In this document: piece by piece, positions 1 to 64,000 of the stretch
Layout of the letters: every line of letters starts with the position of its first letter
How positions within the stretch are numbered: position 1 is the first letter of the stretch
Assembly (NCBI RefSeq): GCF_963169125.1
Contig: NC_084801.1
Location: 113,859,061 to 113,923,060 of the forward strand
Length of the DNA stretch: 64,000 bases
Direction of reading: 5' to 3'
From: Humulus lupulus
Taxonomy: Eukaryota; Streptophyta; Magnoliopsida; Rosales; Cannabaceae
Program-made: the position numbers and the translations under genes
Notes under the pieces: generated by a model
The model's database searches: none
Told to the model about the DNA's origin: nothing
Seen by the model: the letters and a program-made list of their open reading frames with translations, nothing else

Positions 1-620
1 CCACAAGCTGAGAATCACTATAACATTGGATGGCTTTTGCCTTCAGCTCTTTTGCCACCCTTATCCCTGCCAATAAGGTCTCATACTCTGCTTCGTTGTT
101 CGATGCTTAAAACTCAAATCTGAGAGTTGTATGGAACCGATGTCCTTCAGGTGAGATTAAGATTATCCTAGCCCTCGATCCGTTTTCGTTAGACGATCCA
201 TCAACGAAGATTCTCTATAATTCTTGCACCATCTCCCTTATCAGCTCGTCCTAAAACACATGTGCACTTAGCAACAAAATCAGCAAGGGCTTGGCTCTTG
301 ATTGCAGTTCGTGGCATGTACAATGTTTCAAACTGGCTGAGTTTGATGGCCCATTTTAATAGACACCCCGACGTGTCAATTTTTTGCAAAACCTACCTTA
401 ATGTTTGGTCGATTAAGACGTGAATAGAATGGGACTAAAAGTATGGCCTGAGCTTCCTTGAAGCCAAAATGAGATAGAACACAAGTTTTTTTTATCAACG
501 GGTATCGTGATTCAACTCTGAGAAGCCTCTTACTTACATAATATATGGGTTTCCGCGCCTGGTTTTCTTCTCAAACTAACACAGCACTGACTGTGTTTTC
601 TGTCACTCTAAGGTAAAGAA
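1..620 (-). pseudogene. E1 RNase H region, partial and degenerate
   Basis: The minus strand translates to gypsy RNase H and the RT-RH connection. The piece at 201-389 carries KWAIKLSQFETLYMPR and then QALADFVA, the usual junction before RNase H. Farther left, about 60-110, the strand encodes SNNEAEYE, which holds a catalytic-region glutamate of plant gypsy RNase H. Several stops interrupt the frame. RNase H removes the RNA strand during reverse transcription. The domain runs off the left edge, so its last catalytic aspartate cannot be judged. Confidence 0.75.
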
Positions 621-779
621 ACAGATATTCTCCAGACGCCGGTTTTGATAGTACGGGGAGTTCAGCTAGGTGCTTTTTCAAGTCGCGAAATGCCTATTAG
701 CATTCTTCAGTCCATTTAAATTTCTTTCTTCCCTTGAGCAAGTTGTAGAATGGTAGACACTTGTCAGTGGATTTTGAGA

Positions 780-1480
780 CGAAGCGATTTAAGGCTGCCA
801 CCTTTCCAGTTAGGCTTTGTACTTCCTTACACGACCTGGGCGAAGGCATTTCTAACAACGACGTGATTTTTTATTAATTCGCCTCTATCCCCCTTATGTT
901 GACTATAAACCCTAGAAACTTTCCCGACACAACTTCGAAAGTGCACTTCTGGGAATTCATCTTCATGTCGTACTTTCTCAATATGCCAAAACATTCTTCT
1001 AGGTTGGATACATGGTTATTGGTAGTCTTTGATTTGACAAGCATATCATCGACATACACCTCCATTTTTCTCCCGATCTGGTTAGCAAACATTTTTTTGA
1101 CCAACCATTGGTATGTAGCTCCGGTATTTTTCAGCTAGAATGGCATAACTTTGTAGCAATATACGTTATGATCGATCATGAAATTGGTATGCTCTTATTC
1201 TGCAAGGTTCATCGCGATATGCTAATATCCAGAGTATGCATCCATGAAAGACATGAGCTCGTGACCGGCTGTGCCGTCTACCAACTGATCAATTCTTGGT
1301 GGTGGGAAACAATCCTTGGGACACGCCTTGTTGAGGTTGGAGAAATCGATACAAGTTCTCCACCTCCCAATTTTCTTTGAAACTAGCACGGGGTTAGCAA
1401 CCTAGATTGAGTATTTTGCTTCCTTGATTAACCCAAATTTAAGTAGGCAATCAACTCTTTCTTCCTTTAGACTTCAAGAT
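780..1480 (-). pseudogene. E1 reverse transcriptase, degenerate
   Basis: Minus-strand gypsy reverse transcriptase. The clearest stretch, 874-1104, contains the catalytic box YVDD followed by MLVKSK, then SQKCTFEV, KFLGFIV and RGIEAN, all standard late-RT landmarks. The upstream half (1105-1480) keeps WRTCIDF, LNKACPKDCFPPP, IDQLVD and SFMDAYSGY but is broken by several stops. It would copy element RNA into cDNA inside virus-like particles. The stops rule out a functional polyprotein. Confidence 0.8.
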
Positions 1481-1789
1481 TTTTTCCAATTTTGACAACT
1501 CTTGAAGGTTTTTCTGAGTCAATGTTTATTTCCTTGAGCTCTTCTACTGCTTTAAGCTCAGACCTATCTTTGCCTACCTGCGAATCAATGTCGTCCCATT
1601 GGGGAAACTCATCATTTCCTTCTCGAGGTTCTTCCATCCTATGGGTAACTTCCATTTCCCGAGACTCCTCATTTCCTTCACCTATAACCATCACCTGCTG
1701 CCCGGGTTGTGATTTTCCCTTCATAGAAATGTTGTAGCATTTTCTGGCAGTGAGATGGTCTCCTCTTTCTATGCATATTCCCGAGGTTG

Positions 1790-2165
1790 AGGGGAACTTC
1801 ATTTCTAGGTGTCGGACCGAAGTGATGGCTTCAAAAGCCATCAGCGCAGGTGTCCCAAAATCACGTTATATGCGGCCAGACAATCGATTACCACGAACTC
1901 AAGTATTTTAGAGACAGTTCGTGACTCTTCTCCCAATGTAACCACCAGTTTGATCGTCCCTATGGTCATCGTGCCTTCACCCAAAAACCCATACAAAGTC
2001 ATTTACGTCACCTTCAAATCGGTTAAGGACAATCTCATCTTTTCTAGGGTGGACCTAAAAATCACATTTATGGAACTTCCGTTATCCACCAGTATCCTCC
2101 GTACCCTTCGGTTAGCGAGCTATATGGTTACCACCAGCAGGTCATTGTGCGGGAATTGAACATGG
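1790..2165 (-). pseudogene. E1 aspartic protease, degenerate
   Basis: Minus-strand retropepsin-like domain upstream of RT. The active-site motif reads LVDNGSS, so the catalytic Asp is retained, followed by a loop with LYGFLGEG and the C-terminal signature AYNVILG. Stops occur just before the active-site segment and inside the domain. In an intact element it would cleave Gag and Pol. The stretch 1467-1841 downstream is charged linker between protease and RT (EEPREGNDEFPQWDD) with no recognisable domain. Confidence 0.7.
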
Positions 2166-2329
2166 CTAGCATCCTCTTCCGTGAAAATGACTGGTTGCTT
2201 TTCAAACCGCTGTTGTTTCGATAACCGCTGCTTTGGGACAAACTCCACACCGTTATGAGTTTTCAACTCATTAATATACCTCTTTTTAGCCCTGCTGCTC
2301 GTGCATGCCAAATGAGGTCCTCTGGCAAT

Positions 2330-4054
2330 AGTAGTTATATCTTCTCCTACTATCGCGAAGGGTCGACCTGATTCATTTGAGCTCTAGGTTGGCCTATCAG
2401 GGCTTCCTGAGCTGGTCAAGGATTCTGCCTGACAGGTTGATTGGGAGCTACCCGATTTTGAGCGTACTGGGCTAATGGACCAGCCCAAATGAGAGTCTTA
2501 ATCTCATCCTTGTGGAATCGTGATTGGTGTTATGATCGATGTCATTGTGGAATCTGCAAAACTTTGAGGGGTCTCTCTTTGCCTGTGATGCCTTAAAGGT
2601 TTTGGCTTCTTCAACGGGAATCGATTAGAATTTGCTAGGAAGATATGTTCATGGATATCCGTTAGGTCGGTGTAGGTGGCATAAACGGACTTGAATTTCT
2701 CCGCAGACTTGTTCTTCTTCGTGTCGTTCTGGTCGCCCTCACCATTCCCTTTCCCCTTGTTGTTTCCCGCTTGGTTATTCAGGGTAACAGGTTGAGTCAT
2801 AGCTGGAACATCTACCACAGGTACAATGGGTTGGATAGGGGTCTGGTTGGTTCTTACGACATCAAAACGTGCCTCTTCAAGGTTTATCCACTCCTAGGCT
2901 CAGACCAATAATTCATCTACACTTTTAACTCCTTTTCGTTGGAGTTCTTTCCACAGGTCACCTTCCACTAGGATTCCTGTCCTCATTGCCATGAGCTTGG
3001 AGCTTTCATTAGCATCCATAGCTCCTACTGCAACATTGGTGAATCTGCTCAGGTATGCCTTCAGTGATTAACCAGGTTGTTGTTTTACGTTGGCCAATGA
3101 GTGGACCTCTACACGAGCTGCTTGTGAAGCTCGGAATGATCTCTTAAACTCAGAAGAAAATTTCTTCCACGAGCTTATTGAATGCTTCTTGTATTGTTTA
3201 AACCATTGTCTGGTAGGTCCGACCAAAGTCGCGGGGAACATAATACACCTTAGGTCGAGTCCGACATTGTGGGCCATCATCATTGGGTTGAACATCATGA
3301 GGTGATCGGATGGATCTGTATTTCCATCAAATGTCGGCATGTTTGACATCCTAAAGCCAACAAGATATGTAGCTGCGAGAATGTTTGGAGTGAAAGGTTC
3401 GAGCTCTTCATCTGAGTCGCAATCATTTGCCCCCTTTCCAGATAAGAGCCTCTTCATTTTTTCCTCCATCAAGGCCAATCACTCAAGGGTTAGGTCCTTT
3501 GTCTCTAGGTTAGCTGGGGGCTGTTTAGTAGCTCCCATCCTATTGTACGCATTTGATGGGTTGTTGTCCCTCCAAGTCCGAGCTTAGTTAGGTGGGACAT
3601 TCCCATTATCTCGAATGATAGATGGACCTCCCTCTTTCGAGTATAACTAACATTCTCATTCCAAGATGGATACCTTCTTTGTGAGTTCAACTGATCACGT
3701 AGGTCGGGCTGTGGATCATACCGCGGACTTTGGGCTGAGCTCAGATGATTCCTCAAGTCGCTTTCAGACTTGCCTCCACGATGGCTCCCCGTCGAGTAAC
3801 TTCCATTTGCAAAACTTACAACCCGCAGTTGAGATCGAGGACCTAGATTCTCAGTATGTGCCCATGGGGCATAAGTATCTACCAACAAGGGAGGATTTCT
3901 CCTAATGTTCCCATGAGCTGAAGCATCTCCTTCTAGGCGAGGTGGTGTAGGATGTCTAACCGATGATGGTAGATTCCTTATTGGAAAGAATATCCTCGTT
4001 CCATCAAGACGAACTAAATTAGCCCACCTCGGCTCTACTCCAATGTCCCAAGTT
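2330..4054 (-). pseudogene. E1 gag, central and C-terminal part
   Basis: Minus-strand capsid precursor. The retrotransposon gag core lies at 3068-3478: FTPNILAATYLVGFRMSN, then PTFDGNTDPSDHL, then a WFKQYKKHSISSWKKFSSEF stretch, typical of Tat gags. It is followed after a stop by SLKAYLSRFTNVA and MAMRTGI. The basic Lys/Gln-rich tail is at 2504-2818. The N-terminal low-complexity part is at 3505-3888. The gag is split by the solo LTR at 4060-6444 and continues at 6450. Several stops are present. Confidence 0.78.
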
Positions 4055-4059
4055 CTCTG

Positions 4060-6444
4060 TGTAACGACCCAAATTTACTAATAAGGCTTAAGGGCCTTGA
4101 TTAGTGTGCCGGGAGGGCATAACTGGATTATGAGTGATTTAAATGATTAAATGCATGCTTATATAATTAATTGGATAAATGTGACGCATGACTATGTGTA
4201 CTAGTATGCATGTAGGCCCTGATTAGGTTCTAAGGATATATTCGTAATTTTGGCATGTTGAGGACATAAATGTAAATATTTGTGATAAATTGTAGATACC
4301 ACATTATTATGTGGATATATTTGTAACCTGTGACTCGGGGCGATCCTAGTGAGTGGTTTAGTGGAAAAGTCAGGGTGGAGATTTATACCCAGCTCAGGGT
4401 GAGTCTGGGGATATTTATGGGAATTTAGAAAATATATTGGAGATTATTTGATATTGAGGAATATAATTGGTGATTAGTTAGGTGTCGGAATGTAAGCGAT
4501 AAATATTAGAGACAATCGAGGAATTAGCGGAAATTGGAAGTAATGACCAAAATGCCCTTAGAATGATTTAAAGGCTTAGGATTTATGGGAGGGCAAATTG
4601 GTCATTTGTTATAAAACCAGGGATAAGTATTACTCTACTTTATGGCTTTAGAGGAAATTGTAGAAAGGCTGAGAAGTTAAAGAAAAGAAGAAGGAAAAGG
4701 AAAGAAGGAAAAATAAAAGTCTCTTTTCTCTCTCGGTTTAGGATTTCTTCTCCATTTCTTGGGGCCTTTTGGAACTGTGGTTCAGAGGAAGGCTAGGTCA
4801 AAGCTTAGCAATTGGGTCCCTAATAAAGCTTGAGGATTTGGCAGGAGTTACTCACCCAATTAAGGTAAAGTATTAAGGTTATTTTTGAATTTCTGAGTTT
4901 TATTGGCATGGATTTCTGAAACTTGGTTTTGATGGAAATTAAGGGAGATAAACATAAGGAGCTGATGAGCTTAGGGTGATACTAAAGATAGCATAAGGTC
5001 GAATTCCCCACTTGAAGTAAGAAATTATAAGCTTGAACACTGGAATTCTGGACTGTTCTGGATCTCTTTTGTTGGATTTTTTAACTTCATGCTCAAACAT
5101 GGTTTTTTCTTTGTTTTGGGGTGCATGTGGCTAAGTTCTATATGGTTGGGTTATGTGGAGAGAGATATAGATGATGGTAGGCTCATTTTGGGGTATAGTT
5201 GTGGTTTGGAAGAGTTTTTGTGGGTTTTGGTTCGAGGAAGTTCGAAGGAGACAAATCTTGGAAGAGAAGTGTTGTAACTAGCGTTGTAGCGCTAGTCTTT
5301 GGGCGGTACACCTGGGTTTTTTGGGAGTTTTGGCTCGGTTTGTAGCACTGTAGCGCCAACTTTAGGGCGCTCTAGTGCTACCCTATTTCCAGAAGGGGAT
5401 TTTTGGGTTATTTCTTAGGGGTTTTGCCCGGGGACTCGGGGTTTGATTCCACCAGCCCGTTTGGTGGAATTATGGCTTCCCGAGGGCTCGGGATTGGTCC
5501 CGGGGTTAAGTTTTGGGATTGAAGTTTGGTATTGGTTCTAACTTATGACCTTGACTAGGTGTACGCTAGGGCTCAAAAGGGATCGTGCTTGAGGGTTGTC
5601 ATCATTGATCAAAGCTACCAGATTCCAAAGGTAAGAAAACTGCACCCGGTTATGTGAATGTATTGGGACTAAGTGCTCCCTATATATGTAAGATGTCATA
5701 GATGGTATTATTCCATGGGACATGTGATAAATGACCTAAGAGTGCTAGAATCAATATTTGCACACAGGGCGCAGCTCGGCCATGGGTAGCTGAGGACAGC
5801 TTGATATTCACTGAGCTCGGTTTAAGCGGGCTGGAGTCAATGGGATAAATAAGGGTTGCGACCTAAGGGCGTCAACCCTAATTGTTATATGTGAATTGGT
5901 TGTTAATGATAATTGATAAGCTTGGTATGCTGGATGCCAGATTATATTGATGTCTTGGACTGTTGAGTGTATGATTACACTTTATGAAGTATCTGATTGT
6001 TGGATTGATGATTATGCTCTGTTATTGTGTTTTCTTGCTGGGCCTTGGCTCACGGGTGCTACGTGTTGCAGATAAAGGTAAGGGTAAAGTGGACCAGTCC
6101 TGAGTGGGAGAGCTTTGAGGCTGAATGTACATAGTCAGCTAATCGGTTGCCACGGCCGAGGAGTGGTACACGATGGGAAAGCCTAAATGTCTGTTTTGCC
6201 CTTAGAGTGGCTAGTAACTGTACTTATAACCTGAAATTTTGTAAACTGTCTTTTAAACTCTATTCTTTTGGGATCCCATGTACTAAAATGTTAATTATAT
6301 GAAATGCAACTCTTGTGACCAAATCTTTTAACCCTAGTTCAATTGTAGTTCTAGTAACACGTTTCTAACTAAATGACTTGATTAGCAAGTCTTGCACTTT
6401 TATAAATACACAGTGTAGCAGTCTTGGCTATCCAGGGCATTACA
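4060..6444 (+). mobile_element. Solo LTR, Tekay/Del-like chromovirus, TSD ctctg
   Basis: A 2385 bp LTR beginning TGTAACGACCC and ending GGCATTACA, flanked by a perfect 5 bp duplication ctctg (4055-4059 and 6445-6449). It interrupts the gag of E1, and E1 gag reads on either side. No internal coding region is present, so it is a solo LTR left by LTR-LTR recombination. The ends match the 5' LTR of the composite element at 61325-63571, which fixes the plus orientation. It has a TATAAAA at 4610-4616 followed by a GA-rich leader, and the splice-like pair described in the findings. Confidence 0.93.
4610..4616 (+). promoter_or_regulatory. TATA box of solo LTR
   Basis: TATAAAA inside the plus-oriented solo LTR, followed about 50-110 bases downstream by a purine-rich stretch and then a CT-rich stretch, a common plant LTR core promoter layout. 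Transcription from here would pass the GTAAG donor-like site at 5631. Confidence 0.5.
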
Positions 6445-7058
6445 CTCTGTGCCTGGGGTTCTGGTCGTGGCATAGGAGGATTCATTGGAGCATTTCGCCT
6501 CTGTAAACTTGTCCCAGCCCGCCCTGGTGGATTGTTGTGGGCACTCCTAGAAATCTGTGAAGAAGGCATGGAGTTGGGGGTTGCAGTCCTGACCGACCAC
6601 CAAATAACATCTTGGTGATGACCCCTGTGATGACTAGTGGGTTGAGCACTCCGGTGGTTTTGCTCTGAAGGTACAGAGCTCAAAGTGGCCGTTTTGACAG
6701 AACGACTAGGTTTAGACTAGTTATTCCTGTGGGACTTATGAGACCGACTTTGCCTCTTTCAGACATTAATGTCAGTTGTAAGAGGGGGTAACTGAGCCAA
6801 GACCTCCTCTATTTTCCTGTTTGCCCTATCGAGATGGCTTTATAATTGGGCATTTTCCATCTCAACGGCAGTTAAATATCTCGGATTAAGATTTCGTGGG
6901 AGTGATGTTGAACTCCCGACGTCATCCTGACCCACCGGTTGCTTTCCAGGACGATGTTGAACATCTAGGCCCCTTTCATTGGGAACAACGATATGATGGG
7001 CCTCCTCCCCACCAGGCTATTCCATCTCATTGTCATGCATTGATCGAGTTAGCACCAT
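6445..7058 (-). pseudogene. E1 gag N-terminal part with start codon
   Basis: The gag of E1 continues to the right of the solo LTR. The likely start codon is at 7056-7058, read as MVLTRSMHDN, about 40 bases from the PBS. An in-frame stop follows within 15 codons. The region then encodes a Pro/Arg-rich segment (6450-6683: HRSAQPTSHHRGHH, NNPPGRAGTS) with no conserved fold. The predicted protein at 6369-6683 runs into the solo LTR at its C-terminus, so its last residues are LTR-derived. Confidence 0.65.
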
Positions 7059-7099
7059 GATGAATGTCGACTGAAACATGCGAAGCACTAATTTCCTCT

Positions 7100-7113
7100 C
7101 AATTAAAGCACCA
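7100..7113 (-). promoter_or_regulatory. E1 primer binding site
   Basis: The minus strand reads TGGTGCTTTAATTG three bases from the LTR end (CAACA). E3 has TGGTGCTTTCATTG in the same place. A TGG start pairs with a tRNA CCA end. I do not name the tRNA. Confidence 0.6.
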
Positions 7114-7244
7114 AACTGTTGACGCAATTTTTTGCCAATAGTAGATTAAGAAATCAAATAGGTAGATTAGTGCTAAATTAGAAACCATAATGAAGTAATA
7201 AAAGAACCCTCTCGTTCAGTGGTTAAAATCCACCTAGCCCACGA

Positions 7245-8044
7245 TAGGGCGAAACATCGGGCGGGTTTTCGAGTGCTCAAGTTCGGGTTCGGTCGGGTTT
7301 GGGTGTAAGAAAATGGTACCGAACCGGTCCGAAACAAATTCGGATATAAAGCATTTTTGGGTTTCGGGTGTCAACTGGGCATTAGGTCACGTTGGCTCGA
7401 GTTCGGGTGTCAAATGGTCTATTTTCGAGTTTGGGCCTTCAATGGGCTTTGACAAATTTTTTTTTTTAAAATGTCATTTTTTGAGTTTTTTTTAATTTTG
7501 TCTTGTAATTTTTTTTACATTTTTCATGTTGTATTAGAAACTTAATTTGAACATAATGTATTAAAACAAATATAATTTTCATACCACATTTTCATCATGC
7601 CAAACATAATTTCAAGTTTCAACAAAATTTATAGATAGTTAGAAACTTCATAAAGTCCCTTCCCTAACTAATGTCCATCAAAAGTTCAAATTCAAAATAC
7701 AAACATAAGAAAATAAAATAAGTCATTAAGTCCAAAGTCCAAAGTAGGTACAAACGTCCAAATAGTAAATACTAAATGCTAAACAGTAAACACTAAAAAA
7801 ATTGGTTCATAAAGTCCAAAAAATACAACAATAATTCCCAAACAAACTTCAATTCCCGGATTGTTGTGCAGACGATGAGGCTGCTGAGGCTGAAACTGAA
7901 GATGGAGCATGAACAGAGGGAATGCTAGCATCGGTCATCATATTTGCAAATATTATTAAAATAAAGATAAATATTAGAATATAAAACACTTAGACATTTA
8001 AATTGAAATAATGAACATTCGTAATAAAATTACCAGACTCAAGA
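7245..8044. other. hAT 3' non-coding region
   Basis: The first 200 bases hold CGGGTT-type subterminal motifs, then poly-T and AT-rich sequence with many AAGTCCAAA-like short repeats (7720-7830). No coding sequence is visible. Confidence 0.6.
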
Positions 8045-10186
8045 TCATCAGAGGTTTGAAGCACTTATGCTTCATCCATGTAGTCTCGAACGATGATAGG
8101 TTGATGTGAATCACTCCACCAATTCTTAAGAAAAATTAATGCTTCAACCATCCTTGGGCTCAGTGAACTCCTAAAAGGATCCAAAATTCGACCCCGAGTT
8201 GCAAATGATGCCTCCTGAAAGGATCCAAGATCTTGTATTTGTATCCACTACTCACCCACCATCCCAAAACATCAAAATTCTGACTTGGTAGTTTAATTCC
8301 CTCTTCCAAGTACTTATCGACCTCATTTTTTGTCTTACCACCCTCCTTCTCCATTTTTCGCGCCACATACTCATCATGCAAGTTACATGACCTCTTACTC
8401 TTGTTACTGGTACTACTGGTGGTAGGCCGAGCAGACATGACATATGAGGACGAACCTGAAACAATAGCTTGAGACTGAGTCATTGATTGATCAACATGTG
8501 TATCAATTGACTCATGCTATTGATCAAACAATGCCCGTATAGTTTGCTCCACCCCTTTAACCATCATAGTGCACGTTACATCATCATGAATATCACCAAA
8601 GAAATCATGGAGATAATCAATCTGGGGTCAAGAACCAAGGAAATCAAAAGTGCCTCATTACATTAATCAAGCTTTCCCCAATACTTGTCATATTTCTGCT
8701 TCATATTCTTTGACATGCAACGCAACAACTCATCCTCCTCATCATCAAGTGTTAAGTCATTCAACTCTTGTTGCATGTTGCATATTTGAATGAAGTACTT
8801 ATTGTCGGTGACGTATGTGGACCCACTAAACTTTAATGTTACATAATAAAATGTCTCAAGAAATCTCACAAAAACTAATGCATCCTACCAATATTTTTCA
8901 GATGGTGGTCCCTCCTTTGGCTCCCCATCTTTGTCAACCTCATTAAAATATTTTTAATAATTTCCATCACCTTCCATTCTTTCAAATGACTTTCAAAATT
9001 TGAGTGCACAATTAAGCATGAGGAATGTCAAGTTCCACCTTGTTTGGACATCTAAATAGAGAAGTCCCTTGCATTCGATCCTTTCCTCGTTCACACATTC
9101 CTTAAACGTTATAAGCCTAGAAAGGGGAAGACCTAACATATCTCACAACATTTCTAATTGCAGCATTGGACTCATGTTTTTCCTTCAATCCTTCACTGAC
9201 AATTAAGTTTACTATATGAGCACAACACCTCATATGTAAGAACTTTCCTTCCAAAATAAGTCCTTTCTCTTTCTCTCTAAACTTCCTTTTCAAGTACCTA
9301 ATGGCAACATTACTAGAGGAAGCGTTTTCTACCGTAATGGTAAACAACTTAGATATACCCCAATCATTCAGACATCGCTCAATCTCTTTGCCAATAGTTT
9401 CCCCAAAAAAGGCAATAATTCTTTTTTGGTATACCGAATTATTATCAATCCAATGAGTTGTGATGACCATGTAATTCATATTTTTGATGGAAGTCCATGT
9501 GTCTGTAGTAATAGATAGCCTCTCATTGCTCAAAACCATTTTCAATGTCACCTTCTCTTCTTCATATAACTTCAAAACATCCCTAGCAACAGTCATCCGA
9601 GAAGGGATCACGAACCTAGGTTGAAGAGTTTTCACAAATTTTTTGAAGCCCTCTCCCTTAACATGTCTAAATGGTAACGCATCTAACACAATATATTGTG
9701 TAAGGGCTATCCTACAAGCTTCTTTGTTATAATCCAATGCTACTAAGCTTGTTTTCCCCTCCTTTCCTCCCTTAACTTGTTCAAAACTTAAAATCTTCTG
9801 TTTTTGGTCATCTATCCTCCATGGACTAAGCTCACAAATGTTCCTAAAATGGTTCCATAGATGACTTGTCCCATGTTTTCTCGTGTCACAAAAAAAAAAC
9901 CAGATCCACAATAGTTACACATACACTTAGGTGGAGGAGGTTCTTCCAAAGGATTTGTTGTTGATGGAAGTGGGGGAGGAGGAGGGTCTTCCTTGATGAA
10001 ATGTTCCCAAATGGAAGATCCTTTTGCCTTTTTTGTAGGGAGGGGAGGCTTAGTACTAGAAGAAGGTTTACCCCTCTTCCTTCTACCCCTAAGTCGATCT
10101 TTATCTGTGGGGTTATCAGTGGGAGGAGTAGGTTGATCTTGATTCTCTTCCGCATGAGTTTCATCGACTTCCTCAGTAGTATCCAT
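8045..10186 (-). pseudogene. hAT transposase (zf-BED, RICESLEEPER-like), frameshifted
   Basis: Would excise and insert the hAT. On the minus strand, the ATG at 10184-10186 begins an acidic then Lys/Arg-rich N-terminus, followed by a BED finger: SSIWEHF, CMCNYCG, then HGTSHLWNHF. The finger crosses a frameshift in an A run at about 9890-9899. The next long frame (9117-9890) carries ITTDTWTSIKNMNYMVIT, FFGETIGKEIE and CCAHIVNLIVSEGL, typical of the hAT catalytic core. A middle domain piece follows at 8663-8869 (EEDELLRCMSKNMKQKYDKYW). The C-terminal dimerisation region is at 8045-8483 (EVDKYLEEG, FDVLGWW, then LDPFRSSLSPRMVEALI). Full length in outline, but with several stops and frameshifts. 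Confidence 0.85.
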
Positions 10187-10189
10187 CAC

Positions 10190-11392
10190 CTAATATAAAG
10201 GAATTAACAAAAATACATAACTAAATCTAATCAACAGAACAGCACACAAAAGCCTATAATCCACTACAACTTAGCAGCACACATTCACACGTAAGCCTAG
10301 AATCCACTACAACTGAGCAACACACATTCACACACAAGCCTAGAATCCACTAAAAGAAAGATAATAGATTAATATTTACCTAAAGCTTTTTATTAGAAGA
10401 GAGTCGCGACCTCTTCAAATTTATGGACCACTCAGCGACACTCACCTTCTTCTCACACTCACTACAAAAATTAGGATATGTTTATTTGATTTAAACACAA
10501 AAATAATAATATGCACTATACTATTTAATATTTACACCAAAAAAACTTTCAAAATCATTAACATAATCTATTAATCTTCACTCCTATATCAAACAATAAT
10601 ATATGTAAATTTAGTATTAGTTTGAGAGTGTATACTTGCCTGAGAGTATGAGACAAACCAAGTCGGAGCCGTTGCTGACAGTGGTGGTGGTGGTGATATC
10701 TGAGTCCGACTTGCCTGAGAGTAAGAGACAGAGAGAGTCGGAGCTTGGAGGTGAGTGTTAGAGTGAGAGAGGTGAGGGGCGGAGAGGAGAGGGGCGTCTG
10801 GGCTGGGGTGTGAGAAACAGAGAGAGTCGAGATGAGAGAGAGGAAATGGATGGAGAGGGCCCGAGGCAAGGGGGACTAGCTTAGGCTGGAGGTGCGGTTG
10901 GGGACCTTGGTGGGGTGGGGTGGTCGGTTGGGCGTTGCCGCTGGGGTTGGGGAAAAGAAGAGAAGAAGATCACGAGAGAGGGAGAGAGAAAGATAGAGAG
11001 GTCGAAGGAGAGGGGCGATTGGGCTGGGGTACGGTGGTGGCGGCTAGTTGGGGAGGATGGGGCGTTGGCATGGGCGTGGGCGTGGTCGTGGGGTGGCTGG
11101 CCATGGCCGCTACTACCTGCTGGGGTTGGGGGGTTTGGGGAAGAGAAGTCACGAGAGAGAAGGGGATTTAGGGTTAGGGAAAAAATACTGAAAAAGGAAA
11201 TTGGGATTTTTCGGGTTTCGGGTTTAACCCGAACCCGCACACAACTTAGAGTCTAAACTCGAACCTGAAAGTGTTCGAATCAGTTCATGTGCACCTGAAA
11301 ATTTCGGGTTTGGGCTAAAACTGGGTTTTGCTGGTTCGAGTCCGTCGGGTTTGTCTGGTTTTTAGGTTTTGCAGGTTAAATGTTCAGCCCTA
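10190..11392. other. hAT 5' non-coding region with GA-rich tract
   Basis: Upstream of the transposase start. 10225-10350 has two near-identical copies of a 50 bp unit (cacacattcacac, aagcctagaatccacta). 10660-11165 is strongly purine-rich with repeated GAGAG and GGGG, giving spurious open frames on both strands. The last 170 bases carry CGGGTT motifs and the right terminal repeat. It probably includes the transposase promoter, but I cannot place one. Confidence 0.6.
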
Positions 11393-12011
11393 GTCCATGA
11401 GACAATGGTTTTGCTTTTCTCTCTCAAATTCTGTAGAGTTTTAGTAATACAAAAATGATCGTCCCCTTCCCTATCCATTATCCCTGGTATTTGCAGGGAA
11501 ATTTCCTGGTTAGGTTTGGGTAACCGAGTGAATGAATAAGGTATACATTTAATAAAAATTATTCCCATTTACATTGGGATATGATTTGATAACAGAATAG
11601 AATATACTCTTGCTATCTAGGATTATAAATGATAGATATGAAATACAGCCTGGGCATTAATGAGCGTATAAGGAGCCTCTGAATCTCTTGGAATCCTTCC
11701 ATATGTGTTATGACTAGGTTTCCCCGAGCTGAATATCTCACCCGAGCTCATGTTCAAAGACTAACTGAACCCTAGCTCGTAGTAAGCTCAGAGGGCCCAA
11801 AGTTGGATCTAGTCATTATAAGTCTCGAACTCAATTGTTATCCTGAGAGGCGGTGTGATAATAACTTGTGTATAGTGTTTTCAAGCCCCCAAACTCGAGT
11901 TGTTCGCATCATTGTTAGCCAGATATTGTACTTGGCTATTTTTCCACATATTCATCTATCAGTTGTACCCGAGCTGAGTAATTGAATTCGTGCTAATTTT
12001 AGGGTACAACA

Positions 12012-13404
12012 CACATTTATTACGTATTGGGTGCAGTTTTTTTACCTTAGATCAGAGTTAAGAACGACCCTCAAGCACGATCCCGGTTTCGAGTCCCTAG
12101 TGATAACCTACTCATTACCAATAGAGAATCTTGTCAAAACGAGTGAATAAAGACTTTCGTTCCGAGTCCTAGCCTCCAAGACGTTGAAGTTTACTAAACT
12201 GAGTAGTAGGATCGATCCCGAGCCCTTAGGTTTGAGTTCTTGCACTCAAAATCTTCCTGGGGCTCAAAAACCCTTCAAGCATCGCAGTTCAAAACAAAGG
12301 AGCCCTGGCCTGCCCCAAGTCAGAAAGCCCAAGGCTCTCCTCTATTTTGACGCGTGCCGCGGTGCGGCCCTACTTGTGTCGTGGCTCAAATGGAGGTTCA
12401 GCACCTGCTTCTCCTTCTCCTTCTCGTTCATGAAAGCCGCATGCCCCAAGAATAGGGCTGAGGCTTGCCATGAAAACTCATAAATGTACCCGTTTTCTTC
12501 ATGCCAAAATCTATCCAAGCATAACTAAATCCTCAAGGTATAGTTCCCAATAAAATCAGCACCTCAAAACACACAAAACATGAGCCTAAACTTGGCCAAA
12601 ACCTCATCAAATCCCAATATTCAAAATTGAGTTTCCAAAATCCAAAACTTAACTAAAAATTAGATAAATAGAGGTATTCAAGGCTTGAAATCGTTACCTC
12701 AGTTGCCCCAAATGATGCTAAGCTTCTTCCCAAGCAGTCCCGAGCCTAGGCTAGCCTTGATTCCTCCTAGATCGCAAGAATTCCCAAGGAATTTGAGTGT
12801 GTGTGTGTGAGCAGGAGAGAGAGAGAGTGCTGAATGTTTTTCCTTCTATTTTTGGTGTTTGTGAGGTTTACTTAGACTCTAAGTATCCTGAAGCAAATCC
12901 CGAGGCTCGGGGTACCAAAAACGTTCCAGAGGGAAAAATTATCAAAACCCTTGGAATTCCTTCCTAATCTCACTAATACCGAATATGTCCTCGAATATTC
13001 ATTCCCGTTACTCGATAACTCGGTAATGTACTAGATACCCAAATTACCCATTGACTCACGCCGAGTCAGGTTTTAGGTCCCGTTGTGACTTTCCCGCTAA
13101 CTTGCTCTCTAGGATCGTCTCGTGCCGAGTAACCCAAATATATCTACATAATAATGTGGTCTCACACATATAACACATATATTCCAAATATACCCGTAAT
13201 GGCCCAATTTACGAAAATTGCTCTTCTAATAAGAAATGGGCCCACATGCATATTTAATACACCTAAACATGCATATCTAGTCATATTATAATATAACTCA
13301 CATACTAATATAATTACACACATAAACACATAATTTTTCACAAATTGCCATCCTGGCCCCCTAATCAAGGCCCAGAGCCTTATTAGGTAATTTGTGATGT
13401 TACA
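12012..13404 (-). repeat. Older Tekay-type LTR fragment, minus orientation
   Basis: Homologous to the right 860-1390 bases of the solo LTR at 51792-53670: shared TTGGGTGCAG(T)n...CC near 12027-12050, CTCGGGGTACC at 12907-12916, TCCCGCTAACTTGCTC, and the terminal tract ending TAGGTAATTTGTGATGTTACA at 13404. The left part of the LTR is missing because E1 inserted here; it should lie beyond the left edge. One CCGCGG-type palindrome cluster remains at 12345-12385. Confidence 0.8.
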
Positions 13405-14889
13405 AATAGAGAAGTCATAATAAATATATCAATTCAATGGATAAAGATATAGAGTTATTAACTTATCAACTATCCACCTATGCCTCTCTAATATGAATTC
13501 AAGAATTCATATCTCTATCATGAGAGAAGATTACAACGATAAATTATATTTTTACTATAACTTATAACTCTCTACAATAAGCAAATTTCCTATATCTCTA
13601 TGGTAAATTAGCATATCATAGGCATTAAACACGTAATCCCTACGCAACACAAATCATATGGGTACTCTCGTCCAATATAAATTTATGAATATTTTACCAT
13701 AACATATTTATCTTTCACTTCTTAGATCTCAGGTTAATATCATATAAATCATGCAATTAGTGGCCAACTAATCACAAGCATTACACACAAGTCAAACAAT
13801 TCACAATATTGATGAGAAATTCATAAAAACTGCATTAGATAATCACAAGGTTTCAAGAAGAATTCATAAGCACTCTAAATAAGAAATTAGTTCATGAAAA
13901 AGAATAGATAGAGAAGAAAGAGAGAGGAAAGAGAGGAGTAAGTTAGAAGAGAGTGAGAGAGCTAAAATAGTCTAAAGCATTCTTTTTATAGTATAAGATT
14001 GTGAAAATAATTCTAGATGTTTCCCTTGTTACTTGATAATGCTCCAAAATATCTTTATTTGAATTTCAAATTCCGTAACTCTAGCTTGTGTAATCTTGTA
14101 GCTCAAATATTATCAAGCAAGCGTCCAAATTTGACTTTTCTTGTAATACTAGCTTTTGTAGGACTTTGAAAAGCTAACTCCACCAATAACACGTAAATCG
14201 GATAAGTGAGTCAAGAGATATGGTCAAAATATCAAAATAGTCTCAGATTTTTCTGACAATTTAAGTTTGAATTCTCCTTTATCTTCTCCAATCAATTCAA
14301 ATAAATATATTATATTATTTTCTCTTGATTGAAGATAATATTTCAAATAAATTTTGAAATATTTCTCAAATATCCACGTAACAAATGACAACCTGGAAAA
14401 TACAAGAACCACACATAAAAAGAACTAAAAATATAAAATAATAATAAATTGCCTGCATGCAGTGATGCATCACCTGCTAGAGTTTCAAAATACCCTAAGC
14501 ATCAAGCGATGCTATGCCACTTGGGTGGGGACGCGTCGCCACCCTCTCTCTTTTTGGACACTTCCAAAGGTCCTAAAAATGCTCCAAATGCTACCAAACT
14601 TTTTGGGAACCCTTAGATACCTTCATGCATCACTTTGGACCCAAAATGCATTTTTAAAGTGCCTACAATTGAAGCTCAAATTTCATATCTTCACTATGTG
14701 AAATTCACTAAGTATTTATACCTATCTTGTATTTTAACACTTATCTTTTTGTATTTAACCAATCATAACAAATAGGTGGCTCAGAGGTAAGCAGAGTCAC
14801 CCATTCAACACAAAGATACATACAAGGCAGACCAACTAGACCAAAGGGGAGGCCAGTGAGGCAGAGAAGACTGCAACCATCAACTTCTC
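13405..14889. other. Unassigned AT-rich segment
   Basis: No conserved protein domain in six frames. 13900-14010 on the minus strand has ACTATAAAAAG (about 13985-13995) followed by a CTCTCTCACTCTCTTCT leader, which resembles an LTR core promoter, so part of this may be a small retroelement LTR in minus orientation. 14462-14473 is a perfect 12 bp palindrome GTGATGCATCAC. 14750-14889 may be gag-protease linker of element F. Boundaries could not be found. Confidence 0.4.
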
Positions 14890-15345
14890 GACATTAGAGT
14901 CAAACAAACTTCTTTTCCCACATCAGGATGCCCTTGTCAGTAATCTTTATACTACAAATTGTATAACTAAATGTATACTTATTGATAACAACAAATCAAC
15001 CAATATTTTGTTTCTAAGTGCTCTTAGGGGAATAGGGATAGATGAGTCAAAGATCATAAAGAAGAATACCATCCTCATTGACTTTAGTGGAGAACAAAAG
15101 AACACATTATGCGAGATTGAGATACCAGTCTATGCTGAAGCAGTCAACTTATGCACAAGATTCTTGGTGGTAGACTCACCCTCGGCCTATAATTTCATAC
15201 TAGGTCGATTATGGATTCATCATATGGAGGTCGTACCGTTAACTTACCACCAAGTAATGAGGTTCCCAACAAAATGGGGAGTAAAGGAGATCAAAGGACA
15301 GTAGAAGGACTTAAGGTCATGGTACCAGACTACCATGAAAGCTAG
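14890..15345 (+). pseudogene. Element F aspartic protease fragment
   Basis: A plus-strand gypsy protease. Translation from about 14880 gives FSTLESNKLLFPHQDALV, then ILIDNNKSTNILF at the active site, then DESKIIKK, ILIDFSG, LVVDSPSAYNFILGRLWIH and FPTKWGVKEIKGQ. This is the Tat-lineage protease layout with the ILGR-W-H ending. The active-site Asp is kept, but the following residues (NNK) depart from the usual DNGSS/DGGSS. The clean frame is 15008-15304, ending in TAG, with RSWYQTTMK readable just after. The following RT and RNase H are absent. Confidence 0.75.
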
Positions 15346-15454
15346 ATAAGATCAGTTACAGCAACTACAACAAGAATGACTGACTAATTCACAGCCACAC
15401 CAGCCAGACATGGAGGAGTTAGACAAAGTTTAGATCCACCAAGACTACCCACCA

Positions 15455-15621
15455 AGGAAGCATGAGCATGTAAGCTTGCTCCAACATGGAAATGACTCTA
15501 TCTAATCACTAAGGTATTCGATAATGGAGCGTACAAGCACCAAAATCAAGAAGGACCCTACCTGATCACTAACGTAGTCACTCATAGAGCGTACAAGCTA
15601 CAAACTCGAGAAGGACGTGTC
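15455..15621 (+). pseudogene. Element F integrase C-terminus, first part
   Basis: Plus-strand translation gives KLAPTWE, YLITKVFDNGAYK, then a second, near-duplicate PYLITNVVTHRAYKLQTREG. This is the GPY/F-type C-terminal module of a gypsy integrase. The frame is cut by copia A at its target duplication gtgtc (15617-15621) and continues at 48327. Everything between protease and this module (RT, RNase H, integrase core) has been deleted. The PYLIT...AYK segment is tandemly duplicated, about 60 bp per copy. Confidence 0.72.
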
Positions 15622-17416
15622 TGTAAGAAATTGCATTTTACAGGCTCTTTATTTATTTTCATGTAATTTAAAATTATCAAACAAACATGTAAATTACTAG
15701 AACATGCTCCTATGAAATTGATACAAAATAGAGTAAAGTAAAGAAACTTACATTACGTTGCAGAACTAGAACAACTCATTCCTTCAATCTTTCTAACCCT
15801 TGATTCCTTTCTGTAGCAGAGTATTATCAAGAGATTGAACAAGATCAGCAACACAGTCTTCCTCACTAAGCCTTTGATCAACCTAGAACTTGTGTGGGTT
15901 GGTTCTCAACACATGAGATAGAGATCTAGAAGAGAAGAAAAAGCGTGAGTGGCCAAGAAAGGATTAGACTGTCTAGGTTTTCACTTACCCAATGAATCAA
16001 TTGGGAATTCCTTATGAAAACCTTAAATATCATATTCCTTATATAGGCAACTTAATGGGCTTTATTTAAATTTAAATTTAAATCAATTAAAAATAATAAA
16101 CCAAAACTAAAATCATTGGGCTCCCACAAATGGAGATGGGCCCAATCTCTTTGTTTTGAATTTAAATCCCAATTGGGCCTAAATTCAAAACCTTTTTATT
16201 TATTTATCATTTAATTAATTAATTAAATCATTATTCAAATTAACTAATTATAATTTGAAACTTGATATAATATTATTTATTTATATTGACAACAATTTAT
16301 CAATATTAATACATTTGCCGAAAGATTCTCTTTTATTCTCTAAAATCTCATATCTCTGTAAAATATTCCAAAATTGACCTAGTCAACTTTAAAAATCCTA
16401 ATTGATAATTAAATCAATTAATTGAGACATTCTAGAAGATTTACTCAAAGGTGATGCGGGGACTATGGATCCATGAAATCAAGCTCTAATAAGTTACCGT
16501 GAATTTATTTATGAATACTTTCACCACCTTATTTGTTCCACGTGACTCCATTATAGACTCAGAATTGAACTCTTGAATTCATAGAACGTATTTTCCAAAC
16601 CATAAATACGTTAATTATTGTTATAACCATTACAGTCAGTCAATCCTCTATCGATGACTTACTAATGAGCTGTGTGTAAATTACTGTTTTACCCCTCATC
16701 AATATTTTGTCCTTAACTCCTACTAAGTTCCTACAAATGATATTTTTCTGAACTTAATCACAGAAATGAGATCTCAGTCATTTAACCTTTTGAACAAAGC
16801 AATTAAGGAAATCATCTTTTCACTTCTCATACAGAAGTTATAGATTTCATATGTATAATACTCCTAGTCAACTACACTACTAAATCTCTAAGATGTAAGT
16901 ATGGGCTAGACGTGGGTAAGTTAATAACGAGCAAGTCAAAAGATTTAAATAATATAATTAGCATAATATTATCACTCAGAATTAAGATCAACTCGACCTA
17001 TAGTCAACGTTATGATATTGATTAGATTCGACAACAACGATACTTATTTATCTATCAATAATCAATATCAGTCCTAGTACAATGTAACAAAATACATCTG
17101 ACATTTGGTCAATGCCTTGGACAAGACGTCACACCCCGAATGTGTGAGAAGTTCATATTGTCGATTGTCTAATCAGTAAAAATCCACTGTTCTTTTGAAC
17201 ATATAATTACAACTATAATCCACTGTGACTTAGTCACTATAATTGTAACTACTTATACGTTCGGGATAATATAAATGTTAGTATTATTCCAATAATCGTG
17301 TAATAAAACAAGAAAGCAACCCAATTGTCAAACTAAATAATTTCTACTACTTTTATTGTCAATATAAAATCGCGTTACATGTCCGACATGGTTTTATAAG
17401 AGCATAAAACCCAACA
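15622..17416 (-). repeat. Copia A 3' LTR
   Basis: 1795 bp. Starts TGTAAGAAATTGC at left and ends CCCAACA at right on the plus strand, so on the minus strand it opens TGTTGGGTTTTATGC. It is clearly homologous over its whole length to 46492-48321. Confidence 0.92.
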
Positions 17417-17503
17417 AACTCCAATTTAACCTTTTAAAACAAATTGGACATGTTTCCCAAAACCATGCATTCTAAATGCTTCACAATTATGCTCTCTACT
17501 TAT
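17417..17503 (-). other. Copia A internal 3' remnant left of copia B
   Basis: Short non-coding piece between the RNase H end and the 3' LTR of copia A. It joins in sense with 40951 onward once copia B and one copy of cttat (17499-17503 or 40946-40950) are removed. The polypurine tract has decayed. Confidence 0.7.
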
Positions 17504-19708
17504 TCTTAGGAACGAGTTCCAAATACACAGCGGAATGGTGGTGGGTTGGCCCATTGTACAACAAAAATTTTGTAACATATTTAAACTAGTTTTAAATATG
17601 TGGATCCATGAATATACATACATTAATCATAAGCAAGATTAAAGAACATACCTCTTGATGCCTATCAAATGTCTTTGCAATCTTTTCGTAAAATGAACGA
17701 ACTTCCAATCCAAGCTGTACCCAGGTACTCACACCAAGATCTTCCACAACGTTCTCTACACCTCAAGAAGTGTGTGGGCACTTTGAGAGTAAAGGATGGT
17801 ATATTTATGATTCAACTTGATGTACTCAACACATGAGATCAAGAGAATAGGCCTGAGATTGGTTTTGTATCTTTTTCAGGGAGAGATAGAAAAGTATTGT
17901 TCTTTTTCTTTAGAGCGAATAAAATATGTATTGAGTATTCAATCTTTTTTATTTTCTGATAAGTCTAACTTAAATAGAAAATATTCAAATTTAAAAAATA
18001 AATCTGTAACCAATTTACAATTTATCTTTTAATTAATTAGTTATCTCATCAATGAAAATATCAAAAACTAACTTTTGAATTTTCTATTAATTAATTAATT
18101 AAATAAATAAATGTGAAAAATCTATCCCGGAAATATATATGTCTCACGCCACAAACAGTCCAGGGACTGTGTGTGTCGTGCATCACTCTATACAGTAGGG
18201 ATATTTGATTTTTTCATAATTATTTAATTATTTATTCAAACTACCTTATCAGATAAAATCCAATAACTTGATAATTAATTCAAATTTGAATTTATTATCT
18301 TTTTAACGAATTATCGAATATAATTAATTATTTGAATAAATATCAATCTTTTAAATTCAAATCCAATTTGAACTTATCAGAGTATTATCTCCCACTCAAA
18401 TAAAAATATTTAATTAATTCTACCAATTAATTAAAATCAATTTTAATTAATACTAATTTTGAAAATTAAATATTAATTTTATTATAATTTCAATAATTAT
18501 AATAATTTAATTAATTATATAATTTTTTAAATTATATAATAATTAATTTTGATAATTACAACTAATTTGTAATTAATTAATTAATCACTATTATCACATA
18601 ATTACATATTTGGCCCAAAGAACAAATTTTTTCTTAAATATGTCTTTTCACCATTTTACCATTTTTATCAACTCTTGCTTTGAATAGTGTTGATAGAGCC
18701 GCTATGGGGACCTATGGATCTATAATTCCAAGCTCCAATAAATTTAAGATTATTAATTAAACTCTTTAATTATATAATCTTAATTTATTAATCTCATGAT
18801 TACTCCACTATAAATATGAGATTGCACTCTTATAATTATAGACATTTCATTTACTGAGTATTTTATAATAATAAAGCGTCTATTGATATAAGTATTACAT
18901 ACAAATTAACCATCTAATAATGGTTCATAATTAACAGTGAATAAAATTACCGTTTTACCCTTTTAATTATATCTTGTTTCCTTAAGTACCATTGACATTA
19001 CTAGTGAAGGTTAATTCATAACTAAATTATGAATTTGAGCTCAATAACCTTTCAGTCCCAAAAGTCAACCCTTAAGAGAACCATTAATTAATCTCTTACG
19101 AGAATGTATAGATTATATATTTGTATACTATGTCCCCAGCCATTTACATTAATGAATTCCCTAAACAAAAGTTTCTAGTCTGATCATTCTAACATACCCT
19201 AACGAGTGAATCAAAGAACTATATAACATAAACAGGAGTTCATAGTAACTTCAGGATTAAGATCTATTTGTATATGATCATCAGTTGATACATTTATTAA
19301 TACATTGAAACAATATTTAACTAAGTATTAATAAAAATATCTAGTCCAGTTCTATATATTCTCTAATATATAAAGTACCTCCACTAAAATGTCCTACTAC
19401 ACTAGTAATCTGGATCTAGATCACATGTATTCATAATACTATTAGACTGTACTTGCAGTAATTAATCTAAATATTCCATAACTTTATTTTACTGCGAACT
19501 ATTCAAGATCATTTATCTCAAACACAATCCTCCCGTACCAATACGTGGTTGAGATCACATGTAGGAACATAATAATTTTTCTGATATTTACTTAATATTA
19601 TCACAGAATAATAAAGTCCATAAAATATATGCATAACAAATTCAATTTATTTATTTATTTCTTAAAACAATGTCTACTACATATGCTTTTAAGGCATAAT
19701 TCCCAACA
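17504..19708 (-). repeat. Copia B 3' LTR
   Basis: 2205 bp, very AT-rich with TTAATTAATT runs. On the minus strand it opens TGTTGGGAATTATGCC next to the polypurine tract AGTGGGAGAG. It matches the two parts of the 5' LTR at 27416-28559 and 40226-40945. The segment from about 18670 to 18987 has no counterpart in the 5' copy. Confidence 0.92.
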
Positions 19709-19719
19709 CTCTCCCACTT
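19709..19719 (-). promoter_or_regulatory. Copia B polypurine tract
   Basis: The minus strand reads AAGTGGGAGAG directly before the LTR start TGTTGGG. This primes plus-strand DNA synthesis in copia elements. Confidence 0.75.
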
Positions 19720-19854
19720 GCCCTAAAGAAAATGAGGCATCTCTCTAATTCCCATGTTTCTTACATGTTCCTTAAAAGATTTTATGGATAAAGTCTTTGT
19801 GGAAGGATCTGTAAGATTTTGCTCTGAAGCTATCTTCATAATTGCAACATCTCC

Positions 19855-20475
19855 TCAATGAACTATCTCTCTTACCAAGTGATACTTCCTCTCAATGGGC
19901 TTTCCACTCTTGTAACTTTGTGGTTCCTTTGAGTTAGCTACTGCCCCACTATTTTCACAGTATAGTACTAGTGGCTTATCCATATCTGGTACTACTTCCA
20001 GACCAAAATAGAACTTCTTGAGCCACACAGCCTCCTTAGCTGCTTCACAAGTTGCTATAAACTCAGCTTCCATGGTAGAGTCTGCAATGTTGGTTTTTTT
20101 AATACTTCGCCAGACTACTGCTCCTCCTCCAAGAGTAAACATTGATCCAAAAGTTGATTTTCAATTATCTCTATCTGATTGAAAATCAGAATCAGTGTAA
20201 CCAGTGGGTTTCAGTTCTCCACCTGAATATACAAGCATATAATCTATAGTATTTCTAAGATACTTGAGAATATTCTTCACTACAATCCAATGAATCAATC
20301 CAGGATTGGATTGATAACTGCTGACTATCCATAACGCATAACAAATGTCAAGTCTTGTACACAACATGGCATACATTAGATTGCCTACCGTTGAGGCATA
20401 GGGATATTGTCTCATATCCTGAGGTAGGACACTGCTCCTTGGAAAGGAATACTCCATAATGGGTTGGCATATCAC
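19855..20475 (-). pseudogene. Copia B RNase H
   Basis: Minus-strand copia RNase H, from GYTDSDFQSDRDN (catalytic Asp in TDSDF) at about 20161-20200 through [22 protein letters not shown] (catalytic Glu in MEAEF) to [14 protein letters not shown] and KYHLVREIV. The frame is split at about 20150 by a stop. The N-terminal part at 20161-20475 holds LDICYALWIVSSYQSNPG, NILKYLRNT, the usual end of the RT thumb. Cleaves the RNA of the RNA:DNA hybrid in the virus-like particle. Confidence 0.85.
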
Positions 20476-21298
20476 CCTTTTTGGAGTTTTGCATATTAAA
20501 GCGTTCTAGCACCTTATCAATATAAGTTGCTTGAGACAGTGCCAAAGTCTTATTCTGTCTATCCCAAAACATACTTAGCTTCTCCCAAATCTTTCATTTG
20601 GAATTGTTTAGCTAACTAGTTCTTTACTTTTGATAATGATGTTACGTCATTGCCAATCAGTAATATATCATCAACATAAAGAACGAGGAATACTACTAAA
20701 ACATCTTTGATTTGTTTATAGACACAAGGTTCGTCAACGTTTTGTTCAAAACCAAACGTTTTAATTGTGTCATCAAATGTAAGATTCCAAGATCTAGAAG
20801 CTTGTTTGAGTCCTTAGATGGACCTAAGAAGCTTGCAAACTTTTTGCTCTTGACCTTTTACTTCGAACCCTTCTAGCTGAGACATGTAAATGGTTTCGTG
20901 AAGGTAGCCATTCAAAAAAGATGTTTTGACATCCATTTTCCAAATCTCATAATCCATGCATGCAACAATGGATAAGAGTATACGAATGGATTTTAGCATG
21001 GCTACAGGAGAAAAGGTTTCTTCATAATCAACCACTTCTTTCTGTGTGTAGCCTTTGGCTACAAGCCTTGCTTTGAAAGTCTCTACATTCAGATCCGCTC
21101 CTCATTTCTTCTTGAATATCCACTTGCAACCAATGGGTTTGATATTCTCAAGTGGTTCTTCAAGAATCCAGACAGAATTGGAATACATTGATTCCATTTC
21201 TTGATTCATGGCGTCTTGCCATTTATCCTTGTTAGAATCATTCATTGCATCTTTAAATGTCAATGGATCGTCTTTGTTTGTGTCAGACACAAGCATTT
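20476..21298 (-). pseudogene. Copia B reverse transcriptase, interrupted by solo LTR
   Basis: Minus-strand copia RT. The N-terminus near 21110-21293 carries FKDAMNDSNKDKWQDAM, SVWILEEP and GCKWIFKKK. Next come [20 protein letters not shown] and [14 protein letters not shown] at 20814-21035, the catalytic VLYVDDILL at about 20650-20680, and LSQATYIDKVLERFNM at 20348-20572. Frameshifts and stops separate the blocks. Upstream the frame is interrupted by the solo LTR at 21299; the linker to integrase resumes at 23611. Confidence 0.85.
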
Positions 21299-23605
21299 TG
21301 CAACACCCTGGATAGCCAAGACCGATACACTGTGTATTTGTAATAGTGCAGGACTTGTTAATCAAGTCAAACAGTTAAAAACGTGAATTCTAAAGTCATT
21401 AAAGTGCTAGGGTTAAAAGGTTTTGGTCTCAAAAGATACTTACCATATAATTAAATATTTACATATGGGATCCTAAAAGAAATAGCGTTTAAAAGTCTAT
21501 TTACAAAATTTCCAGTGTATAGAAAACCACCAGCCTTTCTAAAGGCAAAACATAAGTTTATGGTATTCCTGTCCCTGTCTCCCCTCAACCGTGGCAGCTG
21601 AGCAGCTGATCATGTACATTCTGCTCTCAGAGCTCTCCAAATCGAGGCTGATCAAGTTTGCCCTTGCCTTTACCTGCACCACTTAGCACCCGTGAGCCAA
21701 GGAACAACAAGAAAACATATCATATTACATAACAAGCAATAATAATATTTGGGTAACCCTTAAGCACGTCATACACTTAACATACCACAATATTCACAAA
21801 GCATGGAGATTCAACCAAAGAGTCAGCTAATCATCACCCAGCTATACAGCATAACAACTCACCAAACAATAATAACAAACAAATCATATAATAGTCAGGG
21901 TCGAAACTTTAGGTCGCACCCTCTATTTACCCCACTAACTCCAGCACGCTTAAACCGAGCATAGTGCATAAGAAGCTGTCCACACCTACCAGTGGCCGAG
22001 TCGCACCCTGTGCGCTAGTGTAAACTTCGGCACTCTTAGGCCGTTGGTTTACTGTTTACATGGCGTAATACCATCCTTTACAAAGCATACAAAATAGGGA
22101 ACGCTTAGTCCCATTATAATTCCACAACCGGGTGCAGTTTTCTTACCTTTAATTCCCAAGTTCACTGATTACGAGCGGCGCCTCTCAAGCACGATCCGCT
22201 TCCCGATCCCTAGCTTAACACCTAGTCACAACCAAGATAGGGAGTACCATTAATAATCGCGTTAATATTTCCAGGTGGATTTCTAGCTTCCGGGACATCG
22301 AATACCACCAATCACAGTGGTGGAATTGATCCCGAGCACCCTAGGTTAGGTTCCCGATCTTAAAACCCCCAAAAGATCAAAGATGCCCTTAAGGGCTGTG
22401 ACCCCTGAAACCTAGACATGGCCCGCCCCTGAACCAGAGGCTAATCCTCTCTGAAGATAAACATGTGTCGTGGCCCTACCCTGCGGCGCCGTGGCGCTTC
22501 CCCATTGCAGAGCCTCCTTGGCTCTTCTTTGCTTCACAGGGCTGCGATACTCTAGAATAGAGCCGCGGCCCAACCCTTCGTGCCCAGAAAAACCACCATT
22601 TCTAGCCTCCCAACCTTGCCAAAAACCATCCCAAAGCTCCCTAATTCAAAACCCATTGACCACAAGACTTCCAACATGGTTCTAGCAACTCATTCCAACA
22701 GAAACCTAGCTTAATAACTCATTAAAATCCCTTTTAGATTTCTGAAACCCAGTATCTCAAGAACTCTAAAACCAGTCATGCAAACTCAGAATTTAGACTC
22801 TAAATTACAAATTGAAGCTTACCTTATTTGATGAACCACCTCCTTAACAGATTCCTGAGCTAAAACCCAAACTTCTCAGCTTTAATTTAATCCTTAACAT
22901 CAAAACCATAAACACTTTTAATACTCAGCCAAAACTCAGAATTCTAATGCTCAAGAATGAGATTCAATTCTTACCTTGATCCTGGTTGAGTGCTCCTTGG
23001 TTAGAACTAAGCAAATCCCTCACAAATTCAGCACAAAACACAGAATTTCCAGCTGAATTCCCTTAGGTTTCAGTAGTTTCCTTAAGAGAGAAAAGAGAGA
23101 GAATAGAGGAGCAAAAATATGTCAGTTTGTGTCTTTTGTTCTACTACTTTATGCTTACTTAGTCTAATCTTAACTAATAAAACCAATCCCGAGGCTTGGG
23201 GTACCAAAAACGTCCCCGAGGGCAAAATGGTAAAATTACCCAATATTCCCGCCTAGGCTTCCTAACCTCAAATATATCTCCATATATTTATTTCCATAAC
23301 CCGAGCAATCATCTAATACCCGAATTACCCCTTGACTCGCCCCAAGTCAAACATTAAGCCCCGTTGTGACTTCCCGCTAACTAGCTCCCTAGGATCACCT
23401 CGAATCGCACGCTGCAGACTTACCCACATAATAATGTGGTTCTCACAAATATAACATATAATCACATTTACATTAATATAACCATACAAGCATGTTTATC
23501 ATATAATCACACATTAACTTAATAAACACACACATAAGCGAATTATGCCCTCCCAGCACACTATTCAAGGCCCTTAAGCCACATTAGTGATTTTGGGTCG
23601 TTACA
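21299..23605 (-). mobile_element. Solo LTR, Tekay/Del-like, TSD cattt, inside copia B
   Basis: 2307 bp, minus orientation: the minus strand opens TGTAACGACCCAAA at 23605. The left end is TGCAACACC (expected TGTAACGCC). Perfect 5 bp duplication cattt at 21294-21298 and 23606-23610. The copia B polyprotein linker between integrase and RT reads on either side. Same subfamily as 4060-6444 and 61325-63571 by its termini and its shared GGTAAGAAAACTGCACCC motif. Confidence 0.93.
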
Positions 23606-23610
23606 CATTT

Positions 23611-24740
23611 GAACTTCGTGTTCATAGCATATGGGTTGCTTACTAACCCTCCCACTACGACGAGGCTCTCTACTATTCTAACTGGAAGTAGCAGTTTCTT
23701 CTTGTCATTTTTCATAGGTTGTTGCCGGTGACTTTGCAACTTCATTCGAGACCATTTCCTCTAGTACGACCTTACTGCGAGGTTTGTGGTTATTGACATA
23801 GTCATGTTCAAGGAAAGTTGCATTTGTCGATACAAATGTTTTATTTTCTTTTGGACTATAGAAAATTCCACCTCTTGTCTCTTTGGAATAGCCCACAAAC
23901 ATGCACACTTCAAAGCATGATTCCAACTTCCCCATCTTTCCTTTAAGCACATGTGCAGGACACCCCCAAATTCAAAAAATGGTGTAAACTAGGTTTACAA
24001 CCATTCCATAATTCCATGGGTGTCTTCTGGATAGATTTAGATTGAACAACATTCAATATGTATAGAGCACATTGAATTGCATAGCCCCAGAATGACAGTG
24101 GTAATGATGAGAAGCTCATCATTGATCTAACCATATCTAGTAACGTTATGTTCTTTCTTTTTGAAACACCATTTTGTTGTGTCGTTCCAGGTGTTATGAG
24201 TTAGGATTGAATACCATGCTCACGCAGATGGTCCCCAAATTCAAAATCCAAGTACTCTCCTCCTCGATCAGATCGAAGAACTTTCAGTGATTTACTTAAT
24301 TGCTTTTCAGCCTCTGCTTGAAATTCTTTGAACTTTCCAAAAGTTCCAAATTTTTTTTGCATTAAGTATAGGTAACCATATCTTGAATAATCGTCAACAA
24401 AAGTGACAAAGTATTCATAACTTCCTCTTGCTTGTACATTAAGTGGACCGTAAACATCCGTATGTACTAGCTGAAGGGGTTCTGTAGCTCTTGAACCTTT
24501 AGCAGAAAATGGTCTCTTGGTCATCTTGCCTTCTAGACAGGATTCACAAACAGGGAGAGATCCAATAGATAGTTCTCTTAAAGGACAGTCCTTTACAAGC
24601 CTATTAATTCTATCTAGATCAATATGGTCCAATCTTAAGTGCCACAGATATGTTTCACTATCGGAATCAGTCTTTTTTCGTTTAATAGATCTAGGATTAG
24701 CTGTTTTAAATAATTCAGAATTAAGTAAAAAAATTGTCAT
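23611..24740 (-). pseudogene. Copia B integrase, active-site Glu changed to Lys
   Basis: Minus-strand copia integrase. 24201-24740 has the zinc-binding N-terminal domain (LWHLRLDHID, then CESCLEGK) and the catalytic core with LVHTDVYGPL (first Asp), FVDDYSRYGYLY and SDRGGEYLDFEF (second Asp). After a stop the strand reads QQNGVSKRKN, where copia integrases normally have the catalytic Glu (GVAERRN type); here that position is Lys. Then comes SFWGYAIQCALYILN at 23943-24134. The linker region after integrase is at 23705-23950 (FVGYSKETRGGIFY). Would insert cDNA into chromosomes, but the residue change and stops argue against activity. Confidence 0.85.
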
Positions 24741-25200
24741 TCATTATATGTAAATTTGTTTATCCCAAAGCATTTGCATAACAAGTAAATAGATAATTTC
24801 TTTAAATAATATCTATTTTAATAAAAGAAATAAATGTCATGCAAAAATAGAAATAAGTTTCCAAACATTAATAATCAAAATTACTAATAATAAACTAAAT
24901 TTCTAGATTATAGTTTTCTTTGTTCAAAGAAATCTAGAATTTCTAAAACAAAATAAAAATTTTAATTGTTCAACTAACAATAAAATTTCTAAATAAAAAT
25001 ACTCTCCAACTCCTCCAGCTTTACTTGCTATCAAAATCGTCATCAGTCTCTTCTTCCTTTTCAGGGTTCTAATTCTGCAAAAGGAAAGACAAAGAAAAAT
25101 AGATTAGTGGCATATATTTTTGAATCTAATATCCCAAAAATTGAATATGATATTCATAGTATTATAATCTACCATTCAAAGATGAAAAAATATATGTAAA
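24741..25200. other. AT-rich block between copia B gag and integrase
   Basis: Where a copia element should encode the gag zinc knuckle and protease, this stretch is very AT-rich and has no DTG/DSG active-site motif in any frame. A similar AT-rich block sits at the same position in copia A (43690-44100). Confidence 0.5.
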
Positions 25201-25500
25201 TCTCATTTACCTTTTTTGTTTGATTCAAACAATGACACTCAGCAAAGACTTCCTTTGTCATTGCTTGCCACATCTCATGGGTTGAGTCATAGTGTATATA
25301 ATTTTCCTTTGTTCATCAAGCATGGTTGAAAGCATGCAATAACGTGCCAACCGATCAGATTTCATCCAATTCGTATATTTTTCTTCTGCTTCATAGCTAG
25401 TAGCCAAAGATTGTTCTTTTGGAGATTTATTACAGACAGTTGACATCAACTTTTTATAAGAAAAAATGGTCAAAATACCTCGAAACCAGTGTTGCATGTT
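25201..25500 (-). pseudogene. Copia B gag fragment
   Basis: Minus strand 25258-25497 carries YTNWMKSDRLARYCMLSTMLDEQRK, matching the W-x-x-x-D-x-x-A-x-C/Y-x-L-x-S-M pattern of copia gag (UBN2-type) capsids. The surrounding frame is broken. The start codon and RNA-binding part were not found. Confidence 0.6.
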
Positions 25501-27402
25501 TTCAGGTTAAAAAACCAAAGATTTGAGAAAAACATCAGTGTATAATTCACCAATAGACATATTTGCTGGGAATAAATAAATAAATAAAATGTATTTATCA
25601 TATAATAAATATCAGTAATTTTCGAAATAATAAATGTGATGCATGAATGCAACAATTAAAGAAACATAAAAAATAATTACTAATTCCACGATTAATTAAT
25701 TTGAACATTAATGGACCAGCCTTAGAGTAGGTTAAACTAATTCCAAATTAATTTTGAGAAAAGTTCTCAAATTTATAAATGAAAACTTAAATCAACATTT
25801 CTCTTTCGACTTATAAACAACTGCTTGTTTGGTCAATAATACACTAGTCCGCTCGAAAGTCTAATGTACCTTGTGAGTGTAACTCATTATTTTAGATCAA
25901 TGACTTAACTCAAGAGTGTGCCTTAATCATTAAATCCTATTCTTGAAAAAGATGTTTTCCTTGACAATAACACAATCGAAGCCTTTCTTAGGGGGACACA
26001 AGCAATGGTGCCGCGAGGCCCTCTCCATGTCACCTCGATGCTAACTAATAATGGAGACCATGAGACTTATTGTCATAACTCCCTCTCCCACTCACTATTT
26101 TAAAATATGTGTTTTCTCAAAACATCCTATGCTTTCTAATTAGTTTGTAAAAATAAAGTGATCTATTTTTACAAAATGATATTCTAATAATTACTAATCA
26201 AATTAAGGAAAATTAAAATTATAGAACTATGCCCTAATTAATTCAATTTTAATTTGCTATAATTACTACGAATATCATTTATTATTTACTAAAATAATTT
26301 TATTAAATACTTGAAATTAAACTACTTTTAAAATCAATTTCCGCTCTTGAACTAGTTAAAACTAGATTTATTATTATATGGTCCGTCACATAAATCATAT
26401 AATCACAAAGGACAATCCTAATGCATGTTTCTACTTATATGAGATGCATGCTAATTTTAAATATTGTGTGGGTAATATTTATGGCATGTAAAAAATGCAT
26501 GATAAAGTATTAAAAAATTTAATCACATTCAAATGTTTAAATAAATAAATGTGGGCCGGGTGTCTTGGGTATTTCTAGAAAAATTGCAACACTTGCAAAA
26601 CTATACATAAAAATGTAAGAAACTAAATAAACCCTAAAGAGATCTCTGTCTTCAACATCGGACATTCACAAGTAGTCTTGATTCATTAAGCCATTTATTC
26701 ATTTGATTTTGAATTAAAATAACTTTTAATTATCTTAAACAAATTTTAAGAAAAATTAACTTTGGGCTTTAATGCCCAATAAGTTATTAGGCCCACTTTT
26801 GAATTTGGGCTCGAACAATTAATCCAAAACAAAACAATTTTTAATTATGAGCTAAAATTAATTAGGCCCACAATTTAAATGGATAACAATGTGCAAACCC
26901 TAGGATTAAAAACCCTAGGGTTTGCGGCACAAGGAGGCTCGGTGTGGGGCAGGAGGCGCGCGGCTGGGGCACGCAGCTGTAGGAGGCTAGCGCATATGCA
27001 CGGTGCAGCAGGAGGGGAGCGCGGCTGGAGAGGCGCAGAGGCACGCGTTGCACTCAACAGGCAGAGCGGGGGCGCACGCATGGGAGCCTTAGGCCACAGG
27101 GCCGTACGGCAGCCTTGGTCTTGGGCTTCAGGGCACTGAACTCGGGGCTCGGGTGTTACAGAATTTTTTCAATTAAATTAATGCAGAAAATTAAATTGCA
27201 AAAAATTCATATGCCCCAAAATGACTTATATTTTTCATCTAAAAATTTATGAACAATTCCTAATCCCAAAACACCAAATAATTAACGACCATTAAGAATA
27301 AACTTTAATCATACATACACCCATTCATTCACAGATATTACGATAACATAAGAATGCATATTATGCGCACTCAGTAATTAATGCATGTAGAGATTAATGA
27401 CC
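25501..27402. other. Copia B 5' leader, with a GC-rich islet
   Basis: About 1.9 kb between gag and the PBS, mostly AT-rich and without coding signal. 26889-27165 is a sharply GC-rich islet with GCGCGCGGC and GGGGCGCACGC; the frames predicted inside it look like composition artefacts. The islet begins with an inverted repeat, ACCCTAGG...CCTAGGGT, at 26896-26921. Confidence 0.6.
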
Positions 27403-27414
27403 GCTCTGGTACCA
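27403..27414 (-). promoter_or_regulatory. Copia B primer binding site
   Basis: The minus strand reads TGGTACCAGAGC directly after the 5' LTR. It matches the initiator-Met tRNA-type copia PBS (TGGTATCAGAGC) with one change. Confidence 0.85.
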
Positions 27415-27415
27415 A

Positions 27416-28559
27416 TGGTTAGGAACGAGTTTCCTAATACGCAGTGGAATTGTGGTGGGTTGGCCCAGTGTACAACAAAATTTTTATAACATACTTAAAC
27501 TACTTTTAAATATGCGGAATCATTAACATACATACATTAATCATAAGCAGGATTAAAGAACATGCCTCTTCATGCCTATCAAGTGTCCTTACTATCTTTT
27601 CGTAAACTGAACGAACTTCCAATCAAAGCTGCTCCCAGGTACTCACACCAAGATCTTCCACAACGTTCTCTACACCTCAAAAAGTGTGTGGGCACTTTGA
27701 GAATAAAGGATGGTATATTTCTGATTCAACTTGATGTACTCAACACATGAGATCAAGAGAATAAGCCTGAGATTGATTCTGTATCTTTTTTAGGGAGAGA
27801 TAGAAAAGTGTCGTTCTTTTTCTATAGAGCGACTAAAATCTATATAGAGTATTTATTCTTTTTATTTTCTAATAAGTCTAACTTAAATAGAAAATATTCA
27901 AATTTAAAATATAAATTTGTACCCAATTTACAATTTATCTTTTAATTAATTAATTATCTCATTAATGAAAATATAAAAAACTAACTTTTGAATTTTCCAT
28001 TAATTATTTAATTAAATAAATAAAAGTGAAAAATCTATCCCTAAAATATATATGGCTCACGCCACACACAGTCTAGGGACTATGTGTGTCGAGCAGCACC
28101 CTAGAAATTAGGAATATTTGATTTTTCCACAATTATTTAATTATTTATTCAAACTACCTTATAAGATTAAATCCAATAACATGATAATTAATTAAAATAT
28201 TAATTTATTATCTTTTTAACTAATTATCAAATATAATTAATTATTTGAATAAATATCAATCTTTTAAATTGAAATCTAATTTCAACTTATCAGACTATTA
28301 TCTCCCACTCAAACAAAGATATTTAATTAATTCTACCAATTAATTAAAACTAATTTTAATTAATACTAATTTTGAAAATTAAATATTAATTTTATTATAA
28401 TTTAAAAAATTATGATAATTTAATTATTTATATAATTTCGGATAATTACAACTAATTTGTAATTAATTAATTAACCACTATTATCACATAATTTCATATT
28501 TGGCGAGAAGAACAAATTTCTTCTTAAATATGTCTCTTCACCATTTTACCATTTATATC
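27416..28559 (-). repeat. Copia B 5' LTR, left part
   Basis: Homologous to 17504-18670 of the 3' LTR (shared TAGGAACGAG, GGTGGGTTGGCCCA, CAACACATGAGATCAAGAGAATA). It stops at about 28559, where E3 leader sequence begins. Confidence 0.9.
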
Positions 28560-28612
28560 GCTATTAGATTCTTTCACAGTTCTTTCCCAAACTCTCAATG
28601 AAAGCACTAGAA
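28560..28612 (-). other. Duplicate E3 PBS and leader outside the 3' LTR
   Basis: On the minus strand this reads PBS-like GTGCTTTCATTGAGAG, then GGGAAAGAACTGTGAAA, then a stretch similar to the gag start region. It matches 39556-39610 inside E3. A flanking sequence would not normally contain this, so it is a remnant of a second, tandem E3 copy sharing the LTR. Confidence 0.75.
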
Positions 28613-29228
28613 TGTTCACACTCGATTTGGCCAACGACACGGAGTTAAATGTATGACCACGTATAAAGCAAGAATGAGAAAAATAATCTAACGGAATGGA
28701 AGAAAACACCAAGGAATTATAGTGGTTCGACCCAAAGAATGGTAATAACCTACGTCCACTTAGTGATATTGTTATTATTGAATCTCAAAGTCGTGATCAA
28801 AGAACTAGGGTTCTTGAGTTTCACAAACCTTGGATGTTTTACAATAAGACGATGTACAATTCACTATAGCTCTTTTTTCTCTCAATATTTAGCAAAAAGA
28901 TTCAGTAATGAAAAGTTCAAAAGTCCCTTCCTTAAGCTATTTCATGCATATTTATAGGCTCAAGGAGGGTTACACATGCCAACGTGTCCTATCTTTCCTT
29001 AATAATCGTGTATCAAGATAATAATGAAGAAATATTCAACGCAGTTATTATAAGATTACAGCTTAAGAAGGAAATAACTTAGGTTATACGACCAACCTGG
29101 TCGTATAAAAAATTAACCCTGACAATGCAGTGTGCTTCTGGTCGATAGTCGATCAGTACTTTCGCCACGTGTCAACCACGTGTGAGAAATTCTCGCCACG
29201 TCATCAGCAACCATTTTTTGGGTAAACA
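28613..29228 (-). repeat. E3 3' LTR
   Basis: 616 bp, plus-strand ends TGTT and AACA. It carries TATAAATA on the minus strand at 28949-28956. Adjacent polypurine tract at 29229-29241. Confidence 0.93.
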
Positions 29229-29241
29229 TTTGTCCCCCAAG
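29229..29241 (-). promoter_or_regulatory. E3 polypurine tract
   Basis: The minus strand reads CTTGGGGGACAAA directly before the LTR start TGTTTACCC. Confidence 0.8.
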
Positions 29242-29458
29242 TTTATTTATTGCGATCAGCAATAAGTAAACTTAGGAAACCGACTCTTTGAATACCCCAC
29301 GAAATCTGTCAGAACCGCCCATGCTTTCTCGAAAAAGGTGACCAATAATGTCTAATCAAGTCTTTTTGGTTTCCCAAGAATGTGTCCGACGACCATTTCA
29401 CTTCCCCATGCTTAGAAAAAGTAACTCATGATTACCTCTTTTAATGTGTCGCAGTCAC

Positions 29459-29467
29459 TATATATAA
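29459..29467 (+). promoter_or_regulatory. TATA box of E3 antisense gene
   Basis: TATATATAA on the plus strand, about 170 bases before a consensus 5' splice site (29635) and 590 before the antisense ATG. It gives the antisense gene a promoter separate from the LTR. Confidence 0.6.
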
Positions 29468-29634
29468 TACCTCAAATCCATTTTTTACTTTTCATTCGCC
29501 ATTTTCCTGTCAAGAACTCCTATGAACCTCAACTTTCAGAGCCCAAAAAACATGAAGAGCTTCCATCGCTGTTCTAAGGATCCTCCGCTCAAACGCTCAA
29601 AGTTGTTTCATTTCAGACCCCTCTTTTCATCGAA

Positions 29635-30045
29635 GTAAGTTTTATGAACCCCTTGGATGTTAAAGATGCCATGAAAAACTGTTTTTTGTGTATTCAAATC
29701 TGTGTTCCTGACTGTTCTTGGCTGAAACTGTTTTGGGGTAGTGGGCATATTGATTGATGCTTGATAGGACAGTGAATTTACGTTTCATAGGGGTTAGGAG
29801 CCAGTTTGGTAATTGAGATTGTAGATTTAGGGCGCAAAATCGGAGTCGAAAAAGCTTTTTCCTAAAAAAATTTTTACTTCTGCTTTTCAATCTGTTTTTC
29901 AAACTGCTCGTATAGAACTTAGTGTTTTTGTTAGAATGTTGCTGGCCATATAAAAACTTAATTTTTATAGGCGAGCAACGTTATTCCAACTCTCAACACA
30001 AGATTTTAAGCTTTGCGTCTTACCTCCCCCTTTCTCTGTTCGTAG
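29635..30045 (+). other. E3 antisense gene, intron 1 (5' UTR)
   Basis: Starts GTAAGTTT after TCATCGAA and ends CTGTTCGTAG seven bases before the ATG region; 411 bp, T-rich before the acceptor. Confidence 0.6.
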
Positions 30046-30870
30046 ATTTTCATGGAAGATCCGTGGGGAGGTGAAAGACCCATTGACGATGACTTACTAG
30101 CTCAACTGCTCGAGGACGAGGAGCAACCGTCGTTGCTAATACCTGAAATTCCCTTTTGTTGCACCACTTCAAACACTCCATCGACCCTCGTCCAAAATAT
30201 GGGTTGAGCAAAAACTATAGCCCAGAAAAAGAAAACTCCCAATCCTTCAAATTAGCCTGCTCCTCGGGCTGAAATTCCCTCGACCAGTGGTCGAGAAGAA
30301 AATATTCCTGACCTAAACATCCAAACTCATGCTCAACCCTGAAATGTTATTCAACCAGATGTTGAATTGTATGTTGTAGTTGAAAGCCGGGTGCGATAAG
30401 GATGATCGCCAACTATATCAGAAAGTATGGACTCTCAGGGGTGACACTGGTCTGACCAACTCAAGACCAACGGGAGAACTTGCCTGGATGCGCTTTCAGC
30501 GCCTGGTCAAGGTACCACATTGAGGCAGGGGCTACCTTGCCTCTTCATCCATTTTTCCAAGGGGTGGCCAACTACTTCGGGGTCGCCCCTTTCCAAATAA
30601 CTCCCAATGGATATAGAATGCTTGCAACACTCTATATCCTTTATAGCCACAAAAAATGGCCTGTGCTATCACCACATGAGGTTAATTATCTATTCGACCT
30701 CAAGTTTAACCCCAACCAAGAAAGCACGGGGTTTTTTCACTTTTGTCATCAGGAAACAAGGCGCACTTTCCTGTCCAACACCACTCACATATCAAATGTG
30801 GGGAGGTACTATCAGGAGTATTTCCTTAAGACTGACATGGTCGCGAACAACCTGGCCTTCACTCAAGGAG

Positions 30871-30949
30871 GTAACGTTTTTGTATCACTGGTCGTTAATC
30901 TTTCTTTAATTTTTTCTTTACACTTTCTTAGACTTTTAGTGCCTTTCAG
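30871..30949 (+). other. E3 antisense gene, intron 2
   Basis: GTAACG to CCTTTCAG, 79 bp, with a T-rich tract before the acceptor. Removal moves the reading frame from the 30480 frame to the 30982 frame through a Gly codon, with no stop. Confidence 0.8.
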
Positions 30950-31419
30950 GCCCATGGTTACTACCAGACCCAACTCCAGACATGGAGTTAAGATCAACCC
31001 TCTTGGCCAGTATGTCTGACGTGGAAAAAAGCATCAAGCATCTGGTCATAGAGGCTAACCTTAGGCTGGTGAGCCTTTTGGCCCCTCATCAGGATGTGAG
31101 GGAGTCAATAGGGGGGAGTGCTACTGGCGGAGAGGTTCCTGAGCAGCACCCAGATGTGGAACAACCCCCTCCGAGGAGGGCCACTGGAGTAACAATCAGG
31201 GAACCTTCTAGCACCCCGCGGGCTGCTGCTCCCCCGCCCCAAAGGAAAAAGGGAAAAAGAAGGCTACCGAACCTCTCGAGCCCCTCAACGAATCTTCGAA
31301 TGAGAACAGTACTGATATCTTTCTCTTAGATAGCTTGCCAATTCCCTATCACTAATTTGACAGGGTCGGCAATTTTAAGTACGCTCCAAATATAGATTCA
31401 GCCTTCTTCATGCCAGAGA

Positions 31420-31568
31420 GTGAGTATAAGACTAGTAGAGTATATAATGTAGCGACCAGTAATGATAGCTTGGGTATTTCACTTACAATTTTCTTTGTTT
31501 CTTTTCCTGACATAACATACTTAATTGTTTATAATATCTCACTGTTCGAGTATTTGCTTCTTTTTCAG
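31420..31568 (+). other. E3 antisense gene, intron 3
   Basis: GTGAGT to TTTTTCAG, 149 bp. It joins the frame ending FFMPE (31410 onward) to the frame starting at 31571 (MDSEYVFDIYS). Confidence 0.75.
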
Positions 31569-31999
31569 ACATGGACTCTGAGTACGTGTTCGACATATAC
31601 AGCGCCCCTGAGGCTCTCGAAGCTCCCTCGAGCAAAAAGAAAATGAGCAAGAGGCATCCTGGGGAAAGCAATAAAATGCCTCAGGCCAAGAAATCCAGCA
31701 CTGCAGGCCTCCCGGAAGACGAACCCTCAGCCAATGCATCACCACCTCCTTCTCCTCTCGAGCTGTAGACTTCCCCTACTCCTGCCGGGTCGACACCGTC
31801 TCCACCGGCCCCAACTGACCAGACTTAGCAGGTTGGTCCTGCTTCCACTGGGGGCGACATAACAAGTCTTGTCTTATGATCGGTCAAAGATAGGGTTGCA
31901 AAAATTGTGAAGCACGATCGTTTCCAAGAGGTGATGGCTTCGACTGAGACAATGGACGTCGACCAGTTCCTAAACTGCGCATTGAATGAGTTTTCCAGT

Positions 32000-32072
32000 G
32001 TAAGTTATCTTTTTCTATGGAGACAGCCTCGTTTATACTCTACAGTCAATCTAATCTTTGCTCTGATCGCAG
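32000..32072 (+). other. E3 antisense gene, intron 4
   Basis: GTAAGTTATC to TGATCGCAG, 73 bp. It joins ALNEFSS (31907 frame) to AILTLTAGR (32073 frame), which leads into the coiled-coil half. Confidence 0.8.
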
Positions 32073-32660
32073 GCAATTCTAACCCTTACAGCCGGTCGGC
32101 TCCGCTCGGGTGCCGTCACCGAGCAGTCCAGGACTTTGCAGCAATGGAAAATTGAAGAACTCAAAGCTGCCGAAGTGAAATACATTGAGCAGCTTGAGGT
32201 GGCGCTCGAGGAAAAGAATAAACTGGCTGTAGAGCTAAGGGAGAAGCAGAATGCTCTGGATAAGGCCGTCAAGCAAAGAAACCAGTTCAAGGATTCCAAC
32301 CGCTGGGCTTAAAAGCTCGAGCAGGAGTTGGCTGCGAGTAGACAAGAGACTACAACCTTTGAGGGCCGTATCGAGAAACTTGAACAGGCCAACGCCAGCA
32401 ATTTGGAAAGGTACAAGAATGCCACGAGTAAGTGTTTTTATGACTTCTGGAAACACAACCAAGGGGCTGACTTCAGCTACCTTCTCGATCGCGCAAGGCA
32501 TGCCAAGATAGCCCACTGTGTTGCTCGACTGGCAGAAGAGGAGAGGGCAAGGGTACCTGCCTTACCCGAAATCTTCTTGGTGACTGGCTTGGATGGGGCA
32601 GACACTGAAGCTACAGATGTCGTCGACCAGGACACCCCTCAAGATCCTCCAACCTCTTAA

Positions 32661-33374
32661 TCTTTTCCCTATCTTTTAATCTTTTAATTATACGACCTAC
32701 GGGTCGTGATGTAAAGACACTAATTTTTTATTGCTACGTGGGAAGCTATTTTCCTTTTAATCGAACAATTACATCCGAGCAATACTGCTCGAGGTGTAAA
32801 GTATTTTTTTTATATTATAATACATTTTCATTTTATTATAACATCTGTTCGCATGACCGAACTTAGCATAGCACTTTGGTTTGATTTAACAAAATACAAA
32901 ATTCTGAAAAATACTCTAAGTACCCTAGCATGCTTTCACTTATTTTGCTCATGTGTTTACATACCTTTTTATGATATGCTTTGCTTACTTGTACCTTATA
33001 TGCCCCCAAGTGATTGAGGAGCTTTAGGTCCTTGGTCACTTGCCTTGAACAAAACTTGTTTGAACAATACTGCTCGAAGCAAAATAATTGAAATTGTAAT
33101 ACAGCAAAACAACACACGCAATGAACAAATACTTGTAATAAATACAATAATTGGCAAGAAATGACTGGCTGCGCACATTCCCTTATATTTCTCGTAATAA
33201 ATGGACGAAACATGTCTGTCCGAATGATCAATAAGATCTTACACTTATAAGCAATCAATCACATAAAATGCCAACCCTTTTTCAAAACTTGTAAAAAGTA
33301 AAATTAATACAAGCCAATTCTTTAAGAAGAATTGTTTATTGATAGTACTTGTGCAGGTTTTCTCAATTCCAATA
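32661..33374. other. E3 spacer between antisense gene and integrase end
   Basis: Both genes converge on this 0.7 kb AT-rich spacer. Open frames on the minus strand here look random. It probably supplies 3' ends for both transcripts; AATAAA occurs at 33343 on the minus strand side, but no signal is certain. Confidence 0.45.
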
Positions 33375-34691
33375 GCGAGGAACGAGATCTCCGTTTAAAC
33401 GAGCAAGTTTATAGGTGCCTGGGCAAAGGACTTCTTCAATCTGGTATGGCCCTTCCCAATTAGGTCCGAGTACTCCAGTAGCTTGGTCGCGAGTGTTTAG
33501 AAAAACTCTTCGGAGTACAAGATCTCCAATGCTGAACTTTCTTTCTCACACTTTAGAGTTGAAATACCGGGCGACTTTTTGCTGGTACGCAGCTACTCGG
33601 AGTTGGGCTTGCTCACGTTTTTCTTCGATTAAGTCGAGGGATTCCATCAATAGTTAGCTGTTTGACCCTTGGTCGTACGTTATTCTGCGATGCGGAGGCG
33701 GATCTAACTCAATAGACAACATAGCCTCATAGCCATAAGCCAAAGAGAATGGAGTATGACCCGTTGCGGTTCGGTGGGAAGTTCTGTACGACCAAAGTAC
33801 TTCAGGCAATTGTTCTGGCCACACCCTCTTAGCTTCTTCTAGTATTTTCTTCAATGTATCCTTTAGCGTTTTGTTGACTGCTTCAACTTGTCCATTTGCT
33901 TGGGGATGAACGACTGAATAAAAGCTCTTGATAATGCCATGCCGTTCGCAAAAGTCCGTGAATAAATCACTATCGAACTGGGTGTCGTTATCCTAGACAA
34001 TCTTCCTTGGCAATCCATAGCGAAAAATGATGTTCTTGATCGCAAAATCCAGGACCTTCTTGGTCATTATGGTCGCGAGTGGCTTGGCTTTGGCCCATTT
34101 AGTGAAGTAGTCGACGGCAACCACGGCGTACTTGACGCCGCCCTTCCCTGTGGACAAAGATCCAATCAAATCTATGCCCCAAACTGCAAATGGCCCCGGA
34201 CTTTGCATCTCTTTAAGCTCATTAGGGGCTGCTCGCGGGATCTTGGAGAACCTCTGACACTTGTCGCACCTTCGTACAAACTCCATCGAATCTTCATTCA
34301 TCGTGGGCCAAAAGTATCCTTGCCTCAGTATCTTTTTTGACAAGCTCTGCCCCCCAGCGTGGTCTCCACAAAAGCCTTCGTGTACCTCTTTCGTCAACTC
34401 TTTGGCCTTCTCTTTCGAAATACACCTAAGGAGTGGCATTGAATATCCCCTTCGGTATAAGATTCCATCGACCATGATATACCTAGCAGCCTGTCGCTGA
34501 AGGGTTCTGGCTTTGTTTCTGTCTATTGGTAATATTCCTTGCGTTAGATACTCTATATATGGTGTCATCCATGCATCCGTCATCTGGATAACCATAGCGG
34601 TCTCCTCTGCTTGGATGCTTGCCATTGTTAGCCGCTCAACCGGCACTATATTCGGAGTATCAGCATCCTTCGAACTTGCTAATTTGGCCAA
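33375..34691 (-). pseudogene. E3 integrase
   Basis: Minus-strand gypsy integrase. 33993-34691 has the zinc-binding HHCC domain (EVHEGFCGDH, then CDKCQRF), the core start WGIDLIG (first Asp) and AVDYFTKWAKAKPL. A single stop follows RKIV at about 33996; the frame then reads DNDTQFDS (second Asp) and HPQANGQVEAVN (catalytic Glu), WSYRTSHRTATGHTPFSLAYG at 33654-33854, and the C-terminal module with LVLRRVFLN and GPYQIEEVLCPGTYKL to LVPRYWN near 33375. All three catalytic residues can be found, but three stops break the frame. Confidence 0.88.
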
Positions 34692-34838
34692 AGCATCAAC
34701 ATTGGAATTCTGGTCGCGAGGTACTTGCTGGAGACTGTATTTTTTTAACTAAGCCAATAGATCTTTTGTTTTGTTCAAATAGGCAACCATCTTTAAACCC
34801 CATGCCTGGTATTCTCCCATGACCTGATTCACCACCAG

Positions 34839-35521
34839 CTAAGAATCACTATAGATGTCAACCATTTTTATATTCATGTCCCTGGCTAACCGCAATCCAA
34901 CGAGTAGTGCTTCATACTCGGCCTCATTGTTAGAAGTAGTGAAGTCAAACATGATTGCACAGTGAAATCGATGCCCCTCCGGCATTATCAATATCACTCT
35001 TGCCCCAGCGTGGCACTCTTTAGATGAACCATCTGTAAATAATTTCCACGTGGGAGCTTGGTTTTGACATTCAGGCTCATTAGGCTCTTCAATCTGCTCG
35101 TCATCCGTAAGTTCAGTGAATTCTGCAATGAAGTTAGCCAGGGCTTGTCCTTTTATCGTTGCTCGCAGCAAGTAAGATATATCGAACTACCCCAGTTTGA
35201 CTGCCCATTTTAACAATCTCCTATAGCCTCTGGTTTTTACAGGACTTGTCATAGAGGCTGGTCAGTGAAAACTGTAATTTAATGAGCTTGAAAGTAAGGC
35301 CGCAACTTCCTGGAGGCCAAAACTAGGCAATAGGCTAGCTTCTCGATGGGCGGGTACCGCCATTCTACTCCAATTAGCCTTTTGCTTACATAGTAAACAG
35401 CCTTCTGCACGCCTTCTTCCTCCCTTACTAAATCAGCACTAGCAGCATATTCCGTGATCGCCATGTAGATGAACAAAGTTTCTTTATCGACCGGCTTTGA
35501 CAGCATGGGTTGTTGCGCCAT
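34839..35521 (-). pseudogene. E3 RNase H
   Basis: Minus-strand RNase H. 35279-35521 carries the RT-RH connection (FIYMAITEYAASADLV, GVQKAVYYVSKRL, WRYPPIEKLAY). 34839-35171 carries WKLFTDGSSKECHAGARVIL (first Asp), [17 protein letters not shown] (Glu) and YSDS (second Asp). Stops around 35172-35278 separate the two halves. It is one of the better preserved domains of the element. Confidence 0.88.
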
Positions 35522-35545
35522 ATGTGCTTTTAGTGCTTGAAAATC

Positions 35546-36534
35546 CTATTCGCACTCCTCCATCCATTCAAACTTTTTATTGCCCCTAAGTAGATTAAAG
35601 AATGGGACGCACTTATTTGTTGACTTTGAAATGAATCTACTAATAGCGACAATACTTCCGGTTAAGCTTTGAGCATCCTTAATCTTTGCTAGCAATTTCA
35701 TGTCGATCAGGGCTTTAATTTTCTCGGGATTGGCTTCAATTCCTCTTGAGTTAACTATAAATCCCAAGAACTTCCCTGATCCTACTTTGAATGAGCATTT
35801 AACGAGATTTAGCTTCATCTTATATTTGTTCAAGACGTTGAAGCACTCCTGCAAATCTTTTACATGCCCTTCTGCTTTCTTCGACTTGACCAGCATGTCA
35901 TCGGCGTAGACCTCCATGTTTGTGCCGATCAGCTCCTTAAACATGTGGTTGACGAGTCGCTGGTAAGTTGCACCAGCATTTTTCAAATCGAATGGCATCA
36001 CTTTGTAACAGTAGAGCCATGTATCAGTTCGAAAGCTAGTGTGATCCTCATCAGGGGGATGCATACTAATCTGATTGTAACTAGAGTACGCATCCATGAA
36101 AGAGAGGATCTCATGTCCTCTAGTGGCATCGACCAGTTGGTCGATTATTGGGGGTGGGAAACAATCTTTGGGGCAGGCTTTATTTAAGTCTGTAAAATCC
36201 ATGCACGTACGCCACTTGCCATTCTGCTTGGGAACTAGTACGGGATTATAGACCCACGATGGATAAAACGCCACCCTGATGAACCCATTCTCCTTCAGCT
36301 TCTCGACTTCTTCTTTTAAGGCTCTTGATCTATCTTTGTGAGCAACCTTCTCTTTTGTTGCACTGGTGGAAAACTCTTGTCGATGTTTAGGACGTGGCTG
36401 ATGACTGCAGAAACTATCCTGACAATGTCTTTGTGGGACCAGGCAAAGACCTCCTGGTTCCTCCTTAAAAACTCCACCAGTGCTTGTTTTGTTGTTGTCT
36501 CTAAGTTTTTACTGACTTTCATAACCCTGGTCAA
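35546..36534 (-). pseudogene. E3 reverse transcriptase
   Basis: Minus-strand gypsy RT. The conserved pre-RT segment is at 36316-36534 (VFAWSHKDI, VISHVLNIDKSFPPVQQKRR). The RT open frame is 35546-36274 and runs from PVLVPKQNGKWRTCMDFTDL through LSFMDAYSSYNQI and the catalytic box YADDMLVKSK to KFLGFIVNSRGIEANPEK and FFNLLRG. The Gly of MDAYSGY is Ser here. The RT frame itself is uninterrupted over 242 codons. Confidence 0.9.
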
Positions 36535-36849
36535 ATTTTCTTCATCGAGTTGGAGCTCTTCAAGGTCCTCGATGGGCCCAACTTCTTCCTCAAAATCCCT
36601 AAAGCGAGGATCTAAATCCCTATCCTCACTTTGGGCAATGCCCTATTTGGTGACATTATCACTCGAGTGGGCCTGAGCATCAGTTTCCATTTGCAACTCT
36701 TTCCCGTGAACATCTCTCGATACACCCTTCTTCTCCTTGGTGATCGAGGAGTTGTAGCACTCCCTTGCTTCACGCTAATTTCCCAATACACAACCCATCC
36801 CTGCGTCTGTTGGGAATTTCATGGGGAGGTGCCATATCGAGGTGATAGC

Positions 36850-37158
36850 TCATAAGTCAACCAGAATCGGTCTCCCAATTATAGCATTGTATGCTGAAGG
36901 ACAATCAACTACTATGAAAGTAGTGAGTAATGTCCTATTAGCAGGCGCAGTACATGCTGTAACTGGAAGCCTAATCGACCATGTTGGGGTGAGCCCTTCA
37001 CCTGAAAAACCATAAATGGTTGGGTTGCATGGCTCCAGGTCTTTGACGGACAGCTTCATTCTTTCCAGCGAGGACTTGTATAGGATGTTAACCAAACTTC
37101 TTGTGTCGACCAACACCCTTTTCACCATCATATTGGAAATTTGTACGTCCACGACCAC
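36850..37158 (-). pseudogene. E3 aspartic protease
   Basis: Minus-strand retropepsin. The active-site segment reads VLVDTRSLVNILY, so the catalytic Asp is present but the Gly that follows in D-T/G-G is Arg. The C-terminal signature is AYNAIIGRP. The frame is open for 102 codons. Replacement of the active-site Gly suggests loss of activity. Confidence 0.8.
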
Positions 37159-37499
37159 CGGATCAGAGTGTGGGAATCATACGTGATGGGCATCATCATC
37201 AGAGAAGGTTATTAATTCCTCCTCTGTACGAGCCTTTTCTAGTGCTCAATCTTCCACACTCATCATCTCGATGTCCTGGTCGTGGCGTAGGGTTCGAGCA
37301 TATCGTTCCCTTGCCTTCCCACTGTCTCCTGCAAGATGTGGGCCTCCGCAGATGGTGAGTAAAGTGCCTGCCACATGAGCTGGCTGTAGAGGTGGCAAGC
37401 ATTGGCGTGCAGGCGCCTGCTCGTTGCCACCTTGAGCCTCTCGCTGAGAACCTCCTGCGGCTCGCACATATCTTCTCAAATGTCCCTGCCTTATTAGGA

Positions 37500-39562
37500 A
37501 CTCAATCTCGTCCTTCATCTAGTTACATTCATTGGTGTAGTGCCCGTAGTCATTGTGAAAACGACAGAACTTCGTCGTATCTTTCTTGGAGATATCTTTC
37601 CTTATAGGTGTAGGTCGTTTGTAAGGCACGCTTGAGCTGGTCGCCTGGTAGACTTCAGCTCAGCTTTCAAGAAGGGCCGTGTAGTTTGTGAATCTCAGCT
37701 CATATTGATTTCCTTTGGGGTGCTTACTCTCAAAAGCCGAGGGTTCATTGTTCGCCTGCTTTCCACCATTTCTACCATTGCCATTCCCGTTGCCTTTGCC
37801 ATTTCCATTGGGTTTTTTCGACCCGTTAGCGGCTTTGGTGGGTTCTTTGGGCCCCTTGTCTTTATTTGGCGATTTCCCTTCGTTGGCAATCACATCTTCG
37901 AGCTTGATATATCAATCAGCCCGATCAAAGAACTCTTGGGTACTTCTAACCCCATGCTTTCTGAGGCTACTCCAGAGGGGTGAATGGCGCCTAACTCCAG
38001 AAGTTAGAGCCATCATCTTACCTTCATCACCCACTGTCTTGGCTCCAGCTGCAGCTCGCATGAAGCGTTGGACATACTCTTTCAAGGGCTCTCCCTCTTT
38101 CTGTTGTATCTCGACCAGCTGGTTGGACTCTGTGGGGTGTACACGACCCGTGTAGAACTGTCCATAGAATTCCTTCAGGACCATTTCCCAAGATACTATA
38201 CTAGCAGGAGGGAACTTGAAGAACCACTCCTGAGCGGTATCAGATAGTGTCGCAGGGAAGATCCGGCAGCGGGCATCTTCCGACACTTTTTATATGTTCA
38301 TTTGTATCTTGAACTTATTAACGTGAGATACGGGGTCTCCGTACCAGTCGAAATTTGGCAACGTAGGCATCTTGAACTTACTGGGGGTTTTGACCGCAGA
38401 AATCCTCTGTACGAAGTGGGTGCCCCTCCTCCTATCGTACTCGATATGGGACGTTCGTCCCCCAAATAGTTGTTGTACTACCTGGTTCAGGGCATCAATC
38501 TGAGCCTGAACAGCTTCCGGGACTGCTGTGGCCGCTGGTGCCGGGGGAGCGTACTTATCGTGCCTCTCACGGCGGTCATTAAGTATGTCCCTAAGATCAT
38601 CGTCTCTGCTCGCTAGCTCATAGCCGGCTAAAGACGTTCGGCTGCCTGGGCTGCCCCCCAGCGTTGTGTCTAACTGACTTATTTTCTTTAGGTGGGGGGC
38701 TTCTGCCTCCACCTCTTTCTTCATTTCTCCGGCCAGCATTTCCTCTACCAAAATCAGCTTCATTATAGCCATGTCCATCTCTGAATTGTGGCTGACTATG
38801 GCGTCACCGGCTGTTCACGCTATTTCCTCCTTGGGGTGGCATCTCGAGAGCGTCAGGGGGAGGCCTGCGCTAGTCGTTGGGTCCCCGTGCATTGTTATGC
38901 CGTGGGGGGCCCCTGACCGCAGATCCTGACTCTGTGTTCCTTCTGTTGGCAGAAGGACGCTGTCCCCTGCTCGGTAGATTCGGCTCTTCAACCCCTGGGC
39001 GTCTAGGGCTGCGGGGCGATTGCCCGGCCCTATTCTGCCTTGGGCACTGGGGATTGCCTCGACCTGCCTGGGATGGAGGCTGCTGCTCAGGATCCCTCGG
39101 TGGGACATCATCCTGAGCCATAGGCGGCTGCTTCGGCCTTTAAGGGCTTGCTGGCTGGAGCAGAGGGCTAGGATTGGGACCTCTTTGAGGTGGCATGTTT
39201 GGTGGCTGATCTGGCTGGGAGGCTGGCGCAGCCTGATTCCTTGCCAGTTGGATGGCTGCTTCAAGGGCGGCCATGGCATCCCTCTGCCAACGATCCATCT
39301 CAGCCTGCCGCTCACTTAGCTCCTGACGCTGGCGTTCTATTTCTCTTTGCTGCAGCGCCATCGTCACCGTAGCATTCTCTTGATTGGCCCTAAGATTGGC
39401 CAACTCATCTTTCAACACTCCTAGCGTTTCCCTCAATGTTTCAAAGTCTAGTTCCTCCTCATCAAACTCCAAATGTGGTTCATTCTCGGCCACATTTGGG
39501 GGAGGAGGTTGGGATGGTGCAGCGCCAGCAGCCTGTCCAGTCTTATTGGATGTTTTCGCCAT
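37500..39562 (-). pseudogene. E3 gag
   Basis: Minus-strand capsid precursor starting at the ATG at 39562 (MAKTSNKTGQAAG), about 30 bases after the PBS. The N-terminal 140 codons contain a coiled-coil-like stretch (LKDELANLRANQENATVTMA and EIERQRQELSERQAEMDRW). A Pro/Arg-rich linker follows (38815-39121). The gag core at 37912-38778 has MPTLPNFDWYGDPVSHVNKF, CRIFPATLSDTAQEWFFKFP and MVLKEFYGQF. The tail at 37660-37893 is Lys/Gly/Asn-rich, and the Tat-type knuckle FCRFHNDYGHYTNEC lies near 37520-37575. Stops break it into five open segments. Confidence 0.87.
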
Positions 39563-39593
39563 TAATTTATTTCACAGTTCTTTCCCAAACTCT

Positions 39594-39607
39594 CAATGAA
39601 AGCACCA
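39594..39607 (-). promoter_or_regulatory. E3 primer binding site
   Basis: The minus strand reads TGGTGCTTTCATTG three bases from the LTR end. It begins with TGG, as needed to pair with a tRNA CCA end. Confidence 0.65.
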
Positions 39608-39610
39608 AAA

Positions 39611-40225
39611 TGTTGACCCTCGATTTGGCCAACGACACAGAGTTAAATGTACAACAAAGAATAAAGCAAGAATGAGAAAAATGATCTAACGGAAAGGAAG
39701 AAAACACCAAGGAATTATAGTGGTTCGGCCCCAAAGAATGGTAATAACCTACGTCCACTTAGTGATATTGTTATTATTGAATCTCAAAGTTGTGATCAAA
39801 GAACTAGGGTTCTTGAGTTTCACAAACCTTGGATGTATTACAATAAGACGATGTACAATTCACTATAGCTTTTTTTCTCTCAATATTTAGCAAAAAAATT
39901 CAGGAATGAAAAGTTCAAAAGTCCCTTCCTTGAGCTATTTCGTGCATATTTATAGGCTCAAGGAGGGTTACACATGCCAACGTGTCCTATCTTTCCTTAA
40001 TAATAGTGTATCAAGATAATAATGAAGAAATATTCAACACAGTTATTATAAGATTATAGCTTAAGAAGGAAATAACTTAGGTTATACGACCAGCCTGGTC
40101 GTATCAAAAATTAACCCTGACGATGCGGTGTGCTTCTGGTCGATAGTCGAGCAGTACTTTCGCCATGTGTCAACCACGTGCGAGAAATTCTCGCCACGTC
40201 ATCAGCAACCGTTTCTGGATAAACA
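39611..40225 (-). repeat. E3 5' LTR
   Basis: 615 bp, matched along its whole length by 28613-29228. The minus strand has TATAAATA (39947-39954), which would start transcription roughly 30 bases downstream toward gag. CCACGTG-like G-box motifs occur in the upstream part (40150-40200). Confidence 0.93.
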
Positions 40226-40945
40226 CCATTGACTTTACTAGTGAAGGTTAATTCATAACTAACTTATGAATTTGAGCTTAATAACCTTTCAGTTCCAAAA
40301 GTCAACCCTAGAGAACCATTATTCAATCTCTTATGAGAAGGTATAGATTCCATACCTGTATACTATGTCTCCAACCATTTACATTAATGAGTTCACAAAA
40401 CGAAAGTTTCTAGCCTGATCATTCTGACATGCCCTAACGAGTGAATCAAAGAACTTATATAACATAAACAGGAGTTCATAGTAACTTCAAGATTAAGATC
40501 TATTTGTATATGATCATCAGTTGATATATTTAATTAATACTTTGAAACGGTATTTAATTAAGCATTAATAAATATTACTGGTCCAGTTCTATATATTCTC
40601 TAATATATAAAGTACCTCCACTAAAGTGTCCTACTACGCTAGTAATCAAGATCTAGATCACATGTATTCATAATACTAGTGGATCGTACTTGTAGTAATT
40701 AATTTAAAGATTCCATAACTTTATTTTACTACGAGCTATTCAAGTTCATTTATCTCAAACACAATCCTCCTGTACTAATACATGGTTGAGATCACATATG
40801 CGAACTTATGAATTTTTCTGATATTTACTTAATATTGTCACAGAATAATATAGTCCATAAAATATATGCATAACAAATGCAATTTATTTATTTATTTCTT
40901 AAAACAGTGTATACTACATATGCTTTCAGGGCACAATTCCCAACA
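40226..40945 (-). repeat. Copia B 5' LTR, right part
   Basis: Resumes copia B LTR sequence at the position equal to about 18988 of the 3' LTR and runs to the LTR end CCAACA at 40945, followed by the target duplication cttat. Confidence 0.9.
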
Positions 40946-40950
40946 CTTAT

Positions 40951-41460
40951 ATCTTTGTAAAGGGATATGAAAGATTGCCTTCCAATGCTATCTTCATCAC
41001 CTTCACATCATGCCTTCGCCACACATCCTCGATAATGTGGTACTTTCTCTCTGTATGCTTTGTTTTTTTGTGGCTTTGAGATTCTTTCGAATTCGTTATT
41101 GCCTCATTACTATTACTAGAAAAAATGAGTGGTTGATCCATTTTTGGAATAACATTGGGATCCATATAGAACTTCCTCAACCTGACTATTTCCTTAGTCG
41201 CCATAGATGCAGCTATGTACTCACCCTCCAAGGTTGAATCTGAAATGGCAGATAGCCTAATGCTTCTCCAAATCACAGCTACTGAGATAGCAGACAACCT
41301 ATTGCTTCTCCAATTCATAACTCCACCCCAAGAGTAAACACCTTTTTTTTTTTCAGAAGTAGACTTTATGTCATCAACATCAGTCTAAAATTTGAATCTG
41401 TGTAACCTAACACGTTCAAAGATCCACCTGAAAAGACTAGTACATAGTCTCCAGTCCATC
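40951..41460 (-). pseudogene. Copia A RNase H
   Basis: Minus-strand copia RNase H: VIWRSIRLSAISDSTLEGEYIAAS (the usual catalytic Glu region), IVRLRKFYMD, FSSNSNEAITNSKESQSHKKTKH and KYHIIEDV. The N-terminal side has a short tandem duplication: WRS-RLSAIS occurs twice within 25 codons (about 41225-41318). Confidence 0.75.
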
Positions 41461-42360
41461 AAAGATATTGATCGCTATTTATTGTTCATTTCCAAGTTTT
41501 TAATAGCACTTTCTCACTACTCCCAATGCATAGCAGATCTCCAGTCACATCACACAACATAGCATGCATTAGACTTCTAATTGTTAATGCATATGGAATT
41601 CATTTCATCTTTTCTTTCTCTGAAGGAGTTTGTGGAGACGGTTGCTTAAAAAAATAAATTCCAAGTCAAGACGATAAACATCCTTTATCAGAATTTGTTA
41701 TAGAGTAACTCCCATGCACCTCACTTAAACAAGTCATTTGAGTTAGAGCCAAAATTTAGTTATTCTATCCCTGATGATCTGGATACCAAGAACACGACTT
41801 GATACAACAAAATCTTGAATTTTGCTTCCAGGCAATTCTTTATGTCTGATAATTTCTTGACATTGTTTCCAATGAGTAAGATATCATCTACATAGTATTA
41901 AGAACACCACAATTTCTTTTTCTCAAAGTTTTTAAACACAAGGGTCAACTACATTTTTTTCAAAACCACAAGTCTTAACATGTTCATTTAACCTTAAGTT
42001 CCAAGAGCGCGAAGCTTGTTTAAGTACATAGATTGACTTACTCAGCTTGCCGAATTTCTTGTCCAACTACTTTAAATCCTTCGGATTGATCCATGTTAAT
42101 GGTCTAATCAAGATAACCATTAAAAATGCTTCTTTGATGTCCATTTGCCTTATCTCTTAATCAAGAGGTGTGGCTATGGATAAGAGTATACTAAAGAATT
42201 TTAACATGGCTATCGAATAAATTTTTTTCTCTAAGTCAACTTTCTCTCTCTACTACGAGTCGATTCGTAAAGGTCTGGACCTTTCCATCAGCTCCTCTCT
42301 TCTTGTCATAGATCCACTTGCATCCCATGGGCCTAAAGTCCAATGGCACATCTACAATAT
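41461..42360 (-). pseudogene. Copia A reverse transcriptase, heavily degenerate
   Basis: No long open frame, but the minus strand keeps copia RT landmarks: YVDDILL at about 41880-41900, MDIKEAFLMV-like near 42120-42145, and GCKWIYDKK-like near 42300-42330, with many stops and frameshifts. It is the most decayed part of copia A. Confidence 0.65.
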
Positions 42361-43640
42361 CTCAAACAAATTAAGAGTACTTAGACTCCTTTTCCTGGTA
42401 CTTGGTTTCAAGTCAAAGATCCCTTTCTGACTTACCCATTGCTTGTTTGAAGGCCAACGGATCATTGTTACTTGTGTCCCCAACCAACTTGTGGGTTTGA
42501 CTATCCATCTCATAGGTACTAGGTTCTGAGAAACCCTCCCTCTATGACGAGGTACTATAACCTTCTCACTTGGATTAGTGTTTTCTAAATCTACCTTGTT
42601 TTCATCGACTTGCATCGGTGAGGATGGAACAATAGCTTATCATTTTTCCATCTAATACTATTTGTCTACTAGACTTGAAATTCATTATGTAGTCGTTATC
42701 CAAAAAATTAGCATTTGTTGAGCCAAACACTTTCTTGTCTACTGAACTATTAAACAAACCATCCTGAGTACCTTTAGGGTAGCCAACAAACAAGAAAACT
42801 TCAATTCATTATTCTAGATTTCTTACCTTTTTCCTAAGGACATAAGCAAGACACCCCCAAATTCCATAATGACATAAATAAACTAGATTCATGACCATTC
42901 CATAATTCTAGTGGTGTCTTGGAGACAGCTTTGAGAACGTCTCAAAAGATTTATAAAATGTCACATGCGGTCTAGGTAGTATGTCTTCATAAAAGATATG
43001 GGTAAGAAGTCAGTAGAGTTGAATAGCTTATGAACATGTGATTCACACTGCTAGCAACACCGCTCTGCTGCAGAGTCCTTGGGGAAGTTTCTTTAGAAAA
43101 TTCTCCAAGTTCAATTAAATGATCTTGGTTCTGATTATCCAAATATCCCCCACCCTATTAGATCACAAGATCTTTAACGTTTTAACTAATATGGTTTTAA
43201 AGCCATAGCAATGAATTCTTTGAAATTCTTAACAAATTCTCATAATTCCTATTCTTTAGGTACTTACATGAGTCTTTAGAGCAATGATCAATGAATGTGA
43301 CGAAACACTCATAACCACCCTTCTCTTGAACATTCAATTATCCCTAGACATTTGAATATACTAGCCCTAGTGGTTCTTTGGCCCAATATCTATTTACAGA
43401 GAATGGACGCTTTGTCATTTTACCCTATGGACTAGATTCACAAACAAGTAGGTTACCCTAGGTGAGTTCCCTCAAAGGCCTAGCCTTTTTTAGTCTTTTA
43501 ATCATATCATAGCAAATATGACCAAAGCAAATATGCCAAAGGTACGTCATTTCTAACATTATTGACATTTTGTCGTTTAACGATCCTAGATTTAGCTATC
43601 TTAAACAACTCATTATTTAGAACATTGGGTTCGTTTAGTT
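42352..43640 (-). pseudogene. Copia A integrase and linker, degenerate
   Basis: The linker after integrase is at 42602-42793 (FVGYPKGTQDGLFNSSVDKKVFGSTNANFLDNDYIMNF) and 42352-42615 (RHRGRVSQ). To the right the minus strand keeps pieces of the integrase core: SLQQSGVASS near 43060, LINQDWGIFG near 43150, FVTFIDHCSKD near 43275-43300, and ELFKIAKSRIVKRQ near 43575-43620. Stops are frequent. Confidence 0.65.
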
Positions 43641-43689
43641 GCAATAAGTATAGCTCGTTTTCCATACACCCACCCCACAATTCACATCC

Positions 43690-44100
43690 ATTTAAAGAAA
43701 TAGGATTTTATTACTTGTGAAAGTAACTACAAATTGTTTTTGATGTAATAAGAAAAAATTAAATTAAAATTTCCATTGAAAATTGGAATAAAATAAACAT
43801 TGTCTTAAAACAATATATTTATTTCCAAATTTCATTCAAGCTTATCATTTTTCCTTGTCTGATATGAACAACCCTTGATGGATTCCAACCTTTAAATTTT
43901 TATCCTTCATGGCTTTCCTAATGCTAAAATGGTGTAAAAATGTACATGTATGTGTTAGTAGATCTTGATTCAGCGATCCAAAACCGAAGAATCATCCTCT
44001 AAAATCACATGTATCCAAGATAAATATTTCATTATCTTAGGTTCCATATGCCTTAAGTATCGGGCAATGTTGTCCCAATTCCCAGTCTCCTTGTAGTTGG
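43690..44100. other. AT-rich block between copia A gag and integrase
   Basis: AT-rich, no coding signal, in the place where gag knuckle and protease are expected. Same situation as in copia B (24741-25200). Confidence 0.5.
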
Positions 44101-44370
44101 AAACAATTATTTTTCCTTGCTAGTGGACTTCTTGTTCTTTTTGTTTGAATTTCTTCTTTATTTGCTCTTCGAGAAAGAAGCTTACATCACTTTCTCCTTG
44201 AGCTTGTTTAGTAGTATTTTCCTTCTTTCCTTTGCTAGAACCACTATCAACAATCCTCTTTGAAGGATTTGGTGATCGTTGCATAGGAAAAATATGAATA
44301 TCTTTGATTATCACAAACAAGATGTTGCCATAATCAGCACCATGTTGATGTTCGACAAACATTTCGTGAG
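44101..44370 (-). pseudogene. Copia A gag fragment
   Basis: Minus-strand 44120-44362 encodes a Lys/Gln-rich segment (SKGKKENTTKQAQGES, IKKKFKQKEQEVH) of the type found in the basic tail of copia gag. No clear knuckle follows. The assignment rests on position and composition. Confidence 0.4.
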
Positions 44371-46476
44371 GTTCTCGCCATAGAGTAACCTTTTAGAGAT
44401 TAGAGAGAGTATGGGGGTGGGAAGCCTAGAGCTACTATTATCAACTAAGTAGAAATTAACGCATTGCTTGACAAACATTTATTCATTAAATTTTTGGAAA
44501 TAGCATAACATACAAAATGCTTTGAGATAAGCAAAATACAAAAACACTTATCTTCTATTTCTTAGGTACTTTAACTAGCCATGAACTCATGTATCTCGGT
44601 AGGAAAGAGTCACAAATATTCACTTAGTTGAATAGAGAAACATATCAATTAATAAAATGTCATAGACTCTTATTAACTACCTACCCATTCGATCAAAGTA
44701 ACAAAAACTCATGTGTCCCGATAGGCGAGAGTCACATATATTTCTTACTTTATGAGTTTGACCCACGATTTTGATTATTATAGACTTAATTCCTATAGTC
44801 ACCGTATGGATGAGTCTATAGAAGGTCCATCTATAACCATATATCCTAAGAAATTTAACCATGTTAAAAAGTCCAGTGAACACCTTCCATAGGGAGACGA
44901 AATCAAAGCGCCATGAGGCCCCATAGAACTCTAACATTGTTAAATCAACGATGGAGATCGAATTCACATTTTTAAAACTCGTTATTAAATTTTTTAGTAT
45001 TTTATTCTTTTTGAAAAATGTCAACTTAGGTTTGCCAAATTATTAAAATAATTAATAAATCAACTTAGGTTTGCCAAATTATTGAAATAATGAATATACC
45101 ACAGTTTATAATTTTCCCATTAATTCTACAATTACCATTGAAAATTAATCCAACAAATAGAATTAATTTGTTTCTAATCCATTATTAGGCCCAACTAAAA
45201 AGAATAAGCTAATACAATTAAGTCCAAATTAGGTAAATGGTCCTTAACAATTCAAGCCTGCATGGATGAGAGCTGAGTTCAGTATGTCAGACCCACTACT
45301 AAAGCTCCCTAACTTCCACACAAAGCCCAAAAAGACAAGAATTTGAACATTCGTTTTATTAATTTTTATTTAATTGATTAAGCTCAATCTAGTAATGCAA
45401 ATCAAATGTGCCTTCACAAGTGGGACCACCCACAAGAGAGGAATTTAAATTTTACATGTTCAATTGGCCCCAAATAAAACCTAATATTTTATGAAAGTTT
45501 TATTTGAGTTTTCCCTCATTTTTCAAACACAAAAATTGGGTTATCATTATACTTATATTTAAATCCCAAATGCAAAAAATAACTTAATAATGATGCTTGA
45601 TATATTGATAATTGGATGGGCCTAACATGATCCTCTATAAGCATGTATTATTAAATTATGCAAATATACCATAACTATATACTATTTTGCAAAATACCAT
45701 AATTAATTAACATAGAATTCATGAGACAAAATTTAATATAATTAATTAAGTAAATTACAAATTTTAAAATTAATTAAAATAAAATTTATCAAACAAAAGT
45801 CAATTTCAAATTATTAATTTAACCTAGCTTGTTAAGTTGTTAAGAATGACAAGATAAAATATTTTACCAATTTTAAAATAACAAAATATCTTTTACTCAA
45901 ATTTAAAATATCTAAAATATCTAGAATTATCAAATAACAAATTTCAAATATTTTAACCAATAAAAATATCTTGAATAATTAGATAACCAATCTTAATATT
46001 TCAATTATAACAAAATAAAAAATATATATCTTAAAATATCCTGATTATCAGATAACCAATTCAAAATATTTTAAAAAGCTAAAATATCTAAAATAATCAA
46101 ACAATCAATTTTAAATATTTTAAACTTAGCTACACAAAATATACAATTTTAAAAAATAAAACAAAAATTTAAAAGCCCGTTGCAAGCCCCGCACAAGGCC
46201 GTTACGGATCCGTACGGACGCCAGATGACCTCAGGGTCCCAACGGCTTTTTCATGCGTGCCAGCACGCATACTGCCCAATCAGTCCAAAAACAATATTTT
46301 TTAAAATCTGTGCAATATTTCAGTCCTAAAACAAGCAAAAAAACAACAAAATTATTGCTAAATTTAAATAAAAAATAAATAAACATGCACCAAATAACAT
46401 GTACCATCAAATTAACACACTAACATATCAATAAATTTCATACATGTGCATTCATGAAAATAACCTAGCAACCTAT
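44371..46476. other. Copia A 5' leader, with a GC-rich islet
   Basis: About 2.1 kb of AT-rich sequence with no conserved frame. 46175-46275 is a GC-rich islet (AGCCCCGCACAAGGCCG, CGTGCCAGCACGCAT) in the same relative place as the islet of copia B. 45008-45080 holds two copies of CAACTTAGGTTTGCCAAATT. Confidence 0.55.
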
Positions 46477-46490
46477 GACTCTAAGGCCAA
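46477..46490 (-). promoter_or_regulatory. Copia A primer binding site
   Basis: The minus strand reads TTGGCCTTAGAGTC next to the LTR, a decayed form of the copia PBS TTGGTATCAGAGC. Confidence 0.7.
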
Positions 46491-46491
46491 T

Positions 46492-48321
46492 TGTAAGAAA
46501 TTTCATATTACAAAATCTTTATTTGTTTTCATGTAATTTAAAATTATCAAACAAACATGTAAATACCTAGAATATGCTCCTATGAAATTGATACAAAACA
46601 TAGTAAAGTAAAAAAACTTACATTACGCAACAGAACTGGAACAACTCCTTCCTTGAATCTCTCTAACCCTTGATTCCTTTCTGTAGCAGAATATTATCAA
46701 GAGATTGAACTAGATCAACAATACAGTCTTCCTCACCAAGCCTTTGATCAACATAGAACCAGTGAGGGCTGGTTCTCAATACAAGAGAGAGAGATCTAGA
46801 AGAGAAGAAAAAGAGTGAGTGGCCAAGAAAGGATTAGACTGTCTAGATTTTCACTTACCCAATGAATAAACTGAGACTTCCTTATGAAAACCCTAGATAT
46901 CATATTCCTTATATATGAAACTTAATGGGATTTATTTATATTTAAATTTAAATTAATTAAAAAATAACAAACAAAAAATAAAATCATTGGGCTTCCACAA
47001 ATGGACATGGGCTCAATCTCTTTATGTTGAATTTAAATCCCTATTGGGCCTAAATTCAAAATATATTTTTTTATTTATCTTTTAATTAATTAATTAAATC
47101 ATTATTAAAATTAACTAATTATAATTTGAAACTTGATTTAATATTATTTATTTATATTCACACCAATTTATCAATATTAATAAACTTGCCCAAAGATTCT
47201 CTTTTATTATCTAAATCTTATTTCTCTGTAAAATTTTCTAAAATTGACCTAGTCAACTTTAAAAATCCTAATTGATAATTAAATCAATTAATTGAGACAT
47301 TCTCACTGACTTGATCAAAGGTGATGCAAGGACTATGGATCCATGAAATCAAGCTCCAATAAGTTACCGTGAATTTATTTACGAATAATTTCACCACCTT
47401 ATTAATTCCTCGTGACTCCACTATAGACTCGAAATTGAACTCTTGAATTCATAGAATGAATTTTCCAAACCATAAATATGTTATCCATTGTTATAACCAT
47501 TATAGTCAGTCAATCCTCTATCGTGACTTATTAACGAGCTGGGTGTAAATTATTGTTTTACCCTTCATCAGTATTTTATCCTTAACTCCCTCTAAGTTCC
47601 TTATAATTGATATTTTTGTGAACTTAATCACAAAAATGAGATCTCAATCATTTAACATTTTGAACAGAGCAATTAAGGATATCATCTTTTCCCTTTTCAT
47701 ACATAAGTTATAGATTTCATATCTATGAATAATACTCCCACTAAATTACACTACTAAATCTGCAAGATGTAAGTATGGGCTAGATCATAGGGTAAGCTGG
47801 TAACTAACAAGTCAAAAGATTTAAATATTATAATTAGTAGATATTATCACTCAGAATTAAGATCGACTCGACCTATAGTCAACGTTGTGACATTGATTAG
47901 ATTTGATAACAATGATACTTATTTATCTATCAATAATCAATATCAGTCCTAGTCCAATGTAACCAAATACATCTGATCTTATCTACTTGGTCAATTCCTT
48001 GGACAAGACATCACACCCCGAATGTGTAAGCAGATCATATCGTAGATTGCCTAATTATTGGAAATCCAATGCACTGATCTAATTTTAGGACTTTTTCTTT
48101 TGAACATATAATTACAACTATAATCCAATGTGACTTAGTCACTATAATTGCAACTATTTATATATTCGAGATTTTATAAATGTTTGTATTATTCCAATAA
48201 TCATGTATAAAACAAGCAAGCAACATAGTTATCAAACTAAAAAAATTTCTACTACTATTATTGAAAATATAAAATCGCGTTACATGTCTGACATGGTTTT
48301 ATAAGGGCACAAAACCCAATA
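46492..48321 (-). repeat. Copia A 5' LTR
   Basis: 1830 bp, homologous throughout to 15622-17416. Left end TGTAAGAAATTTC; right end CCCAATA where CCCAACA is expected. Target duplication gtgtc follows. Confidence 0.92.
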
Positions 48322-48326
48322 GTGTC

Positions 48327-48410
48327 ATCAATAGTAACTGGAATGGGGTTAACCTAAAATAATATCACACTTAAACTCCACCTAGTCTTCCCTACTTTAT
48401 TTCATCAATT
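48327..48410 (+). pseudogene. Element F integrase C-terminus, second part
   Basis: Directly after the copia A target site the plus strand continues INSNWNGVNLK, the usual gypsy integrase ending (WN-x-x-x-LK). The reading frame is the one left at 15621, which confirms that copia A split this gene. Stops follow at once. Confidence 0.72.
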
Positions 48411-49051
48411 GATCTTATGAGTTCTTTATTCAAAATACACACTGACACCAATCATGCAGGGAGTCAGAACTACATTTGGGCTTGATCCCTGCAAATGGTA
48501 TGTAGGAAGCTTTACGGACCACAACCCCCATTACAGCTTTTTGTATTTTTGTTTTTGACAAACCAGCAAATCAATTAAGAAGATGAACAAGCCCGACCAT
48601 AAACATGTCTAATGACGAGTAACCCATCAAGAATTAATATGAAGAATTCGAAGTCTAAAATAATAAATATATTACACTTAGACTGAGGGACAAGGAGAAG
48701 GTAAGTCAAGTCAGCCCACTATCCAGACAAGACGAACAACAATGTTATAAAATTAGCTAAAAGAACATACCAAGTCTGAATACAACATTCAATCATCTCA
48801 ATAAAATGAACAAAAATACATGATGTTCTTAAATTAAAATATAATAAGCTGACATAAAGCATTCATACGTAATACAAAGCAAAGCTAGATGCTACATAAA
48901 CATACAAAAGAAAACATAATTAGTTCCCATATAGTCATCCAACAAAATTATCATAACAAAGATAGAGTAAACTAGCCATAGGTTAGGAGTCAGTCATCCC
49001 AAGCAGGGACGTCTGTAATCATATCCCCGAAAGAGGCAGACAGATCATCAG
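48411..49051. other. Element F post-pol spacer
   Basis: Contains AACTACATTTGGGCTTGATCC and GGTATGTAGGAAGCTTT near 48470-48515, which resemble a conserved post-pol box of Tat-type elements. The rest is AT-rich without a gene. Confidence 0.5.
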
Positions 49052-50957
49052 CTAGGCAACCTCCTCAGCCTTCATCTGCTGTAACTCGTCGTAATCAGCG
49101 ATGTATTGAGTTATATCCCAGGACTCAGCCTTCCCATCACAATAGTCAATCACCATTTGTCCATGACATTGGAATTCATCCTCCAAGCCAATATCAATCA
49201 GATAGCCTTCCAACATGTCAACCTTAGCTTGAACAGAGCAAAGATCACCCAAGGTAGATTGCAAACGGCTGGCATCTTGCTCCTTAGCAATCAACTCAGC
49301 CTACAACTCCTTATTAACTCTTTCCAATTATAGCGTACAAGTTTTCAAAGCCTAAACTTCAGCACATAAATCTACCCTCTCAGACTTCATTTCTTCAGTT
49401 GCCCTTGCAAAGACTTTATCATCTCATTCGCATATAGAAGGCTCTGAATACCTTATCAAAATGAAAATGAATCAAATCAATCAGTCTGACCATCCAACCT
49501 TACACAATATATTCTCCAAAGCATCTAACATACCTGGAAGGCGTGGGAAATTGACATGGAAAAATATGACTCCTCCCTAAGCTTATCAAACATGGCTTTG
49601 TCCTTAGGCCATAACAGCTTACTAACTTCACCAAGGTGCAGGTCGATCTCGAAATGTGCTGAGGTAGAAGACGATAAAGAGAGCTCTATTTCTCATTAAA
49701 CTAGTTAGTCGGAGAAGCCCGTTTCTTCTTCTTTTAGGTTCGGGAAAGAGGAAGACGAGGTGGATCATCATTAACAACCTCCTTTTCAGCACTTGAACTT
49801 GCACCAATCTGTTCCTTACGTTCTCGAAGATGCTCCATAGCTTCTGAGCCAGCCAGATTCAAACTGAGCGTTCGTTGTACCATAACCAGGTCTGCAAGAT
49901 TCCATTCGGGCAGCTTTGGTTCAGTCAGTAAAAAGAACTCACACCCCAAAATCTTAAGACTTCTTTTGATAAATATAATGCGTGATTAAACACGATTCGT
50001 AGGAAGGGCAATACCTTTGGGATAATGGGTAACCTGACTGAACAAGCAACTATGTTGAAGGTTGGACTCAGACAAGATAACTTGATACTTATGGTCGTCC
50101 TCCAAGAAGCTGAAAAATCGGTCGCCCCTTTCTTGAGCCTCTCGGCACACTCAGGTAAACAGTAAATTGATGCTTGCAAAGGATACAAGGTAACCAATCA
50201 GATAAGAATCAATAAAATTATTTAAAGAAATAAACACCTTGATCATACAAAGACACTCATTAGCATAAGACCATGCATGAGGAATCCCACAACCATCTTG
50301 TAATCCCAACACATTAAGAGGAACAAAAAGGTATCGATCCTTCCAATGTTTGTTACAATCCTTTAGCATGACAATTTGAGTACCTTTCAACCTAGATGAG
50401 AACTGGTACCTACTCTTATCATAGTGATGCTCCTACAAATAGTAATCATGCAACTTCCAGATGAACATGTCATCCTACTGGAAGACCCAGTACAACTGGC
50501 ACGATTACTGAAAGACATGTCAGACAAACCACCTAGAACAAAGGCACTATTTAAGATCGAAAAGACATGAAGTATAAATGGAAATCATCATTTTCTTACC
50601 AGACGGCATGCCATCGAAATAAACTTATTATTACTAGTAGAAAATTTATATTCATTAATCAAACTAGTCTGTCAGACATGTTCTCTAGACTACACCTTAC
50701 TAAAAGGAGCAAAGAGTCAGACTAACTAGTCAGTTATACTAACCACTCAGTCAGACACTACCTCTGCACCAAGCTAAACTACCATCATACATGACAAACA
50801 GTAAAAATGCAAGTTTTTTACTATTAACACAAACAGCGATAGCATGAATTGAACAAAAGTTAAACTTACTAATCATGCAAAAATGACATAAAGATACATA
50901 AGAACACAAAGAACGAAATCGGAACATTCGAAGAAAAGGAAAAAAGGGAAAACTAAC
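49052..50957 (-). pseudogene. Element F antisense gene (aORF), degenerate
   Basis: Opposite to F pol, in the same place as the E3 antisense gene. Pieces on the minus strand: KGTQIVMLKDCNKHWKDRYLF and GIPHAWSYANE at 50151-50390; PECAERLKKGATDFSASW at 49925-50197; PKLPEWNLADLV and LRERKEQIGASSSAEKE at 49734-49949; and a Leu/Gln/Glu-rich C-terminus at 49052-49294 (LQSTLGDLCSVQAKVDMLEGY). GTAAG-type splice sites separate some pieces, for example at about 50597-50602. Stops and frameshifts are present. Identity rests on position, orientation and domain layout like E3; sequence similarity is weak. Confidence 0.6.
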
Positions 50958-51040
50958 CTTTTGAGAGCTTTCTTTAAGACTCCAAGCCAAGCTCCATCAA
51001 AAACTTCACCAAATGTGAGGAAAGTTGAAAACAACATCCA

Positions 51041-51050
51041 CTTTTATAGG
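51041..51050 (-). promoter_or_regulatory. TATA box of element F antisense gene
   Basis: The minus strand reads CCTATAAAAG, with a donor-like AAAAG|GTTAGTTT about 90 bases downstream (50957). The layout parallels E3, with TATA, short exon, then donor. Confidence 0.5.
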
Positions 51051-51144
51051 TACAAAGGGACTGTGATGGATGGCAAGTGTTAACCAATCTAAAGGCTAGA
51101 AACACCACAAATACAAACAAACGAAATTTAATAAATGATACACT

Positions 51145-51625
51145 CAGACCAGCCGGACCTACCGGCCCCACTGACACCACACACACCCACGGGCCATGGC
51201 CCTACGTTCACCTCGGTCACTCGAGCAGTGCTCATTTGTGCAATTTAGACCAGTCAAACCTGCCAACTTTGTCATCACCACGCGCACCCACAGTCCATGG
51301 CCCTACTCGCGCCATAGTCACTCGAACCACTCTCATCCGTGCGAGTTGGACTAGCCCTGCCAACATCACGCACACCCACGAGCCAATGCTCTGCTCGTGA
51401 CTCGGTTACTTGGACCGTGTGCATCCACGGGAGTCGAACTAGCTGGGCTGCCATCCTCGTAGCCATAGACATGTTACCACCTTGGCTGCTCGGCCCGCAC
51501 ACACTCGCACTAGTTGGACTAGCCGACCCTACCATCTTTGCATGCACCCACGGGCCATGGCACTGCGTGCCTTGGCCACCCGGTCCACGCAGCTAGTGAA
51601 ACTAGTCAGACTGCTTGGGCACCTA
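51145..51625. repeat. GC-rich minisatellite, ~80-100 bp unit, about 5 degenerate copies
   Basis: Repeated unit with GGACTAGCC..., CACGCACACCCACGGGCC, ATGGCCCTxCxCGCGCC, GGTCACTCGAACC and CTCATCCGTGCGAG. Copies start near 51145, 51243, 51344, 51430 and 51509. The core CACGGGCCATGGC is near-palindromic. The long open frames predicted on both strands are by-products of GC composition. Confidence 0.7.
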
Positions 51626-51791
51626 AAAAAATAAAGAATTTTATCCTAAAAACCTTGTTCGACATTATAAACTCTCTGGCTAGAATAAATTCCAACCAGA
51701 GAATGAGCGACAAATTGTACTGGACAAAATTTGTCTACATACCTAAAGCCCAATAAGCCAGTCGTACTATCCGGTCAGGCCCAAATTGACA

Positions 51792-53670
51792 TGTAACATC
51801 CTCATAATCTAGGACCGTAAAACTGTGTACTTTAAATAGTGTCAAACTTGCTAATCAAGTCATTTGGTCATAAACGTGTAACTAAGGTTAACGTCAAGGG
51901 TTAGGGTTAAAAAATTTGGTCAAAGGAACTGTTTACTTTTCATTTAAAAGTTTGATACATACATCGAATCCCAAAATATTACAAACAAATATTTAAAAGG
52001 GTATATACAAGTCAAAAGTACAATCAGACGACCTAAGTGGAAAAATAAGGGATACGACCCTAGTTCCTCTGAGATATCCTCGGCCGTGGTGGACAAGCAG
52101 GCGCATATGTACACACCACCACCGAAGCTCTCCAACTCATGGCTTCTCAATCTTTCCTTTTCCCTTACATGGACCACATAGCACCATTCAGCCAAGGCTT
52201 AGCAAGAAAACTTGAACATGTGTATCAACAATAAATATAAATTCCATATACTTATCTAGCATGCCCAGCAGTAATAACCTACTCATGCATGCGTACAATT
52301 ATAAATAAATGATCATTGGATCATTATAGGGCCCACTGCCCTAAATAGTTGACCATAGAGTTAACCACAGGCCCTATGCCCTAGCTATGTGTCCATAGAG
52401 TTACCTGGGGCCCTTGCCCTTAGCTATGAGTAACTAGCCATAGAGCTAGCCAAGCACTTTCTTTTCCAACAACCATAGGGTCGGCCGACGTAATAGTACA
52501 TTCCTGATTGGGCCTAAACCTTTCGACCAATGCGCGGCACGCTATTGCCGCCCTTGACTAATAAGTCAAGCCCTGAGCCATGTATTCAGATACAGACACT
52601 AATACAGGTAAGCATACTTCAAACAATACAAGTATGAATACATATTAATTATATAACACCATCAATTAACGGGACCAACCCCTAACTACGCAGACCATGC
52701 AAACAATCATATAACACTTAGCAAGAAATAGAGTATTAAAGTATTTTTAATCAACAAGCACAACTTAACTCAATCATGTTCATTCTCAGGGGCTCGAGCC
52801 CTAATCACATATATCACGTATTGGGTGCAGTTTTCTTACCTCGGGTCTAAATGCAAAGTATAATAAGAACGAGCCTCTATCACAATCCCGGTTCTGAGCC
52901 CCTAGTGATAATCTCAACTGGAAATCAAATCCTCCTAGCTGCAAAAAATCCAATCCCAAGTTCAGGCCTTCAATTTCCCAAGTTTACATCCTTTAATCCC
53001 CTTAGTTTCCTAAAGAAATCTTCCTAAAAATTGAGAGAGAGTGAGGGAGAGAGAGAGAGAGTCGATTAGGAGAGGGAGCTGATGAGAGTGTTTTGTGTTT
53101 TTTTTTTGTAATTGTGTGGTTTACTTGAGGTTCAAGTAACCTTAAGCTAACCTCGAAGGCTCGGGGTACCAAAATGTCCCCGAGGGTAAAATGGTCAAAA
53201 TTCCCAATATCACCTCCTATTCTTCCTAACTCCATATATATATCCTTGAATATTTATCCACTTTACCCGATAACCGGGTAATGTACTAGATGCCCAGAAT
53301 ACCCCTTGACTCGCCTCTAGTCGGGTATTGAGTCTCGTTGTGACTTTCCCGCTTACTTGCTCCCTAGGATCGTCTCGTGCCGAGTAACCCAAATCAACTC
53401 ACATAATAATGTGGTCTCTCACATATATCACATATATACACATATATACAATTATGCCCATAACAGGCCAAAATATGAAAATTTCCCTTCTAATAAGAAA
53501 TGAGCCCACATGCATATTTAATACACCTAAACATGCATATCTAGTAATATAACTCATATAATCACATAATTACACACAAATATACCACATAAGCACATAA
53601 TTTCCATAAATTACCATCCTGGCCTCCTAATCAAGGCCCTTAGCCTTATTAGGTAATTTGGGACGTTACA
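51792..53670 (-). mobile_element. Solo LTR, Tekay-like second subfamily, TSD tgaca
   Basis: 1879 bp, minus orientation, left end TGTAACATCC and right end GACGTTACA. Perfect 5 bp duplication tgaca (51787-51791, 53671-53675). Removing it and one tgaca restores a unit of the 50 bp minisatellite of element F. Same subfamily as the fragment at 12012-13404. A GA microsatellite lies at 53030-53065. Confidence 0.93.
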
Positions 53671-54178
53671 TGACATATCTTTAGCAAGCGATCAGACTAG
53701 CCAACCAAACCTAATTTTACATATCTCAGGCAGACAGGAAACTAAACTAGCTAGCTCGACCAATTTTACATATCTCAAGCAAGTAGGCAACCAGACTAGC
53801 CAGCCATGCCCAAATTTACTAATCTCAGGCAGGTAAGAACCCAGTCTAGCCAGCCAGCCCAATTTTACATATTTTAGGCAGGCAGGTAGGCAACTAGACT
53901 AGCCAGCCACGCCCAATTTGAAATATGTTAGGCAGGCAGGCAAGTAAGCAACCAAAGTACCAACCAGCCTAATTTTACATATCTCAGGCAAGCAGGCAAC
54001 CAGACTAGCCAGCCAGGCCCAATTTAACATATCTCATGCAGGAAAACAACAAGACTAGACAGTCAAGCACAATTTGACATATCTCAGGCAGGTAGGCAAC
54101 TAGACTATCCGACCAGAGCTAGTTTTACATATCTCATGCAGGTAAGCAGGCAACCAGACTAGCCAGCCAGGTGGCCAA
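53671..54178 (+). repeat. 50 bp minisatellite in element F 3' region, about 10 copies
   Basis: Units of about 49-55 bp built from ACATATCTCAGGCAGG, GGCAACCAGACTAGCC and AGCCAGGCCCAATTTT, repeated about ten times. One further unit half lies left of the solo LTR at 51765-51791 (GGTCAGGCCCAAATTGACA). Unit length varies through extra GGCAG or GTAA steps. Confidence 0.9.
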
Positions 54179-54182
54179 TATT

Positions 54183-54680
54183 TGTTATATGGACCATTCA
54201 ACAATCAATCCATACCTAGACCTGAATTCGAATGCATTAGTCAGCCAATAACGTTGAAACATTCAAGACACACGTCACCTTTCCCATGAAACTCAGAAGG
54301 GAACTGACTGGAGCGAGTCAGACGGATCAAGAAGATGAAAAAGTCACGGGATGAAGGATGGCTATAAGAGAAACTCGAAGGGTTCCTAGAGGGGGATCGA
54401 AAAATAAACAATAAAATTATTCTCTCCCAAGCGATATTCTCTCTAATCGAATCAGCCAAACCAATCATCCATCTACGACCTTTCTTTTATCCTAAGTCAT
54501 TGTCTCTGTCACTATTAGTCAACTCGCCTCATCCTTATTACTATTTCATTATTTTTACATTACTTTACATTATTTACTATTATAATCTGACTGACTTGAG
54601 CGTCAGAGTCCCTTTGGCTGACACCCCATTGGTGCTCCCAATTGAACTATAGTCTCATGCTTTTGTCATTGATAGGTTGC
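54183..54680 (+). repeat. Probable element F 3' LTR
   Basis: Follows the minisatellite. It contains ACTTGAGCGTCAGAGTCCC, TTGGCTGACACCCC and GGTGCTCCC (about 54594-54640), a recurrent R/U5 block of Tat-type LTRs. Neither end is sharply defined. The last bases, GGTTGCTGGTGCC, resemble a PBS-proximal sequence, so a 5' LTR of another element is possible. Confidence 0.5.
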
Positions 54681-55333
54681 TGGTGCCTGATAAGTATCGA
54701 ATTTTTCTATTTTTAATTCATCATTCTTATATGATTATACACTTAATTATTTTTTTTATATATGAATAATAAGTTTATTTTGTGTTTTTAGGACTTCCAA
54801 GACATTTGGGTGAAAAATAATAAATTTGAGATGTTTTACTAGCAATGGTTAAACTCAAAATTACAAGTCTGAAACTTCACACTTTATTTTGATAATTTTC
54901 TAGTACTCTTTTGAAAATCTTTCAAGACATAGGTTTTATATCTTTTTCTTAGCTTTCAATAGCTTTTTGAATCGTCCAATTCCAAGTTATATCGATGAAG
55001 TTATGGTTAAAATACCATACCATCAGTGGCTACAACTGAAGAAAAGTAAACAAACGGAAAAATTACTACAGCCGCGGCTAGCCTTATTCCAGGTCACGGC
55101 CTGGGGGACAAAATGCAGTGGCTGCGGCTAGAAATTTCCCAGGCTGCAGCCGAAACCCAATTTTTTTGGAAAATATATGTTCCAGTGGCAGTGGTCGTTA
55201 ATTTCGTTAATTTTTTAATTTTAAATGTAATTTTGAAAGGACTATAGAAGAGGTTAGGGTTCACTTTTAATATAACTTTGGATTGTGAATTTTAGAGGCT
55301 AGAGCGGCAGAGGAGAAGAAAAAACTTATCATC
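54681..55333. other. Unassigned segment left of E4
   Basis: No coding signal. 55065-55165 has three linked GC palindromic motifs (CAGCCGCGGCTAG, GGTCACGGCC, GGCTGCAGCC) in AT-rich surroundings, like the clusters in the Tekay LTRs. It may be part of a further LTR. The last five bases, tcatc, would be the E4 target duplication. Confidence 0.4.
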
Positions 55334-57690
55334 TGTAATGCCCCAAAATCCCTAATGAGGTTTAATGGTCGGATTAATAGGTCGGGAGGGCCATAATTGA
55401 TTTATTATGCAATTAAATGATTATATGCATGATTATGTGAATTATATTATCATATGATGATAAATGCATGCATGTGGGTCCATTTTTCATTATAAGGGCA
55501 TTTCGGTAATTTGGCCCATTAAGGGCATATTTTTATATTTTCATGCATGTTGGTGAATTATTGATGAGACCACATTATAATGTGGATATGTTCAAGCTAT
55601 TCAGCATGAGACAATCTTTGAATACTGGTTACTAGTTTGGTCATAACAGGGTTAATTTCAGGGCATAGGGTGAGTCTCAGGGTAATTTGATGATTAGTGC
55701 ATCACCAGGAATTAAAGGGTAATGGCGTATGATTTATTAGCATTTGAGAATATTGTAAATAGCTGGAATTGGAGGACATTAATTATAATTAACGAGATAG
55801 GCAGGAAAGGACGTTTTTACACTTGTTATCCTTAAGAGGGAATTTAATGACCTAGGGGCATTTCGATCTTTTGACCATGGGATATACAAGGGAATCAAGC
55901 CTTACGGATCTAGGATTGTGTTCTACCATTGAAGAGGGTTTAATCTTGAGCTTGAGGTAAGATTTTAGCCATGGAAACTCTGGTTTTTACTCTGTTTTTC
56001 ACTAATTTTCAGTTGGGATTTTTGGATTGGATAGTTGAGAATTCATTGAAGTGTTTGGAAAAGTTTGATTGGGTTTTGATGCGTAGGACTTGTAGAATAA
56101 ATTTTTGGGTTCATTTGTGAGTTTGGTTGAGGTTTGGAATCAGTTCTTGAAGATTGGAAATTGGAGAAGTCGAAGGGGAAAAACAAGGGCTGAAACACCC
56201 TAGCTCTAGCGCTACATTGCCCAAGGATGGGCGCTATAGCGCTGTCTAGGGCATGTGAGCCCTGCTTGTAGCACTAGGGGGCAGCACTATAGCGCTACCC
56301 TATTTTTCCAAGGTACTATTTTGGGTACTTTCAACGGTTTTTGGCTCGGGGTTTCAATTCCTAGGGCTCGGGATCGAATCTACTAACCGTTTGAGTACGA
56401 TTCGAGGTTCCTGGAGCGAGGTTTTAGATCATGAACCTTTTACTATTGATTTTATTGATGGAGTTGCTTATTTGGTTGTGATTAGGTGACCGGTAAGGGA
56501 TCAAAGGATCGATGATTCTCAAGGGTCGTTTTTAACTTGTTTCACGCTCAAACTAGAGGTAAGAAAACTGCACCCAATATGTGACATGCATGGTTATTGA
56601 TGAGGCACGTTGAGTGCTCTAAATGTGGACATTGATTGCATATTAAATGCTTCGCAATCTTGCTTACTTGTGAGTGGCACTGACTTATTAGTCAGAATCG
56701 GCAATGGTGTCAGTACTGACTGTGAAGCTGTGACTCATTAGTCAAGTTCGGCAGTAGTACTGAGCACTGTTCCTATGGTATTGGCTTATGAGTCAAGAAC
56801 AGTATTAGCGTGTTTAGCACAAGCCAAAAAGATTAGATCTAATCGACATAAGCATTATTGTCATAAGCATGAAATGCTTGACAGACCTTAAGTTCGATGA
56901 AAACAAAAGCGCTTGTCTAGTATAAAGGTTAGTTACTTAGAGCCAGGGCCAGAAAGCCCAGGTGATTGCATCGTCACATGGCTATGGGTGCGGAGCCCAA
57001 GTTCGTGACTCACTCATTAGTCACTCATTTGATTCAAGTTCGTGACTCCATAGTCACTTATCTAGTTTAAGTTCGTGACTTACTCATCAGTCACTTATAT
57101 AATTAGGGTTACACGCCCCAGCATGATTATTAGAATCTCGATACCATCTGATTAGGGCTACACGCCCCAGCATGATTATTAGACTCTTGATATTATTTGA
57201 TTAGGGCTACAAGCCCAGTATGATTATCATAATCATCAATTGATATTGTATACATGCAGTAATGAGTTTTCTTGTTGAGCCTTGGCTCACAGGTGCTATG
57301 TGGTGCAGGTAAAGGGAAAGAAAAGCTCACCCAGCCTTGAGTGGAGAGCTTAGGCGACGATGTGTACATATGCGGCCGCTTGACCACCACAGCCAAGGTG
57401 TTTCTTAGGGGAACTAGGGGTTAACCCTATTTTTGCCGCTTAGGTTGGCGGGTTGTAATTTTTACACTTTAATGACCATTTTGGATTGTAAATAACTTGT
57501 AAACATTTTTTTGGGCCCATCTATAGTTTTATGTTTTAAATAAAATATATCCTTTCCTTTTGATCGAGAATTTTTCACCCTGGCCTATTAATAACACCTA
57601 GATGCACGTTTATAACCAAATGACTCATTTAGCGAGTTAAGCACTGTTTAAAGTTCATAGTAACGGTCTGGGAGTAACCAGGGCGTTACA
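55334..57690 (+). repeat. E4 5' LTR
   Basis: 2357 bp, TGTAATGCCCC to GGGCGTTACA. Homologous in layout to the solo LTRs: AGGTAAGAAAACTGCACCC at 56558, and CCTTGGCTCACAGGTGCTA before GTGCAG at 57308. Three tandem copies of a block with TTCGTGACTxxxTxxTCA...CACT lie at 57000-57090, and two with TACACGCCCCAGCATGATTA at 57112-57180. Confidence 0.9.
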
Positions 57691-57693
57691 ACA

Positions 57694-57705
57694 TGGCATC
57701 AGGGT
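57694..57705 (+). promoter_or_regulatory. E4 primer binding site
   Basis: TGGCATCAGGGT three bases after the LTR; the intact family form TGGTATCAGAGC is initiator-Met tRNA type. Confidence 0.8.
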
Positions 57706-58112
57706 TCCTGTAGACTGGCTGGGCATGTAGACTCACCACTGAAGACAAGCTCGACTCATGGTTTTGTAACTATTTATGTGGTTATATATTTAACTGCTTA
57801 AATAAAGCATAAATGCTTTACCTGTCTACATGAAATACATTAATAAGGTTGGGCCTTGACAACTGCATCATAAGCAAGAACGTGCTTATTAGTACTAATA
57901 TTGCTTGAACATATTAGTATTATTCATTATGAATTATTAACTGATACGTGTTAAATGCTAAATTCTATGATCATGTATCCATTTGTATACCTGTATAATT
58001 GTGGAATATGGGTGAATATCTGTTGATCTTGGACCGTGAGGCGACAAGAGGTTTAGTTATCACTACCTAACTGGCCGCATTTACTATTGCAACAAGTTTT
58101 AAGTTGATAAGA

Positions 58113-59117
58113 ATGATTCCAAGACAGACAGATTCACCAGTTGGCCAGGAAGATCAGGGCCAGAATAATAGACAGTGTCAAGAGAATGACCAGAATCAGA
58201 TTCCACAGCCAGCTCCTGATAACTGGCAGCAGCTGTTTAATGACTTACAGGCAAGAGTATTGAGGCAGGAAGAAGAAATCTGCCTCTTAATGCAACAACA
58301 AGTTCCTGCAAGGAACAGTTTACCTGAGGCACCACCTGTATCGGTGCCAACAGTTGAGCAGCTACCAGAGGTTGGAAGCAAATGGGAACCTCTTTATGAA
58401 AGGTTCAGGAAATAGCAACCTCTAGTTTTTTAGGGTAGTGCAGATCCAGCTAAGGCAGAGCAATGGATGAGCATGATTACCACCAGCCTTGACTTCATGA
58501 GGGTGACTTGTAATGAGAGGGTGGCCTGTGCCACATACATGTTTCAAGAGGATGCCCGAATTTGGTGGGAGGTTATATCCCAGACTAGAAATGTCAATGC
58601 CTTGAGTTGGGAAGAGTTTCAGACTCTGTTAAATCAAAAGTACTACAATGATGCTATCAGGGCTACTAAAGCTGAAGAGTTCATTAGATTACTTTAGGCG
58701 AGTCTATCAATGACTGAATATGCTCTAAAGTTTGATCGATTGTCAAAGTTTGCCATGGAGCTGGTGCCCACTGATGGGACCAGAAGGGAGAGGTTTCTCT
58801 AGGGCTACAACCTAGTTTAGCCCGGGATGTTCGTATCACCACTGTGGCTGGAGTTACTACTTATGCACAGGTGGTGGAGAAGGCGCTCATAGCTGAGAGC
58901 GCAGAGAACAAGATCTAGTGGGACAATACAGCCAGAAGAGAGTTGAGGAGGACAGGTCCTCCATTTATGGGTTTAGCTAAGAGTGGAGGCCCCAGTGATT
59001 AGAAGAGGAAGGTTCTTGATACCTTCCCAGCTCCAGGTCCCGGTAGGCGACCACGTGGTATTAGAATGGGTCGTCAAGGTAGTAGTGAGGCCTAGAAGAC
59101 TTATCCAGAGTGCCCTA
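58113..59117 (+). pseudogene. E4 gag, interrupted in the zinc knuckle
   Basis: Plus-strand gag from the ATG at 58113 (MIPRQTDSPVGQ). Gln-rich N-terminus with NWQQLFNDLQARVL. Core at 58467-58697 with TSLDFMRVTCNERVACATYM, ARIWWEVISQTRNV and FQTLLNQKYYNDAIR. Beyond a stop comes MTEYALKFDRLSKF. The frame ends in YPECPMC, the first half of a CCHC knuckle, at 59101-59119, cut by the composite insertion. At least three stops and a frameshift around 58790-58850. Compared with the gag of the composite it is about the same length. Confidence 0.8.
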
Positions 59118-59489
59118 TGTGACAGTCATAATCCCGTGATCCATAAGGGGAAAGACCGGGTTAGTTGTGCAATCCCACACTGCCTGGGGAAGGTCAAGTG
59201 TAATGATTCTAAGACTGTGTAGGTATGGGACTGCACAGTTGAAGAGGGCTTAAATGGATTGATAGGTACTATCTATATCAAGAAGGTGCATCTTCTTTTC
59301 GGTAGCCCATCACTTGAGAACTCCATGGTTAAGCGTGCTTGGCCTGGAGTAATCTAGGGATGGGTGACCTCCTGGGAAGTTTTCCCAGGAAGTGTGCGAG
59401 TGAGGACAAAGCACGCTGGAAAGACTTGTCTTGGTTTGTAGGGCCAGTCGTCATTCCAGAAAGCAGCCATAGTGACGTGGGGCGTCACA
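59118..59489 (+). repeat. Cassandra-type LTR with 5S rRNA-derived segment
   Basis: 372 bp from TGTGACAGTC to GGCGTCACA, with 6 bp inverted termini TGTGAC/GTCACA. It contains a 5S-like segment with the RNA polymerase III control boxes. Cassandra elements are non-autonomous TRIMs whose LTRs carry 5S-like sequence and depend on other elements for proteins. The right flank taacc does not match the left flank cccta, so it is not a simple solo LTR with its own duplication. Confidence 0.82.
59283..59395 (+). other. 5S rRNA-like segment inside the Cassandra LTR (not a functional rRNA gene)
   Basis: Matches plant 5S rRNA in the middle: CCCATCA...GAACTCC, GTTAAGCGTGCTTGG (A-box, about 59328-59342), GGGATGGGTGACC (intermediate element and C-box, 59358-59369) and CTCCTGGGAAGT (to 59380). 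The ends diverge from 5S (start GGTGCATCTTCTTTTC). The internal pol III promoter appears kept, but the sequence differs too much from 5S to be ribosomal. Confidence 0.85.
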
Positions 59490-59790
59490 TAACCAGCCAA
59501 TCCATACCTAGAATCATATCAAAGTCCTCCATACTCAACTCAATCAAGTCTACTGATAACTCCCTACCATCAACTAACACTGGCAGTGCTCTAATCCACC
59601 TCCTAGATACTACCAGTTCTCCTGTAGGCAACATAGTCCCAAATCCTGAAGCACTATACTCACTAGGTCTACATAGTCTATCAATCACCTTATCAGATAC
59701 AAATGAATGTGTAGCACCAGAATCAATCAAAACGGTAAAGGGAATGCCAGCACTAGAAAGATGACATGTCACTACCGAGGGACGAGCCTC
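59490..59790 (-). pseudogene. E2 aspartic protease, cut at the Cassandra junction
   Basis: Minus-strand retropepsin: TVLIDSGATHSFVSDKVIDRL holds an intact D-S-G active site, then FGTMLPTGELVVSRRW and FDMILGMDWL. The domain ends normally with GMDWL, and the next codons (VM then stop) come from the Cassandra LTR, whose first base in this direction is 59489. The 95-codon frame is open throughout. RT should follow but is missing. Confidence 0.85.
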
Positions 59791-60931
59791 GGCCTCCGCC
59801 TACGTCAAAGTGAACACTCGAGCTGGAGTCAAGCTATCCACCTTTCCTGTCTTCCCCTTTTTCACCGTCGGACAATCCTTCCTGAGGTGTCCCACCACCC
59901 CACACACATAGCAGGCCTTAGCCCGACACTCGCCCGGATGGCGCCTCTTGCACCTCGTGCACTTTGGATAAGTCCTCCATGAATCATCGCCTCCCTGACG
60001 GCCGCCCTGAGTACCCCGACCTCTCCTATCAGGACCAGAAGCGATCGGAGCATCAGGAGTCTTTCTTTTCAAATCAATGGGGCCTCCGCCCCTACTAGAA
60101 CCAGAATATGGAGGCACCACCCTGCGACCCTCCCTTCTTGCTGTACTATCCCTCCATATCCTATTTTCCCGCTTCTTCAGCGGTCAGAGCTCTCTCCAAA
60201 GACTGGGCATAGGTAGTCACTCCAGGAACTGTGGTAATTCTTACATCTCAGGCTATCATAACATTCAGCCCTCTAATAAATCTGTCCTGCCTGGCTGCAT
60301 CAGTAGGCACAAGATCTGGTGCAAACTTCGCAAGTCTATCGAACTTCAAGGCATATTCTATAACTGTAAAACTGCCCTGAACCAGTCCCACGAACTCATT
60401 CACTTTCGCTGCCCTGATGGCAAAGTTATAATACTTCTGATTAAACAAATCCTTAAACCCTTCCCAAGTCAATGTAGCAACCTCTCTAGTCTGTGATGCC
60501 ACCTCCCACCAGATTCGGGCATCATCCCTTAGCATATAGGTGGCACAGTCCACCCTATCATGCCCTTCCACTCTCATAAAATCAAGGATAGTAGTGATCA
60601 AAGTCATCCACTGTTCAGCTTTCAGTGGATCTGGTCAACCCTCAAAGATCGGGAGCTGGTGCTTCCTGAACCACTCATACAACGGTTCCATCCTGTTCCC
60701 AACATCAACTGGCTGTACCACAGGTACCAGTGACGGTGGCACAACAGGGGCAACACTCCTAGATGGAGCCTGCTGCAGAATTCGGATCTATTCGTCTTGG
60801 CTCTGAAGCCTAGCTTGCATTTCTGCCATTAACTGCTGCCAGTTCTCAGGGACTGGCGGAGGGGTCGGGCCCTGGTCATCATCTCTAGCCCCTGACCTGC
60901 TGGCTAGTCGTGTGGATTTCCTTGAACGCAT
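59791..60931 (-). pseudogene. E2 gag
   Basis: Minus-strand gag with likely start at 60929-60931 (MRSRKSTRLASRSG). N-terminus with WQQLMAEMQARLQSQDE, then a stop. Core at 60248-60607: TTILDFMRVEGHDRVDCATY, ARIWWEVASQTREV, FKDLFNQKYYNFAIRAAK and EYALKFDRLAKF. Knuckles at 59840-59940: CTRCKRRHPGEC and the perfect CCHC box CYVCGVVGHLRKDC. The stops include TGA in a position where CGA is likely (MIA*DVRI near 60245), as expected from methylated-CpG decay. It is much better preserved than the E4 gag. Confidence 0.85.
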
Positions 60932-61308
60932 AACTATTCAAGTCAATTTGCAATCAACGACTCGGCAATTAGGCTATGATGACAGGGTAATAATCTTTCC
61001 ACAATCCATCACTGAAACTCCACTCATTCACAAGCAATCAAAGTATAGCAATTTATCCAGATATTCATCCACATGCACAGCAATGCTAATGAACACGCCT
61101 CAATAACATCATGCAATAGTCAAGGGCCAGGCCCTATCAGTATCTCATGCTCCCTATTCATCAAACAGATATCAACAATCATATCTCACTCAAATCATTT
61201 AAGCACATAATCATGCATACACAATTACCAAACCCTGAGTTGAGCTTGTCTCCTGCGGTGAGTGTAGTGTACATATCCAGCCAGTCTTCAGGACCCATAA
61301 ACCTAGGA
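60932..61308 (-). other. E2 5' leader
   Basis: 377 bases between the E2 PBS and the gag start, AT-rich, with no feature recognised apart from being the untranslated leader. Confidence 0.6.
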
Positions 61309-61321
61309 CGCTCTGATACCA
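61309..61321 (-). promoter_or_regulatory. E2 primer binding site
   Basis: The minus strand reads TGGTATCAGAGCG, an exact initiator-Met tRNA-type PBS, three bases from the LTR end (GGCGTTACA). Confidence 0.9.
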
Positions 61322-61324
61322 AGT

Positions 61325-63571
61325 TGTAACGCCCTGGATAGCCAAGACCGTTACACTGTGTGTTTGTAAAGTGCCAGACTTGCTAATCAAGTCATTTAAA
61401 TAAAATCGTGTCATTGAAACTATAAAGGAACTAGGGTTAAAAGCATTTTGGTCTCAAAAGCCACATTTTCATTAAGAAGTATCATCTGTTACATGGGATC
61501 CCAAAAATATTAAGTTCAAAGACCGTTTACAAAAGACACAAGGTTTATGTACAACAACTGGCCATACTAAGGCAAAACAAGCAGTTAGGTGATCCCTGTC
61601 CTGGTCCATTCCTCGACCGTGGCGTCGAATCGCTGGCTATGTACATTTCACCTCGGAGCTCTCCACCTCGGGCTTGGTCCAGCTTGCCATTGCCTTTACC
61701 TGCACCACGTAGCACCCGTGAGCCAAGGCCCAGCAAGAAAACACAACAACAACAAAGCATAAGCATTATGCAGTCAACTCAATATCTCACATTGCATCAC
61801 ATAGCCTCAATCAAACAACCATTCAATATAGTCAAGTATTCCTCATACTAGGCATATCAATTCTGAACATACACAGTTTATAACGATAACCAGGGCTAGC
61901 ACTCATAGGCTGCTCCCTCTGTCATCCCAGTGTTCATGGCTTCAAGTGGCCAAATCGCGCTCTACGCGCTATTAGTATGTACGACACCCTTAGGCCGCTT
62001 TTACATGTCCCATGGCGTGATACCAACATTGACACGATACAACTCACAGGAGCACTTAGTCCCATCACAATCATATACCCGGGTGCAATTTTCTTACCTT
62101 TAGCTTTCAGATGAATTAGCTACGGGCGACACTCCTTGAGCGCGATCCGATCCTCGAGTCCTAGCTAGACACCTAGTCACAACCATGAGGAAAGACACCA
62201 TTAACAACCTTAAATGAGTTTCCAAGCCAAGTTCTAGTACTCGGAACATTGAACTTCACCAAATATAGTAAAAGACTCAACCCCGAGCACCCTAGGTTAA
62301 ATTTCCAAGCCTAAAATCTTAAAATCCCAAAATCCCTTAAGCGCCGCGGCATAGGCCACCCATGCCGCGGCATGGCTCCCAAACAGAACCTACTAAGGCC
62401 CAAAAATAGGTAAGGGCCGCGAAATTTCTTGGGCCATGCCGCGGCCCGCCCTCCTTCCTCAGCAAGCAACAACTTCGAAGGGCCGCGACTCACCAAGAAC
62501 CATGCCGCGGCCCGATCCTTCGAACTCAGAAAAAACCACCATTTTCAATCCCTAAACCTCACCTTAATCCACCCCAAAGCCCCTAACTCAAAACCAATTG
62601 ATAATAACAACATTAGAATTATTTAAGGAACACAACCCAACCACAAATCCAGCCCAAGACTCACCAAAACCCCAATTCCAACTTCTGAAATTTCAAACCC
62701 ACAGAACTCAAAACCATTCATGGAAACTCTCAAATTCAACCATCAAACTATAAATTAAACCTTACCTCAGCTGTAGAATCGATTCTCCAAGAGTCCCCTG
62801 ACCTATCTTCAATGTTTCAAGCCTCATTTTCCACCTTGAATGTCAAAACCATAACCATTTAAAACTCAGCCATTTCTTTAAGTTCCTAACCCCAAAAATG
62901 AAAATTCAAAACTTACCTTAGCTCTAGCTCAGACCTTGATCAGTTCCTGGGCTAATCCTCCAGACTATTTCCCCAAATTCTAGCTTAATTCCAGCAATTC
63001 CCTCTCAAGTTCAGTAGTTCTTCCTTTGCTAAGAGAGAAGAGAGAGAGAAGAAGAGTTAGGGTCGGTTTACACTTTTCTGTCTAGTATCTTCTAAGTCTT
63101 CCAAGTATATCCTTAGTTTATTAGACTAATTCCAAAGCTCGGGGTGCCGGAAACGTCCCCAAGGCCAAAATGGTAAAATTCTCCAATAATCCCGCCTAGA
63201 CATCCTAACCTCAAATATATCTCCAATTATTTATTTTCATCACCCGATAGTCTAAATCACTACCTGATACCTAAAATACCCCTGACTTGACCAAAGTCAA
63301 TTATAATACCCCGTTGTGAATTTTCCCATTATCTAGCCCTAGGATCGCCTCGAGTCGCCGGCTGTAGAATTATCCACATCATAATGTGGTTCTCGCATAT
63401 ATCTCAAACATTTATACCACATCATCATATAATATCATCAGTTATCATAAACACACAATTAATAATATATTTACGCATTTAAATCAATAGCATTCATTCT
63501 AATCCCAGTTATGCCCTCCCGGCACATTAATCAAGGCCCTTAAGCCTTATTAGCGAATTTGGGTCGTTACA
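61325..63571 (-). repeat. E2 5' LTR
   Basis: 2247 bp, minus strand TGTAACGACCC to GGCGTTACA. Closest in this window to 4060-6444 and 21299-23605. It holds the conserved donor-like GGTAAGAAAATTGCACCC (62097 side) and acceptor-like GTGCAG (61700), and a CCGCGG palindrome cluster at 62340-62515. Confidence 0.92.
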
Positions 63572-63576
63572 CCCTA

Positions 63577-64000
63577 GGTGCAAAAGGCGCCATTTTGGGA
63601 GAGTGTAGGGCAAAGGGGTAGTGGGACATTTCAAGAAAGATTGCCCAAAAGCAAAAAAGGAAGAACCCCGTATGGCGGACAGCTCAGCCCCATCTTTAGT
63701 GTTCACATTGACTCAAGCAGAAGCTAAGACTTCACCCTCAGTAGTTACAGGTTAGCTTCTTAGTGCAGGAACCCCTTTTACTGTTTTGATTGATTCTGGT
63801 GCTACACATTCTTTTGTTGCTAGTAAAATTATTGATAGACTGTGTAGACCATGTGATTATTATGCTGTGGGGTTCGGGACCTTATTATCCATTAGGGGGT
63901 TAGTGGTATCTAGGAGATGGGTCAGATCTTTGCCAGTGACAGTGGAGGGCAGAGAGTTGTCAGTGGATTTGATAGAGTTAGTTATGACTGACTTTGACAT
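63577..64000 (+). pseudogene. E4 zinc knuckle and protease, right of the composite
   Basis: The plus strand resumes the knuckle (PRCKRRHFG), then a stop, then a second knuckle ending GHFKKDCPKAKKE, VFTLTQAEAK and a stop before the protease. The protease starts TVLIDSGATHSFVASKIIDRL with an intact D-S-G active site and continues through FGTLLSI, VVSRRWVRSLPV and LSVDLIELVMTDFD to the window edge. It aligns closely with the E2 protease at 59490-59772. Confidence 0.82.

Follow-up and report, generated by a model that had tools for sequence, protein, structure and literature searches.

A Cassandra LTR and a truncated Ty3/gypsy element lie inverted within a single target duplication: a possible joint integration

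Composite insertions of LTR retrotransposons enclosed by one 5-bp target duplication have been described. Template-switching complexes were read as the product of one integration and consist of three LTRs of a single family in head-to-tail order, the outer two being alike (Sabot and Schulman 2007, PMC1950507). Tandem LTR-retrotransposon structures, in which direct LTRs alternate with internal regions, are also complexes within one 5-bp duplication, and in the passages describing them the authors allow either integration or recombination as their origin (PMC11899658). For the Cassandra TRIMs, Kojima (2024) states that nothing indicates which autonomous family mobilises them (PMC10886601). Of 289 TRIM subfamilies, 11 were reported by Gao (2016) to have related elements of larger size, four of these putatively autonomous; the same paper states that none had been reported for the TRIMs known earlier (PMC4717578).

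A 4454-bp insert at 59118-63571 of the window, which is the whole 64-kb stretch of DNA analysed, breaks the gag zinc knuckle of a Ty3/gypsy element, E4. This decayed host element lies on the plus strand in the last 9 kb of the window and exits the window at its own protease. Its LTR spans 55334-57690 (+), with LTR-tip matches at 55334 (-) and 57681-57690 (+). Decayed E4 gag was found left of the insert at 58071-59112 (+) from open reading frames and a Retrotrans_gag match (1.7e-05 in 58434-58697), and E4 gag/protease right of the insert at 63577-64000 (+) from the empty-site translation and a 71% inverted match to E2, the second element of the insert. Of the two cccta copies that form the target duplication, the left one (59113-59117) adjoins the first base of a Cassandra LTR (59118) and the right one (63572-63576) adjoins the final base of the LTR of E2 (63571).

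The E4 zinc-knuckle reading frame closed in the empty-site translation once the insert and one cccta were removed. Joined by a single CCCTA, the E4 flanks include KTYPECPRCKRRHFG in one frame, the same motif as the YPKCTRCKRRHPGECR of E2. Decay of E4 is visible as one stop right before KTYPE and, past the motif, as a brief disturbance of the frame that contains one stop, after which GVVGHFKKDCPK follows in the original frame. For random 5-mers of this composition, the probability that a pair matches is ~0.0011, and the CCCTA match falls at the exact bases fixed by the LTR tips. The CCCTA pair is a real target duplication, because it is flush with both LTR tips and the E4 gag frame closes with one copy. 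An earlier sequence-only reading had placed both families within one cccta duplication with E4 gag on both outer sides, and both points were borne out.

The left part of the insert is a complete Cassandra LTR of 372 bp (59118-59489, +; TGTGAC...GTCACA), delimited by its tips and flanks, carrying boxA and boxC, and lacking a primer binding site (PBS) after it. The Pol III boxA (59327-59338, +) and boxC (59357-59369, +) of the 5S-like domain matched exactly the motifs RGTTAAGYRHGY and RRRATRGGTRACY given in the published Cassandra query, and their 18-nt spacing agreed with the spacing stated there (PMC7215508). Approximately 3e-6 such pairs, at spacings of 15-25, would be expected by chance in a window of this size. 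The LTR is bounded by TG...CA and its length falls within the approximately 200-400 bp given in a published description (PMC10853983). Against this identification, the 5S rRNA-like stretch at 59286-59400 (+) was weak (RF00001, 17.6 bits, E 0.91, below the gathering value of 38). No site similar to the Cassandra PBS, TGGTATCAGAGC, at up to 3 mismatches was found in the 200 bases after 59489, and we therefore assume that the internal region of Cassandra is absent. The left part is thus a Cassandra LTR and not a whole element, and PBS absence is as expected for a lone LTR. The boxA-boxC pattern located no further Cassandra copy in the window, and it had 0 matches in a viral contig collection, which is uninformative on plants.

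The right part, E2, reads on the minus strand. It consists of a 5' LTR of 2247 bp with intact tips (61325-63571, -), the U3 end of which forms the outer right end of the insert, a PBS (61310-61321, -), a gag capsid piece (60248-60634, -; Pfam Retrotrans_gag 1.3e-17), a gag zinc knuckle piece (59800-60183, -; Pfam zf-CCHC 4.6e-06) and a protease fragment ending at GMDWLV (59490-59799, -; Pfam RVP_2 9.5e-23). The element stops within the protease and carries neither reverse transcriptase nor integrase in the insert. Translations read by eye contained four in-frame stops and one frame change in gag-protease. Two solo LTRs of the window, related to that of E2 and each with a perfect 5-bp duplication (4060-6444 with CTCTG; 21299-23605 with CATTT), support the LTR tips. 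Gag, zinc knuckle, retroviral protease, Met-tRNA PBS and long LTRs fit Ty3/gypsy, and Tekay was not singled out. Cassandra and E2 each have only one LTR at the locus.

Relatives of the E2 protease at E<=0.001 numbered 140 proteins. Among the best 120 of these, the relative ranked first by E-value had 83% identity, named relatives included proteins of Cannabis sativa and Ulmus minor (46-59% identity), with more distant ones from Vigna, Acer and Coffea. In a viral contig collection, uninformative on plants, 38 stretches matched the protease pattern and 0 were confirmed.

Cassandra and E2 meet at 59489/59490 without a duplication, as the sequence-only reading had stated: TAACC lies to the right of the Cassandra LTR and CCCTA to its left, leaving it without a duplication of its own. 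The GMDWLV motif was present in 94 of 121 proteins (the query and the best 120 of the 140 relatives). Among the relatives listed, the residue after its V was R in five, K in two and C in at least one, and most had a different residue replacing V. By this weak test, which concerns one base and relies on protein relatives, the last bases of E2 seem to fit native sequence with no filler visible. The exact 20-base junction had 0 occurrences in prokaryotic and viral contig collections, which are uninformative on plants.

The published Cassandra query places boxA, boxC and PBS in that order on one strand (PMC7215508). Since boxA and boxC lie on the plus strand here, the Cassandra LTR would be sense on plus and E2 sense on minus, so that, judged from motif order, the insert is inverted. 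Both outer ends are U3, with the Cassandra U3 at the left and the E2 U3 at the right, and the Cassandra U5 is inside. This inverted orientation is a new point, absent from the earlier reasoning; the interpretation of a single duplication offered there holds, while its template-switching explanation, which made no use of orientation, is disfavoured as worded.

The reading we favour, with a confidence that stops a little short of even, is that an inverted Cassandra/E2 DNA was integrated jointly in one event that gave the single cccta duplication. One DNA molecule, in which the Cassandra LTR was linked in inverted orientation to the 5' portion of an E2 cDNA, would have entered E4 once, its inner joint having most likely formed before or during integration by one of two routes. 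In the first, Cassandra plus-strand strong-stop DNA would prime synthesis at the protease of an E2 RNA rather than transfer to the Cassandra PBS, and the E2 strand would then complete its own LTR. In the second, integrase would strand-transfer the U5 end of a Cassandra cDNA into E2 cDNA, after which LTR-LTR recombination would leave a single Cassandra LTR. An E2-type integrase would finally join both U3 ends to the target. The existence of a joint cDNA and the part played by an E2-type integrase are our inferences, as are the two routes, which we draw from the established cycle of LTR elements.

With joint integration, one event explains the lone duplication, the exact tip on either side and the inner joint. 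What is directly visible at the locus agrees with it: the duplication encloses both elements and the E4 gag frame closes over the insert, the outer ends are both intact, exact LTR tips and both U3, and the inner joint has no duplication. Plus-strand strong-stop DNA spans approximately one LTR, from the U3 start to the U5 end, and normally continues past U5 into a copied tRNA end (PBS). The one full Cassandra LTR, with no PBS after it, has approximately that extent, so the strong-stop route would also give the single LTR, but it leaves the missing tRNA-end copy unexplained. The strand-transfer route would yield the U5 joint and requires the later loss of one Cassandra LTR by an additional LTR-LTR recombination. 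Against joint integration in general, the reading rests on a single locus, the literature searched yielded no described case of a U3/U3 geometry, and an ordinary nested Cassandra insertion also leaves a U5 joint in E2 on one side.

The two families are further linked at their LTR ends and PBS. The U5 tips, GGGCGTCACA in Cassandra and GGGCGTTACA in E2, are alike at 9 of 10 bases, and the PBS published for Cassandra is identical to the E2 PBS TGGTATCAGAGC (PMC7215508, from its query description). Against this, the U3 tips are alike at only 6 of 10 bases, and the Cassandra U3 tip is the end supposed to have been integrated. When 8283 ten-mers ending in CA on both strands of the window were scored against the E2 U5 tip, 11 reached at least 9/10. 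One was the Cassandra tip, seven belonged to LTR tips of E2, counting the reference itself, of E4 and of both solo LTRs, and the other three were at 5301 (within a solo LTR), 27151 and 53661. Many gypsy LTRs have similar ends, and the tip likeness is therefore a lead only. Taken with the PBS, it is compatible with one integrase that may have served both families. More tentatively still, we consider it possible that a DNA intermediate of Cassandra met Ty3/gypsy E2 cDNA in one particle, that the two became joined in inverted orientation, and that one integrase inserted them through two U3 ends.

A nested insertion followed by deletion is the rival that survives best, and we regard it as a realistic, if somewhat weaker, candidate. 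E2 would have inserted whole into E4 at cccta, Cassandra would have inserted into the E2 protease (target TAACC) and been reduced to a solo LTR, and a deletion via a shared TGT would have removed the E2 3' LTR, pol and the left Cassandra duplication, bringing the Cassandra tip to cccta by chance. In a variant, Cassandra inserted in a non-concerted manner, its U3 end being joined where E4 meets E2 and its U5 end within the protease. Nested insertion, solo-LTR formation and deletion are each common in plant genomes, and the joint at 59489/59490 is as expected from an ordinary insertion. The TGT at both LTR tips, pointed out in the sequence-only reading, was confirmed as 3 nt common to both sides of the junction. 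The deletion ends must, however, hit both LTR tips exactly. When the Cassandra LTR was compared with 1 kb of E4 flank plus one E2 LTR, used in place of the lost 3' copy, 14,157 distinct junctions shared at least 3 bases (up to 9), and the observed junction is one of them; the lost E2 pol lay outside this count and would raise it. The frequencies of such events in the Triticeae favour deletion. Within approximately 7 Mb, Sabot and Schulman (2007) recorded 400 LTR insertions together with 70 solo LTRs and a further 220 recombination events; complexes numbered 20 of the recombinant and only 2 of the template-switching type (PMC1950507). Given this 20 to 2 ratio among 400 LTR insertions, our preference for joint integration over deletion is modest.

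It is improbable that Cassandra and E2 entered the same cccta separately and that a deletion then ran from the right tip of Cassandra to the E2 protease, removing a middle cccta, the E2 3' LTR and pol. The common PBS, as published for Cassandra, and the near-identical U5 tip make one integrase with one site preference conceivable. Two coincidences would nevertheless be needed, namely the same 5 bp and a deletion that starts exactly at the last base of Cassandra.

The sequence-only reading had proposed that co-packaged sense RNAs of the two families underwent a template switch, giving a cDNA with one Cassandra end and one E2 end. The single duplication and the TG...CA outer ends agree with this, and plant template-switching complexes with a 5-bp duplication have been published, but such switching predicts a head-to-tail order, with U3 outermost on one side and U5 on the other, and alike outer LTRs (PMC1950507). 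The LTRs observed are inverted, unlike and both exposing U3. Since sense-sense switching gives head-to-tail products and the chimera here is inverted, the proposal as worded is disfavoured and must be considered very unlikely.

An assembly join or other artefact is scarcely credible and the least probable explanation of all, as LTR repeats are prone to misassembly but a false join would hardly close the E4 gag frame with exactly one 5-bp duplication. An order of events in which Cassandra came first and E2 inserted inside it was rejected, the E2 tip lying flush against cccta.

If Cassandra and E2 did share a particle and an integrase, the locus would provide physical evidence tying Cassandra to a Met-tRNA-primed gypsy family, and its U3/U3 geometry would be new among chimeric retrotransposon insertions. 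A chimera within one duplication would name a candidate Cassandra helper family, making the helper question testable. If instead a deletion produced the structure, it is a decayed nest of the ordinary kind and of little consequence. No report of a Cassandra-gypsy chimera was found in the titles, abstract openings and passages covered from the literature on Cassandra helpers and template switching.

Compared with published descriptions of Cassandra TRIMs (PMC7215508, PMC10853983, PMC10886601), the insert shares the 5S-like domain, boxA and boxC 18 nt apart, the TG...CA ends and an LTR length in range; it differs from those descriptions in having one LTR and no internal region that could be found, and in being fused to gypsy coding sequence. 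Nested LTR insertions truncated by illegitimate recombination have the same ordinary-looking inner joint, whereas an outer duplication together with both exact tips is unexpected from random deletion. The tandem structures, as set out in the passages describing them, resemble the insert in their single 5-bp duplication and are unlike it in their alternating direct LTRs and internal regions (PMC11899658). The template-switching complexes are likewise composite within one 5-bp duplication; the insert, in contrast, joins two families in inverted orientation, with unlike outer LTRs that both point U3 outward (PMC1950507).

The U5 tip of the Cassandra LTR, a TRIM end-repeat (59480-59489), and that of the LTR of E2, a Ty3/gypsy element on the minus strand (61325-61334), were identical at nine of ten bases in the tip comparison, and on this sequence likeness the two tips may possibly form a common integrase substrate. 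Two solo LTRs related to the E2 LTR served as controls for LTR tips, one on the plus strand at 4060-6444 and one on the minus strand at 21299-23605, and the 5-bp duplications around them match perfectly (CTCTG and CATTT, respectively).

Other retrotransposon pieces in the window, all on the minus strand, included fragments of a gypsy-type element (33996-38289) that cover gag, RT and the zinc-binding domain of integrase, and a copia-like piece with Gag-pre-integrase and integrase core (24204-24740). Four long direct repeat pairs (15622-17414 and 46492-48319, 17506-18669 and 27419-28559, 18988-19710 and 40225-40947, 28558-29228 and 39556-40225) had identities of 88-94%, which suggests that paired LTR elements make up another nest here. 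Approximately nine copies of a unit of about 50 bp formed an array at 53693-54170.
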